Shown: positions 1 to 64,000 of the stretch, in pieces
How the letters are laid out: each line of letters starts with the position of its first letter
How positions within the stretch are numbered: the stretch's first letter is position 1
Assembly (NCBI RefSeq): GCF_039555335.1
Contig: NC_092629.1
Location: 7,487,432 to 7,551,431, forward strand
DNA length: 64,000 bases
Origin: Amphiura filiformis
Lineage: Eukaryota > Echinodermata > Ophiuroidea > Amphilepidida > Amphiuridae
Direction: 5' to 3'
The notes under the pieces: generated by a model
Databases searched by the model: none
Seen by the model: only the letters and a program-made list of their open reading frames with translations
What the model was told of the DNA's origin: nothing
Made by a program: the position numbers and the translations under genes

Positions 1-257
1 CCTGAGTATCCCCATTTTGAAGGACTTATTTTTTTTGCTCCAATTTTTGCTCCAATTTGGGGACTTCGGGCAGAAATATGCCTGTACAGTGCTATGGGGA
101 AAATTTTCAAGTTGATAATTATGCATTTTTTATGTCAGATTCAGTTTCTACACAAAATTTCACCCTAGAAAATGTTCCTTTAAGTAAGATATCTTTCACT
201 TTAAGTTTCCACCATTCTGTCCGCCAAACGCAAGTCAAAGCTTGAACGCTGTCATAC

Positions 258-2833
258 CTGCGATTCTCTTTCAAATAAGAAAGGACGAGACTCTACCCGA
301 GATCTGATTTCTTGTAGTTCCTGCTCATACTCCTCCTGGCGCGATCTTTCGGCTTGTCTGCAAAATATAAAAGAGTCGACAATGGGTAACTTAAAGCCAT
401 ATTATAACATTTCCATACTAGTATTTCTTTTCTATAAAATGTTACCTTTTACTATCAGGTGTCCCCTTTTAAATTTAAACCAAACAAATTTAGTTTTAAA
501 GATGCAAATTTCTGACACTAAATTATGCCCTGGACTGGTTAGAACTAACTTAGGACTAAGGATTAGGTCTATGTTTCATTTGGCAAAACAAGATAATATT
601 TTTTTAATTCCAAAAAATTAGTGCTGTATTTTTCTGGAATAGGGAGTAAGTAGGCCTACTGTTTCATCTGAAGTTGAGAGTAACGCCATGTTGGATTTCT
701 TAGTGAACACAAGCCTGATCTTGCGGGGCGTTTTACACGCAGGGTCGCACATAGAACTGGGGACGCATGCGTAAATGCATTGATGGCACTCTCAACTTAA
801 GACAAGATTATTTAAATTTGTAGCAGCATGTACCTGTACTGTCGCAACTTTTCCTGACTTGTCGTAGATAGAGTTTCTGACTTATCGTTGGCGAGTGCTT
901 TATTAGCAATCATGACCTGCATCTTCCTCACTTTGAGTCTCTGCTGCCTCTCTCGTTCAATAGCTTCTCTTTCCATCTCTGCCTTCTTCTTCATTGAAAG
1001 CTCTGTTGTACTCTTCCTCAACTCGGCAGTCGCTGTTGTCTTCAGGGGGAGGACATCTGCCGAAGCACTTAAAGATCGCCTTAATGACGACCCAGATTTT
1101 GATAGAGAAAGACCACTTCTTGCTCGTTCTTTCCTGAGCTCTTCCTCTAACCTCATCTCTTCGATAATCTTGTCTTTTTTTGATGGAATACGAGCTGTAC
1201 GTAAGTTAAAGGGCTGGACCACAGTAGGTTCTTTAGTTTGTTTCTTTCTGTACACTTCCGCTTGAATTTTGCGATATTGTTCATCATAATCGGAACTTCG
1301 CTTTGACTTGAGGGGTGAAATTTATGTTCATTAGTTAAAAAGCTTTCTTTTCTCTGCTCTTCTGAAGTTTGTGACGCTGTTTTCCATCAGTGTATTCTTT
1401 GCCTTTGACTTGCATGTTAGGTGGGAGAGATGAACTTCGTAACATGTCCTCTGCCCTCATTCGGATTCGTATTTTTCTATACTCTTCCTCTTCTAGAATT
1501 TTTTCAGCAACATTTGGATCATGAACAGACTTTGGGACAGGCCTTGCTTTAAATTGTTTTTTAGCCTTTGCCTTGGACTGTGTAGTTGCAAGGGGTAGCG
1601 AGCGACTTCGGTGTCGTTTCTTTTCTTCCTCCCTTTGCATAAACTTGAACGGCTTTTGAATGGACTTTGAGAGCTCTTTGCTCACTTCTTGGTTTTGTCG
1701 AGATTTTTCTGCATGCTTGTCCATCAACTCATCATACAAAGGCAGGTAAGTTGTAGCAGGTGCTGGATTTGCTTTGAACTGTTTTTGACACTCTGCTTCC
1801 TCAGCTTTCTGTTTTTCTTCATGTTCTTTTTCCAATTCAAGAACTGCTCTACTTTTACTTTTCTCTTTACCAATATCTCTGACAGACATTGTGAAAGGTT
1901 TTGGCACTGTGATTTTTGGTGACCACTCCTGTGATTTTTTGCTTGAAATACTTCTATTGCTTACGATAGACGCTCTTGATTCACTGCCTGAGCGACTCGT
2001 GGGGCATAATCATCAACAGAAAAGTTGTCCCACATATTTTCAACAACTGCGACAGGAGAATCTTGAAACGCTTTTGCTGTGTTTGTACTTGATCTTGTTG
2101 TGTTTTGCTCTGATGCAATGCTACTCTCATGCTCACTGTCACTTGTACCACTCGTCCATGTAATATCCTTCCAATCATCAGTAGTTCTACTTGCACGGAG
2201 ACTGCGCGTTGCAGACCCCGGTCTTTTCTTGCGATCAGACCATGCTGAACGTGGGCGTCCACTCGGTGGTTTTGCAGACATATCACGGACATTGTCCTTC
2301 TTCAAAGCTGACCAGCTAGGCATACTTTGGTTAAACCGGTTAATTTGATCATCAACATCTTGGTTCTTAAGCCCTCCGTGATTGTAAATTGGCCCATTTT
2401 GATAACTTTCATTCAACAAATGCGGATTGCGTGGCGAGTTTTGCCTGCTGCTGTTGTATGCAGATTCCAATGAGTTTAGAGTCTTTCTGTGTTCATTTTT
2501 AAGTTCAACTAGCTTTTCATAAAACTGGTCATCAGAAAGATGATCAAGATCACGAGTTAGAGTTTGAAATAAGTTATCAGTGTCGTCACGCATGATTGAA
2601 TTTACCGGGGCACTGTCATTCACTGCAACGAGTGGATAATCTGCATCGGCGAAGTCCCCGTTTTGATACTCGTCATCTGGTCTTTCTGGCCATGTTCTGC
2701 TTAGGTTCTCATCTCCACTTGACGCATATGCATCTTCTCTTTCTGGAAACGTACACGCAAGTTTTGTTTTGGGGTTTATAGGTAATTTTATACAAGAATT
2801 TGTCACCATTGCCAAAGCGTGCCCAGTTGCCAT
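258..2833 (-). CDS. FAM161A: FAM161 family centrosome/ciliary protein (FAM161A-like), 5' and central part; frame-broken, runs off or ends near the left edge
   Basis: FAM161A is a microtubule-binding protein of the ciliary base and centrosome. The start at 2833 gives an N-terminus MATGHALAM with INPKT and ERED shortly after, as in vertebrate FAM161A. Further family blocks follow in order: MWDNFSVDDY, EWSPKITVPKPF, KANPAPATTYLPLYDEL, QKPFKFMQREEEKKR, KARPVPKS, EHKFHP, PTVVQPFNLRT, and in the next exon VESRPFLFERESQ. The large first exon runs from 2833 to 834 (donor GT at 833-832); the next exon is 357-258 with acceptor CAG at 360-358 and donor after 258. Three reading-frame breaks, each consistent with one missing base, lie at about 1961-2009, in the five-A run at 1337-1341, and near 1290-1293 in the EVP-DYD block. 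They could be assembly errors or real decay; the flanking CCT4 and amylase genes show none. Later exons are expected to the left of this window. The family is certain; whether the allele is functional is not. Confidence 0.88.
671..798. repeat. Small inverted-repeat element in FAM161 intron
   Basis: The left end reads AAGTTGAGAGT (671-681) and the right end ACTCTCAACTT (788-798), so the ends are inverted copies. A diverged relative with similar ends lies in CCT4 intron 3 at about 27886-28065. This is probably a short non-autonomous DNA transposon. Confidence 0.5.
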
Positions 2834-3217
2834 GTTTACAAATTCAGCCAGGAAAAAAATGTGAAGCGTTACCTTTTCAATAAAAGTTTATATTGTGAAT
2901 GACATTTTTGGATAAAAATAATTAAAATAGATATTATTATCATTGTAAATATTTTTTTGGATTAAGTATTATTTAGGTTGTACGATTTTATGGTTTGTTA
3001 TGATTGTAAAATCATTATATTTCTCTAAATTTGAAACTAGTTTTGAACAAGGATCTATTTTCCAGAAACATCAGTGACCTTTGACCCCACTTTAGGATCC
3101 CAACGTGAAATTGCACTTTTGACTGCGTATTTTCATCCACATTTTACGGGCAAATTGAAGTCATCCAGTACACTCGTGTAGTTTATTATAAAGGGAAAAT
3201 ACTAAAATATTAAAATC
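2834..3217. promoter_or_regulatory. Bidirectional promoter region between FAM161 and CCT4
   Basis: Only 384 bp separate the divergent start codons, so the two 5' UTRs and promoters must share this stretch. It contains TGACCTTTGACCC at 3074-3086, which matches the DR1 nuclear-receptor element (two inverted AGGTCA-like halves spaced by one base). No convincing TATA box sits at a suitable distance for either gene. That this is a shared promoter is inferred from spacing; no transcription data are visible. Confidence 0.65.
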
Positions 3218-6200
3218 ATGCCACCTGCTAAAGGAAAAGCTCCACCGAAAAGTGCTTGGGGAGGTGGAAAAAGGAAGGCTGGATCGCAGGGTGCGTACGT
3301 TGACAAGGAGAAACCAGCCTCTATACGGGAGAGCAACATTACAGCAGCGAAAGGTATCGATTGATGTGAAACATAAATGATAGAACCATAAATTTGTAGT
3401 ATGGGTTTTTAATAGATGTGTTTTATTCTTATGTATGTGTACCGGCCTAGGGTATTATAGGCATGATAGGAGGGCTGTCATTTTCTTCGGAAACGAACAT
3501 GATAATTTAACATGTTTAATGTCAATAATGATCATGATTGATGGTCATGCATGCATGAATGATATACATGTAATGATGTATACATGAATATGCAAAACAT
3601 GCCGAATTGGATTTGGAAAGGATATGAACCCGGTCCCAGGTCAAGTTTGCATACATAATATGTACATATGTACATGTAATCATGTAATGTTCGGCATAAT
3701 CAAATGCAGTTTGATGAGTGCGACTACCGTGATGTTGCAAATTTGGAGCTAACAACGCGTACGGTGCACACACTGTAGGTAACCCAGGCAAACCTTAGTT
3801 AACACATTTGCTAGTCAGTCAAATTCGCCGACAATGTCAATGCATTTTTACATAGAAATTTAAAACAAGTGCCCGAAGAAAGAAACCTACATAAATATGT
3901 TTTCTATACTTCACTTGACCCAAATATGGTCGCATGTCATAAGTTGGGTATGCAAAAAGGGTGGAGGGATTACACTTTTCTGAAAAGTGTGATACAAATT
4001 TGATTGGCTTTCCGTAACGCCATATCTTACAGCAGTGGTTGATACCTCATATTAAGCCTATATTATATACTCTTTCAGTCAACTGAAGCATATAAGGCCA
4101 AGTAACAAAAATAACATGTATATCGTCCGGACTTGTTCAAAAATCGGTGAGGGAGGTCCTTATTATTTGTTATTGTGTTATTTTTTTACCATTCATTTCT
4201 GTGTAAAATTGCAGTTGCAAAGTGTTTGTCAACACATCATCAAATTGGGGAGGCCCCCCGATATTTTTGTTATTTCCCCAAAGCCCTACCCCTAGCTTGA
4301 AGAAAGTGTTTGCAATGTGTTTATAAATGATAACCAAGAACTTCTGAACGAGTGAACGTGTCTTTTCATCACAACAATTTTAAAAATAAAGTAAGGGAGC
4401 AAATAGGAAAAATAACAAAAATATTTGAAAGTCTCCAAAAATCGGTGAGGGCAGGGACGATATACATGTTATTTTTGTTACTTGGCCTAATTATACATTA
4501 TTCAGTGAAAAAATCACATCAGTTGAAATGAAAAATGCCAGGGGTGGAGGAGCAGGCGGATGTGGAGCAGGCGGATGCGGGAGTGTGCAATAGGGCCTAT
4601 GTGAAAATTCACATGTCAGCATGTCAAAACTACTGGTTACTTTTTCAATTCTAGTGAGGGTATGATGTATTGACAGCTTTGAATGTTGAATTTGTACAAC
4701 TAAAACAATTACTGACTACTTAAGGTGGTACTACACCCCCTGATAAATTTTGTGACTAATTTTGCATTTTTCTCAAAAAGTACACACTGGGAGCAAAAGT
4801 TATGTATATTATTGGGGCAAGGAATCCAATATACTTCACCGAAATTTCAGTGATTCGAGACAAGGGGTTCTTGATGAAAGTCAATCTTTGACAAGATGTA
4901 ACTTTGCTACGGAAAGTGCTATGAAAAAATGGTTTTCAGTTTTGGCTTTGTTTACTCAAGGGCTTTAATTTGATATATAAAATGATGCAGTTTGATGGCA
5001 AATTTAAATTCACCTATATACATTTCCTTTGGAGGCCTGCGGATCGAGGATTACGTAATGGTCAATTCAGCGGTACGCATGAATTGTGTACAGCGTGGTG
5101 TGATCAAGGCATTGATTGTTGCCAGCACCGAGGACTACGGACGTCTAATTTCCAGCGCTGTACTTTGTGTACACCTTTTGGTCAAATTGTATAAGGATGG
5201 CGTATTTAGTTCAGATAAAACAGATATGAGCTTAGTAAAAATATTACTATCAAGCTTGTTGTAGGCCAAGTTGGAATCGGGGTTTGAAAAGTACCTATGG
5301 TATGTATGGCGGTTGCTTGTGAGACCTGGTAAGATGTTTTTGATTGACGAGAAGTAACAGATGTAAGGAGGTAGGTGATTTATTCCTCAAAATACATAGG
5401 CCTTGGAGGCCTATGGGGCTATGGATAGGCCTTACTGAAATGACTCATGGCCAGTCATTGGATGTGAATTGCATAGGAGTTGGTATCAACATTTAGGATG
5501 GTATCAAACATAAATGGTGGTTACACACCATGTCTATTATCAGTATAGTAATTGTCGCCATCCCTGGGTCGCCAATTTCTGGCATGAACGGTTTTATGTG
5601 GTCTCCGTCACAGCCGGATTTTCTGTCGTTATCTTTACGATGGGCTGCACTTAGTCTGGGTACAAGACTGGTTAGTGAACGCATTGTGATTGTATATTGA
5701 TTGATCAGATAAATAAATAGGCATCATTATCATATCGTGTGATCGATCGCGGTACTTAATATGGTTTTGCTTTCATTTGATTTTGGGGGTTCTAACCCGG
5801 GGTTCTAATTGTACGCGACTCGCTTGACGAGGTCTCCAAATCGTATAAAAATCTATTCAGTAATATGGATAAAGTATAAAACCATAGATAATACCTGTGT
5901 ACGTTTTTAATAAATTCTTGTTATACGGTATCTTCTAATAATTGTTATATCATATTATGACATAAATGCGGTTGTGCTGTCAGGCAGAGAGGTTGTTCAC
6001 GTTACCCCTTTTATCATGATCATACATAGGTTTCAATCTCGACTGCGATAGAGTAGGTAGTCATAATAGAGATTGTAGATTGGTTTAATGGTATTGACAT
6101 CTCGATTTCTTGCAAGCTTTTGTCATACTTTTAATACGTTACATGATTAATTTTGCCGTTTTTTTTTCTCGCGCAAGTATTGATTTTCGCATGTATTAAT

Positions 6201-9200
6201 TTATTCAAAAATTTCTAAATTAAATTTGATCCAGAATAACACCTGGCTTGATTGATTAGTTTGAAGCTCGATGGATTGCGAGATTGAGATCAAGAAGGGC
6301 CGTTATTCAGAACGCTGCACATGTCAGGGAACGCTGCTTTATCATGTCAGCTTGCATGGCTGTGTTCAGTTTGGCCTTTCGTTGGCCTTGGGCCTCAAAG
6401 CGGGCACTTTAATATAAGAGCGTTAATTTGAAGCTTTTGTGTAGAAGTAGAATGCAAATTCATTCTGATTATGCTTATGGTAATGTCGCATAAGAATGTA
6501 GGTACTTATTAAGCCTATATGCTTCAGGATGTTTTTCAACATTTTCGTCATTTTCGGTTTTTGCTTAGGATAGAGCGATTACCAGTGTTGTTAGGCTATT
6601 TAGGAGGAATTCCATATTGGCCTTTATGAGATCATTCCTCTCACGTGGATTCATTGAGGCATATAGGAGCTTTTCCATGGGCGTGAGCATTGTCGCCTTA
6701 CCACGAACGTGGTCTTAAAAATTTCGAGTAAATAAGAAATTAATGAGCTTGGCATGAATATGTTTGTTATGTGGGCAATATGAATATATGGATTTGTATT
6801 ACCATGGGAGTATTCCTACAGGAAAATGTAGATTCGCATAATTTCTGAGGTTTGCAGAGGCTAGAGCTTTCTGATCTTGGGAGCATTCCCGTGGATGAAT
6901 AAAGTACTTACTGTGGGTAAAGGCAGCTTCCCAGGGACGTATTGGAGATTTCTCACGGAATGTTTGTGAGGATGTGCATGCTTGGTAGTAGACGCATGAT
7001 TATATATGGGAGATTTCCCATGAACGTACATGAGTGTGTATGGGAGCATTCCCATGAGTGTGTATGGGAGCATTCCATGGACGTGTATATATGGGAGCAT
7101 TCACATGATTGTGTATGGGAGCATTCCATTGAATGAGTTTGGGAGCAATTTATGTTTATCATGAATGTGCGGTGTCTCGGTTTGGCATCTGATAAGCTCT
7201 ATCTGGAACATCACGCAGAGTGTATGTGAGCATTTCTATAAAATGTATATGGGAGCTTTTGAATATTAAGTGTATGGGAGAATTCACATGAATGTGTCTG
7301 GGAACATTCCATGAATGTCTATAGGAGCATTCCCATGAATTTGGTATACATAGGAGCATTCTCATGGGAGAGTCTATGGGAGAGCATTCCAATGAACGAG
7401 TACATTGTATGGGAGCATTCCCATGAACGTGCATGGGAGCATTTACATAATGCGTCGGGAGTTTTTCCATGAATGTGTATTGGAGCATTGGGATGAATGT
7501 GTATGGGATCGAGTATCTCGTGGATGGGAGCATCCCATGGGTGCATATATGGGAGCATCACATGGGTTTGTATGGGAGTTTTTCCCACGGACGTGGATGG
7601 GAGTATTCTCATGGATCCTGGCTGTAGATGTGTATGGGAGCAAGGTCCCAAAGGTTGCGTGATAACATAACATTATTTTATAGGAGCATTCCCATATGGA
7701 TGTGTCTAGGCCTATTTAGGAGCAGTATCATCGATGTGTATGGAATTTCCTATTGAGGTGTATGGAGCAAAGGAGGATGTATAGGCATATCTGGGTGCAT
7801 ACACACAGAGGATGTGTTTAATGGAATTTGATCATTCCCATTAAAGTTCCGGTTGGTTTGGTTTTTCTGTGCATAATGGATGAGGCCATTCGAATGAGCA
7901 GAATGGATGATAGAGTATAGAAGGAAGCATTCCTTCAGATTTATCTGAGAGCTTTCCATTGATAAAGGACAGTCTCATGGATATGAAAGATGTCTGTTGG
8001 AGCTTTTCCATGGACGTGGCAATGCAAGAGTATTTACATGACATGGATCGTGGACTTGGAAGAATGTGTCAATAGTAAATGTAGGTTCTAATAGACCATA
8101 GACTAAATCAATTGATTTGTGCCTCAGCCGGTTAATCTAGGGCTAATATCTCGATATTTGGGTGACTGTTAATGAACTTTACTCCGTAGCGGGTAGTCTT
8201 GGGTACACCTCATCATGATCATAATAGACGAGCCCCGAGATGAGCAAGCTAAGCATTTATAGCAATGTGTTCTATACCATCATTGTGTCGTCATGAAAGA
8301 TTTTGGAAGTGCATCACTTGTAGGGGTAAACGGATGAAATGGATTATACTGTATTACCAGCGGCATGGATTTGGGATATGGATACGCATTTCCACAGCAT
8401 TACCTTCATGATTAGGATATATACATGCATGTTGTATTGTTAGCAGTGAATATGTGTGTCTTCATGACATGCTGGGTATCTGCTTATTATTATCAAAGAT
8501 CATGAAGATCATGGAAGGTAGAAATTCGTAAGTTTCGTGCATGGGTTAAGTGAGGTATTGGAGATGGATATTCGAGTCTGTTCATGTTTTTTGACGTTTA
8601 TGATATGTACAGCTTCACCAAGTTGTTTTTTTTGAGATTTCTATATAGGCGTTCTCCATGTTCACGAGGTATTCCTAGCTGAGTAGATGTTAACGTATTC
8701 CTTAAAGAATACATTATAGGTACGGTGTTTTGGTTTGTTTTTCAAGGTTCGGTAATTGGATTATTCCTGAAGACAGATGTGAGCATTTCGGAGAGTATTC
8801 TCATTATATTATTCATGGATGTCCATTTTTGTTTGCTTATGCATAGTTATAGTACATGTAGTATGCACGACTGAACTAGATTTACGTTTACTATATAGGT
8901 CTACAGGTATTTTCCTATATATATCTTAAGGATATCGTATGTGACAAGGGCAGTGTTTTGTGAAAGTAAAATGTCAGAAGAATTTATTTTATTCATAGAA
9001 GCACTTGGATCTGAATATCCACATATTTAGTTGCGGTTCTGCTCTTCATATTAGGTATATATGTGTTCATGTTTCACCAGTAACTAGTATTTCAGTAAGT
9101 AAATTTGTGAGATGCGCCAAAATTCATCAGACGTTGCATATGCCTTTGTGACTACACTCAAGGCAGTAATAAAGCTGCAATAGCTCCTTGTACTGAGTTA

Positions 9201-12200
9201 TAGACCTTCTGCTGTTACACAAGTATCTGTGGCGTTCGGAGTTCATGAACCTGTTGAAATTGTCAGTTTGGCAGAAGCGTTTGAGTTTCTTCGTTAGTGG
9301 TTCTTTTTAAATGAGACCATAGGGTCTTTGATTAGACGAGATATTTACATATTTTTACAGAGAGTCAAAGTGACTTTATTGGTCCAAGCTCTGTACATTA
9401 GTGCAATGTTGTATGTTATAAATATGTTGGATGCTTACAACACAGATCTGTGCTTACACTAAACATGCTAAACGCTGGTGATTTTCATGTATATAGTTAA
9501 TATATATATAGGCATCTTTTATTTTAGCCAAAAGAGCATTGGTTTTTACAGTCTCAGTACTGAGGTTGCAATTTATTTGGCGATTCAGGGCCGAGGGGGC
9601 CCGAGGTCCTGGGATCAGGACTAGGGGAAATGTGATTTGTTTTTGTTTTGACAATGTTTGAGGGCTGGTGCGAGCGGGGAATAAGAACTAGTAGCATAAT
9701 GTCTATATATAGGCCTATAGGAGTATCACATTCATCGAGGGCTTTGTAGCTCGAATAAATTATTCCAGATTAGTTTGAGTTTGAGCTCAGCATAGCTATT
9801 ATTCAGTGTGGACCGCTTGCCCGCCCGTTCTTTATATCTTGATAAGGGGTAGTTCGCGGCTGACGAACAATATTCCCCTGGTAAGATAAACTGTATCATT
9901 GTGTGTTTGTTTTGCAGGTTGATAGATCTTAGAGAAGTAGGCGCAATTGGAAATGATTTATTTCCGATTGAGCTTGCGAATTAGGAAATAATATACATTT
10001 CCTTTGGAGGCCTGCGGATCGAGGATTACGTAATGGTCAATTCAGCGATGCGCATGAATTGTGTACAGCGTGGTGTGATCAAGGCATTGATTGTTGCCAG
10101 CACCGAGGACTACGGACGCCTAATTTTCCGTAGGCTTATTAAAACTTGTGTTCAGTTATCTCTTTTTTTTTTTGTGCAACATGTCCAATGGCGTATGGCC
10201 TAGGCCCTATGGGACATGCTTGATGATAATTGTGATAGCTTGGGTTGTGTCTGATCCGTGTCACAGTCCGTCCAGTAATTTGGGTAGATGGGAGATGTTT
10301 GATGCTCAGAATTCAGATAATTGAATCCTCTGATTGTTAGGACTTTGGTTCCTTAGGGCTAAAGAATTGTTATTCTTATTCGCATGGCATAGATTGATTT
10401 GTTTAACAATGTTTAAGTTTATGTTATAATAAACACATGTGACGTAAATGTTTTCTGCTTTCTGCATAGAAATATTATCTATGTTGACAGGCGTTATATG
10501 GTTTAAGGCTATGCCTATATTAGCCCTAACTGAACACAAGGGGAAAAACCCTGGTAAATAACCAAGTCTCACAAAATCTCACTAAATGTCCATCTGCAAA
10601 GCCTGTTAATAACTAAATCTCACTAAATCTCATTAAAAAGTGGAATGAGATTTTGTGAGATGTGGAGTGTATGTTGAAATAACATGTAATTTATTAATGC
10701 ATGTTATTAACCGAATCTCACTAAATCTTATTTGTACTGATTTTAAACATGTTAACTGAATCTCACTAAATCTCACTCAAACTTTAATTCATACAAAACT
10801 AATTCTCACAAAATCTCACTACAAAAAAATGCACAAAAGTAAAGTCATAACTGAATCTCACTAAATCTCATTTTTTTAAAAATCTCTCAAAAACTAAATC
10901 TCACAAAATCTCACTTTGTAAAAAATAGGTGGTATTTGGTTTTTTATATATGTTGTAACAAATTAGCTGTGGTAATTTAAAATTTTAAAGCCTATATCGA
11001 TCTTTTCAATCTTATTTTCAAGTGTGGTGTTTTGTGGTATTTCAATCATGTACCATAATATCTTGCTGATAAGCTGCAGCAAAAGGGGCAGAGTCTGACA
11101 TAATCATTAACCAATCCTAGTGGTCACTGACAACTACAAATCAACTATAGACTTCACATTTTAGTTTTAGTTTCATTATCTATTATACTATTGACCAAAA
11201 CAAAAGTCATGCTCTTTGTTTTATTTATCTGTAACTCATTTTGTTAATTATTTTGGGCTCAGCATGAGAGTGTTGTGACAGGAGTACTTTAACCACAAAT
11301 TTTATTTGTTTGTTATGAATAAAGGCCATTATTTTATTTTTTAGCTATTTATTTGTTTTGAATATAGCTAATAGCCCTGTATTTTATTGTCATGAACATA
11401 GGCGTACATTTTGTTTGGGATCATTGAATATGTAGGACTGTAACATTGATTTAGTTTGGGGTTGAGTGTATGTAGGACCATAGCATTTTTGTTGTTGAAG
11501 TGATGGCTCAGATATTTACAATGCAAGCAGACTAGCGCTGTATAGCTTGCAAGGTGGGAAATTTCCTATCATCATTGCCATCCCCACCCACCCCCCCATT
11601 CAGAAACAATATTGCCGCAAGTCAAAGTAATTTGAATAGGAACATCACTATGAATTTATAGCCTAGGTTGGCTGAAAAGCCAGGCTTCACTTTTGCACAA
11701 ACATTTATAATTTAGACATTCAAGATACATGTACATCGAGGCTGAAAAGCCACAGATGCAAGTATCTCATGCCATTAGGCTGAAAAACCGTAGGCATAAA
11801 GCTCCCTAAAATTGCATAAATTTATATTAGAAAAACCAAGGCTGAAAAGCCATGCAAAAATTTCATACCAAAGAAATTTGATTTAAGCTGAAAAGCCAGG
11901 CAACATGTTTCTGAATTTTAAAAATGGCTCAGAGTTACTTGGTGACCATATCTGGGTTTGGCATCGATCATAGACATTGGCCAAACCACTCTGTCATTCC
12001 GGTATATCTCATCCTTGCCATTTTTTTGATGATGCAAAGAAATGCTTGTTCAGCTCAAAAGCTGGAAAATATAATCTAAAAAATAAAACAGAATAGGCTG
12101 AAAAGCAACCACCCCATACTTCCATGGCCTAAAAATTAAGAATCGGCTGTGTAAAACCTACAAGCTATTTCTTTGCAATATTTTTACATATAAAATATTT

Positions 12201-15200
12201 AAATTTTTCACATATCCCCCTAAAATTTATAAAATATTTCATCTTTTCACATATCCCCCTAATTAGAAAAAAAAAATTGTGGCTCAGACCAGTCAGTCAT
12301 CGCCATTGCCAAAATTGGTCCAGTTATCAATTGGGTCTGGCATCGATCGTAACATGGGCCAAGACCCATCAAACTGGTGGGGTGGTGGTTTTAAGTAACG
12401 GGCCCGTGGAAGTTTGAAGATCCATCTGAAGCAGGTCCATCTGGGTGGGTGCACGGATCTAGTTGGCAGCATTAGGACGTCTCGCACCGTGGTAGCTGGC
12501 AAAGCATTCCGGATTCTTGCTCAGACGACAGAAATGGGCCCCGCACGCTCGGCATCCCCACTTGGTGACTATTGGTTTGCCACGACGTCCAGCGCAGACC
12601 CTTCCTGCCGCCTTGCAAGCGACGCAAGAAATGCCCCATTCCTTCTTGCCCTTCAGCAACTCCAGGCGGTGGATTGGTCCATTGTGCGCAGGCACTGGTC
12701 TCGCCCTCATATTTTGCCGGCTGCTGTAGTGCCTTCTGGTATGGTCTTGACCGTAGGCGTAGCCGTCTATGAGACCTTCAACGACATCGTGGATGAAGTC
12801 TTGCTGCCGCATAGCTTTCCTCCGTCCATACGAGTGACAGATGTAGGAATTCACTCTGCAGATGTCGAGCAGGAAATAGACGAGTTGCTTCCACCAGATG
12901 TTGGACTTCCGGCTGCACGTATGATACGCACGGAGCTGGTCATTGTGGTCGACTCCACCCATGTTGGCAATGTAATCTAGCACCTGCTTCGGAGCGGCAA
13001 CCTGGTGCTTCTCCTTTGGAAGGATGCCATCCAAGGAGAAGGTCCTCAGGACGAAGTCCTCTTGACGGTTTCGCCATGCTTGGTGACCAGTCGATAAGAC
13101 GTGCATTGGACGGCTATCGTTCCACATGGTGTAGGACAGGTGGTGTTGTTTCCTGAAATACATTGTGCCACGACGCGTCTTTTTGAAATTCCGCATATGC
13201 ACCGCTCTGCGTCTAGATCCGTTCTTCTTGTCGCCGATGTTAAACTGCGTTGGAAGTCCTTTTCTGGTCTTCATAATAGCGCCCGTCATATAGGTCCGTC
13301 TCTGCAGCAACTTCTTTGCCAGATTAACACCTGTGTAGTACGAGTCCATAAAAACATGGTGACATTTGTTATACACTGGACGTATCAGGTCTTTACTGAT
13401 TTTATACACCGTGGTGGTATATCTGGGATGAACATTGAAGTTTGCCATGTAATGTGTGGCCGAGTCGCACAGAGCGTACACCTTGAAACCCGCACGGATT
13501 GGTTTACTTGGCATAAAGAACTTTTTGACGAATGCTTTGAAGCCCTTGTATCGAATCATGGCTTCATCAATGGCGATGTTTCTACCAAGGTTGAAATTGT
13601 CGCCACAACGTTTCAAAACCTCTTCCCAGACGGGCAGCACTTTATAAAGAGGGTGTCGCTTGGTGTGGTGGAAGTAATGTTGCTTGTCTTCAGGAGTTAC
13701 CCTCGCCCAATTGTCAGCATCTTCGTCTGGATTCCTACATCTGAGAAACTTGGAGAGGCGAAGGTACCGCTTCCGGGTCATCACTATAGAGATCAGTTCG
13801 TTTCTGAGACCCCGTCTTGTAGACCAATAGTCATAAATGCTCTTGAGTGGTACGAGCCCCATCATTAGTGTGATTCCGAAGAAAGCTCTTATCTCTGCCA
13901 ACGTTGTCCTTGGTTCATTGGCACTTCTGAGGGCCTGGTTGGTCCAGTTGACTATTGACTGCATTATGGCCAATGGAAAAAATTTCAAAAAATGATCCAT
14001 TGGGCTCATGCCTGTTGCATTGTAGGTGGGCCCATTCCCAGCTCCCTCAAATTGGCGAACCCGGTGAGGCTTGCCACGCTTCTTCCATCCATGCCGGTCG
14101 GGCACCTCGTCATGGTCGGAGTCCGAGTACGATGAGGGGTCGTCTTCTAGCGCCATGAGTCCAAGTGCGGATAGGTCTTTGTCGCCGGGCGTTGAGGTGG
14201 CAACACCATCTCCTCATCCGAACTATCTGAACTCTCCCTCTCTTCATCTTCAAATTCAGACCCCACGTCATCTTCACCGTCATCTTCACCGTCACCTTCG
14301 CCTTCACTGCCATCTGATGGGTTGTTACTACTGTCTCCAGACCCAGATCCCTCATCACTACTACTACCTGTGTTTGATACAAAACAATAAATTTGGGAAC
14401 ATTCAGTTACATATTGAAGCTACTTCAAATTTCTATGTTTTCATTCTGAATAAGTCAAACATTTTTGCTTGACAAATCCATTGAAAAAGTACTCACTACT
14501 TTAGCTTTCGCTATCTGGGCTGACGGCTTGAATACAAGTGACAAGTGAAATGCATCTATTTACTGTTTTCATTCTGAAGCTTAGAAGTTTTCCCTCAAAA
14601 TGATATTTGTAAACAATTGGTTGACTTGACTGACCATCTAATTTGTTTAAAACAGTTTTTTAAAAAGACTTTGACTTTGACTTCAGGAGAAGGTTAAAAT
14701 GTGCCAACAAATATAAAGTTTTGAGTACGGTAGTATATATATAGGCCTCTGGGAAATCTCATTTTTGTCTAAGATATAAACACTGAACCCACCATCATCA
14801 CTGCCACTGGGGTCATCATCATCATCGTCATTGTCTCATCTCATCACTGGAAGAGGTCACTNNNNNNNNNNNNNNNNNNNNNNNNNNNAGGATCATCATC
14901 GTCATTGCCAGGTTCGTCACCATTGGTCATCATCGTCATCATCATCGTCATCATCATCGTCATCGTTGTGATCATTGCCAGGGTCATTACCAGGGTCATT
15001 ACCACCACCATTGCCATCAGACACATCCATATCAGCACCATCATCATCTCCAGCAGCAACACCACCTGAGTGTGATAGAATAAGTAACATTAGCAAATAT
15101 TCAGATTTGCCAACATATTTTACAATTTTTTTTATAATTATTACCATTTGGTATAATGTTACTACATGTACATACTATATTTTAAAATTCATGTCCATTC

Positions 15201-18200
15201 AGTTGCAAACAAAAACTTATGATTGCTAAAAAATAAAAGTTTACATTTTACAATTTGTTCATGCTTGAATCTCACAGTAGTTTACTTGGTGTAAACAGGG
15301 ATGTGTAAACAACTGGATGACTGAACTTGCTAATTGGTAAACAATTGGTTCAAAGTCCAATGGTCCTAGGATCAAACTTCCTTTAGATAGAAAGGGAGGG
15401 GAGTGGGGTAATAGGAAATCTTAGGCAAAATAGTTACTGGATGACTGAACTTGCTAATTGGTAAACAATTGGTTCAAAGTCCAATGGTCCTAGGATCAAA
15501 CTTACTTCAGATGGAAAGGGAGGGGTGGGGTAGGAAATCTTGGGCAAAATAGTTGTTTGGTTATTAACATGTAACAAAAATATATCAATTGCACAAATAT
15601 TTCCATATAGTGGTAACATTTTATGATCCTTTCATGTCTTATAGAAGATTCAAATTCAACTATTATTGTATCTGAAAATATAATCTTTTGTGTCTAAAAA
15701 TTCAGTAAATGTTTTTATCTCAGTAGGCAATAAATTTTGGCCACACTCACCATCATCACTGCTGTACTTAGAGTCGTTACTCATATTGATCTGATGAAGT
15801 GGATATCGCGTCCAAATATTCTTGGTCAGGTTGAGTAACATGCTTGTCCTTCTTCAATGCCTCAACGTACTCATTCAGATTTAATCCTCCTCCTCTTCCT
15901 CCGTTATCACGACTACCTCCGGCTCCATCTCCTCTTCTATTACCTCCTCCACCACTAGCTTTATGTCTTCCTCTTGCCATATCCTGCATGAAAGTATCAC
16001 CCTCTGCAGCTCTCAGGTCAGCCTGCAGTGATAATAGCCTTCTCCTAGACATATCTTTGGATATTCCACTATTTTGTAGGGTGAACTTTTTCACTTCAAA
16101 CACTGTTCAAACAAAACTGTTCAAACAAGACTTGGAAAAGATAGCTCTTAACCGTGTGGTCTCTCAATGAAGAAAGGAAGAGGCACAGAATGTTGGCCTT
16201 TTTATACCCTTCTGTTGCTTGAAAATTTGAATAATTTTCCGCTTTTTAGTCATATGTCAAAAAAAGCGAATCAGATTGTTTAATTTTCCCGCTCTATGTT
16301 GCATAACATCATGTGACGTTTGAAATCTAAATAATTTTCCCGCTGTTTAGGCACATGTCAAAAAAGCCAATCAGATTGTGTAATTTTCCCCCGTTAATTT
16401 TCCCGCTGTAAGTCACATGACATCATCAAATTTAAATAATTTCCCCGCTGTTTAGTTAATGACAAAAAAAGCCAATCAGATTTTTTAATTTTCCCGCTCT
16501 ATGTCAACATGACGTCATGTGATGTTTAAAATCTTAATAATTTTCCCGCTTTTTAATCATATGTCAAAAAAGTGAATCGGATTTAATTTTCACGCTCCAA
16601 GTTGCATGACATCATGTGATGTTTAAAATCTAAATAATTTTCCCGCTGTTTAGTCACATGTCATAAAAAGCCAATCAGATTGTGTAATGTTCCCGTTTTA
16701 AGTCACATGAGATCATAAAATTTAAATAATTTTCCCGCTCTAAGTCACATGATGTCATGTGATGTTTAAAATCTAAATAATTTTCCCACTGTTTAGTCAC
16801 ATGTCAAAAAAAGCCAATTTATTGTGTAATTTCCCCGCTCTTTTTAGTAGAGCTAATTCAACTTTGAAAATAAAAAATATAACATTTCCTAGTTAACGAA
16901 TCACTTTCTTTGCTATTATGTAATATGATCATCCAAATTTGGCATATGGCGGGAAAATTGTCCAATAGATTTGCAGGATACACCATGTGACTTGAAAATA
17001 TACCTATGGCGGGAACGGTCTTTTATTTTGTACTTCATTTTGTAACATTTTCTAGAAACACATCAATTTTTTATTGTTAATTATGTAATATGATTATCCA
17101 AATTTGGCATATGGCGGGAAAATTGTCCAATAGAATTGCAGAATACATCATGTGACTAGAAAATGTGCATATGGCGGGAAGAAAATGCCTATATATAATG
17201 GAATGGATAGAACCAAATCATTTCAACAAAATCATTTCAACATGTCATCCTCAGACAGCGAGGAGATGGACATGGAAATGTATTCTCTTCCCAGAGATTG
17301 CAGATCCCGCAACAGTGCCTGCAGCCCATCCCAGCCATGTTTTCCGAAAAATACCGGAAAAGGGTATATATGGCCAGACTAGGGAAAGGAGGTGTGGGTT
17401 CTGCAAATCTCTGGGCAAATATAGAGTTTCTGTACATGGTTGCGTACCATGTAGACTCTACTTATGTAGGCGACACCACAAGTCGTGGCATGAGTATTTG
17501 AGAAAGATGGAGGGTTATTAGTATTAGTTTTGTTTAGTTTCTGTTTTTGAAAAAGCTAAAAAAAAATACAAAAAAGTACCAAAAAAAATACAAAAAAAAA
17601 TACAAAAAAAAAAAAAACCACCCCCTTCAGCCTTTTGAATTTAAGAGCTTAGGATTTTAGTATCTTTGCTCTCAAGCCACGTGGCTGACAGTAAAAATGT
17701 TTACTCTACAATGGAGCAGTTAGATTATAATTGTCTCCCTTTAGTGGTAAACAAACATAAAATAATTGAGCTTAAGGTTTTTTTTTATTTTTACAAGAAA
17801 ACAAACAAACAAATATATAACATGAGAAAGTCCTGCAGCTTATTTCACTGACATTACAGTACATACTTATCTATAACTAGTTGTGGCGTGGTTTAACAGC
17901 TAGACATTACAGTAGAATATCTATGACCCTAGTTGCGCTGTGGCTTATCAGCTAGACAATACAGTATAATATATGACCCTAGTTGAGCTGTGGCTTATCA
18001 ACTAGACATTACAGTAGAACATATATGACCCCAAGTTGCGTTGTAGCTTATCAGCTAGACAATAACAGTATAATATATATGACCCTAGTTGCGCTGTGAT
18101 TTATCAGTGACACATTACAGTAGAACATAGGCTATACGACCCAAGTTGTGCTGTGGCTTATCAACTAGACAATACAGTATAATATAAATGACCTAAATGT

Positions 18201-21200
18201 AGTTGAGCTGTGGTTTATCACCTGGACATTACGGTATAACATAATTATATGACCCATGTTGCGATGTGGCTTATCAGCTAGGCAATACAGTATAATATGA
18301 TCCGAGTTATACTAGGATTATTATATAAAGGTAGTTGCACATATAATAAGAAATAAGAAAAAATGTACATTACTAAATCTCATAAAATCTCATTGTCTAT
18401 ACTATTGATATCTTTGATAAAACTGAATCTCACTAAATCTCACTCATTCGCTCAGTGTAGACAGCAACTGTATGTACATTACTAAATCTCATAAAATCTC
18501 ATTGTCTATACTATTGATATCTTTGATAAAACTGAATCTCACAAAATCTCACTCATTCACTAAGTGTAGACAGCAACTGTATCTCACTAAATCTCACTCC
18601 ACTTTTTGTACACATAAAACTGTATCTCACTAAATCTCACTGTAGCATAATGGGCAGAAAGTTGAATAATACCAAGTCTCACTAAATCTCATTAAAAATT
18701 GCAAAGTACAGAATGCTTGATCTCACTAAATCTCACTTTTCCAAAATAATGAGAGTAAGTGAGATTCGGTTCAGTTAGGGTTAGGCCTTCAATGAAGAAA
18801 CGATTTCTTGAGCAGAGCATAGTGAAGGATAATTGGACCTAGCATAGGTCTTGTTATACTATTCTTTATGAATCGCAGACCTATCAGTAGGTCTTCTAGC
18901 TTCTTACGATGTTACACCCGTTATAGGCGGGTCTGACCGTCTCGATGTCCGTCCGTAGTTCGCGGCTGACGAACAATATTCCCCTGGTAAGATAAACTGT
19001 ATCATTGTGTGTTTGTTTTGCAGGTTGATAGATCCTAGAGAAGTAGGCGCAATTGGAAATGATTTATTTCCGATTGAGCTTGCGAATTAGGAAATAAGCA
19101 TACCTACACACTGCACACACAGTCCATTAGTCATGTCTCATGACAGTTGAGTTCATTCATAAATTTCCACTCGGTCTCGGCAACAACATTAACCACAATC
19201 AAACTTGCCAACCGAATTTCAACTATGCAAATGAGCAAAAGCACTACTACTAAATAACTAATGACTATCACATGCTCAAAACCAGCCAATCACATGCGTG
19301 AGATTGGTCACTTTTTGGTAGAATTTCATGAGAAAAACCATCATGAATATTGCTTATAACAAGGAAATGCACGACCGAGCAATGTAAACAAGAGCATGAC
19401 TGCATGAAACAAACTTCCATTTACGCTAAACTAATTCCTTCTTTACCATAACAAATTTTTTAATCAAGTTACAAAAAGATGAAATTTAAGCTTCTATGAC
19501 ACTCACAAATTTTGTGTGTTTTCATGCTGGTAAAAAGTCATTTTTTTTTTTTTTATAACTTCCGTTAGGTAGCATGTATTCCCATTCTGAAAACTGTAGT
19601 GACAGCCCGCCATCTTTAATTTTCCGAAAATCATCAATCGGCACTTTCCGGATCTTCATAAAAGTTTGTTTTCATTCATAAATCCACCTCGGCTTTTTTC
19701 CGATGGCTGCGAATCTGGTCATGTGCTGGGCTCATGAATAATTAATTAGGTGGACTGGCTGGTTTCAATTGGGGTCATGCAGTGGCGCCATTGCCGGTCC
19801 ATGTAATTTGGTTCCCGTTAGCTTCTATTGCAAAATCCTACAGTGGCAATGGGGCAAGTTTGTTAACAGCAGATCGCCTCAGCAGCCAATCCTCTGGATA
19901 TATGCAATTTTTACACAAATCATATGTTTTGATGCAAGTTTAAGAGCCAATTTAGGATGTGAGGGCGCTGTTCAGCCTAATAGCTGTTACTAGAGTTGGG
20001 CGACTAAATTCCTAAATAAGTCGCCAATAGTCGTTAGTCGCGACTATTACTGATAGTCGCGACTACGACTATTGAAAACCAAAAGTCGACTAATGCAAGT
20101 ATATTTTTGTGTTAAAAATTACTTTAAAAGTGCCAGTTATTCGCACCAAAACTAGTGATGTGGTCGGCACTGTTTTTTATTGTCGACATGTCGATATAAT
20201 TCAGTATACCGGCGTCGACACAGTGTGTCGACATAAAAAAAATTCTAAAAAAAAGAAAAAAAAAAAAGAAAATCAAGTTATAGGCCCAAACTGACATTCA
20301 AGGTTGGAAACCAGAGAAATACTGCTACTCAAAAAAAAAAAAATGCCAATTTTTTTTTTTACAAAGTTGAAAAAGTTGTACATTTGAATTACTTTTGTTT
20401 CTATTGAACAGCTAGCAATGCATACTAATTCAATGTGTCCCTGACTGTTCAATAGAAGCAAAGGTAATCAAAATGTACAAGTTCATCCAACTTTGTAAAA
20501 AAATTGGCATTTTTTTTTTTTTTTAGTAGCAGTATTTCTCTGGTTTCAACCTTGAATAACAAGTCAGTTTGGGCCTATAACTTGCTTTTTCTGGCCAAAA
20601 ATATTTTTGAAAACTAAAAAAAAAAAAAAAAAAAAAAAAATTTTTGTCGACATGATTTTTTGATGTCGACATGTCGGCATACGTGCCGACGTCGACATTA
20701 TGTCGACATAAGGCATGTCGACCACATCACTAACCAAAACCAACCAAATACTAACATATAAACTGCGAAAAATGTGAAAAAATGTTAGTCATTGTCTTAC
20801 CAATAGTAACACTAACCAACAAGTAATCATAATGTCCATAAATCATCATTAAATTGGTGTTATTGACTTGTTGTCGAACTACTTTCCCACAAGATAAAAG
20901 CCGTTAAAAAACTCAAATTACTTAGAACTGTCGAACATCTCATTATGTAGGTATGCTAGGTGAATTCAAATTTGCCATCAAATTGCATCGTTTTATATAT
21001 CAAATTAAAGCCCTTGAGTAAACTAAGCCAAAACTGAAAACCTTTTTTTCATAGCACTTTCCGTAGCAAAGTTACATCTTGTCAAAGATTGACTTTAATC
21101 AAAAAGATTCAGCTAGCAAAATTCCCCAAAACGGCATTTCGGGGGTGTTTCTAGATCTTAGTCTCATGGCGATGGCAGCTTTTTTAATGGAACTGCTATC

Positions 21201-24200
21201 AAAATCCTCTAAAATTCCATGTGCGACTTGATTATCACCATAAAAAATCATATATATGGGTCAAGTGAAGTATAGAAAACATATTTATGTAGGTTTCCTT
21301 CACCCACCTATTCTCGAAAAAAATTCAAATTTCCATGTAAATATGCATTGTGTTGGGGCCCCGGTCTCGGCGAATTCGCTGACTAGTAAATGTGTTAACT
21401 AAGGTTTGCCTAGGTTACCTACATTATGATTATAATTTATGCAGCGATAACAGGTGTAGCAGCGTCATAGCGTGCATGTACAGACCCAGGTTGGGTGTTT
21501 GTACCAACTACTGAAGGTATGAGATTATTTCAACTTTGGAAAGAAACAGCGAGAACTTCCGAGAAGTGTTTTCCAAAAGGGAAAATTTAGGAAAATATTA
21601 TTAGATTAGAAGTACTTTTCAAAAAATTAAAAAAAAGCTATGCTTATTGTGGTAACAGAATATTTAGAAAGCAACAGGAAAATAAACAAATTAGCTGACA
21701 AACAGTCGTAATGTTGCAATGCCACCCCTGTAGCGACAAATGCAGTAGTCTAGATGCGGTCATGTGACGTAGGTCGGAGGTGAAAGTTAATCGTACATGC
21801 ACGATGCAACACGCTCATGAGCATACCATGGAAAATATGCACTGCCGTACCGGCATGTTTACATATTTTCATGCACAGCAAAACATGGAAACGAACGAAG
21901 ATCGCTATTGGAATATTGAAGGTTTGAGAAATTATATGAAGTTTCTTGTGCTGTTGCTGGAAAGTGGCAAGTGAATTTAATTGAACAGAAAAGTTAGGCC
22001 TATATTACAGCATTTTACAGTCAAATATTTTCATCGCAAATGTGCGATACAGTGTAGCAATTTGTATCGCAACAGTGCTGGTTTGTGTAGCAAACTGTGA
22101 TGCGATGCCGGCAATCACGGGTCCTGTAATCATGCATAAATACTAAATTGCCACCAATCTTTCACCCGATTTTTCAGTCCAATTTTAACCACAGATAGTT
22201 GCGACTATAGTCGTAGTCGCGACTATTTGCTGTAGACTAGGAAAAAAGTGATAGTCGCCCAACTCTAGCTGTTACGTATCCCCCCTACTAATATTTTATC
22301 ATTTCTTATTATCAAATCAAAGTTTACTGATAAATAACATCTTCTGTCCAAATTTGAACTCTCAACCTTATTTCACTTGTGCGTGGTACCCATTTGAATA
22401 TGTGTAGAGACGCTTCCATTGACTTACATCTGATACAAAGTTCGTTGACCCCTGTATATTGCTAATGCTATGGGCAGGTTACCCCTGTATTAAAAATTAT
22501 TGCAACGGCCACACCAAATGTGATAAATGGCTGAAAATTTCAGAATATGGATGATTGATGATTATCTCTAGTATGATTAACTTAAAAATCAAAAATGGTT
22601 GCAAAATGGCTCGCTAAAAGGTATAGCGCCCTCACGGCCTAATTTTACCCAAAACCGTTAATTTTAAGGACACTAAAAAGTTTCATTTGACACAAAGTGC
22701 ATAAATGACCTTCCTGGACCTAAAACTATGTAAGTAGATACCAAATATGCATTACATAATCCTTAATGTGATACAATTCCCTTAAAACTAGAAAATAAGG
22801 GACAAATCTGCCCCCCTTGTGTGTCGTTATTTGGCCGGCACTGTCTCAATTTTTGGCCGATTTTAATGAAATTGGTGTCAAATTACTCAGAACAACAAGC
22901 TGCATCAAATAAGCTGGTACCCTACATTTGTAAGCTGTTTGCAACTACACCCCTTATACAGCCTATCACTATTAATACGGATTTTTCTCAAATCTCAGAA
23001 AGTTTCCGGATCTGAGAAAATCTCCAATTTTAAAATGAACATTCCTTAGAACCTCGACTGGATAACTTGGCTAGAGAATGGTACTCATTTAACATGCATT
23101 TGGTCAAATTTTTATATTATTGCGAACACCTTTTCACGTCAAAAATTGATGAATTTTAGTCCATTATCGGACCAGCACGCTATACTGAATGTGTCGGGTT
23201 CTGCGTTCAAAAACTCATCTCTTTTTCTCAATGAATATTGCCCAAGGATTGGTAAGGAAGAAGTATGTAATGTGTATTAATGAACGATGACGTTTGAGAT
23301 GATGCTAGACTGATGTATACAGGTCCAGGGACAGCTACAAAACCAAAAACAAAATCTCGGGCGGATACCCGCAAGCCCGTGCGAAAATGCCAGCCTTAAT
23401 CTAGAAATCTGTATGTAAGGGTGGTTCTGAGAAACTGGAATTGGTTTGGTGGTGAATTTATTTATCTTCATACTGGTACTGATACACATAAATCAACTGA
23501 ATACAGAACGACCAATTATTGTGGTGTTGACCCGATGAGAGTTTGAGTGAGAGAGAACGGAACTCCCAGCACGCTACAGCTTTTATTACTGATTCCCCTA
23601 TTCATAAACAAATATCCTTTGTCGATCATAATCGATTGGAATGAATCGGCAATAGCCGTGTGAAAGGAATCGGAATCCTAAATCGTGAATTTCCCAACAA
23701 GAATGTCTTACAAAAAGGTAAGACTCCTGCATCAGTCAATGAAGCACACAGCAGGTTTGCTACAAATCGCACTTTTGGAAATAGTCAGGCGACAGGTGTG
23801 CTGTTAATTGCACTCGGTAAGGATTTTAGGTGTGCTATCATTTGCACTCGGTAAGAAGTTTAGGTGGGCTATTTGAATTATTGCACTTGATATTCAGATA
23901 AGCATTAGTGTTTAATGTGGAACTACAATGTATAGGTGGGCTTACTAACTTTGTGAGAATAAACTTTTGACACGAATATCACCCGTCTGCCTCAGGTTTT
24001 TTCAAACCCCATTACATCATTAAGCTTGTAGGTTTTCCACGTCTTGTACTGGACCCATTTGTTCTTTTTGTCTGCCATGATGAATAGTATAAACTGATAT
24101 TTCTATCGGCAAACCTCGGTACAATTTTATCATAGCGCTACACTCACCGCTGACAGATCACACGTGTGTAGGCCATGTCAAAATATTAAATCAGCCTTGT

Positions 24201-27200
24201 TCAGCTTCTAAATAATTATACAGTTCAGTTGAATGCATAAACATTACCACATTTACTACGGTGGTCAATGGCATGTCATGTCTTTGTTGTGACATGAACA
24301 GCACGTTATCATATTTCGGTAGCGTGACCTCACAAGAACGGTCAGCTAATTTACATATTAAATTGTCGAAAACGGCCAATCAGCGAGTAGAAAAGATATT
24401 GTTTGGGTCCTCACCTTTGTAAAGGCCATGACGTCGATTTATTTTATGCAAATCACATTTTTGGGAACTGCTGCAACTTTTTATTTTTATTTTTTAGGTC
24501 AACCATGAATGATCCTAGCGTTTAGGTCTAGGTCCGGGGACACTACAAATTTTTTTTTTTAATTTGGTACCGGGCAGGGTATTTCCTGCCGGTAATGTAA
24601 TCTCGGCGGGTACCGAATACCCGCCGAAAATGCCAGCCTTAGTGCTGAGGCTTGTGGATTAATGTCTCGAGAGGCGTTGTGCCTGTGCGTAGCGCACTAT
24701 AAATTACTGCACTTTTTTGTTTTTTTAGTCTTTGCACTTTACAATTAAGTATGTCTGACATTAATTTCTTTTCTATTCTTGTCTAACCTTGCAGCTGTAG
24801 CCAGCGCAGTTCGTACCAGTCTAGGACCCAGAGGTATGGATAAGATGATTCAGAGTGGCAACGGGGATGTGACAATTACAAACGATGGGGCTACTATACT
24901 CAAACAGATGCAGGTGCTGCACCCAGCAGCTAAAATGGTAAGAGGATGAGGATCGATGGAATAAGAATCCAGAAAAGTTGGGATATGAAATTTAGATATT
25001 GGCAACAAGGGAAAAAAATTACAGGGCTTTGTTTTGTGAAAAAGTAGAACGAAGTTGTGGCAAATTTTGTGTGAAGTGGGAACTACTTGCATTCAGCTGC
25101 ATATTTATTTTATTGAACCATAATGATAAATGTTTACCCTAACCCTTAACCCTAACCCTAAAGGTTAAAGAGCTATTGCGGGCCACTATGGTTGCAAAAA
25201 GAATTTTAACTCTTTTAGGGTCAGCTTAAAAGCTGACCAGCTAATAGTTGGAAAATGCTGGTACACTATTCTGGCATGCAAAAATGAGGTCTTGGGACAA
25301 TTTCAGCTTCAAAAAGTAGCTCAGTCAATCCGGTCATGAAAACAAGAGGCTAACAGGGAGATATTTCATGGTAACTGGCAAATAGAGCCTAGAGCCTGCT
25401 TAAGTTTTTCCCTTGGTTGACAAACTAGATGTTAGCTATTTAGAAGTTAAATTTGAACAGTTCTTTTTAAAATTTGTTCCAATGTGCAAATGATGTCATT
25501 CTAGATCCAACTCTGAACCAGCAGTGTGGATACTCCAAGGAACCTCTGATGCACATTGTCTTTCACACAAGAAATTTTTAATAGAATATTTAGTGGTGTT
25601 TGTGAACCTGTTGGATACAGAGTATTGCATCATGAGTAGTAGCAAAGTCAGATGATGTCATCAAAACAATTTAGTGAAAGTGTTTTTACAAAAAGGTTGG
25701 CTGGCAGCTCTGCTAGTATCATCACGAAACCTGCAAAATCTATACAGTTTTCAACAACTCTTCCTATACCTTTGAACAGGAGCCAACCGTTGTTAATCCG
25801 TGATGAATCCATAGTTCAGTAGCGTACGTGTTACGCATGAGCGCGTAAAATTCGTCATGCCTGGAACATACTGCGTAAACATAAACTCTCTTATGTTGGC
25901 GGTAGCAGCTAAATATTACCGCTTTATTCTTTAGTTTTATTGCTGATATCAACAGAGAAATACCGCAATCTTCTTATAAGGTTGAGTTGCAGTGACAAAC
26001 GTACATTCCGAATGAAATAATCATGTGAATTAGACATCTTTAGCTTGTTTCGTTGTTGAAAGGGTTTCAATCATGTTTCACTGTTGTTCATGACCGATTA
26101 ACAACTCGCGTCCGGCGCGTCTGCGTGTTAAAGCTGCCCTCGCGAAGTAAACCACTCAACATGATTGAATCCCTAAGTGATCTGTCAAATGTCAATCAGG
26201 GGTACTGTTAGATTTTAGAAGGAAGGTTAGGTTAACATTTTCCCATTTAAAAATGATTAGTCCCCAGACTAGAGATTAATGAACCTTACGTTGATAACCG
26301 CTTAATGTTAATTTTGTGCCCCAAAACCCAAACGCTTTAAAATTTCAAAGTATTTAGGGGCCTGAGCTTTCGATTCTAGCAGGATTCTAGCAAAGCTTTT
26401 TACAAGAATTTGATCCCATGGTGCAAGTTAGCATGAACCCTGTGGGTGTACTTGTATGTGATTTGGACACTCACTATGCTATTCAACTGCTTGCAGCACA
26501 AAAATGTTAACTGCTAAGGCTGCTTGGAGCACATTTAACTGCTAAGGTTAAAGAAAGACTGTTAACATCTTTGTGTGCCTTTTATTAGGCAAAAAAAAAA
26601 AATTGTTTTTCCTCCACAGCTTTGAAAGAGTACGTGCAGGCGAGCGGATTTTTTTTAATTTTAATTTTTTTTTAAATTTGGATTTGGCGTATTCCTGGAC
26701 CTAGCTAGAGCTAAATACTACAATCATTCATGGTGACTTAAAAAAACCACATTTTGTTTCTTTAATATGCAGTTAAAGTTATAATTTGTGTTCATGTCAT
26801 AATCTTTTAATGATTTCAAATCCAATGTATTTTGAAGTGACTAAAAATAATAGACTATGACATGAACATAGGTTATAACTTTGCATATTGAAGACACAAA
26901 ATGTTTTTGGGGGGCTTTTTTTACTTTCAACCATGAAAGATCTTAGTATTTAGCTCTAGCTAGGTCCAGAGATACTCCAAAAAAAAAAAAAAAATGAATT
27001 TTACTTATTTTTATATTTAAAATAATAGAAAAAAAATATTGGTCAGGCCTTAATCTGAGGAGCGGGCGGTGGAGGACAAACAAACAACTTTTTTTTTTTT
27101 TTTTTAGTCTCAGCACTCGGCAGTTAACCTTTTTGTGTTCCAAGCAATTATAATAGGTTTGCACAAGGTATTAGAGCAGTGCATGATTTCTGTTCTTTTG

Positions 27201-30200
27201 TAGTTGGTAGAGCTCTCCAAGGCACAGGATGTGGAGGCTGGCGATGGAACTACAAGCGTGGTGGTGTTGGCTGGTAGTCTGTTGGATGCTGCGTCTAAAT
27301 TATTAGCAAAAGGTAGGTTTCGACCAGAGAAAATATCTTACACTTCCCACAATGCATTTCTTCCCAGGTACTGATTTGCTATTGAGTGCAATATTGGTCA
27401 ATAGTGACAAAAATAATCTTGATTAACAGAGCTTATCCAGATCTTGCAATTGAGGTAGGTATTTTTTGGCCTATAGACACATGTTGCACTTCAGTAAATC
27501 AGTACAGGGAAGAAATGCATTATGGGAATCGTAATATATCTGCTCTTTGTTCTGACCAAAGACATGATAAGCAAGATGCCAAGTTGGCGGTGGGTAGTAC
27601 CCAAATAACCAAATTAATTGAGCGTTCATACCACAAAATATTGTTCCGAATATCCCCTTATCCCTCAACCGTCAAGATATTACTTGGTTCCAAATGGCAA
27701 AATGTTTACAATAAAACTATAATAATGACTAGATATGTTTAGTGCATGTGATGTAATACTAGATCCAACTCTGATGTCAATCTGACTAGAGATGAGTGTG
27801 GATACTCCAAGGAACCTCTGATGCACTTAACTGTATATCCTGAGAACTACAAAATGATTTTTTAAGAGTAACAAAGTTAAGTGTAACGCCAGTGGCTGAT
27901 TCAAATTGGTGCATTTACACGGTTGCGTCGCCAGCGTGGGGACAAATCGCTGTTCTACAAGTTTGTGTGGATACGTATACGCCACATGGGATTAGGTTAG
28001 CGCACACGATTCAAAGCTGCCCTGCAAAATGCAACTTGGCATTACTCTCAACTTGAGACAAGACAGACTGTATTTAAATTATTGGTTTGTGAAAATGAAC
28101 ATTTTATTAAAGTCTCTGGTAGTTACAAACTCAGAATGTGCATCTGTTGTCACCTGTGTTTAAGTACTATGATTGGCTGACTGACTTGCTGATTGACCAA
28201 ATGCATTGTTGGATCTTGTTTACCATACGCACGGCCCTAGGATGACATCAGATGCAACATTTCGAGTTCTCTGCCGCCATTACAATTATAACCATTTTTA
28301 ATTCACGGCAAGATAATTTGATACTGCTAAAATATACACTTACACAATTTGTTGTCATCATTATCATGTTGTAGGTATACATCCAACAACAATATCGGAG
28401 TCTTTCCAAGGTGCTTCAAATAAAGCGGTTGAGATCCTTACAGAAATGGCAAATCCAATAGACCTGTCCAACAGAGAAGCACTTCTACAGAGTGCTACCA
28501 CTTCACTATGCTCAAAGGTAAGGGTTAGGCCTGATTTACAGGCCGGCACCACTGTTTGGTTCAACAGAAAAGTGGTTTCATTATCAACTAAATTAGAACA
28601 TCGAGGGCGCTGTTTATTTTAAGCCTAATTAGCATATATAACCAGGTGGTAACGACGTAGGAACTGCCTGTTTGCTAAATAGGAGAAAAATCATAAATGA
28701 GATGGAGAACACAAGCAAATATCTAAATATGATGAAGAAAGTGAACAACAATAAGAAAATTTATGTTTTAATCAAAGTAGTTAGCACCCTCAAGCAAATT
28801 GGCTAAATGTGATAAAGCAAGTGAACAACATTAAGTCTATTTGTACAAAATAAAATTATTTGTGTTTTTCCGCAGGTTGTGTCACAGTACTCTGTTGGCC
28901 CCTATTGCAGTAGACGCTGTTCTCATGGCTCATTTCACACAATGCTTCATACAGTTTTAGTATCTTTTTTTTTTTTTTTTTCCGTAGGTTGTGTCACAGT
29001 ACTCAGGTTTGTTGGCTCCTATTGCAGTAGACGCTGTTCTTAAGGTGGTTGACCCACTTAAGGATGATAATGTGGATCTACAGGATATCAAGATTATCAA
29101 AAAGCTAGGGTAAGCTATTCCATAGTGCAAGGTTCCTTTTATGCGTTAACCATCGCATTTGCGTGCACGTTGTCAAGTGTGTGCATGGAACCTTGTGGAA
29201 ATAATACGTGCTGGACAGCTGATCTCCCCAAAGAGTACAGACTAAGATTTGCTTTGTGTAATGCCATGGTTATTGCCCCATATTGGTTTGTCATGTGTGG
29301 AGACCAAAATAGTGTACCTCTGCTATTTATCTGCAAAACCAGATAACAAACGATAGTGTGCCTCTTGAATGAAGTTTATCACGCTTAATTGGTGTAACGC
29401 TTGACTTGCACAATCTTAAAACAAGGATGTTCTTTAAATCGAAGAGTACCATGTATTATGGTACATGGTAATCCGGAGGTACACTAGTTTGCGTTCCACG
29501 AATGACAGAAAAGCATGGCAGAGTCAGTACTCTTATGGGCTTAATCTCTTTGGCTCTCCCACATGCAAAAAGAACAGCAAGCCAATTATTCTGACAGGTA
29601 AATTAAGTAATTCTTGGCTAACATACTATACCTGTTGCGTCCATGTAGCGTACTAAGCGTGTACTCAATGTAAGGTGCATGCATGCTTTCTTCTGTACTG
29701 TGCTATGTGCACATGTGTTTATCGCGGAGCCACTAGCGTTCCGAGTGTTCGAACTTGGCCAAGAATTATCTAATTTACCTGTAAATTGTTTTTGACAATG
29801 TGCAAATGATGTCATACTAGATCCAACTCTGAACCAGCAGTGTGGATACTCCAAGGAACCTCTGATGCACATTGTCTTTTACATAAGAAATTAAACCGCT
29901 TTAATTTAGGAATTTGATGTTTTTCTAATCATTGAGTCTACTCTCCCCCCCCCCCCCAAGTAGTATTTGCTTGTATATACTAAAGTAACAACTTGCTTGT
30001 TAGCATTTTAACTAACCCAGGTTATTGGGCTTGAATTAAGGTAGCTGTGTACTCTCAGATACGCATGTAGTAAAAGTGCCATAACTTTGTAATTATTCAC
30101 GCAAGACATGTAAAAGTATACATTTTTATAAAGGCAAGACATCAATGAATCTCAATATAAGTACAGTTTTGGTGTAAAAACAACAATTATGAAGAAAATC

Positions 30201-33200
30201 ACAAAAAAGTGAATTTTTGGCAATTTTTTTTCGGTACATCATAACAAAAAAACATTCTTTCCAAAAATTGTTGTTTTGCTTTTTTCTTAATCTTGAGGCA
30301 CCATTCCAAAAACCGTTTTTGTAGTTTTTTGATTTTGGCCTTATTTTTGGAGATATTGACCATATAAGGCATCAAAATGAACTTTTAAAAATTCACAACC
30401 GCCTATTTGCACAAAATGGTGCCTAAAATTGGAAATAGACCAAAATATAAAAAAATGAGAAAACCGTTTCTTAAGTCAATCATGCTTTTTATGATGAGCA
30501 TAATTGCTTTCCTATAGATGATGTATTTATTGAGTTATCGTAGTACCTAAATCGTCATTTTACCGAGAAAATGAACATTGAAATAAAAGGCCCTTGAAGT
30601 TTAAAGTGGTCACATTTTGCACTTTGATCGAAGCTTACAGGGGAATGCGGCAGTTCTCGTTTTTCTACCTTACATTACGTGAACATCGGGTAAATCCACA
30701 GCCCCTTGAGAAGTTTGGGCGAAATCTATTCATATCTTGATGTTTAGATCGGGGGAAAGAACTTAAAAAAATCACATTTTATCAGCTAAAACGGAGCCAT
30801 TTGACCGCTAGGTTTTTGTGAAATCAGTGCTTCCGTGGTGTTTCCAAAAGATGCGCCACGCATGCAGATAAGTGTCGCGTATGCGTAGCGTATCTGTGCG
30901 TTACCAAATTGCGCGATACGCAACGCGATGTGTTGTTGCGCGCGTGTACCTTGCTGGTACAACAAGGATTTTCTTTCCTTTTAAATTTCAAACACGAGTG
31001 GAATAGTGAAATAAAATCCTTAAAATATTGCAGTTGGAGTTTATAAATCTGGATTTTCATTCCTTGTATTTATAAAAAACATAACAAAGTACAAACATAT
31101 AAAAAAAACTCAATTTCGCGAAAGAAACGATGTCTAGAGTACACAGCCGCGTTAACACTCCCTGGCATATTATACCCTTGGTTAGTTGGCTTGGAATGAC
31201 CCATTTGTAACTCCGCCTCATTCTTCTGTTGTTTTTATCATGATTGAGGGTACATAAATATTACTAGTGATTAACGCAGCATTCCAGAGAGGCCCCATAA
31301 TTTCACTAGTTTTCATTATATTTTCACTATATCAGCGGCACTATTGAAGACACAGAGATGGTAGATGGTTTGGTGTTCACACAGAAGGCTGTTGGAGCGG
31401 GAGCACCTACCAAAGTGGAGAAGGCAAAAATTGGGCTTATCCAGTTCTGTATATCACCACCAAAAACTGATGTAAGTATACAAAAAAGGTATAAATGTTT
31501 GTTTGTTTGTTGTAACCCAAAACACCTGTCAACCCCATAAATTCCCCCAAATTCAAAATTCAGGGGGATGTCAGTTACAGCAAAATAAATTTTTTGAAGG
31601 CGTAACAAGCATCTGAACCAGTAAGATACTGTCTTGTTGGTTCAGGTAGATCGGTTATATTATTGGATCATTTTTACTTTTTTTAAACTATGCCCTTCTC
31701 GCGACTCTTTCTAGTACAACATTAGGAAATAATGAAATTATATTCCTTTTTGAAAGTTATTATACTTAATTCTCTGGGTTGATGAACACATTTTAATCTT
31801 CCCCAGAGTAGGCCTAGCCAGTGCACATAAACGTTGAAAACAATCCCAGTGTATCCGGCCTGATTCAAATCGGCGACCTTCGTTATTCTAGAACAATGCT
31901 CTAACCAACTGAGCTAAAGAGGCACGTTGGAGAAGAGCAGAAGATATAAATCTCTAGGTATTAGGTTCGAATTCCTTTTTGTCCAAAAATCTAAGTAGAT
32001 ATTTCTTGTGCAAGTGATGTTAACCTAGATCCATCAGATAACCTATGAAGAACAATTATAACGAGCTTTCATTTGACTGATGCACAAGTTGTCATCTTCT
32101 CTACATTTACCTGGGTGGAGAGAGTTGTAATTTATTCTAGAGATCAGAGCCTCTAACCATTTTCTGCAGTACAAAAATGTGTGCAGTGCTGCGAAATTTG
32201 CCCTTTTCCCTGCAATTTGAATTTTCTCTGTAGTTTGTTAGTCTTGTGCCAAATTTCAGCAAATAAATATGATTTACTGCATGTGAAGAATTCAGATGCA
32301 AAAAATGATGCCATTTTCACACTTGAGTTGAGACCACCAACGTGCCCTAAAATAATAGACAAGATAAGAGTGGCATCAATGAAAAACCTGAAAAAAAGAT
32401 GTAGGGTAACATGCACGGTGCAACAAACTCCATGCGTGCAGATAATGATATTTTATATCTGGCAAAGAATAACCAATTAAAATGTGACCAAAATCATATT
32501 AATATATGAAGGCTTTATTGTATTTCATGTTCTGCAAAATGTATTTTATCGTCTACAAGCCACTCCCTGTAGCCAATCTGGATGCTTTGGCACTCACTGG
32601 TTTTCAAGAGAGAAAATGTGATCAAAACTTTCCAGAACAGATTGTTTTTTGTTTTTTTTGGTCTTCTCTGTCATTCCGAATCTAAATAAAACATAGTGGT
32701 GTTAGTGGATGACTCATAAGTTTGTATTCATTAAGAATTTCTTTTCCAAGTTCTACATTAAAGAAGAACTCAAATTAAAATTAAAAGATACCTCTTGGGG
32801 CCTCAGACTCATTGTGACCTAATTCTGCGAGAATCAATTGATTATCCCGAAATCGGAAGAATTATGTACGCTTCACAAGAGCGTAGTCATTACGGCCGGG
32901 GTGAAAGCTCTGGGGTTCTAGATGCTCACTGGTGCAATCCGAGCCTTATTTATGACCAATATTTTAGAAATATCAGGCCTTGTTTTTTTTAAATTTCCAG
33001 AAGTGCTAAAAATAAAATTGAAAGAAACATTTTTTTCCAATATTGCAAAATAAAGGTAGTTACAGACCTTAAATTACCTGTTAGCAATTTTTTTAAATAT
33101 TCTGATTCAGGTATCTTTTGCCAGCGCTAATCGATTCGGTGATTCATGTCCAAATCGTGCCCCTGCCTCTTTTGGTCCAAATATTTCTTGTCCAAGTGAT

Positions 33201-36200
33201 GTTAACCTAGATCCATCAGATAACATTATGAAGAACCAATCATAACGAGCTTTAATTTGAAAAAGCGTTGACGTCACTACCGAACTTGAGGTGAACCAAG
33301 GAATAACTGCTTATTCGCTAGGTTACCCATATAAGAACTCGGGGAGCTGATGCTGGGTGTGTTTCTTCTGCAAGTCACTGATTGTTGCTGACTGCTGTGG
33401 AGTGTCTTTGGCCAGAGTGGTCAGCAAATTCCTGTAAAGTGTGCTTAGGCTTGTGGGTTTATGCCTGTGCTTAGCACACTTTCCCAAGTTTCTAGTCATG
33501 CTTATGGGAATAAGTCACATTTTTAAACAAAAAAGTTCCTTTTTCGGTCCGATAAATAAGAAGATATTTCTTGTGCAAGTGATGTTAACCTAGATCCATC
33601 AGATAACATATGAAGAACCAATTATAACGAGCTTTATTTTGACTGATGCACAAGTAGTCTCTTTCACTACAAGTTACCTTCCCAGTTCCTTGGTACCCAT
33701 TTTTTTTCCTGAGTGGAGAGAGGCAAACTACAGGATTCCTGTAGACAGTGTGCCTGTGCTGTACTGCTAGTTTTCAGCTACTGCTACTTCAGTTACCATT
33801 ACCAATGATGTTCTATGTTGTTAGTAATTCACAAGGTGGCTTAGCCAAGGTTCTGACCCATGACATGTCCTAAATTATTTCATGTATTCTTTATTTAGCA
33901 GCAATAAGTAAACTTTAAAACATCAAAGTTTGATATGATGGATAAAACTCCCTGTATTTGTATTTACAGCCTGTCTAAAAAAAATTGTGCAAGTGAAAAG
34001 CGCCCTCTTTGGCAATTAGAAAATACAGTTGTGACATATGCTTACATCAACGTCACGGGCGTAGTCTTAGCTCTCAAATGCCGTTTAGTCTGTTCAATTT
34101 GCTTGTTTTAATCTCGAGATATGCTTTCTTAACAACGAAAGGGTAAAATCGCAATTGTGCCACTTTTACTACAGGGAAATCAATGATAGCATCAAGTTTA
34201 TCAAGAGTTCCTTCGTGAAATCAAAAGAATGCATCAATTACACAACAATACAAAATTGTTTATACTGTTTTATCATGATAAAGGTATAATGATTCTCTTT
34301 TTCCACTTACGACAAATTAAACGATAAATAAATATTTCACATTCTGCTGTAAAATTAAATGCATGTGCATGTCAATGATTTTATCATGGTAAATACTGTT
34401 CTTTTTGTCATTCAAGACATGTTAAAAGACCAACAAATATTGCACACTTAAAGGTTAATGAACTTTGACAAGTTCATGAAATTTGACAAATTAATGAAAT
34501 TAGACAATATAATGCACGCGCGACAATGTTGATGCGTCTAATACACGAGCCCCGAAAGGGGGAGTGCATTAGACGCATCAACATCAGCTATCATTGATTT
34601 ACTATTCCCTAGTAAAAGTGGCACAATTGTGATTTTACCCTTTCATTGTTAACTAAATATATCTCGAGATTGAAAAGAGCAAATTGAACAGAACAAACAG
34701 CATTTGAGAGCTAAGACTGTGCCCCTGACGGTGATGTAAGCATAATGTCACAACAGTATTTTCTAATTGCCATAGAGGGCGCTTTTCACTTGCACAATTT
34801 TTTTTGAGATGGCTGTATTTTGGCAATTGTGTTGCAAACAAGCTAGATCAGTGCCCAGTCTCATCCGAAACATTTTGTCAACTTGCCTATTAAGCCAGTT
34901 ACTAGATCGCAGCTTGCCTGTCAGCATTTTGAGTAGCCTAGGTTATATTCTGTAATTCTGTATTGTGGGATTTTTCGCTGCCCTAATTTGCGATTTTATC
35001 CACTCTGGACAGTGTAGTGGACGTTCAATTCACGCTTCCAAATACATTCACTTTAAGTACCATGTGTAATATTTTTGTGGGGTTAAAAATTTGCAGCTGC
35101 CTGCTGGACCTTTAAAGGTGCAAAAACATACAGCATGGGTTAATGCCCGATTTGCAAGCTTAAAAGTAGGCCTAAGTAGATACTTCTTGTGCAAGTGATG
35201 TTAACCTAGATCCATCAGATAACACATGAAGAACCAATTATAACGAGCTTTAATTTGACTGATGCACAAGTCGTCTCTTTCACAACAAGTTTTGTTGAAC
35301 CTTTCCAGTATGTTTGTAGCTAAATGTTTTTACGGGGTGGCGATGCAATATGCACTACAGGATTCCTGGATACAAGCTGAAATTTGTGTAGCAGGTTGTC
35401 AAAAATGGGGAGCATTTTGCTCTGTTACACCAGGTAAATCGAACGCTGGCTATAGCAATAGCTATTGGAACTGACTGAACCCCCAGAAGGGGCAGAGGTC
35501 TGGTTTATCTTTTCAGGGTCAAATGTTGAAAGGCAGTTTTGGCAAAAATGACTGGCACTTGTCAAATCCTAGCTAATATCGTACACTGCACAGCAACAGC
35601 ACTTGATAGAAAATATTGTCTATTCTCACCAAATTTGATTCAAATCCTGGATACTGTAAAGCAGGAAATTTTTGTGGGGTTTAATTTTTGCACTTTTCAG
35701 CGGTCAAACAGGCAGTAACGAATTTTAACGCCACAAAATATTTATTACACATAGTACTTAATGTGAATAGATGTGGAAATGTGAATTAAACACCCACTAA
35801 ACTGTCGAGAAGTGATAAAATCTTGTAAAATTAACCCCGCGAAAATTCCACACTATACAGTAATTATTATTTTTGACATCTTTTGTCTTATTGTAGATGG
35901 ATAATCAAATCGTAGTGTCAGACTATTCTCAGATGGACAGGGTACTGAGGGAGGAGAGAGTCTACATTCTAGAGAGAGTCAAGAAGATCAAGAAGGCCGG
36001 TTGCAATGTGCTTTTAGTTCAGAAATCTATTCTAAGGTATGTACTGATTCCAGGGGTCGAAATAAGATTGGTGAGAATGTGACCCAGTAATGGCCGAATG
36101 AATTCTGACCATCACTTGGCTTGTTGAATTTGTCTATTGTTAGACTTACATTATTTTATCTCATATGTAAACAGACACAATCACAAGGAATTACAACTGT

Positions 36201-39200
36201 AGCGTAGTCATTCAAATGAAACTAATGTGCTGTTTTTGGTGGTGCATATGATGTAATACTAGATCCAACTCCGATGTCAATCTCTCAACTAGAGATATGT
36301 CAGTGTGGATACTCCAAGGAACCTCTGATGCACTGCTGCTTTATACTGCACACAAAAAGGTCTCAAAATATGCAGAACAAAATTATCCTTCTACGCGACC
36401 ACTTGTAATTTAGTTTTGGTGTCTTTAAGAAATGGCTTTTGTTCGCAGTATACATATATTTCATTAAACAGATTAAATATCATTAGTTCAAGCTGTGTGA
36501 TAGCATGAAAATCCAATGTCCGAAACTCAAGCTCTAACTCGCTTTGTTTTTTCTTTTCCCTACAGAGATGCTCTCAATGACTTAGCGGAACATTTCCTAA
36601 CCAAAATGAAGATTATGGTCATCAAAGATATCGAAAGACAAGATATTGAGTTCATTTGCAAGGTGAGAGCCGTTTGACAGAAGTTGCTTGATAGTATCAA
36701 GCGATTAGAACCAGAACTGGCCATTGGGTCGGTAGGTCGATCCTTTTTTTTTTTTCATGGACTCTTCCTCGATTTTTCCTCCATTTTGAAAAGGCTAGTA
36801 TTGACAAATGCTTGATCATTTTATGGTAAAATTTTTTTGTTTTTGGACTGGATTTAAATGGAAATACTTTTTGTTTTCAATCAAATATGCATTTAATAAA
36901 TAAAATGAGTGAATAACAAATGTAAAAGTCCTTGATTCTGTCCAAACTTAAGGGGGTACTACACCCCTCAATAAATTTGTGACTATTTTTGCATTTTTTT
37001 CAAAAACTAATAACACGCTGGTAACAAAAGTTATGTATATTATAGGGCAAGGAATCCAAGTACTACACTGAAATATCAGTGACCCAAGACAAGCGGTTCG
37101 ATACTTATGATAGAAAATGAGGTACCGCTAGGATGTACCTCATTTCCTATCATATTTACTGAACCGCTTGTCTTGAGTCACTGAAATTTCAGTGTAGTAA
37201 TTGGATCCCTTGCCCCAATAATATACATAACTTTTGTTGCCAGTGTGTTATTAATTTTTGAGAAAAATGCAAAAATAGTCACAAATTTACCACAGGGGTG
37301 TAGTACCCCCTTAAGGTTTCTTCTATAATGTGATTGAAAAAAACAAACAAACAAAAAAACCGACCAAAGATATCCAATTTTTGGGGTCGGTCGGTTGAGG
37401 GCAGCCTTACTAAAAGTGATATTTGAAGTAAAAAAATCAGAAATTCTGGGAAAAACTCTTGAATTTCCAATTTTTCTAGATCTAATTTTAAACTGTGCAA
37501 AACAAAATGTCAGTACGATAGAAGTCAAATGACTGTTACCTTTAGCTTCCTTTTTCATTCAAAAATTATAAGGGTATTTATTAGAGGAGAGAATCTATAG
37601 CAGTAAGAAGAGCATTTCTTAGAAGCAAATTTTCACTGAAAAAAGCTTAAAAATTAGGATGAAAATTGCAAAGTATGACTCACTTCTGGTGGTTTTCAAT
37701 TATAGCATCGCCGCCCTTGAAACAGCATATTACTGCAGTAAATACTATGAAATTACATCTGTAAAATGTTAGCGATCACTGAAAACAAACTTACTCCTGT
37801 TTCACATTTATTTGCCACCCAGTCTTTAGGCTGTAAACCAATTGCCAGTGTGGACCACTTTAAGCCCGAAATGTTGGCAACGGCAGAAAATGTAGAGACC
37901 GTCATCACAGGAACAAGCAAGGTGGTCAAGGTGACAGGTGCCGCCACGCCTGGCAAAACCGTGTCGGTGTTGATCCGCGGCTCCAACAAGCTGGTCCTTG
38001 AGGAGGCAGACCGTTCTATCCATGATGCGTTGTGTGTCATCAGATGTTTAGTCAAACAAAAGTAAGTTGCCCTGCATTTGTGGGAGTGGTAAATATTAAA
38101 ATACATTAACTTATTTTATCTGGCCATGATGGGAACGAGCATTGGTCAGATTAGGGACAAATCTGGAGAAGTGAATTATGTGTAATGTTTTAAGTTGAAA
38201 TACATTAATTTTAACTTAAAAAAAAGAAATTAGCTGTTTTGAACATGTTAACCCTCACCGCCAAGGGCCTTTTGGCGACAGGAAGGGAAAGAAGGAAGGA
38301 ATAAAGAGAGAAAACAAAGAAAGAAGTTGTTTGCTCTGGGTGGGATTAGAACCCGAGACCCCTCGCATACCAAGCAGTGGGTCGGCGACACTTTGCCACG
38401 GTTGTTGGGCTTCGCTGGCCAGCAAAACCGTGCCTATATATCACTTAGGGACCGATCGTTATTTACGCCAGGGGGGGAATGGGTGTTTTGGCAAAAATAT
38501 CGACAAAAAATTTCGCGTTCCCCCCTCGCGTCCGCTCAAAATTTTCGCGTTCCCCCTTGTTTTCCCAATTTTCTCCATTTAAAATTTAACAATCCCCCCT
38601 CCTGGTTCAACTAAAAATTTCAGGTTCCCCCTCAAGACCACAAAAAATTTCGTGTTCCCCCTAAATTTACCCATTCCCCCCTGCCATAAATGTTATGATG
38701 AAAAAATTATGTTTTGAAAAAGATGATATCAATTTATGATTTTCTGCTAAAATTTTGTTATTTTTCATTTTTCAACACCTTCATGACTATTATTGGTCGT
38801 ACAGTAAATTTGTATTTGCAGACATCGGCCTCGTCCACTAGCGTTGGGACACAGTTATTTAACGTCAAGTTGGAATTTCAGCGCTATCTGTTCAATCTCA
38901 CAAAAACCCCTTTTCTACAGGTGGATGGACCTTTCAAGTAGGTTCGGTCAGTCAGGCATTTTTTTTACATTTACCGTATCGTTTTCTCAATTAACACCAT
39001 AGAGCTCTGATCGCTGGCGGTGGAGCGCCTGAAATTGAGGTATCCCTGAGAATGATGGAGTACGCTAGAGGTCTCACAGGCATGGAAGCCTACTGCTACA
39101 GGGCGTTTGCAGAGGCGTTGGAGGTCATTCCGTCAACGTTAGCTGAAAACGCTGGTCTCAATCCCATATCAGTGGTTACGGAGCTGAGGAACAGGCATGC

Positions 39201-42166
39201 GCGCGGGGAAAAGACAGCTGGAATTAATGTTAGAAAGGTAAAAGTGGATTTTTGTTGTGTATCACTGTAAAACATTATGTTCGAGATTTGTAAATCACCA
39301 TTATTTTTGTGGGATGTAGATATCGCAAAAGTGGTACTTTTTCAATGCGTTTTGGAAAAAGGATTTTAATCAAAAATATGATAATATTAGAATGGCCAAT
39401 GATGTGCATGATGCGTGATTCCTTGTATTGTGAGGTGTCAAACTGATAAGCTTTTGTGGTGTAGCCAGGACTTTTTCAGGAGGGAGTCAAAAATGGACTA
39501 CAAAGGCCTAAAACTCTTAAATATAGGGATACTATCCCTAATGGCCAGCATCCCATAGGGGGAAAGACTTCCTTCTCACAGGTGGCAGCTGCCCCCTTAG
39601 CTACTCCTCTAGCAGGCAGGTCCTCATAGCTGGAGGTAACTAGACAAAATGCTCCCAGTATGTGACACTGCCCAAGTATCAAAAGTGCGGTCGCAAGAAT
39701 TCCTGAATTTTGAATACAGTGCATATGATGTCATACTAGATCCAACGCTGATGGCTGTTTCAGTCGGTGTGGATACTCCAAGGAACCTCTGATGCACTAA
39801 AACTTAATGTAGCCTCTCCCACAAAGTCAGTAACATGTAGTTTTACCTGATTGTATTAATCATGTTTGGTTTCTTTCGTTTACCAGGGTGCAATCACCAA
39901 TATACTGGAGGAGAATGTAGTACAACCTCTATTGGTGTCTGTTAGTGCTATCAAACTAGCTGCAGAGACAGTCCAGAGTATAATGAAAATTGACGACATT
40001 GTAAGTACATGGCTAACACTTGAAACAACGTCCTGAGTGCAATTCGCAATAGAAGTCGCAATATTGTGAGAAATAACACTGCCAGCGCAAGCTGTAATAT
40101 TGCGAGTTGCACATAGGACGATGGCATCCATCTTGGGTATGGGGTAAGGGAACAGGGGCATACTGGGCCAAAGGGGGAAAATGTAAAGTTTGTCGCCAGT
40201 CGCTACTGCAACTTCATGAGGATTGCACGCCAATATTGGTAATTTTAATGCTAAAATGGGGCAAAATGAGGACAATTGTGGCCTGCCTAAAGCTGGGTTT
40301 AAGGAAGATGCAAAGTGCAAGTTCTGTTAAATTATGTAGTCCCTGTACATTTACCTGGGGAGGGGGAGGGGCTACATTGTCTTCTTGGTTGGTACGCCTC
40401 TGTAAGGAAAACATACTACAATTACTACACATTTGAAATGATTCTTAATCATTCTAAGCAGTATCCATAGGCTTGAAATTTGATATAATTACAGTGCATA
40501 TGATGTAATACTAGATCCAACTCTGATGGCTGTCTCAGTCGGTGTGGATACTCCAAGGAACCTCTGATGCACTGGAAAGTCAAATTGTGCAAAAATCTGA
40601 CTTCACTGTAGTAAGGTACAAGTGCAGGGTCTTTTGGGTGGTATATACATGTAGTAATTAAACGGTGCACATTGTCCTTTAAAAAATGGGATTTTACTAA
40701 ATCATTCGTAAGCATGACAAATGGTATTTGCTATCCGACTTCAAAATATATGATCACAATTAAAAACTAGTATGTTGGCTGTGTTCAGTAATCAGTCTCC
40801 TAAATGAGACTGAGATTGAAGTTCAAAGATTGGTAATATAGGCTGATCAGGCTAGCTAAACAGTCATCCACAAATCCCCAAGCATCTCCCTGGAGGCACT
40901 TGCCAATAAACAGCAGAGCTGCCAACCCTTCTTGATCCTGCAGAAGACTTCCTCATTTGCTGACAATCTTCTGTCTTCTGCAAAACATATTAAATCTTAT
41001 GCATTTGCAGCCATCTGGCTAAATCTTCTGCATTTACAGCCATACATACATACATACATACATAAAGGTATTTATATAGCGCCTTTAAAATTTATCAAAG
41101 CGCTGAACAAGGAAAGAAAGGATGGGGAAAAAAAGAAACACCGCGGAACAAGAAAGAAGCTAACTGAAAAGGTGAGTTTTCAGTTTCTTCCTGAAAACTG
41201 GAATTGATGGAGACTCCCTGATGGCTTTAGGGAGTTTGTTCCATTCCCTCGGGCCAGAGACAGAGAACGTATTTAAACCAGATCCTCTATGTGCCCTAGG
41301 CTGACTAACCATCTGGCTAAGAAATCAAAACAAAATCAATTATACGCCCACTGTCCTGTCCTTATGGAAAAAAAAAAAGTTGAGTAGCCTTGGAAAGCCA
41401 TTTTTAAGGGTCTCAAAATGCTAACATCCAGGAGCTTTTGGGGGCACTGATCCCACGCAAGGCGACTGCCCTTGGCGTCGCGCCACATCCTAAGCTTTTT
41501 TTACACTTCGCTGAATGAAATCTTCTGCATTTACATATTCCAATGTTGGCAGCTCTGTAACAGTCCCCATTTGGCATACAAGGCAATAGTTAACTGTGCA
41601 GAACATTTGATTTATCATAATAATGTGCCAGAGATTACTCAAGCTGTGAATCTGACCGGGAGGGACAATTATCAATTAGTGAGTAATTAGTGGGTTTGGC
41701 CCAAAACTTTTTAGATAGTGATCAGACTATACATTCTTGCAAGGTACATATATGTATGAAACTGATCTTGTACTTACATGTAATTAACTTGATCTTACTG
41801 TCATAGTCCATTTCGCTCCATCGAGACAGTAGCGCCACATGTGATACACACACGATCAAAGGCGGTGTATCTATAAGGCACAGTCACTTCACGCCACATC
41901 GCATGCTACGGATGCACCGCCTTTGATCACATGTGTATGATGCACGGATGCCACTGTCTCGAGGATGCCAAATGGACTATAGCTTGTGTGGGTAGAAATG
42001 CCAACGTACAGATTTCAACTTTCTAATTATGTCCATTGATAATCCATCCCACGTTGCCCAACTATATCCGAAAATGATGTGTGCCATTTTGAACAGCGCC
42101 TACATACTAAAATGATTTTCGTACATATTTTTTTTCTGTTACTTGCAGGTTGTAACTGCACGTTGA
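3218..42166 (+). CDS. CCT4: T-complex protein 1 subunit delta (CCT4), complete, 12 coding exons
   Basis: CCT4 is one of eight paralogous subunits of the cytosolic TRiC/CCT chaperonin, which folds actin, tubulin and other clients with ATP. Coding exons: 3218-3353, 24795-24937, 27204-27312, 28375-28517, 28988-29109, 31336-31471, 35897-36036, 36566-36662, 37823-38061, 39003-39237, 39887-40000, 42149-42166. All introns are GT-AG and every junction keeps phase, giving 1632 nt and 543 aa (human CCT4 is 539 aa). Diagnostic pieces are SNITAAK and MDKMI (exons 1-2), [19 protein letters not shown] (exon 2), the nucleotide-binding GDGTTS (exon 3), [15 protein letters not shown] (exon 7), RGSNKLV and [14 protein letters not shown] (exon 9), AGGGAPEIE and [10 protein letters not shown] (exon 10). 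The last exon adds only VVTAR. Intron 1 is 21.4 kb and hosts transposons; introns 2, 3, 5, 6, 7, 10 and 11 host snoRNA-like elements. Coding is free of frameshifts. Confidence 0.97.
3354..5017. repeat. Start of CCT4 intron 1: dispersed repeat found again inverted at 20935-21430
   Basis: No coding is seen. Blocks at about 3785-3835, 3885-3935 and 4870-5000 reappear as reverse complements, in reverse order, at about 21368-21420, 21255-21300 and 20940-21110. The block from 4730 on begins TTAA then GGTGGTACTACACCCCC and matches one arm of the TTAA foldback element at 36952-37310. This suggests a larger, non-coding DNA-transposon family, here interrupted by other insertions. Around 3500-3600 the sequence is a low-complexity run rich in CATG. 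Confidence 0.55.
4095..4488. mobile_element. Foldback MITE, about 394 bp
   Basis: The left end AGGCCAAGTAACAAAAATAA (4095 on) is matched by its reverse complement ending at 4488; the complementary arms run for about 34 bp. A copy of AAAATCGGTGAGGG follows the left arm and another precedes the right arm. There is no coding capacity. Flanks are TA-rich, compatible with a TA target duplication, but this is not decisive. Confidence 0.6.
5018..5156. repeat. Repeat A, copy 1
   Basis: About 138 bp nearly identical to 9992-10128, beginning TATACATTTCCTTTGGAGG. Copy 1 abuts the repeat family at 4730-5017 abruptly, which suggests an insertion boundary. Part of it is open in one frame but I recognise no protein. 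From 5157 to about 6590 I see no gene or clear repeat. Confidence 0.7.
6590..8050. repeat. Degenerate minisatellite whose units contain a small hairpin
   Basis: The recurring core is TATGGGAGCATTCCCATGAA with spacers such as CGTGTATA; units are irregular, roughly 20-45 bp. The core ATGGGA-GCAT-TCCCAT is a six-base-pair hairpin with a four-base loop, so the array is a string of potential hairpins. Several open frames on both strands here are artefacts of the repeat. Sequence quality of the repeat is best around 7000-7560 and fades on both sides. Confidence 0.75.
8051..9848. other. Intron 1 stretch with nothing recognised
   Basis: AT-rich non-coding sequence. I see no open frame with recognisable protein, no clear inverted or tandem repeat and no RNA gene. 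Confidence 0.5.
9849..9990. repeat. Repeat B, copy 1
   Basis: 142 bp starting GTAGTTCGCGGCTGACGAAC and ending GCGAATTAGGAAATA. Almost identical to 18956-19096 in the same orientation. It is followed within two bases by repeat A copy 2. Confidence 0.75.
9992..10128. repeat. Repeat A, copy 2
   Basis: Near-identical direct copy of 5018-5156. Its left edge abuts repeat B, so A and B may be parts of one larger element. From 10129 to the transposon end at 10524 nothing else is recognised. Confidence 0.7.
10562..10920 (+). repeat. Left subterminal motif array of the piggyBac-type element
   Basis: Seven copies of a motif close to GAATCTCACTAAATCTCAC lie at about 10564, 10613, 10729, 10757, 10800, 10853 and 10894, plus one inverted copy near 10645. 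Each contains two ATCTCAC half-sites spaced ten bases apart, about one helical turn. The same motif is clustered at the right end, so these are likely recognition sites for a transposon protein (inference). Confidence 0.7.
10921..11669. other. Non-coding part of the transposon between left motif array and hairpin repeats
   Basis: AT-rich, no open frame of note. Several TTTATT strings (AATAAA on minus) near 11298-11345 could serve as polyadenylation signals for the minus-strand transposase transcript, at about 1.1 kb below its stop codon. Confidence 0.35.
11670..12110. repeat. Cluster of GGCTGAAAAGCC hairpins downstream of the transposase
   Basis: GGCTGAAAAGCC occurs exactly at 11670, 11740 and 11840, with one-base variants at about 11778, 11885 and 12096. 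Each is a four-base-pair stem closed by GAAA on the plus strand. A separate block at about 11924-12020 (ATGGCTCAGA ... GGCATCGATC) is partly repeated at 12279-12360. The cluster lies in the probable 3' UTR of the transposase if that is read on minus. Confidence 0.6.
12459..14367 (-). CDS. piggyBac-family transposase (PGBD4-like), main exon; intact catalytic core
   Basis: The uninterrupted frame 14156-12459 encodes 565 aa. It carries the DDE_Tnp_1_7 fold signatures: IAIDEAM (first Asp about residue 197), [10 protein letters not shown] (second Asp about 271) and MGGVDHNDQ (third Asp about 403, with a further Asp at 406). The C-terminus (about 511-556) is a Cys/His-rich domain with [14 protein letters not shown] and CFASYH, which in piggyBac binds transposon-end DNA. 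A basic stretch precedes it. Upstream, 14367-14190 is open in another frame as an acidic Ser-rich leader (DSSDEEM), with acceptor CAG at 14370-14368; a one-base shift near 14190-14215 separates it from the main frame. The enzyme excises and re-inserts the transposon in the nucleus. All three catalytic aspartates are kept, so the core looks functional; the N-terminal leader appears indel-damaged or misassembled. Confidence 0.9.
14793..15065 (-). CDS. Putative upstream acidic exon(s) of the transposase gene, frame-broken and gapped
   Basis: On minus, acceptor CAG (15068-15066) opens an acidic, Gly/Asp-rich frame starting [14 protein letters not shown]. It passes into a GAT/GAC microsatellite, where the frame slips to [12 protein letters not shown], then into a run of N (14862-14888), and ends DPSGSDDG at a donor after 14793. 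All borders use phase 1 with GAT GAT G just before the donor, as in the exon at 15751-15784 and the acceptor at 14368. This fits a chain of small acidic exons, a common N-terminal flavour of piggyBac transposases. The microsatellite makes the exact reading uncertain. Confidence 0.45.
14862..14888. other. Assembly gap, 27 N
   Basis: A run of N inside a GAT/GAC microsatellite in the putative acidic exon of the transposase. The repeat is probably collapsed or mis-sized here. Confidence 0.99.
15240..15560. repeat. Local direct duplication in transposase upstream intron
   Basis: A block of about 100 bp containing TGGATGACTGAACTTGC and TCCAATGGTCCTAGGATCAA occurs twice (about 15313-15421 and 15436-15545), including GGGAGGGG and GTGGGGTA. 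It is intronic to the putative multi-exon transposase and otherwise featureless. Confidence 0.7.
15751..16103 (-). CDS. Transposon 5' reading frames: Arg/Gly-rich ORF overlapping a short acidic first exon
   Basis: A 108-codon frame (16103-15777) encodes a basic protein with [18 protein letters not shown], an Arg/Gly-rich middle ([13 protein letters not shown]) and a tail ending STSSDQYE. Its stop overlaps a start in another frame at 15784: ATGAGTAA contains both. The second frame reads [12 protein letters not shown] and meets a good donor (GTGAGT) after 15751 in phase 1, matching the downstream acidic exons. Either the two are separate products of one transcript, or a one-base error splits a single Ser/Asp-rich exon. 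A TATAAAAA string on minus about 100 bp upstream of 16103 supports transcription from here. No homologue of the Arg/Gly-rich part is recognised. Confidence 0.45.
16190..17200. promoter_or_regulatory. Divergent promoter region with repeated E2F-like and CCAAT motifs
   Basis: A TATA box on minus (TATAAAAA, about 16200-16207) and one on plus (TATATATAA, about 17189-17197) face away from each other. Between them, a half-unit of about 50 bp is repeated at 16229-16852. TTTCCCGC, an exact E2F consensus, occurs at 16285, 16336, 16399, 16490, 16542, 16639 and 16731; its reverse GCGGGAAA occurs at 16949 and 17114. Several one-base variants fill the gaps. AGCCAATCAGA (CCAAT-type) recurs near 16365, 16470 and 16669, and TCACATGA/TCATGTGA E-box-like strings recur throughout. 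Motif identity is read directly; regulation by E2F or NF-Y is inference. Confidence 0.6.
17242..17521 (+). CDS. Small transposon frame with piggyBac-like Cys-rich finger, no catalytic domain; frame-shifted
   Basis: Just downstream of a plus-strand TATA box (about 17189-17197), ATG at 17242 begins an acidic [16 protein letters not shown], open to 17382. A frame one base over is open from 17165 to 17521 and ends with [18 protein letters not shown] then CVPCRLYLC and [10 protein letters not shown]. The CxxC, CxxCxxxxC and His pattern resembles the transposase's own C-terminal Cys-rich domain. The acidic start plus finger, without the catalytic region between, looks like a miniaturised transposase relative or a separate DNA-binding protein. 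A one-base shift or an error near 17340-17390 would join the two. It points away from the transposase. Confidence 0.45.
17530..17625. repeat. A-rich simple repeat after the small plus-strand frame
   Basis: Repeated AAAAAATAC and poly-A blocks immediately follow the stop codon of the plus-strand frame. This could be a decayed polyadenylation tract or a simple-sequence expansion. Confidence 0.6.
17860..18310. repeat. Minisatellite of about 54 bp with alternating unit types
   Basis: About eight to nine units contain TTGCGCTGTGGCTTATCAGC and alternate between CATTACAGTAGAA and CAATACAGTATAA starts, so the true period is a dimer of about 108 bp. It lies inside the transposon on the right side of the plus-strand frame. 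Confidence 0.75.
18365..18780 (+). repeat. Right subterminal motif array of the piggyBac-type element
   Basis: Eight copies of the bipartite ATCTCAC-TAA-ATCTCAC motif at about 18372, 18423, 18481, 18533, 18580, 18620, 18673 and 18718, in the same strand orientation as the left array. Part of the array is a tandem duplication of about 110 bp (18365-18475 and 18476-18585). A last half-site, inverted (GTGAGATTC), overlaps the terminal repeat. Confidence 0.7.
18956..19096. repeat. Repeat B, copy 2
   Basis: Near-identical direct copy of 9849-9990. Without the transposon the two copies would be about 850 bp apart. From 19097 to 19982 nothing further is recognised. Confidence 0.75.
19991..22267. 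mobile_element. hAT-type non-autonomous transposon, 2277 bp, containing nested elements
   Basis: Ends are TAGAGTTGGGCGACTA (19991 on) and its reverse complement finishing at 22267. An 8-bp duplication GCTGTTAC flanks it exactly (19983-19990 and 22268-22275), the hallmark of hAT insertion. Subterminal GTCGCGACTA palindromes occur at both ends. No transposase frame is present. A second hAT-like foldback element is inserted within it, and a repeat shared with 3785-5000 (inverted) occupies about 20935-21430. Confidence 0.85.
20153..20732. mobile_element. Nested hAT-like foldback element, 580 bp
   Basis: Ends TAGTGATGTGGTCG and CGACCACATCACTA; 8-bp duplication ACCAAAAC on both sides (20145-20152 and 20733-20740). 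Inside are GTCGACAT-rich subterminal sequences and two long complementary arms (about 20273-20410 and 20443-20585) separated by some 30 bp, so a transcript would form one long hairpin. Confidence 0.85.
22276..24794. other. End of CCT4 intron 1, no gene recognised
   Basis: Non-coding. A short block with TACCGGGCAGGG and ACCCGCCGAAAATGCCAGCC at about 24565-24640 resembles 23355-23400, so a dispersed repeat is likely. The end of the intron has a good branch/pyrimidine tract before CAG at 24792-24794. Confidence 0.5.
25135..25165. repeat. Short telomere-like CCCTAA string
   Basis: Three to four imperfect CCCTAA units. Too short for a true interstitial telomere; a similar TTAGGG string is at about 50845-50870. 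Confidence 0.6.
25481..25557 (+). ncRNA. C/D box snoRNA-like, family 1 copy 1 (CCT4 intron 2)
   Basis: Terminal stem AATGTGCA/TGCACATT (25481-25488 with 25550-25557) encloses C box ATGATGT (25490-25496), guide AGATCCAACT (25503-25512), D' box CTGA (25513-25516) and D box CTGA (25546-25549). The guide directly abuts D' and is complementary to AGUUGGAUCU of 18S rRNA; the fifth base rule points at the first G of UUGG, equivalent to human Gm683 as I recall the sequence. Sense orientation in the host intron fits processing from the CCT4 pre-mRNA. Confidence 0.72.
26590..27110. mobile_element. Foldback element in CCT4 intron 2
   Basis: The arms pair around a centre near 26845. GGACCTAGCTAGAGCTAAATAC on the left answers GTATTTAGCTCTAGCTAGGTCC-like sequence on the right, and TGTTCATGTCATAATC answers GACTATGACATGAACA. 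Outer A/T-rich ends include TCCTCCAC and its inverse. A partial relative lies at 24490-24560. No coding. Confidence 0.65.
27741..27827 (+). ncRNA. C/D box snoRNA-like, family 1 copy 2 (CCT4 intron 3)
   Basis: Stem AGTGCA/TGCACT closes the element. C box GTGATGT (27748-27754), guide AGATCCAACT (27761-27770) touching D' CTGA (27771-27774), a D'-to-C' loop that differs from other copies, and D box CTGA (27818-27821). The 3' guide GATACTCCAAGGAACCT before D is identical to the other copies. Confidence 0.7.
28866..28925 (+). pseudogene. Truncated duplicate of CCT4 exon 5 start, with its splice acceptor
   Basis: About 60 bp (TTTTCCGCAG then GTTGTGTCACAGTACTC) repeat the 3' splice site and first 54 nt of exon 5 (28978-29041). 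The copy lacks five bases (AGGTT) present in the exon, so splicing to it would shift the frame. It lies 112 bp upstream in intron 4. The acceptor itself is intact, so cryptic use is possible. Confidence 0.85.
29794..29876 (+). ncRNA. C/D box snoRNA-like, family 1 copy 3 (CCT4 intron 5)
   Basis: This copy has the longest terminal stem: GACAATGTGCA (29794-29804) with TGCACATTGTC (29866-29876), 11 bp perfect. C box ATGATGT 29806-29812, guide AGATCCAACT 29819-29828, D' CTGA 29829-29832, D CTGA 29862-29865. Outer stem bases differ from the other copies yet stay paired. Confidence 0.75.
30040..31151. mobile_element. Non-autonomous TTAA-flanked transposon, 1112 bp, CCT4 intron 5
   Basis: Ends carry GGCTGTGTACTCT-like inverted repeats (GGTAGCTGTGTACTCT at 30040 and its counterpart ending 31151) and TTAA stands immediately outside on both sides (30036-30039 and 31152-31155). 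TTAA duplication indicates piggyBac-type mobilisation. No protein is encoded; this could be a deletion derivative or a MITE. Confidence 0.65.
31850..31930 (-). repeat. tRNA-derived SINE head or tRNA pseudogene
   Basis: On minus, GCCTCTTTAGCTCAGTTGG followed by TTAGAGC is a perfect tRNA A-box/D-arm, and about 40 nt later GATTTGAATC is a weakened B box. No complementary acceptor stem is present, so this is not a functional tRNA gene; a SINE head or relic is likelier. Confidence 0.6.
32005..32088 (+). ncRNA. C/D box snoRNA-like, family 2 copy 1 (CCT4 intron 6)
   Basis: Stem CTTGTGCA/TGCACAAG, C box GTGATGT (32014-32020), CTAGATCC shared with family 1, possible C' ATGAAGA, ACGAGCTTT, and D box CTGA (32077-32080). 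ACGAGCTTT is complementary to AAAGCUCGU of 18S rRNA, only three bases upstream of the family 1 target, but it is not adjacent to the D box, so the modified base is unclear. Confidence 0.62.
33187..33260 (+). pseudogene. Decayed family 2 snoRNA-like copy 2 (CCT4 intron 6)
   Basis: The 5' half matches family 2 (AAGTGATGTTAACCTAGATCC, ATGAAGAACC, ACGAGCTTTAATTTGA) but the stem has CTTGTCCA and the D box and 3' stem strand are lost. Expected to be non-functional. Confidence 0.7.
33570..33654 (+). ncRNA. C/D box snoRNA-like, family 2 copy 3 (CCT4 intron 6)
   Basis: Complete: CTTGTGCA (33570-33577) pairs with TGCACAAG (33647-33654); C box GTGATGT; D box CTGA (33643-33646). Homology to copies 1 and 4 extends outside the stem (AGATATTTCT before; GTCTCTTTCAC after), suggesting recent duplication inside the intron. 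Confidence 0.63.
33966..34816. mobile_element. Foldback element of about 850 bp, CCT4 intron 6
   Basis: The left arm (ACAGCCTGTCT then TTGTGCAAGTGAAAAGCGCC) and right arm (GGCGCTTTTCACTTGCACAA to GGCTGT) are inverted copies for about 240 bp. A second perfect hairpin, GTTGATGCGTCTAAT with its complement, sits near the centre-right (34525-34585) with a loop containing GAGCCCCGAAAGGGGG. No coding. Confidence 0.75.
35186..35270 (+). ncRNA. C/D box snoRNA-like, family 2 copy 4 (CCT4 intron 6)
   Basis: Stem CTTGTGCA (35186-35193) with TGCACAAG (35263-35270), C box GTGATGT, D box CTGA (35259-35262). Closest to copy 3, including flanks. Confidence 0.63.
36241..36334 (+). ncRNA. C/D box snoRNA-like, family 1 copy 4 (CCT4 intron 7)
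   Basis: Stem GGTGCA/TGCACT with one G-U pair. Guide AGATCCAACT (36261-36270) is kept but D' is CCGA instead of CTGA. The D'-C' region is longer and folds on itself (ATCTCT with AGAGAT). D box CTGA 36325-36328. Ends 231 nt before exon 8. Confidence 0.65.
36952..37310. mobile_element. TTAA-flanked foldback MITE, 359 bp, CCT4 intron 8
   Basis: Starts GGGGGTACTACACCCC and ends GGGGTGTAGTACCCCC, with TTAA outside both ends (36948-36951, 37311-37314). The arms are near-perfect inverted copies over the whole length, meeting at a centre with GGTACCGCTAGGATGTACC. Same family as the half element at 4730-4870. Confidence 0.8.
38330..38430 (-). repeat. tRNA-like SINE fragment
   Basis: On minus, GGGTTCTAATCCCACCC is a good Pol III B box, with an A-box-like GTGGCAAAGTG about 55 nt before it. 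The body does not fold as a tRNA, so this is a probable SINE head. Next to it (38470-38690) lies a dispersed repeat with recurrent TTCGCGTTCCCCC. Confidence 0.5.
39718..39798 (+). ncRNA. C/D box snoRNA-like, family 1 copy 5 (CCT4 intron 10)
   Basis: Stem AGTGCA (39718-39723) with TGCACT (39793-39798). Guide reads AGATCCAACG, one base changed next to D' CTGA (39748-39751). D box CTGA 39789-39792. It ends 88 nt before exon 11, close to the 70-80 nt spacing usual for intronic C/D snoRNAs. Confidence 0.7.
40492..40574 (+). ncRNA. C/D box snoRNA-like, family 1 copy 6 (CCT4 intron 11)
   Basis: Stem CAGTGCA (40492-40498) with TGCACTG (40568-40574); C box ATGATGT 40500-40506; guide AGATCCAACT 40513-40522; D' CTGA 40523-40526; D CTGA 40564-40567. 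All parts present and canonical. Confidence 0.74.
41030..41520 (+). repeat. Dispersed repeat with CATA microsatellite and TATATAGCGCCTTT motif, CCT4 intron 11
   Basis: A short (CATA)n tract leads into TTTATATAGCGCCTTTAAA and AAAGCGCTGAAC, a combination common in short interspersed repeats of marine animals. TCTTCTGCATTTACA flanks both sides (about 41028 and 41520) and may be a target duplication. No coding. Confidence 0.5.
41813..41980. mobile_element. Foldback MITE, about 168 bp, CCT4 intron 11
   Basis: ATAGTCCATTT at the left and AAATGGACTAT at the right; the arms also share GAGACAGT/ACTGTCTC, CACATGTG and ATCAAAGGCGGTG/CACCGCCTTTGAT. Nearly the whole element pairs into one hairpin. Confidence 0.75.
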
Positions 42167-45100
42167 TGAATGCCACCACTAGTCATCTTACAAAATATGT
42201 GTGTCTTTGTTACGCTGTATGATATGTGTAAAATGTAATCGCCTTCTATGTGCAAGTCCAGTCTTCAGATGTGGAAAGCCATAGAAAATGAACATGTTGA
42301 AAACAAGTATATAGAACTATTTAATAATACTTGTTAACAGGATTGGGGAGTCGCCCCAAATATAGCAGAGCAGTTAAAAACTGTGCATGGTATCAAAGGG
42401 ACACTTTGTGATCTACAGCCTCGTTCCCCAACTTAAAAAGTTGAGATTTTTATACCATTAGAAACCTAAGACTACATAATGTCTGTGCATAAGCTTTCTT
42501 GCAGATTTGGTCATTGATAAAGATATCAATTATTATCATCCAATTTGTATTTTTGGGCTAATATGTACAATTATATACACAACTTGTATATTCCATTTCC
42601 GAATCAATTTTTTTCCTTGGATATATCTATTGAACCATATATGAGATGCTAAAGTTACAAAATACCCCTTTAAAGCCTGTGTTATTACTTGTTCCATAAT
42701 ATATTGGCTTGTAGTTGTCAAGTGATTAAAGGCCCATGCATAAATGAAGGAAGGTCAAACTAGCCATTGTAGTTCTATACACATCACAGAATTAAAACCA
42801 CAGAACCATGACTTCCTATGTGCAATAGCGCGGAGATTGTTATGGGAAAAGATGTGGGGTATTCGGGTCCTTGATGACAGTTTGCGCAAACTAACAAAAA
42901 AGTTCTCTGTGATAATGACACTATAACGCATTGGTGTCGCTCATTAAATGCAGGCAGTGCGTTACATCATGAGCATGTCTGGTATTAGCACAAGCACCAA
43001 TTCCTTTCGGGTGCATTTTGAGGTAAATACAAATACCAATTTTCGCCCCATGCGTGTATCATGTCCTGGTACTTGGGACTTTAATTCTGTGATGCACATA
43101 TACTGTGTATATACCAGCAAGGTCACTCCAGTTGCACTGGAAATGAGAATTTTTAACAAGGGCCTTGAACACAAGTTTGCAGCTTGTTGAATTCCATTCA
43201 CATGTAATTTGTACTTCAAAAATGCAATGTTGAAAATTGACGATCTCTTTCTCTCTCTGGATACGCATGTTATTTGCTCTGCCCCTTTAGACACATTATC
43301 AAGAGGTGATCAAAGGTATGGTGCTTATTGTGCCTTGTTGAGAACATATTATGGCAGGTACAAAAAATATAAATTTGTGAATATGTGAAGTGATTTAAGT
43401 GTGTTGTGTGTTTGTTTAAAATGTACAAGCAAAGTATTTCCAATGATACGTGACTTTAAACTGAAATTTATTTGCTCCCTAAAGTTGGTATAAGAACATG
43501 ACCCTCCTGGATCAATTGGCCACTGGTGGATAACAGTCAATCAATACCCATTGTAATTGCTCATATATGAATCAGGTGGTATGCGCCGTGCATTCTCTAA
43601 ATTCAGTAAATTTCCATCGTCAACCGTGCAATTGAATGGGATTATTTTGAAATTTTAAAACGCTTGAAATATCACAAACAAATAGGCCTATGTTAATAAA
43701 TAATATAAATACAAGCTAAAACCGTTGGGGTTCGATAATGAACCCCACAAAACTAACCAAGTATATTGAAAATGCCATACGGCCGGGCGGTTTCACAAGT
43801 TGCCGGCTCTATCATGCCACTCGCCGCCTGATATGAATCCTATGCCAGATGTTATGATGGGTTAGGAGTTGCTGTCAGTTACAATGCATTAGCTACATGC
43901 ACAGGCAGCAAAATGTTGGAACTGGAAAAGAGTTTGATCAGCTCATAATCGGCAGGAACTGTTAGGCTTTTACGTACCATTACGCCAAAAAGTGGACCCA
44001 CATTAAGAGTGATATAGTTGACCTGTGGGGTCTACATTTTGCATGTTGAAGAAAGTCTCAAATGTATGGGACTTGAATTAATAATTTGTGATGCTGCTTG
44101 CAAGAAGATGTCACAAGGTATTTATCGAAATAAAATATTTTGATATTAATCCGTGATGTCACAAAAGGCCTGCCAATTACGAGCTGATCAAACTATAATG
44201 AGGTGAGAATGAGCTATTCCAGTTGAAATCCATACACCCCCTATGGAAGACATGGTTTTAATCTCCCACTCAGGGGGTGTAGATTTCAAATGGAGTCGCC
44301 CATTCAGGTAAACCCATTTGAAAATCACACTCCCTGTGTCCGAGATTGAGGTCTTATCTTCCACAGGGGTTGTATGGATTTCAAGTGGAATAACCCATTT
44401 TGCCTGTGTTCTACTCATGTCCTAGGGTAGGCTCTCCAATTTTTCCTCCTGGTTGTGCATTAATGTTGAACAACTGACTTTGCATGCTGCACACTATAAA
44501 TTTGATTAGCAAGCCGCACACACTCCATATCTGAGCCTTCATCCATAAGGTGTGACAATCATAGACTGAGTTTGGTTGTTCAACATCTATGCATGATCAT
44601 TGGGTTGTGCCAATGAAGAGAAGTGAGGAAAATTTAGAGAGCTTTGGACAAGGCCAAGGAGCTTCTTTTTTCTTCCAAATCATTAATATTGTTGAATTCA
44701 TTTCAAATGAGTTATTATGTGTGCACATTTAGGGAGATATATTATCCCTTTTGCAGAATAAAGTACTGTGAAATAAATTTGATGTCAGCATATCAAGTTA
44801 TGCACCACAAAATATTGGTTTTAAGTGTGATTCTTTTTAGAAAGTGTAACGTTTTGTTAATTGACCACATATTGTTGTTGTGATTCCTGCATGTTGTCTG
44901 ACTAACCCTAAATTACTATAAGGCCGTTCATACTTGATTCTGAGTTTCCTGTCGCCCCCATTTAAAATTCATGTCCGTGTTTAAATTCATTATGCGAGTT
45001 TTACATGTAAATTAGTGGTTAAAAACAACCCAAATTTATTCACTTTTTTAACTCATGCAACATGACTTTGCTCCGCTGGAGTGTGCATTCCAATTCTTCG

Positions 45101-46280
45101 ATACATAAGCTTATGCTTGAAGATTAGTCGGCATTTGAATGATAACTTGGGGGAAATAATCAAAAATGTGTGACAGGGACACACAGAATCAAGTGTGAGG
45201 GGCTAACCCACATTTTGTGGTCTACAGTAGAGGGTGACTTTGTTTTTTGTAGTGCAAAGTCATTTTTGTCACATGAGGGAACTTCAGGCACTTGGCATTT
45301 TTTAGTTATCTATTCCTCGGTAGGACCAGGCAAATGTTCACGGGAGGGACATGAAAACTAGCACTGCAGCCCTATTATATTGATTTTCAAAGGAAAATGC
45401 TATTACCTATTTCAATGCATCCAAAGGTCCAGGGAAAGGAATGAGGTGTCACCGGAGCCGGAATAGATAATAGTATGCAGTAACAAAATGTCATGTGACG
45501 ATATTTTCATTGCAGGGGACATATAACATATCTAATTAAAAAACCCACTATCTTTGAACAGGCCCATGCAAAGTGACAATTATTGTTAAAATATGGATGA
45601 TTTGTTACGCACAATGGAGTATTCACAATAATGGTGTTTGAATACGACATATTTCAGATGGAAAAATGGTGTTGAATTAAGGACATGACTGTTCATGTCC
45701 TGCTGATAAGGGTGTGGATGACATAATTGGTATCAGTGGCGTACCTAGGCCGCTCCTACCCAGGGGCTGGAGAAAAGGCCAATTTTGCCACCCCTTCATC
45801 AACAGCTCAAAAAAGGTTCTGCCAATATTTTTTGGATGGTTAAAAAAGGATAATAGGCACTAGCAACAAATTTTTAAGTATATTTCAGTTTGTTTCACAA
45901 TTTTTAAGACATTTTTGTTACAATTTTCTGCCCTTTTTTTCTTTAATAATTCTTTTTGCTGCTCTACTTCTACTGCCCTTTCCTTTTTGTCGCCCCTTGC
46001 TTTTACCCAGCGCCCCCTCAATATACGCGTATGGGTATGCTACCTACTAATGACGAGGATTTGAATGATATACTTGGTATGATAAATTTGGTGCATATGG
46101 ATGACAGGCATGCTATCCCCTGCAGGGCGTAGCTGGGGGGTCCCCACAGAAAAAATTGGGACTTCAAAGAGTAAAGTGTCCTTAAAATGACTAAAAATGG
46201 GACAAAAAATTGACAAATGGGGACGAAAATTAATTTGGCTTTGCCCCCTCTTACTACAATCTTGCAATCCTGGCTGAATT
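42167..46280. other. CCT4 3' UTR and intergenic DNA with small repeats
   Basis: Possible polyadenylation signals on plus are ATTAAA at 42725 and AATAAA at 43695 and 44129. No protein gene is recognised. CCGTTGGGGTTC at 43731 recurs at 51423 as part of a dispersed repeat. A transposon-like block at 46130-46265 (GACTAAAAATGGGACAAAAA) recurs at 52860-52985. Confidence 0.5.
44214..44395. mobile_element. MITE with CCATACACC ends
   Basis: Left end CCAGTTGAAATCCATACACC is mirrored at the right by GTATGGATTTCAAGTGGAA. Internal GGGGGTGTAGATTTCAAATGG shows further inverted symmetry. A diverged relative, split by another insertion, occupies 53375-53860. Confidence 0.65.
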
Positions 46281-46284
46281 ACTG

Positions 46285-49200
46285 ATCTGCTGATAAGGGT
46301 GTGGATGACATACTTAGTATGTTATCTACTGAAGTATACTTGTGATGCTATCTACTTGTGATGCTATCTACTCCTGATGAGGGTGTAGATGACATACTTG
46401 GTATGCTATCTACTGCTGATGAGGGTGTAGATGACATACTTGGTATGCTATCTACTGCTGATGAGGGTGTAGATGACATACTTGGTATGCTATCTACTGC
46501 TGATGAGGGTGTAGATGACATACTTGGTATGCTACCTGCTGCTGATGAGGGTGTAGATGACATACTTGGTATGCTATCTACTGCTGATGAGGGTGTAGAT
46601 GGCATACTTGGTATGCTATCTACTGCTGATGAGGGTGTAGATGGCATACTTGGTATGCTATCTACTGCTGATGAGGGTGTAGATGACATACTTGGTATGC
46701 TATATACTGCTGATGAGGGTGTAGATGGCATACTTGGTATGCTATCTACTGCTGATGAGGGTGTAGATGACATACTTGGTATGCTATCTACTGCTGATGA
46801 GGGTGTAGATGGCATACTTGGTATGCTATCTACTGCTGATGAGGGTGTAGATGACATACTTGGTATGCTACCTGCTGCTGATGAGGGTGTAGATGACATA
46901 CTTGGTATGCTATCTACTGCTGATGAGGGTGTAGATGGCATACTTGGTATGCTATCTACTGCTGATGAGGGTGTAGATGGCATACTTGGTATGCTATCTA
47001 CTGCTGATGAGGGTGTAGATGACATACTTGGTATGCTATATACTGCTGATGAGGGTGTAGATGGCATACTTGGTATGCTATCTACTGCTGATGAGGGTGT
47101 AGATGACATACTTGGTATGCTATCTACTGCTGATGAGGGTGTAGATGGCATACTTGGTATGCTATCTACTGCTGATGAGGGTGTAGATGGCATACTTGGT
47201 ATGCTATCTACTGCTGATGAGGGTGTAGATGACATACTTGGTATGTTATCTACTGCTAATACGTGTAGATGGCATACTTGGTATGCTATCTACTGCTGAT
47301 GAGGGTGTAGATGACATACTTGGTATGCTATCTACGGATGATGAGGGTGTAGATGACATACTTGGTATGCTATCTACGGATGATGAGGGTGTAGATGACA
47401 TACTTGGTATACATATGCTACTCCCGATTAGAGTGTGAATGGCGTACTTGCTTGGTATGCTATCTACTGCTGATTAGGGTGTAGATGACATCAGGTGTGC
47501 TATTTACTGCTGATGAGGGTGTGGATGACACGTGGTATGCTATCTACTGCTTATCAGGGTGTAGATGACATACTTGGTATACTATCTACTGCTGATTATG
47601 GTGTAGATGACATACTTGGTATACTATCTACTGCTGATTATGGTGTAGATGACATACTTGGTGTACTATCTACTGCTGATTAGGGTGTAGATGATATACT
47701 TGGTATGCTATCTACTGCTTATCAGGGTGTAGATGACATACTTGGTATACTATCTACTGCTGATTATGGTGTAGATGACATACTTGGTATACTATCTACT
47801 GCTGATTATGGTGTAGACGACATACTTGGTGTACTATCTACTGCTGATTAGGGTGTGAATGACATACTTGGTATGCTATCTACTGCTGATTATGGTGTGG
47901 ATGACATACTTGGTATGCTATTTACTGCTGAATATGGTGTAGATGACATACTTGGTATACTATATACTGCTGAATATGGTGTAGATGACATATTTGGTAT
48001 ACTATCTACTGCTGAATATGGTGTAGATGACATACTTGGTATACTATCTACTGCTGATTAGGGTGTATATGACATACTTGGTGTACTATCTACTGCTGAT
48101 TAGGATGTGGATGACATACTTGGTATGCTATCTACTGCTGATTAGGGTGTGGATGACATACTTGGTATGCTATCTACTGCTGATTATGGTGTGGATGACA
48201 TACTTGGTATGCTATCTACTGCTGATTATGGTGTGGATGACATACTTGGTATGCTATCTACTGCTGATTATGGTGTGGATGACATACTACATGTAGGTGT
48301 GCCATCTACTGCTGATTACGGTGTAGATGATATACTTGGTATGCTATCTACTGCTTATCAGGGTGTAGATGACATACTTGGTATACTATCTACTGCTGAT
48401 TATGGTGTAGATGACATACTTGGTATACTATCTACTGCTGATTATGGAGTGGATGGCATACTTGGTATGCTATCTGCTGCTGATTAGAGTGTGGAGGACA
48501 TACTAGGTGCGCTATCTACTGCTGATTAGGGTGTAGATTACATATTTTGTATGCTATCTACTGCTGATTAGGGTGTGGATGACATATTAGGTGTGCTATC
48601 TACTTCTAATGAGGGTGTGGGTGACACGTGGTATGCTATCTACTGCTGATTAGAGTGTCGATGACATACTTGTTATGCTTTCTACCACTGTCTATGATGA
48701 CATACTAGGTGTGCTATCTACTGCTGATGAAGGCGTGGATGACATACTTGATATGTCATCTACTGCTGATTAGGGTGTAGATGACATACTCGGTATGCTA
48801 TCTACTGCTGATGAGGGTGTAGATGACATACATGGTATGCTATCTTCTGCTGATGAGGGTGTAGATGACATACTTGGTATGCTATCTACTGCTGCTGAGG
48901 GTGTAGATGGCATACTTGGTGTACTATCTACTGCTGATGAGGGTGTGGATGACACGTGGTATGCTATCTACTGCTTATCAGGGTGTGGATGACATACTTG
49001 GTATGCTATCTACTGCTGATGAGGGTGTGGATGACATACTTAGTATGCTATATACTGCCGATTATGGTGTGGATGACATACTTGGTATGCTATCTACTGC
49101 TGATGAGGGTGTGGATGACATACTTAGTATGCTCTCTACTGCTGATTAGGGTGTGGATGACATACTTGGTATGCTATCTACTGCTGAATAGGGTGTGGAT

Positions 49201-49550
49201 GACAAACTAATGTATGCTCTCTACCACTGACTGGTGCAAATGACATACTAGGTGTGTTATCTATTGCTGATGAAGGCGTGCATGACATACTTGATATGTT
49301 ATCTACTGCTGGTTAGGGTATAGATGATTATTGATATGCTATCTACTGCTGATTAGGACAGGCATGCTAGATGTGGAATAAGCAAATGCTCTAGACATAC
49401 TAGATATGCTATCTACCACTGTTGGTTTGGGTGCAGATGACATACTTGGTATGCTATCTTCTGCTGATTAGTGTATGGATGCCATACCAAGTATGCCATC
49501 TACTGCTAACTAGGGTGTAGATGACATACTAGGTGTGCTATCTACTGGTG
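46285..49550. repeat. 42-bp tandem repeat array, about 3.3 kb
   Basis: About 75 copies of a 42-bp unit whose plus frame reads DDILGMLSTADEGV. As 42 is a multiple of three, both strands stay open for about 300 codons in the left part (46358-47299 plus, 46348-47235 minus). From about 47440 many units have GATTAG, which stops the plus frame. Units carrying CTACCTGCT at 46531 and 46867 are 336 bp apart and the eight units between repeat in the same variant order, a higher-order repeat. No start context, splice site or conserved domain supports a protein gene. Confidence 0.9.
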
Positions 49551-49560
49551 ATTATAGGGT

Positions 49561-49770
49561 GAACGGTTCTTTTCAGAGTCACCAAACCTTTTACATTAGC
49601 AGTTATGCTAGGTCTGCATGTTCTCTGTTGACAAGGGGCAGTATTCACTGAACGGCTCTTTTCAGAGCCACCAAACCTTTTACATTAGCAGATAGGCGAG
49701 GTCTGCTTGTTCTCTGTTGACAAGGGGCAGTCTTCAGTGAACGGCTCTTTTCAGAGCCACCAGTAGGCAA
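49561..49770 (+). ncRNA. Three tandem histone-type 3' stem-loops, no histone gene
   Basis: GGCTCTTTTCAGAGCC followed by ACCA, preceded by AAC, occurs at 49654-49669 and 49743-49758, with a wobble version GGTTCTTTTCAGAGTC at 49565-49580. This is the exact form of the metazoan replication-dependent histone mRNA 3' end (six-bp stem, four-base loop, AAC and ACCA flanks). Spacing is 89 bp, each within a repeated unit containing CTTTTACATTAGCAG and TTCTCTGTTGACAAGGGGCAG. No histone reading frame and no clear purine-rich downstream element is seen. Probably multiplied debris of a histone gene or a repeat that captured one. Confidence 0.75.
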
Positions 49771-49837
49771 GGGGTGGCCTGCGTGTCTCATTCTTATGTA
49801 CTGTCTTTGTCCTGAAGAAGTCAGAGCTACTCCTCAT

Positions 49838-49946
49838 GATGCAGTCATGTCTACAGTAGAATTCACCACCTTTGCAGGACTTAATCCCCATTAAAAGCTA
49901 TTAAACCAAGATAACACTCATTGAAAACAGCTCAACTGATTAAATC
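49838..49946 (+). repeat. Repeat following the stem-loops, second copy at 58162-58272
   Basis: ATGCAGTCATGTCTACAGTA to GATTAAATC is about 90% identical to 58162-58272 in amylase intron. Its location next to the stem-loops suggests it belongs to the same ancestral unit. Confidence 0.75.
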
Positions 49947-50219
49947 AGATCTTCTCTGGTTAAATCCACACAACACATGTTTCTGATTTACCTGTGCAAT
50001 GAGCAATGAGCTGGTATTATAGTTTCAGTTGGGTGAACGATTAAATTATAAGGCGAGCGCTAGGTTACAATTCTGTGTGGGCTTTTGTTTACGAAATGAG
50101 ACAATGGTCTGCTTATTGTTAACCAGCGTTCTTGAAAATGAGAAGCATAGTGGTTTGCAGACTTAACACGGTTTGGAAATAATTTCTTCATATTTTTGAT
50201 GTTATCTGTCGTTTACATA

Positions 50220-50525
50220 ACACAAAAGTGCGAATATTTCCAAACACCTAAATTAGCTAAAAATTTAGAACATGTTACAAAACTATATTTTCTAGAATTT
50301 CAGAGAATACTTTAAATATTGGCCGGTTATTTTTCACACAGTGACGATAACTAGGCAATGTCCTATTACCTATAACATACACTAAAACACCAAAGTGCGA
50401 ATATTTCCAAACACCTAAATTAGCTAAAAATTTAGGACATGTTACAAAACTATATTTTCTAGAATTTCAGAGAATACTTTAAATATTGGCCGGTTATTTT
50501 TCACACAGTGACGTTAACTAGGCAA
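50220..50525. repeat. Tandem duplication, about 135 bp copies
   Basis: AAAGTGCGAATATTTCCAAA to TCACACAGTGACG occurs at 50225-50348 and 50395-50515 with few differences, including AATATTGGCCGGTTATTTTT. Recent local duplication. Confidence 0.85.
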
Positions 50526-50529
50526 TTGC

Positions 50530-53200
50530 CTATACTTCTAACGTACACTTCTTGTGGAGGTCAGGCGTTAATTGTGAGAGCTCTGTGTATTGTGTATAGG
50601 AAAACGGACAGTAACTGCAGTATGTGACGAAAGCTTGACAGTTCTAAACTTGTCTGACGGCGAACCCGCTAAAAACTTACCAATTGTTATGAACTCCAGT
50701 CGTAAAAGCCTATCCCGCAATTCACACACATGTGTCTGCATGGTTCTCTATGTAGTAGAGTGTCAGTTCGTTGAGAATATTTGAGAGTCCTAGGATTATT
50801 CCTTCATGTAGGCCTAATGTAATTTTACACGAATTTTGGGTAAGGATTAGGATTAGGGTTAGGGTTAGTGTTATGATTAGCTTACACGACATAATTTCAC
50901 GAAGGATCGACCAGTCTTAGTTCAACAGCACTAAAATCAATGTCTTGCGCAGCTACACCAAGGTCATCTGTATAGATGAAGCGGCATGTAACTTCGCTTC
51001 GTGGTTGGTCGTTAGTGTAGATGATGAAGAGTAAGTGAGTGCATGTTAGTCATGCAGTAGTTGTAAACAGAATTTGAAAATACTGAATCTAACACGGGAA
51101 GTTACTTTTTGCAACTTTGTTAGTTACGTTGTGTCTGGAACCACCAGACTTCATCAGGCAACTGACCCACTGGACGGGTCCGGCCAAGAATCGCCCCGAC
51201 GCAGGGGTGTAGCAAGGTAGTTCACCACGTAAACTTGTATGGCTCAAAATTCCATATAGGGTATAATCTTCTTCCACGGTAAACCAAACAGCTTCCCAGA
51301 TGATGGTGGATGCGATATCGCTATTTTGACGTCGCCATTGGATTAACACATAATCATGAAATCTTCACAAACAATTCTAAATTTGTTATGTGGTGTCAAA
51401 GCAAAATTATCTTACTCTAAAACCGTTGGGGTTCTGCAAAGTACCCCACTGCAAGTATGTTAATTGTCCATTTATAATCGCTAACCGTGTATTGTGAATG
51501 GGGCTGTCAGCCCTGTATCTTCGCCAGCCTCGTACGTCCGAATTGCGTGTCCTATGCCGCCTGAGCTTCCGTGGTAAACCTTATAGCGCCATCACTTGAT
51601 GAAAGTACGTTATTAGAAGGCGTGAGTTAAAAGCTATCTGGGCTAGAACTATTGCGACTGTAGGGGTGAGCTTGCCTACAGGTAAAAAAAAATACTCGTG
51701 GCGGTTATATTACACGTCTAGTTTAGGGCAACGGGGGTGGAAAGGAGGGTAGGCCTACTACGGGGATGTGCGACAGATTCGGGGTGCATTTTGGTTTATT
51801 GATGGCCCTCAATTTCATGAAAATTTGGTATAAGAAAATGATTGTTTTTATTTTATTTTTTTAAATTAATTTGTTTCCCAAATTTTTATCGGAAAGTGTG
51901 CCATTTTTTTATTGTTACCATGGCGTGCGATAATAAATAGGCCTATTAATATAATTTTTAAATTCTATTTTATTTATATTTTGTTATTAATTGAAAATCT
52001 AAAATAGTATAAAATCGTATATGATGCCTTAAATTAAAGTTTAAAACGTTCTTCCAATATTAATAACTATTATTAAATAATTCCTAACATCTCGGACAAC
52101 ACGCCCCCTCCCCCAACACACACACCCCCACACCCCTACACCAACAACCACATGCCAAGTCTTGGCGAAAGTCTACCTTGATGTACACGCGCGCGTGCAC
52201 CATCCAGCATTGTCGCGCTAAAATACACTACCCTATTACGAGCAATGGAATAGCCCGTCAATCATGCACAGTGGTTGCTCCTGGAAGGAAGATTATACCC
52301 GATGTGACGCGGTTGCTCATGGAAGACAAGAAGGATTATACCCCTTTTCCAAAATTCGGACCGCTCGCCATTAAGTTTACTGCTTTCTGTGTTTTGAAAT
52401 TTGTTGACGTTTTAACGATCCCCGATTCCCGGTCGATTATTTTAGCTGTGTCACGTCACATGCATGACGCTGGTGGGTACCAACCAAACTTCAGAAGAAA
52501 AAAACCTCGATCGCCGATATTACGATGTGATATGGGACTTACATAGGATTACACAGAGATATTTCTTGCCAAAATTTGACCATTTCTAGGCAAGTTGGCC
52601 CTCCTTTGTCTGCGTTATGTGAAAAAGGACAGTCTTAAGTAAGTATAAGTGCAACGCTTTTGATGTTTTGATGTTTCGGGAGACTTGGAGGGATCATAAT
52701 AAAAAAATGATGGAGCCTATTCTTGACTGTGTAATATTCCTTCACCACATGCCGTACGGTAACAGTCTTATACGATGGACAGATAGTATCAGTTTGTGAA
52801 TGAGGACATCGTATAAGTTCCTTGTTCTAGTAGCAAGGGGAGCCGAAAAATTTCAGGGATTAAATGGGGACGGCAAAGACTAAAGTGTCCTTAAAATGAC
52901 TAAAATTTGGGACCAAATAAAATACAAATGGGGACGAAAATTTGGGTTTCCCCCTCACACTAAAATCCTGGCTACGCTACTGCCGGTCCGACGGCCTGGC
53001 AGTCCCATGCATGCTAGAGACAAGTGCAGTGGACTTTTGCTCAGCGATGACCGTCCAACACGCTCCCGGGTGGCCTCCTCAATGCCTATCCCATGCCTTC
53101 GCCCTCAATCCAGAAGCTTCCAGAACAACGACTTCTTCATCCTTTGTTGAATGTCCTGCATCCTTCAAGCGGATAAATGTCTTATGAAAATGTATGTTGA
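50530..53200. other. Intergenic stretch, no gene recognised
   Basis: Several open frames of 60-120 codons look random in composition. A short TTAGGG-like string is at 50845-50870, a C/A-rich tract at 52100-52150 and a dispersed repeat at 52830-52985. Confidence 0.5.
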
Positions 53201-53350
53201 GTAATTTTTTACTCATTTGTTGAGTTGTGGGAAAATGTATGTTGAGTAATTTTTTACTTATTTGTAGAGTTGTGACCTATATGAGCTCAATGTTCAGCCA
53301 TTTTTACTCCCCTCTTGAGTTGTGACCTTTTTACTCAATGTTGAGTAAAA
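53200..53350. repeat. Short tandem repeat with TGTTGAGTAATTTTTTACT
   Basis: Units of about 45 bp containing GTTGAGTAATTTTTTACTC and TTGTTGAGTTGTG occur three to four times, degrading to the right. Confidence 0.65.
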
Positions 53351-53374
53351 TATTTTTTGCTGTGTATTACAGTT

Positions 53375-53860
53375 TAAATCCATACACCTCATATGGAATA
53401 TATGACCGTAATCACCCACATAATCAGTGGCGTAGATTTCTTGTTGACATTGGGGGGGATGAAGTTGGAAAAAATCTTGAAGTATAGTCAATCCAGCACC
53501 CTTTGGCGACAGAATTAGTTTATGGTATAAATGCGCGCGAAGCGCGCGAAAATTTTTGCTATTTTGAAGCTAAACTGATGAAATATGGTGTAAAAGTAGA
53601 TTAAATGCGCGCGAAGCGCGCGAAAATTTGCACTTTTTGGGCCTAAAATGGGCAAATATGAGGCAAAATATTGGGGGGATAAATCCCCCCCATCCCCCCC
53701 GGGATCTACGCCTGTGCCCACATTTGGGCTACAGACGTCACAAAAGTCACCCATTTAGTTAACCCGATTTAAAATTCCTACTCCTTGTATAGAAGATTCA
53801 CTCCCTGTGTAGAAGGTTAAGGTCATGTCTTCCAGAGGGTGTTTGGATTTTTAACTTGAA
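53375..53860. mobile_element. MITE (CCATACACC family) split by a second element
   Basis: The outer parts match the 44214-44395 family. The insert at about 53428-53715 has GGCGTAGATTTC at the left and GGGATCTACGCC at the right as inverted ends, and contains two copies of AAATGCGCGCGAAGCGCGCG in which the CGCGC palindrome forms a hairpin. Confidence 0.55.
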
Positions 53861-54324
53861 TATAATTTCTTTAAAATGGGTTCTTTATTGGAATCTCTGA
53901 ATGATTACTCCAAAACTGCATGAGATATTTCAGACATAGCAATATCGTGAATATTATACCATTATTTTAATCATTATCTTGTCGTTAACAACGATAGGCG
54001 CATATGCAAGCATCTGCCACCGTAAATGCCACAGAAGCGATCAAAGAAAACACATCTTAGTCCTTAGATTATTTTGGCATAGTTGTAATGTTTACACATG
54101 TCCCAACTTACACCTAAATGGAATCGGCCAAAATTGTTATGTTAGTATTTCAACAGAGCGATTTTGACATAAAGTCATAATTATGACTTCATGTCCGCCA
54201 TAGAACTCCATGTTAAACGACCAAAATAGCCAGCGTGGTTTCTTTCATTTTCCATTATTATTCAAGCTTAAAATGGACAGAAAGCCTTCCCAGCAGTATA
54301 TTATTTCGGCATTTTGGGTAAGGA

Positions 54325-54487
54325 ATAAAAAAATTAAAATTTGACGGAAATCGTACATAACTCGTCTGGCGGTTGGCCGGCGGGTCCGTACGGTTCCGTC
54401 CGATTTCCATTGTTTAGAACAATAGAAACCAGACGGAACCCGACGAAACCGGTGGCCAACCGCCGGTCGAGTTTTAATTTCACCCCA
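54325..54487. mobile_element. Foldback MITE just downstream of amylase
   Basis: AATTAAAATT at the left and AGTTTTAATTT at the right; the arms contain GGCGGTTGGCCGGCGGG and its complement CCGGTGGCCAACCGCC, as well as CGTCCGATTTCCATTGTT/AACAATAG. It ends about 75 bp beyond the amylase stop, so it may lie in the 3' UTR and contains ATTAAA on minus. Confidence 0.7.
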
Positions 54488-54560
54488 TAGTTAAATATTC
54501 ACATGTCTCTCGTCCTTTGTTATTTAGACATTGCCTTCTTTTACAAAGTCTTACATGATT

Positions 54561-62273
<7,713 letters not shown>

Positions 62274-62860
62274 CTGCAGCGTTTGGAAAAATGACAATGA
62301 AAATTAATATGTAAGAATTGCACAATACAAGATTCTTCTTCTATTTGATTTGAGGTCAATGTTATGTTATAATAAGTCGGTTAGAAATATTCAACCTTCG
62401 GTGCTTTTCAGCGTTCAGCGTACAGCCAGTGTTTTTCGTCATAGCAAATTAACGATATAAATTATTACGGCGTTCAGTATATCGTCATTAGATACTTTAC
62501 TGTACCGACTGAACGAAAAACATTTCTAAGTTTATATACTCATTTAAAACTAACGCCAATGTCTAAAATGCTTCTATATGAAATGCTAAAATGAAACATT
62601 TCTCTTATCCCCTGTGTGACGCAGGCAACCGTGATATCATAGATTCGGTGGCCTTTTTTTACCATTTTCGTCAAAGCTCACCCTAAAAGTCGCTTTGCCC
62701 TCTCCTTGCCTTCGCACTGGAAAATTCCTAGCTACGCCACTGCGACCTTGGTTAAACGACAAGAACAGAAACATTTTGAGCATAACTTACCATTGGTTAG
62801 CAGGTGAAGCAATATGTATAGCTCTGATATCAGGCCGAGACTGATCAACTTCTTTTATAT
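62274..62860 (-). promoter_or_regulatory. Amylase 5' region: probable non-coding (or one-codon) first exon, intron and TATA box
   Basis: On minus, TATAAAAG lies at 62859-62852. About 60 bp downstream an excellent donor (CCAATG then GTAAGT, donor at 62790) is paired with the acceptor CTGCAG at 62276-62274, which ends exactly at the coding ATG. The first exon would be about 62825-62791 and itself ends in ATG, so the spliced mRNA would read ATG ATG CGG, in frame. The start could be either Met. Inferred from splice sites alone. Confidence 0.6.
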
Positions 62861-63222
62861 TACCAGGGGTGACACTTTCTTATCACTTTCGATGCCATAA
62901 CACTGACGCGTGACTTAAGCTGAATTTATACTCCATCGCTGGTCTACGAGCGATTCGTTTCTAGCCAATGAGTCAAATACCAATCATTCGTGCTCAGCGA
63001 TGGAATATAAATTTAGTTTTTTGTGGTCAATAATTATCTTACACAACTGCATGATCACTTAATTATGAGTAGAGATAATTACAACTTGTCTCTAAAAAGA
63101 TGGTGTATTAAAAAAAAAAAAACTTTTTCGCGGGCTTCGCTGACATTTGCTAAAAACAGGACCCTGGTATTTTCATCTACCATCTCTTCTCACCGGTATC
63201 CAGCCTATTCCCAATAATGCAA

Positions 63223-63445
63223 TACCGTAAAGATTCGCCTAATGGCGCACTTGGGCCCCTATGCGTTGGGGGTAAATATCATGTGCAAATAGAGAGCTCA
63301 CTCCTCTGACATCCCCACAAGAATTAAGGTTTCCTGCCCTTATTTGCTAGTGAGAATTTGACGGGAGTGCAATCTTAGGTTGTGTCTAAAATTCCACTTA
63401 TGTCAAGGGAGCCCATATAGCGTCATTAGGCGAACCCTTACGGTA
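63223..63445. mobile_element. MITE with TACCGTAA ends, 223 bp
   Basis: TACCGTAAAGATTCGCCTAA at the left is mirrored by TTAGGCGAACCCTTACGGTA at the right. The interior is less symmetrical. Non-coding. Confidence 0.75.
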
Positions 63446-63752
63446 AATGAATATCTTTGAAATATGGTAGTTGAACATGCAAAAATGGCCCTAATTTGCA
63501 CTAACCACGCGAACAATAATTAATTAATTTTGCTGTGGCTAAGATTAACTTTCTATTTTACATGCATGTTGTTACAATTTAAAAAAGATTATTACAGAGA
63601 TTATGTTACCGTCTTTATAAACCGGGCTAAAAAAAAGATACTCTATTCTAAACACTGGTCAGTAACCAAGCAGTTGTCCAACTGACACAGCAGCAAAATG
63701 CACTGACACGGAACAGCTTCCTGGACCACATTCATAGCCCAATAATTGGCAC

Positions 63753-64000
63753 CTAACACAAGAAATCTGTGAGTAAGTGGAATAGTGTGTCAACAAGACC
63801 TGTTCTTGAAGAAAGTGTGTGAAAAGCAGAAGCAGCTCCGTTCCACACTATTTCACTTAATCTTTGGAAATTATCACCTGTGTAAGGATCTATCTTGGGT
63901 ATAGATTTCAGTATAGTATTTACTAATTTTGAAGCAAATGTTTTGAGCAAAATATACCTTCTGCTTGACCAATCCTTAAGGGAAGAAATCAAAACTCGAC
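63753..64000 (-). CDS. Open frame at right edge, unrecognised
   Basis: About 82 codons open to the window edge, ending HLLTDFLC. Composition is protein-like (SKLVNTILKSIPKIDPYTGD), but I recognise no family and no splice site settles it. It could be a terminal exon, a retroelement piece or chance. Confidence 0.22.
   Translation of the reverse strand, partial: RVLISSLKDWSSRRYILLKTFASKLVNTILKSIPKIDPYTGDNFQRLSEIVWNGAASAFHTLSSRTGLVDTLFHLLTDFLC

Follow-up and report, generated by a model that had tools for sequence, protein, structure and literature searches.

Putative intronic box C/D snoRNA copies with predicted guides for 18S Gm683 and Um116 in the CCT4 gene of the brittle star Amphiura filiformis

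Box C/D snoRNAs are recognised by a C box (RUGAUGA), a D box (CUGA) and a closing terminal stem, and in human it is usual for one host gene to carry several C/D copies. In the excerpted text of PMC6466398, SNORD19 is assigned to 18S-G683 with GNL3 as its host, while an excerpt of PMC8393311 assigns SNORD42A/B to 18S-Um116 with RPL23A as host. A survey of chicken snoRNAs (PMC2653536, in excerpt) reports a series that resembles the one described here, namely three SNORD19/HBII-108 copies in GNL3 introns 5, 7 and 9, as well as a U42 homologue in RPL23A that likewise carries two guides, the second of them for U4-C8. Recombination of guide functions is described in the same excerpt (PMC2653536). 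Genes for chaperonin subunits, to which CCT4 belongs, are likewise on record as intronic hosts, with ACA20 and ACA29 in TCP1, and ACA15 and, in chicken, an ACA28-like RNA in CCT6A (PMC2653536 and PMC6466398, both in excerpt).

The window analysed here, which is the whole stretch of 64 kb of Amphiura filiformis DNA, contains a CCT4 gene whose exons could be assembled from the window with GT-AG borders at 11/11 introns. The spliced product is 100% identical over 543 aa to the Amphiura filiformis T-complex protein 1 subunit delta-like, the top match among the best 120 of 7998 scored database proteins. An earlier note on this DNA had proposed six sense-strand C/D elements in CCT4, one per intron. 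All six were located at their positions and on that strand, each inside a different one of the 11 CCT4 introns (copies A1 to A6, Table 1), and four diverged relatives (B1 to B4) were found in a further intron.

Table 1. Positions within the 64 kb window of the CCT4 gene, the six A copies and the four B relatives.
Feature	Location	Positions	Strand	Remarks
CCT4 host gene	12 coding exons	3218..42166	+	product 543 aa
CCT4 exons 1-6		3218-3353, 24795-24937, 27204-27312, 28375-28517, 28988-29109, 31336-31471	+	
CCT4 exons 7-12		35897-36036, 36566-36662, 37823-38061, 39003-39237, 39887-40000, 42149-42166	+	
A1	intron 2	25480..25558	+	C box 25490, D' guide 25503-25512, D box end 25549, terminal stem 9 bp
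A2	intron 3	27741..27827	+	C box 27748, D' guide 27761-27770, D box end 27821, stem 6 bp
A3	intron 5	29794..29876	+	C box 29806, D' guide 29819-29828, D box end 29865, stem 11 bp
A4	intron 7	36237..36338	+	C box 36248, D' box CCGA, stem 10 bp (6 Watson-Crick, 4 G-U)
A5	intron 10	39718..39798	+	D' guide AGATCCAACG (final base altered), stem 6 bp
A6	intron 11	40492..40574	+	stem 7 bp
31-nt block (C' region, D guide, D box, stem 3' arm)	A1	25524..25554	+	
31-nt block, other copies	A2 to A6	27796-27826, 29840-29870, 36303-36333, 39767-39797, 40542-40572	+	
B1	intron 6	32005..32088	+	8-bp stem, C box, D box; other 3' half
B2	intron 6	33182..33260	+	D box and 3' stem arm lost
B3	intron 6	33570..33654	+	8-bp stem, C box, D box
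B4	intron 6	35186..35270	+	8-bp stem, C box, D box

Several other features of the window were recorded in passing. Intron 4 holds, at 28856-28928, a decayed second copy of the beginning of exon 5 together with its acceptor-like tract (compared with 28968-29045). Within intron 1, an unbroken frame of ~580 aa on the minus strand (12459-14213) matches DDE_Tnp_1_7, which we take to be of piggyBac type. The neighbour of CCT4 at 815-2009 on the minus strand is a FAM161A/B family gene, with PF10595 matched by two frames; presumably FAM161A adjoins CCT4 in human too, which suggests that the FAM161-CCT4 neighbourhood is an old synteny. A minisatellite of ~73 copies of 42-bp units, with long in-frame open stretches on both strands, occupies 46287-49357, and part of an alpha-amylase gene, reaching ~220 aa past the Alpha-amylase_C match, lies at 54561-56405 on the minus strand.

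The anatomy of the A copies is that of box C/D snoRNAs. A C box, an exact CUGA D box and a terminal stem of 6-11 bp are present in 6/6, the presence of these parts in each copy having been described in the earlier note, and the D' box reads CTGA in five copies and CCGA in one (A4). The C box is RUGAUGU throughout, with U and not A as its seventh base. A4 has a long spacer with a predicted internal hairpin. The 31-nt block that spans the C' region, the D guide, the D box and the 3' arm of the stem is exact in all six copies and absent elsewhere on the plus strand of the window.

Sequence constraint differs among the parts of the element: pairwise identity is 100% in the 5' arm of the inner stem, 87% over the C box with the bases that precede the D' guide, 97% for the guide itself and 92% for the D' box, and it returns to 100% across the 31-nt block; the D'-C' spacer has 56% (after exclusion of 171 gapped cells) and the flanks have 26-31%. 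Judged on sequence, this profile is that of a guide snoRNA. The best conserved part of the A copies is the half that carries the D guide, not the D' guide 10-mer.

The outer part of the terminal stem covaries. The inner five pairs of the stem are invariant across the six copies; five of the outer six pairs show changes on both sides, and the remaining one deviates by unpaired cells only. In the outer stem, 12 cells differ on both sides, where shuffles have 5.6, and the covariation score is 0.430 compared with 0.151, with 0/500 shuffles as high in either measure. The claim that the outer stems differ and still pair by covariation is thereby borne out by the score, which exceeds 500/500 shuffles; the number of pairs changed on both sides (5) was reached by 187/500, and the number of further pair types by 23/500. 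When the register was shifted by 1-3 columns, 17-44% of cells paired, compared with 83% in the true register. Coming from six related sequences, the covariation is good evidence of a stem, if not independent evidence. Single-strand fold z-scores ranged from -1.3 to -2.9 over the six A copies and were weak in two (-1.3, -1.4).

Both strands of the window were scanned for a C box followed after 45-110 nt by a D box, with a stem of five or more Watson-Crick pairs, using a C-box pattern that was composed after inspection of the A copies and permits their T at the seventh base. The scan returned 12 matches, comprising nine on the plus strand (the six A copies and three B relatives) and three on the minus strand. 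Over 50 Markov shuffles, the same scan averaged 0.24 matches per strand and never gave more than 2; the three minus-strand matches exceed this maximum, so the shuffles understate the real background.

A covariance model built from the six A copies, termed R1, was searched against the 64 kb on both strands. It recovered the A copies at E 2e-21 to 6e-19 (98-110 bits), but these are its own training set and their scores therefore prove nothing; the informative results are their isolation and the relatives. The four B relatives scored 19-32 bits (E 1.5e-4 to 0.09), and nothing beyond the six A copies and four B relatives was found at E < 1 on either strand of the 64 kb, the next match having an E of 1.1. 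CCT4 introns 1, 4, 8 and 9 gave no match at E < 1, nor did the ~25 kb of the window outside CCT4. The earlier note had seen no such element elsewhere in the window, which holds for the six A copies at this threshold and has to be amended for the four diverged relatives in intron 6. Minus-strand R1 matches over four of the six A copies (E 1.6 to 4.9) probably arise from the near-palindromic stem.

At default thresholds, no Rfam family reached its gathering score anywhere in the window and every copy was missed. The best A copy scored 27.4 bits with SNORD19B (gathering 50), and A3 scored 14.5 bits with SNORD19 (gathering 35) and 20.3 bits with SNORD42 (gathering 39), for which no copy attained the gathering score. 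Matches of A3 to SNORD24, SNORD69, U105B and SNORD121A were discarded at 23-25 bits against gathering scores of 37-49, as were matches to miRNA models and SNORD112 from an E-value scan, whose scores fell far under gathering. A lone C/D-like element with a 6-bp stem lies antisense in CCT4 intron 1 (11508-11575, minus strand) and may be due to chance.

The guide regions of the A copies can be compared directly with the Rfam consensus sequences. The D' guide, AGATCCAACT, is exact in 5/6 copies and ends in G in A5, which is the single variant in the last base that had been noted earlier. The SNORD19B consensus has AAGAUCCAACU directly before CUGA, in the letters and the register of this D' guide. 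A D guide of the SNORD42 type, AAGGAACC, is present in 6/6 copies and agrees in letters and register with AAGGAACCACUGA of the SNORD42 consensus; over a longer stretch, the consensus CAAAGGAACCACUGAUGCAC is matched by CCAAGGAACCUCUGAUGCAC in A3, and the other five copies read likewise.

The 18S used for the target test came from contig L002, which carries a bacterial-MAG title and whose final 937 nt are eukaryotic 18S, starting with base 1 of the 18S (RF01960, 784 bits); it is the 18S of another eukaryote and not the brittle star's own, and represents the 5' part only. Contigs L001, L003 and L004, in which short 18S ends are joined to other DNA, were left out of the test, and L005, the one candidate found among viral contigs, was rejected as a source of 18S, its match lying in a stretch without an 18S signature or Rfam match. 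On the L002 18S, the D' guide forms 10 bp in five A copies and 9 bp in one, and in every copy its fifth base falls on the first G of UUGG (G641). The D guide forms 8 bp at 113-120 with U116 as the fifth base, also in all six. Shuffled versions of this 18S contained the D' 10-mer in 2/2000 cases and the D 8-mer in 48/2000. A search with whole elements for at least 8 complementary bases found an extra 8-mer off any box in A4, A5 and A6, and its occurrence in 3/6 copies shows the level to be expected by chance. A sea-urchin 18S, presumably reading GGUUCCUUGGAUC, would extend the D duplex to ~11 bp.

Taken with the SNORD19B and SNORD42 registers, the fifth-base positions on the L002 18S point to two known methylation sites. 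The D' guide appears to match 18S AGUUGGAUCU at the site of human Gm683, and is thus of the SNORD19 type that the earlier note had recognised. That account was right for the D' guide but incomplete, having missed the SNORD42-type D guide for Um116 in 6/6 copies, and an A copy is very probably a double guide for Um116 and Gm683.

We consider it highly likely that the A copies are paralogues, six box C/D snoRNA genes housed in CCT4 introns, each a double guide for Gm683 and Um116, derived by splicing and stabilised by their stems. As far as can be told from DNA, the earlier proposal of intronic C/D snoRNA paralogues in CCT4 stands, with the motif scan (6/6), the R1 search and the covariation all in agreement. 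The reading draws on the anatomy, the covariation of the stem, the constraint on boxes and guides, and fifth-base complementarity at both sites to the 18S of another eukaryote. Splicing and trimming of the CCT4 pre-mRNA would release the snoRNAs, their terminal stems would stabilise them, and snoRNPs would presumably assemble on the resulting RNAs. By pairing of the D' element with 18S AGUUGGAUCU, fibrillarin would then be brought to Gm683 (in human numbering), and by pairing of the D element with 18S GGUUCCUU to Um116, with methylation predicted at each.

The position of the copies within their introns deserves comment. A5 is 88 nt away from where its intron ends; for the other five copies the figure is 227-1645 nt, which is beyond the optimum assumed for mammals and counts against the snoRNA reading. 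These distances are not decisive, because PMC10234308, in excerpt, reports that a terminal stem can often make up for a branchpoint at a suboptimal distance and that expressed human snoRNAs are found mainly farther out than the assumed optimum. Also to be set against the reading are the Rfam scores under gathering, the D duplex of only 8 bp on an 18S from another eukaryote, and the weak folds of two copies. In 6/6 copies, moreover, the D' guide can pair with the invariant GUGUGGAUAC of the C' region, by which the guide may mask itself; since most of the pairs involved are invariant, this pairing is neither supported nor refuted.

The B relatives have GTGCA/GTCCA, the C box and CTAGATCCA in common with the A copies and differ in the 3' half, although an end in TGATGCAC is common to the A copies and three of the four. 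B2 is probably a pseudogene. Three of the relatives have fold z-scores of -0.5 to 0.3, and the scores with Rfam SNORD36 are 29.1, 27.0 and 25.7 bits against a gathering score of 30. A SNORD36-like role at Am668 was considered and rejected: the three relatives compared with 18S all contain ACGAGCUUU, with 9 bp to 18S AAAGCUCGU, but seven unpaired bases separate this match from the D box, so that the fifth-base rule fails at A668. On the 937 nt of L002 18S, box-adjacent matches at D differ among the three copies and reach at most 7 bp without G-U, those at D' (CAGA) reach up to 7 bp in 3/3, and no convincing target by the fifth-base rule was found for the three. We regard the B relatives as derived copies, either functional or decaying.

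It is quite possible, if somewhat short of an even chance, that only some of the A copies are expressed and that the rest are recent pseudogenes of one functional snoRNA, in which case their number would say little on dosage. Many annotated snoRNA copies are unexpressed according to an excerpt of PMC12309372, and the proportion of human snoRNAs expressed is given as 31.5% in that of PMC10234308. Within CCT4, a single change in the D' guide of A5, another in the D' box of A4 and the loss of the D box from B2 would all be in keeping with decay. Against this, 6/6 A copies keep an identical 31-nt block, the C box core, the D box and a pairing stem, while the spacer and outer flanks differ. Such partial expression is in any case compatible with double-guide snoRNA genes for at least one copy.

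The flanks bear on how the copies arose. Homology among the A copies mostly stops at the element ends, continuing for 16-20 nt downstream in A1/A3 and 14-18 nt upstream in A1/A6; A2 and the B relatives have 10-12 nt in common upstream. Over 84 nt, A5 and A6 show 96% identity, and their flanks agree no better than by chance (14/52 and 15/52); the flank identities are 21/52 and 20/52 for A1/A3 and 19/52 and 15/52 for A2/A4. The B relatives have longer common flanks, up to ~100 nt in B3/B4, as would be seen in ordinary DNA duplication. For the A copies, element-limited copying and strong constraint after an old duplication both fit, and most C/D copies are attributed to recombination within one host in the excerpted part of PMC8178906. 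A more far-reaching proposal, which we think unlikely, would make CCT4 a dedicated snoRNA factory, with ten copies related to one double guide that joins functions separate in vertebrates. The B lineage would have exchanged its 3' half and gained a non-canonical or non-rRNA target, and copies would have spread between introns by RNA-mediated or conversion-like events that took in the snoRNA alone.

The same abrupt ends of homology in most A pairs, and the near identity of A5 and A6 between unrelated flanks, could also be left by a mobile element (a snoRNA retroposon) scattered genome-wide and present in CCT4 by chance. We find this improbable, as 10/10 elements are on the sense strand in introns of one gene, none appears at E < 1 in intron 1 or the other ~25 kb of the window, visual inspection of the 60-nt flanks reveals neither a poly(A) tail nor a target-site duplication, and the flanks common to the B relatives are in the style of ordinary duplication. 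That the copies are a non-snoRNA structural or splicing element common to the introns, with guide matches due to chance, would suit their intronic sense position and the fact that splicing can be affected by intron elements, but is scarcely credible for sequences that jointly have C and D boxes, a stem and two guides in the SNORD19 and SNORD42 registers.

If the double-guide reading is true, one RNA from a chaperonin gene serves two 18S sites for which vertebrates use separate snoRNAs (from RPL23A and GNL3), and the locus illustrates how guides recombine and hosts are switched in animals other than vertebrates. It would also provide a series of duplicates within one gene (intact, changed in one base, exchanged in the 3' half, broken) for the study of snoRNA birth and death. 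A term search found no mention of snoRNA in the main text of either of two brittle-star genome papers, and the literature searched has very little on guides for rRNA methylation in echinoderms. The excerpted literature on snoRNA hosts, chaperonin/CCT and 18S guides names no C/D host role for CCT4 and no Um116/Gm683 double guide, which is weak evidence of absence.

Compared with the systems outlined above, the A copies are like SNORD19/SNORD19B (HBII-108; GNL3 introns, 18S Gm683) in having the guide AGAUCCAACU adjoin CUGA, but unlike them the guide stands at D' and not at D, the host is CCT4 and the score is under the Rfam gathering score. With SNORD42 (U42A/B; RPL23A introns, 18S Um116) they have in common AAGGAACC one base before the D box and an end in UGAUGCAC, whereas their second guide is for Gm683 and their host is again different. 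The B relatives have CGAGCUUU of the guide region in common with SNORD36 (U36; RPL7A introns, 18S Am668), from which they differ in the distance of the match from the D box and in that A668 is not the fifth base. The snoRNAs of TCP1 and CCT6A are of the H/ACA class, whereas the CCT4 case is a multi-copy C/D one. The kind of snoRNA is thus known, while the CCT4 host, the pairing of Um116 with Gm683 and the copy series appear to be new.
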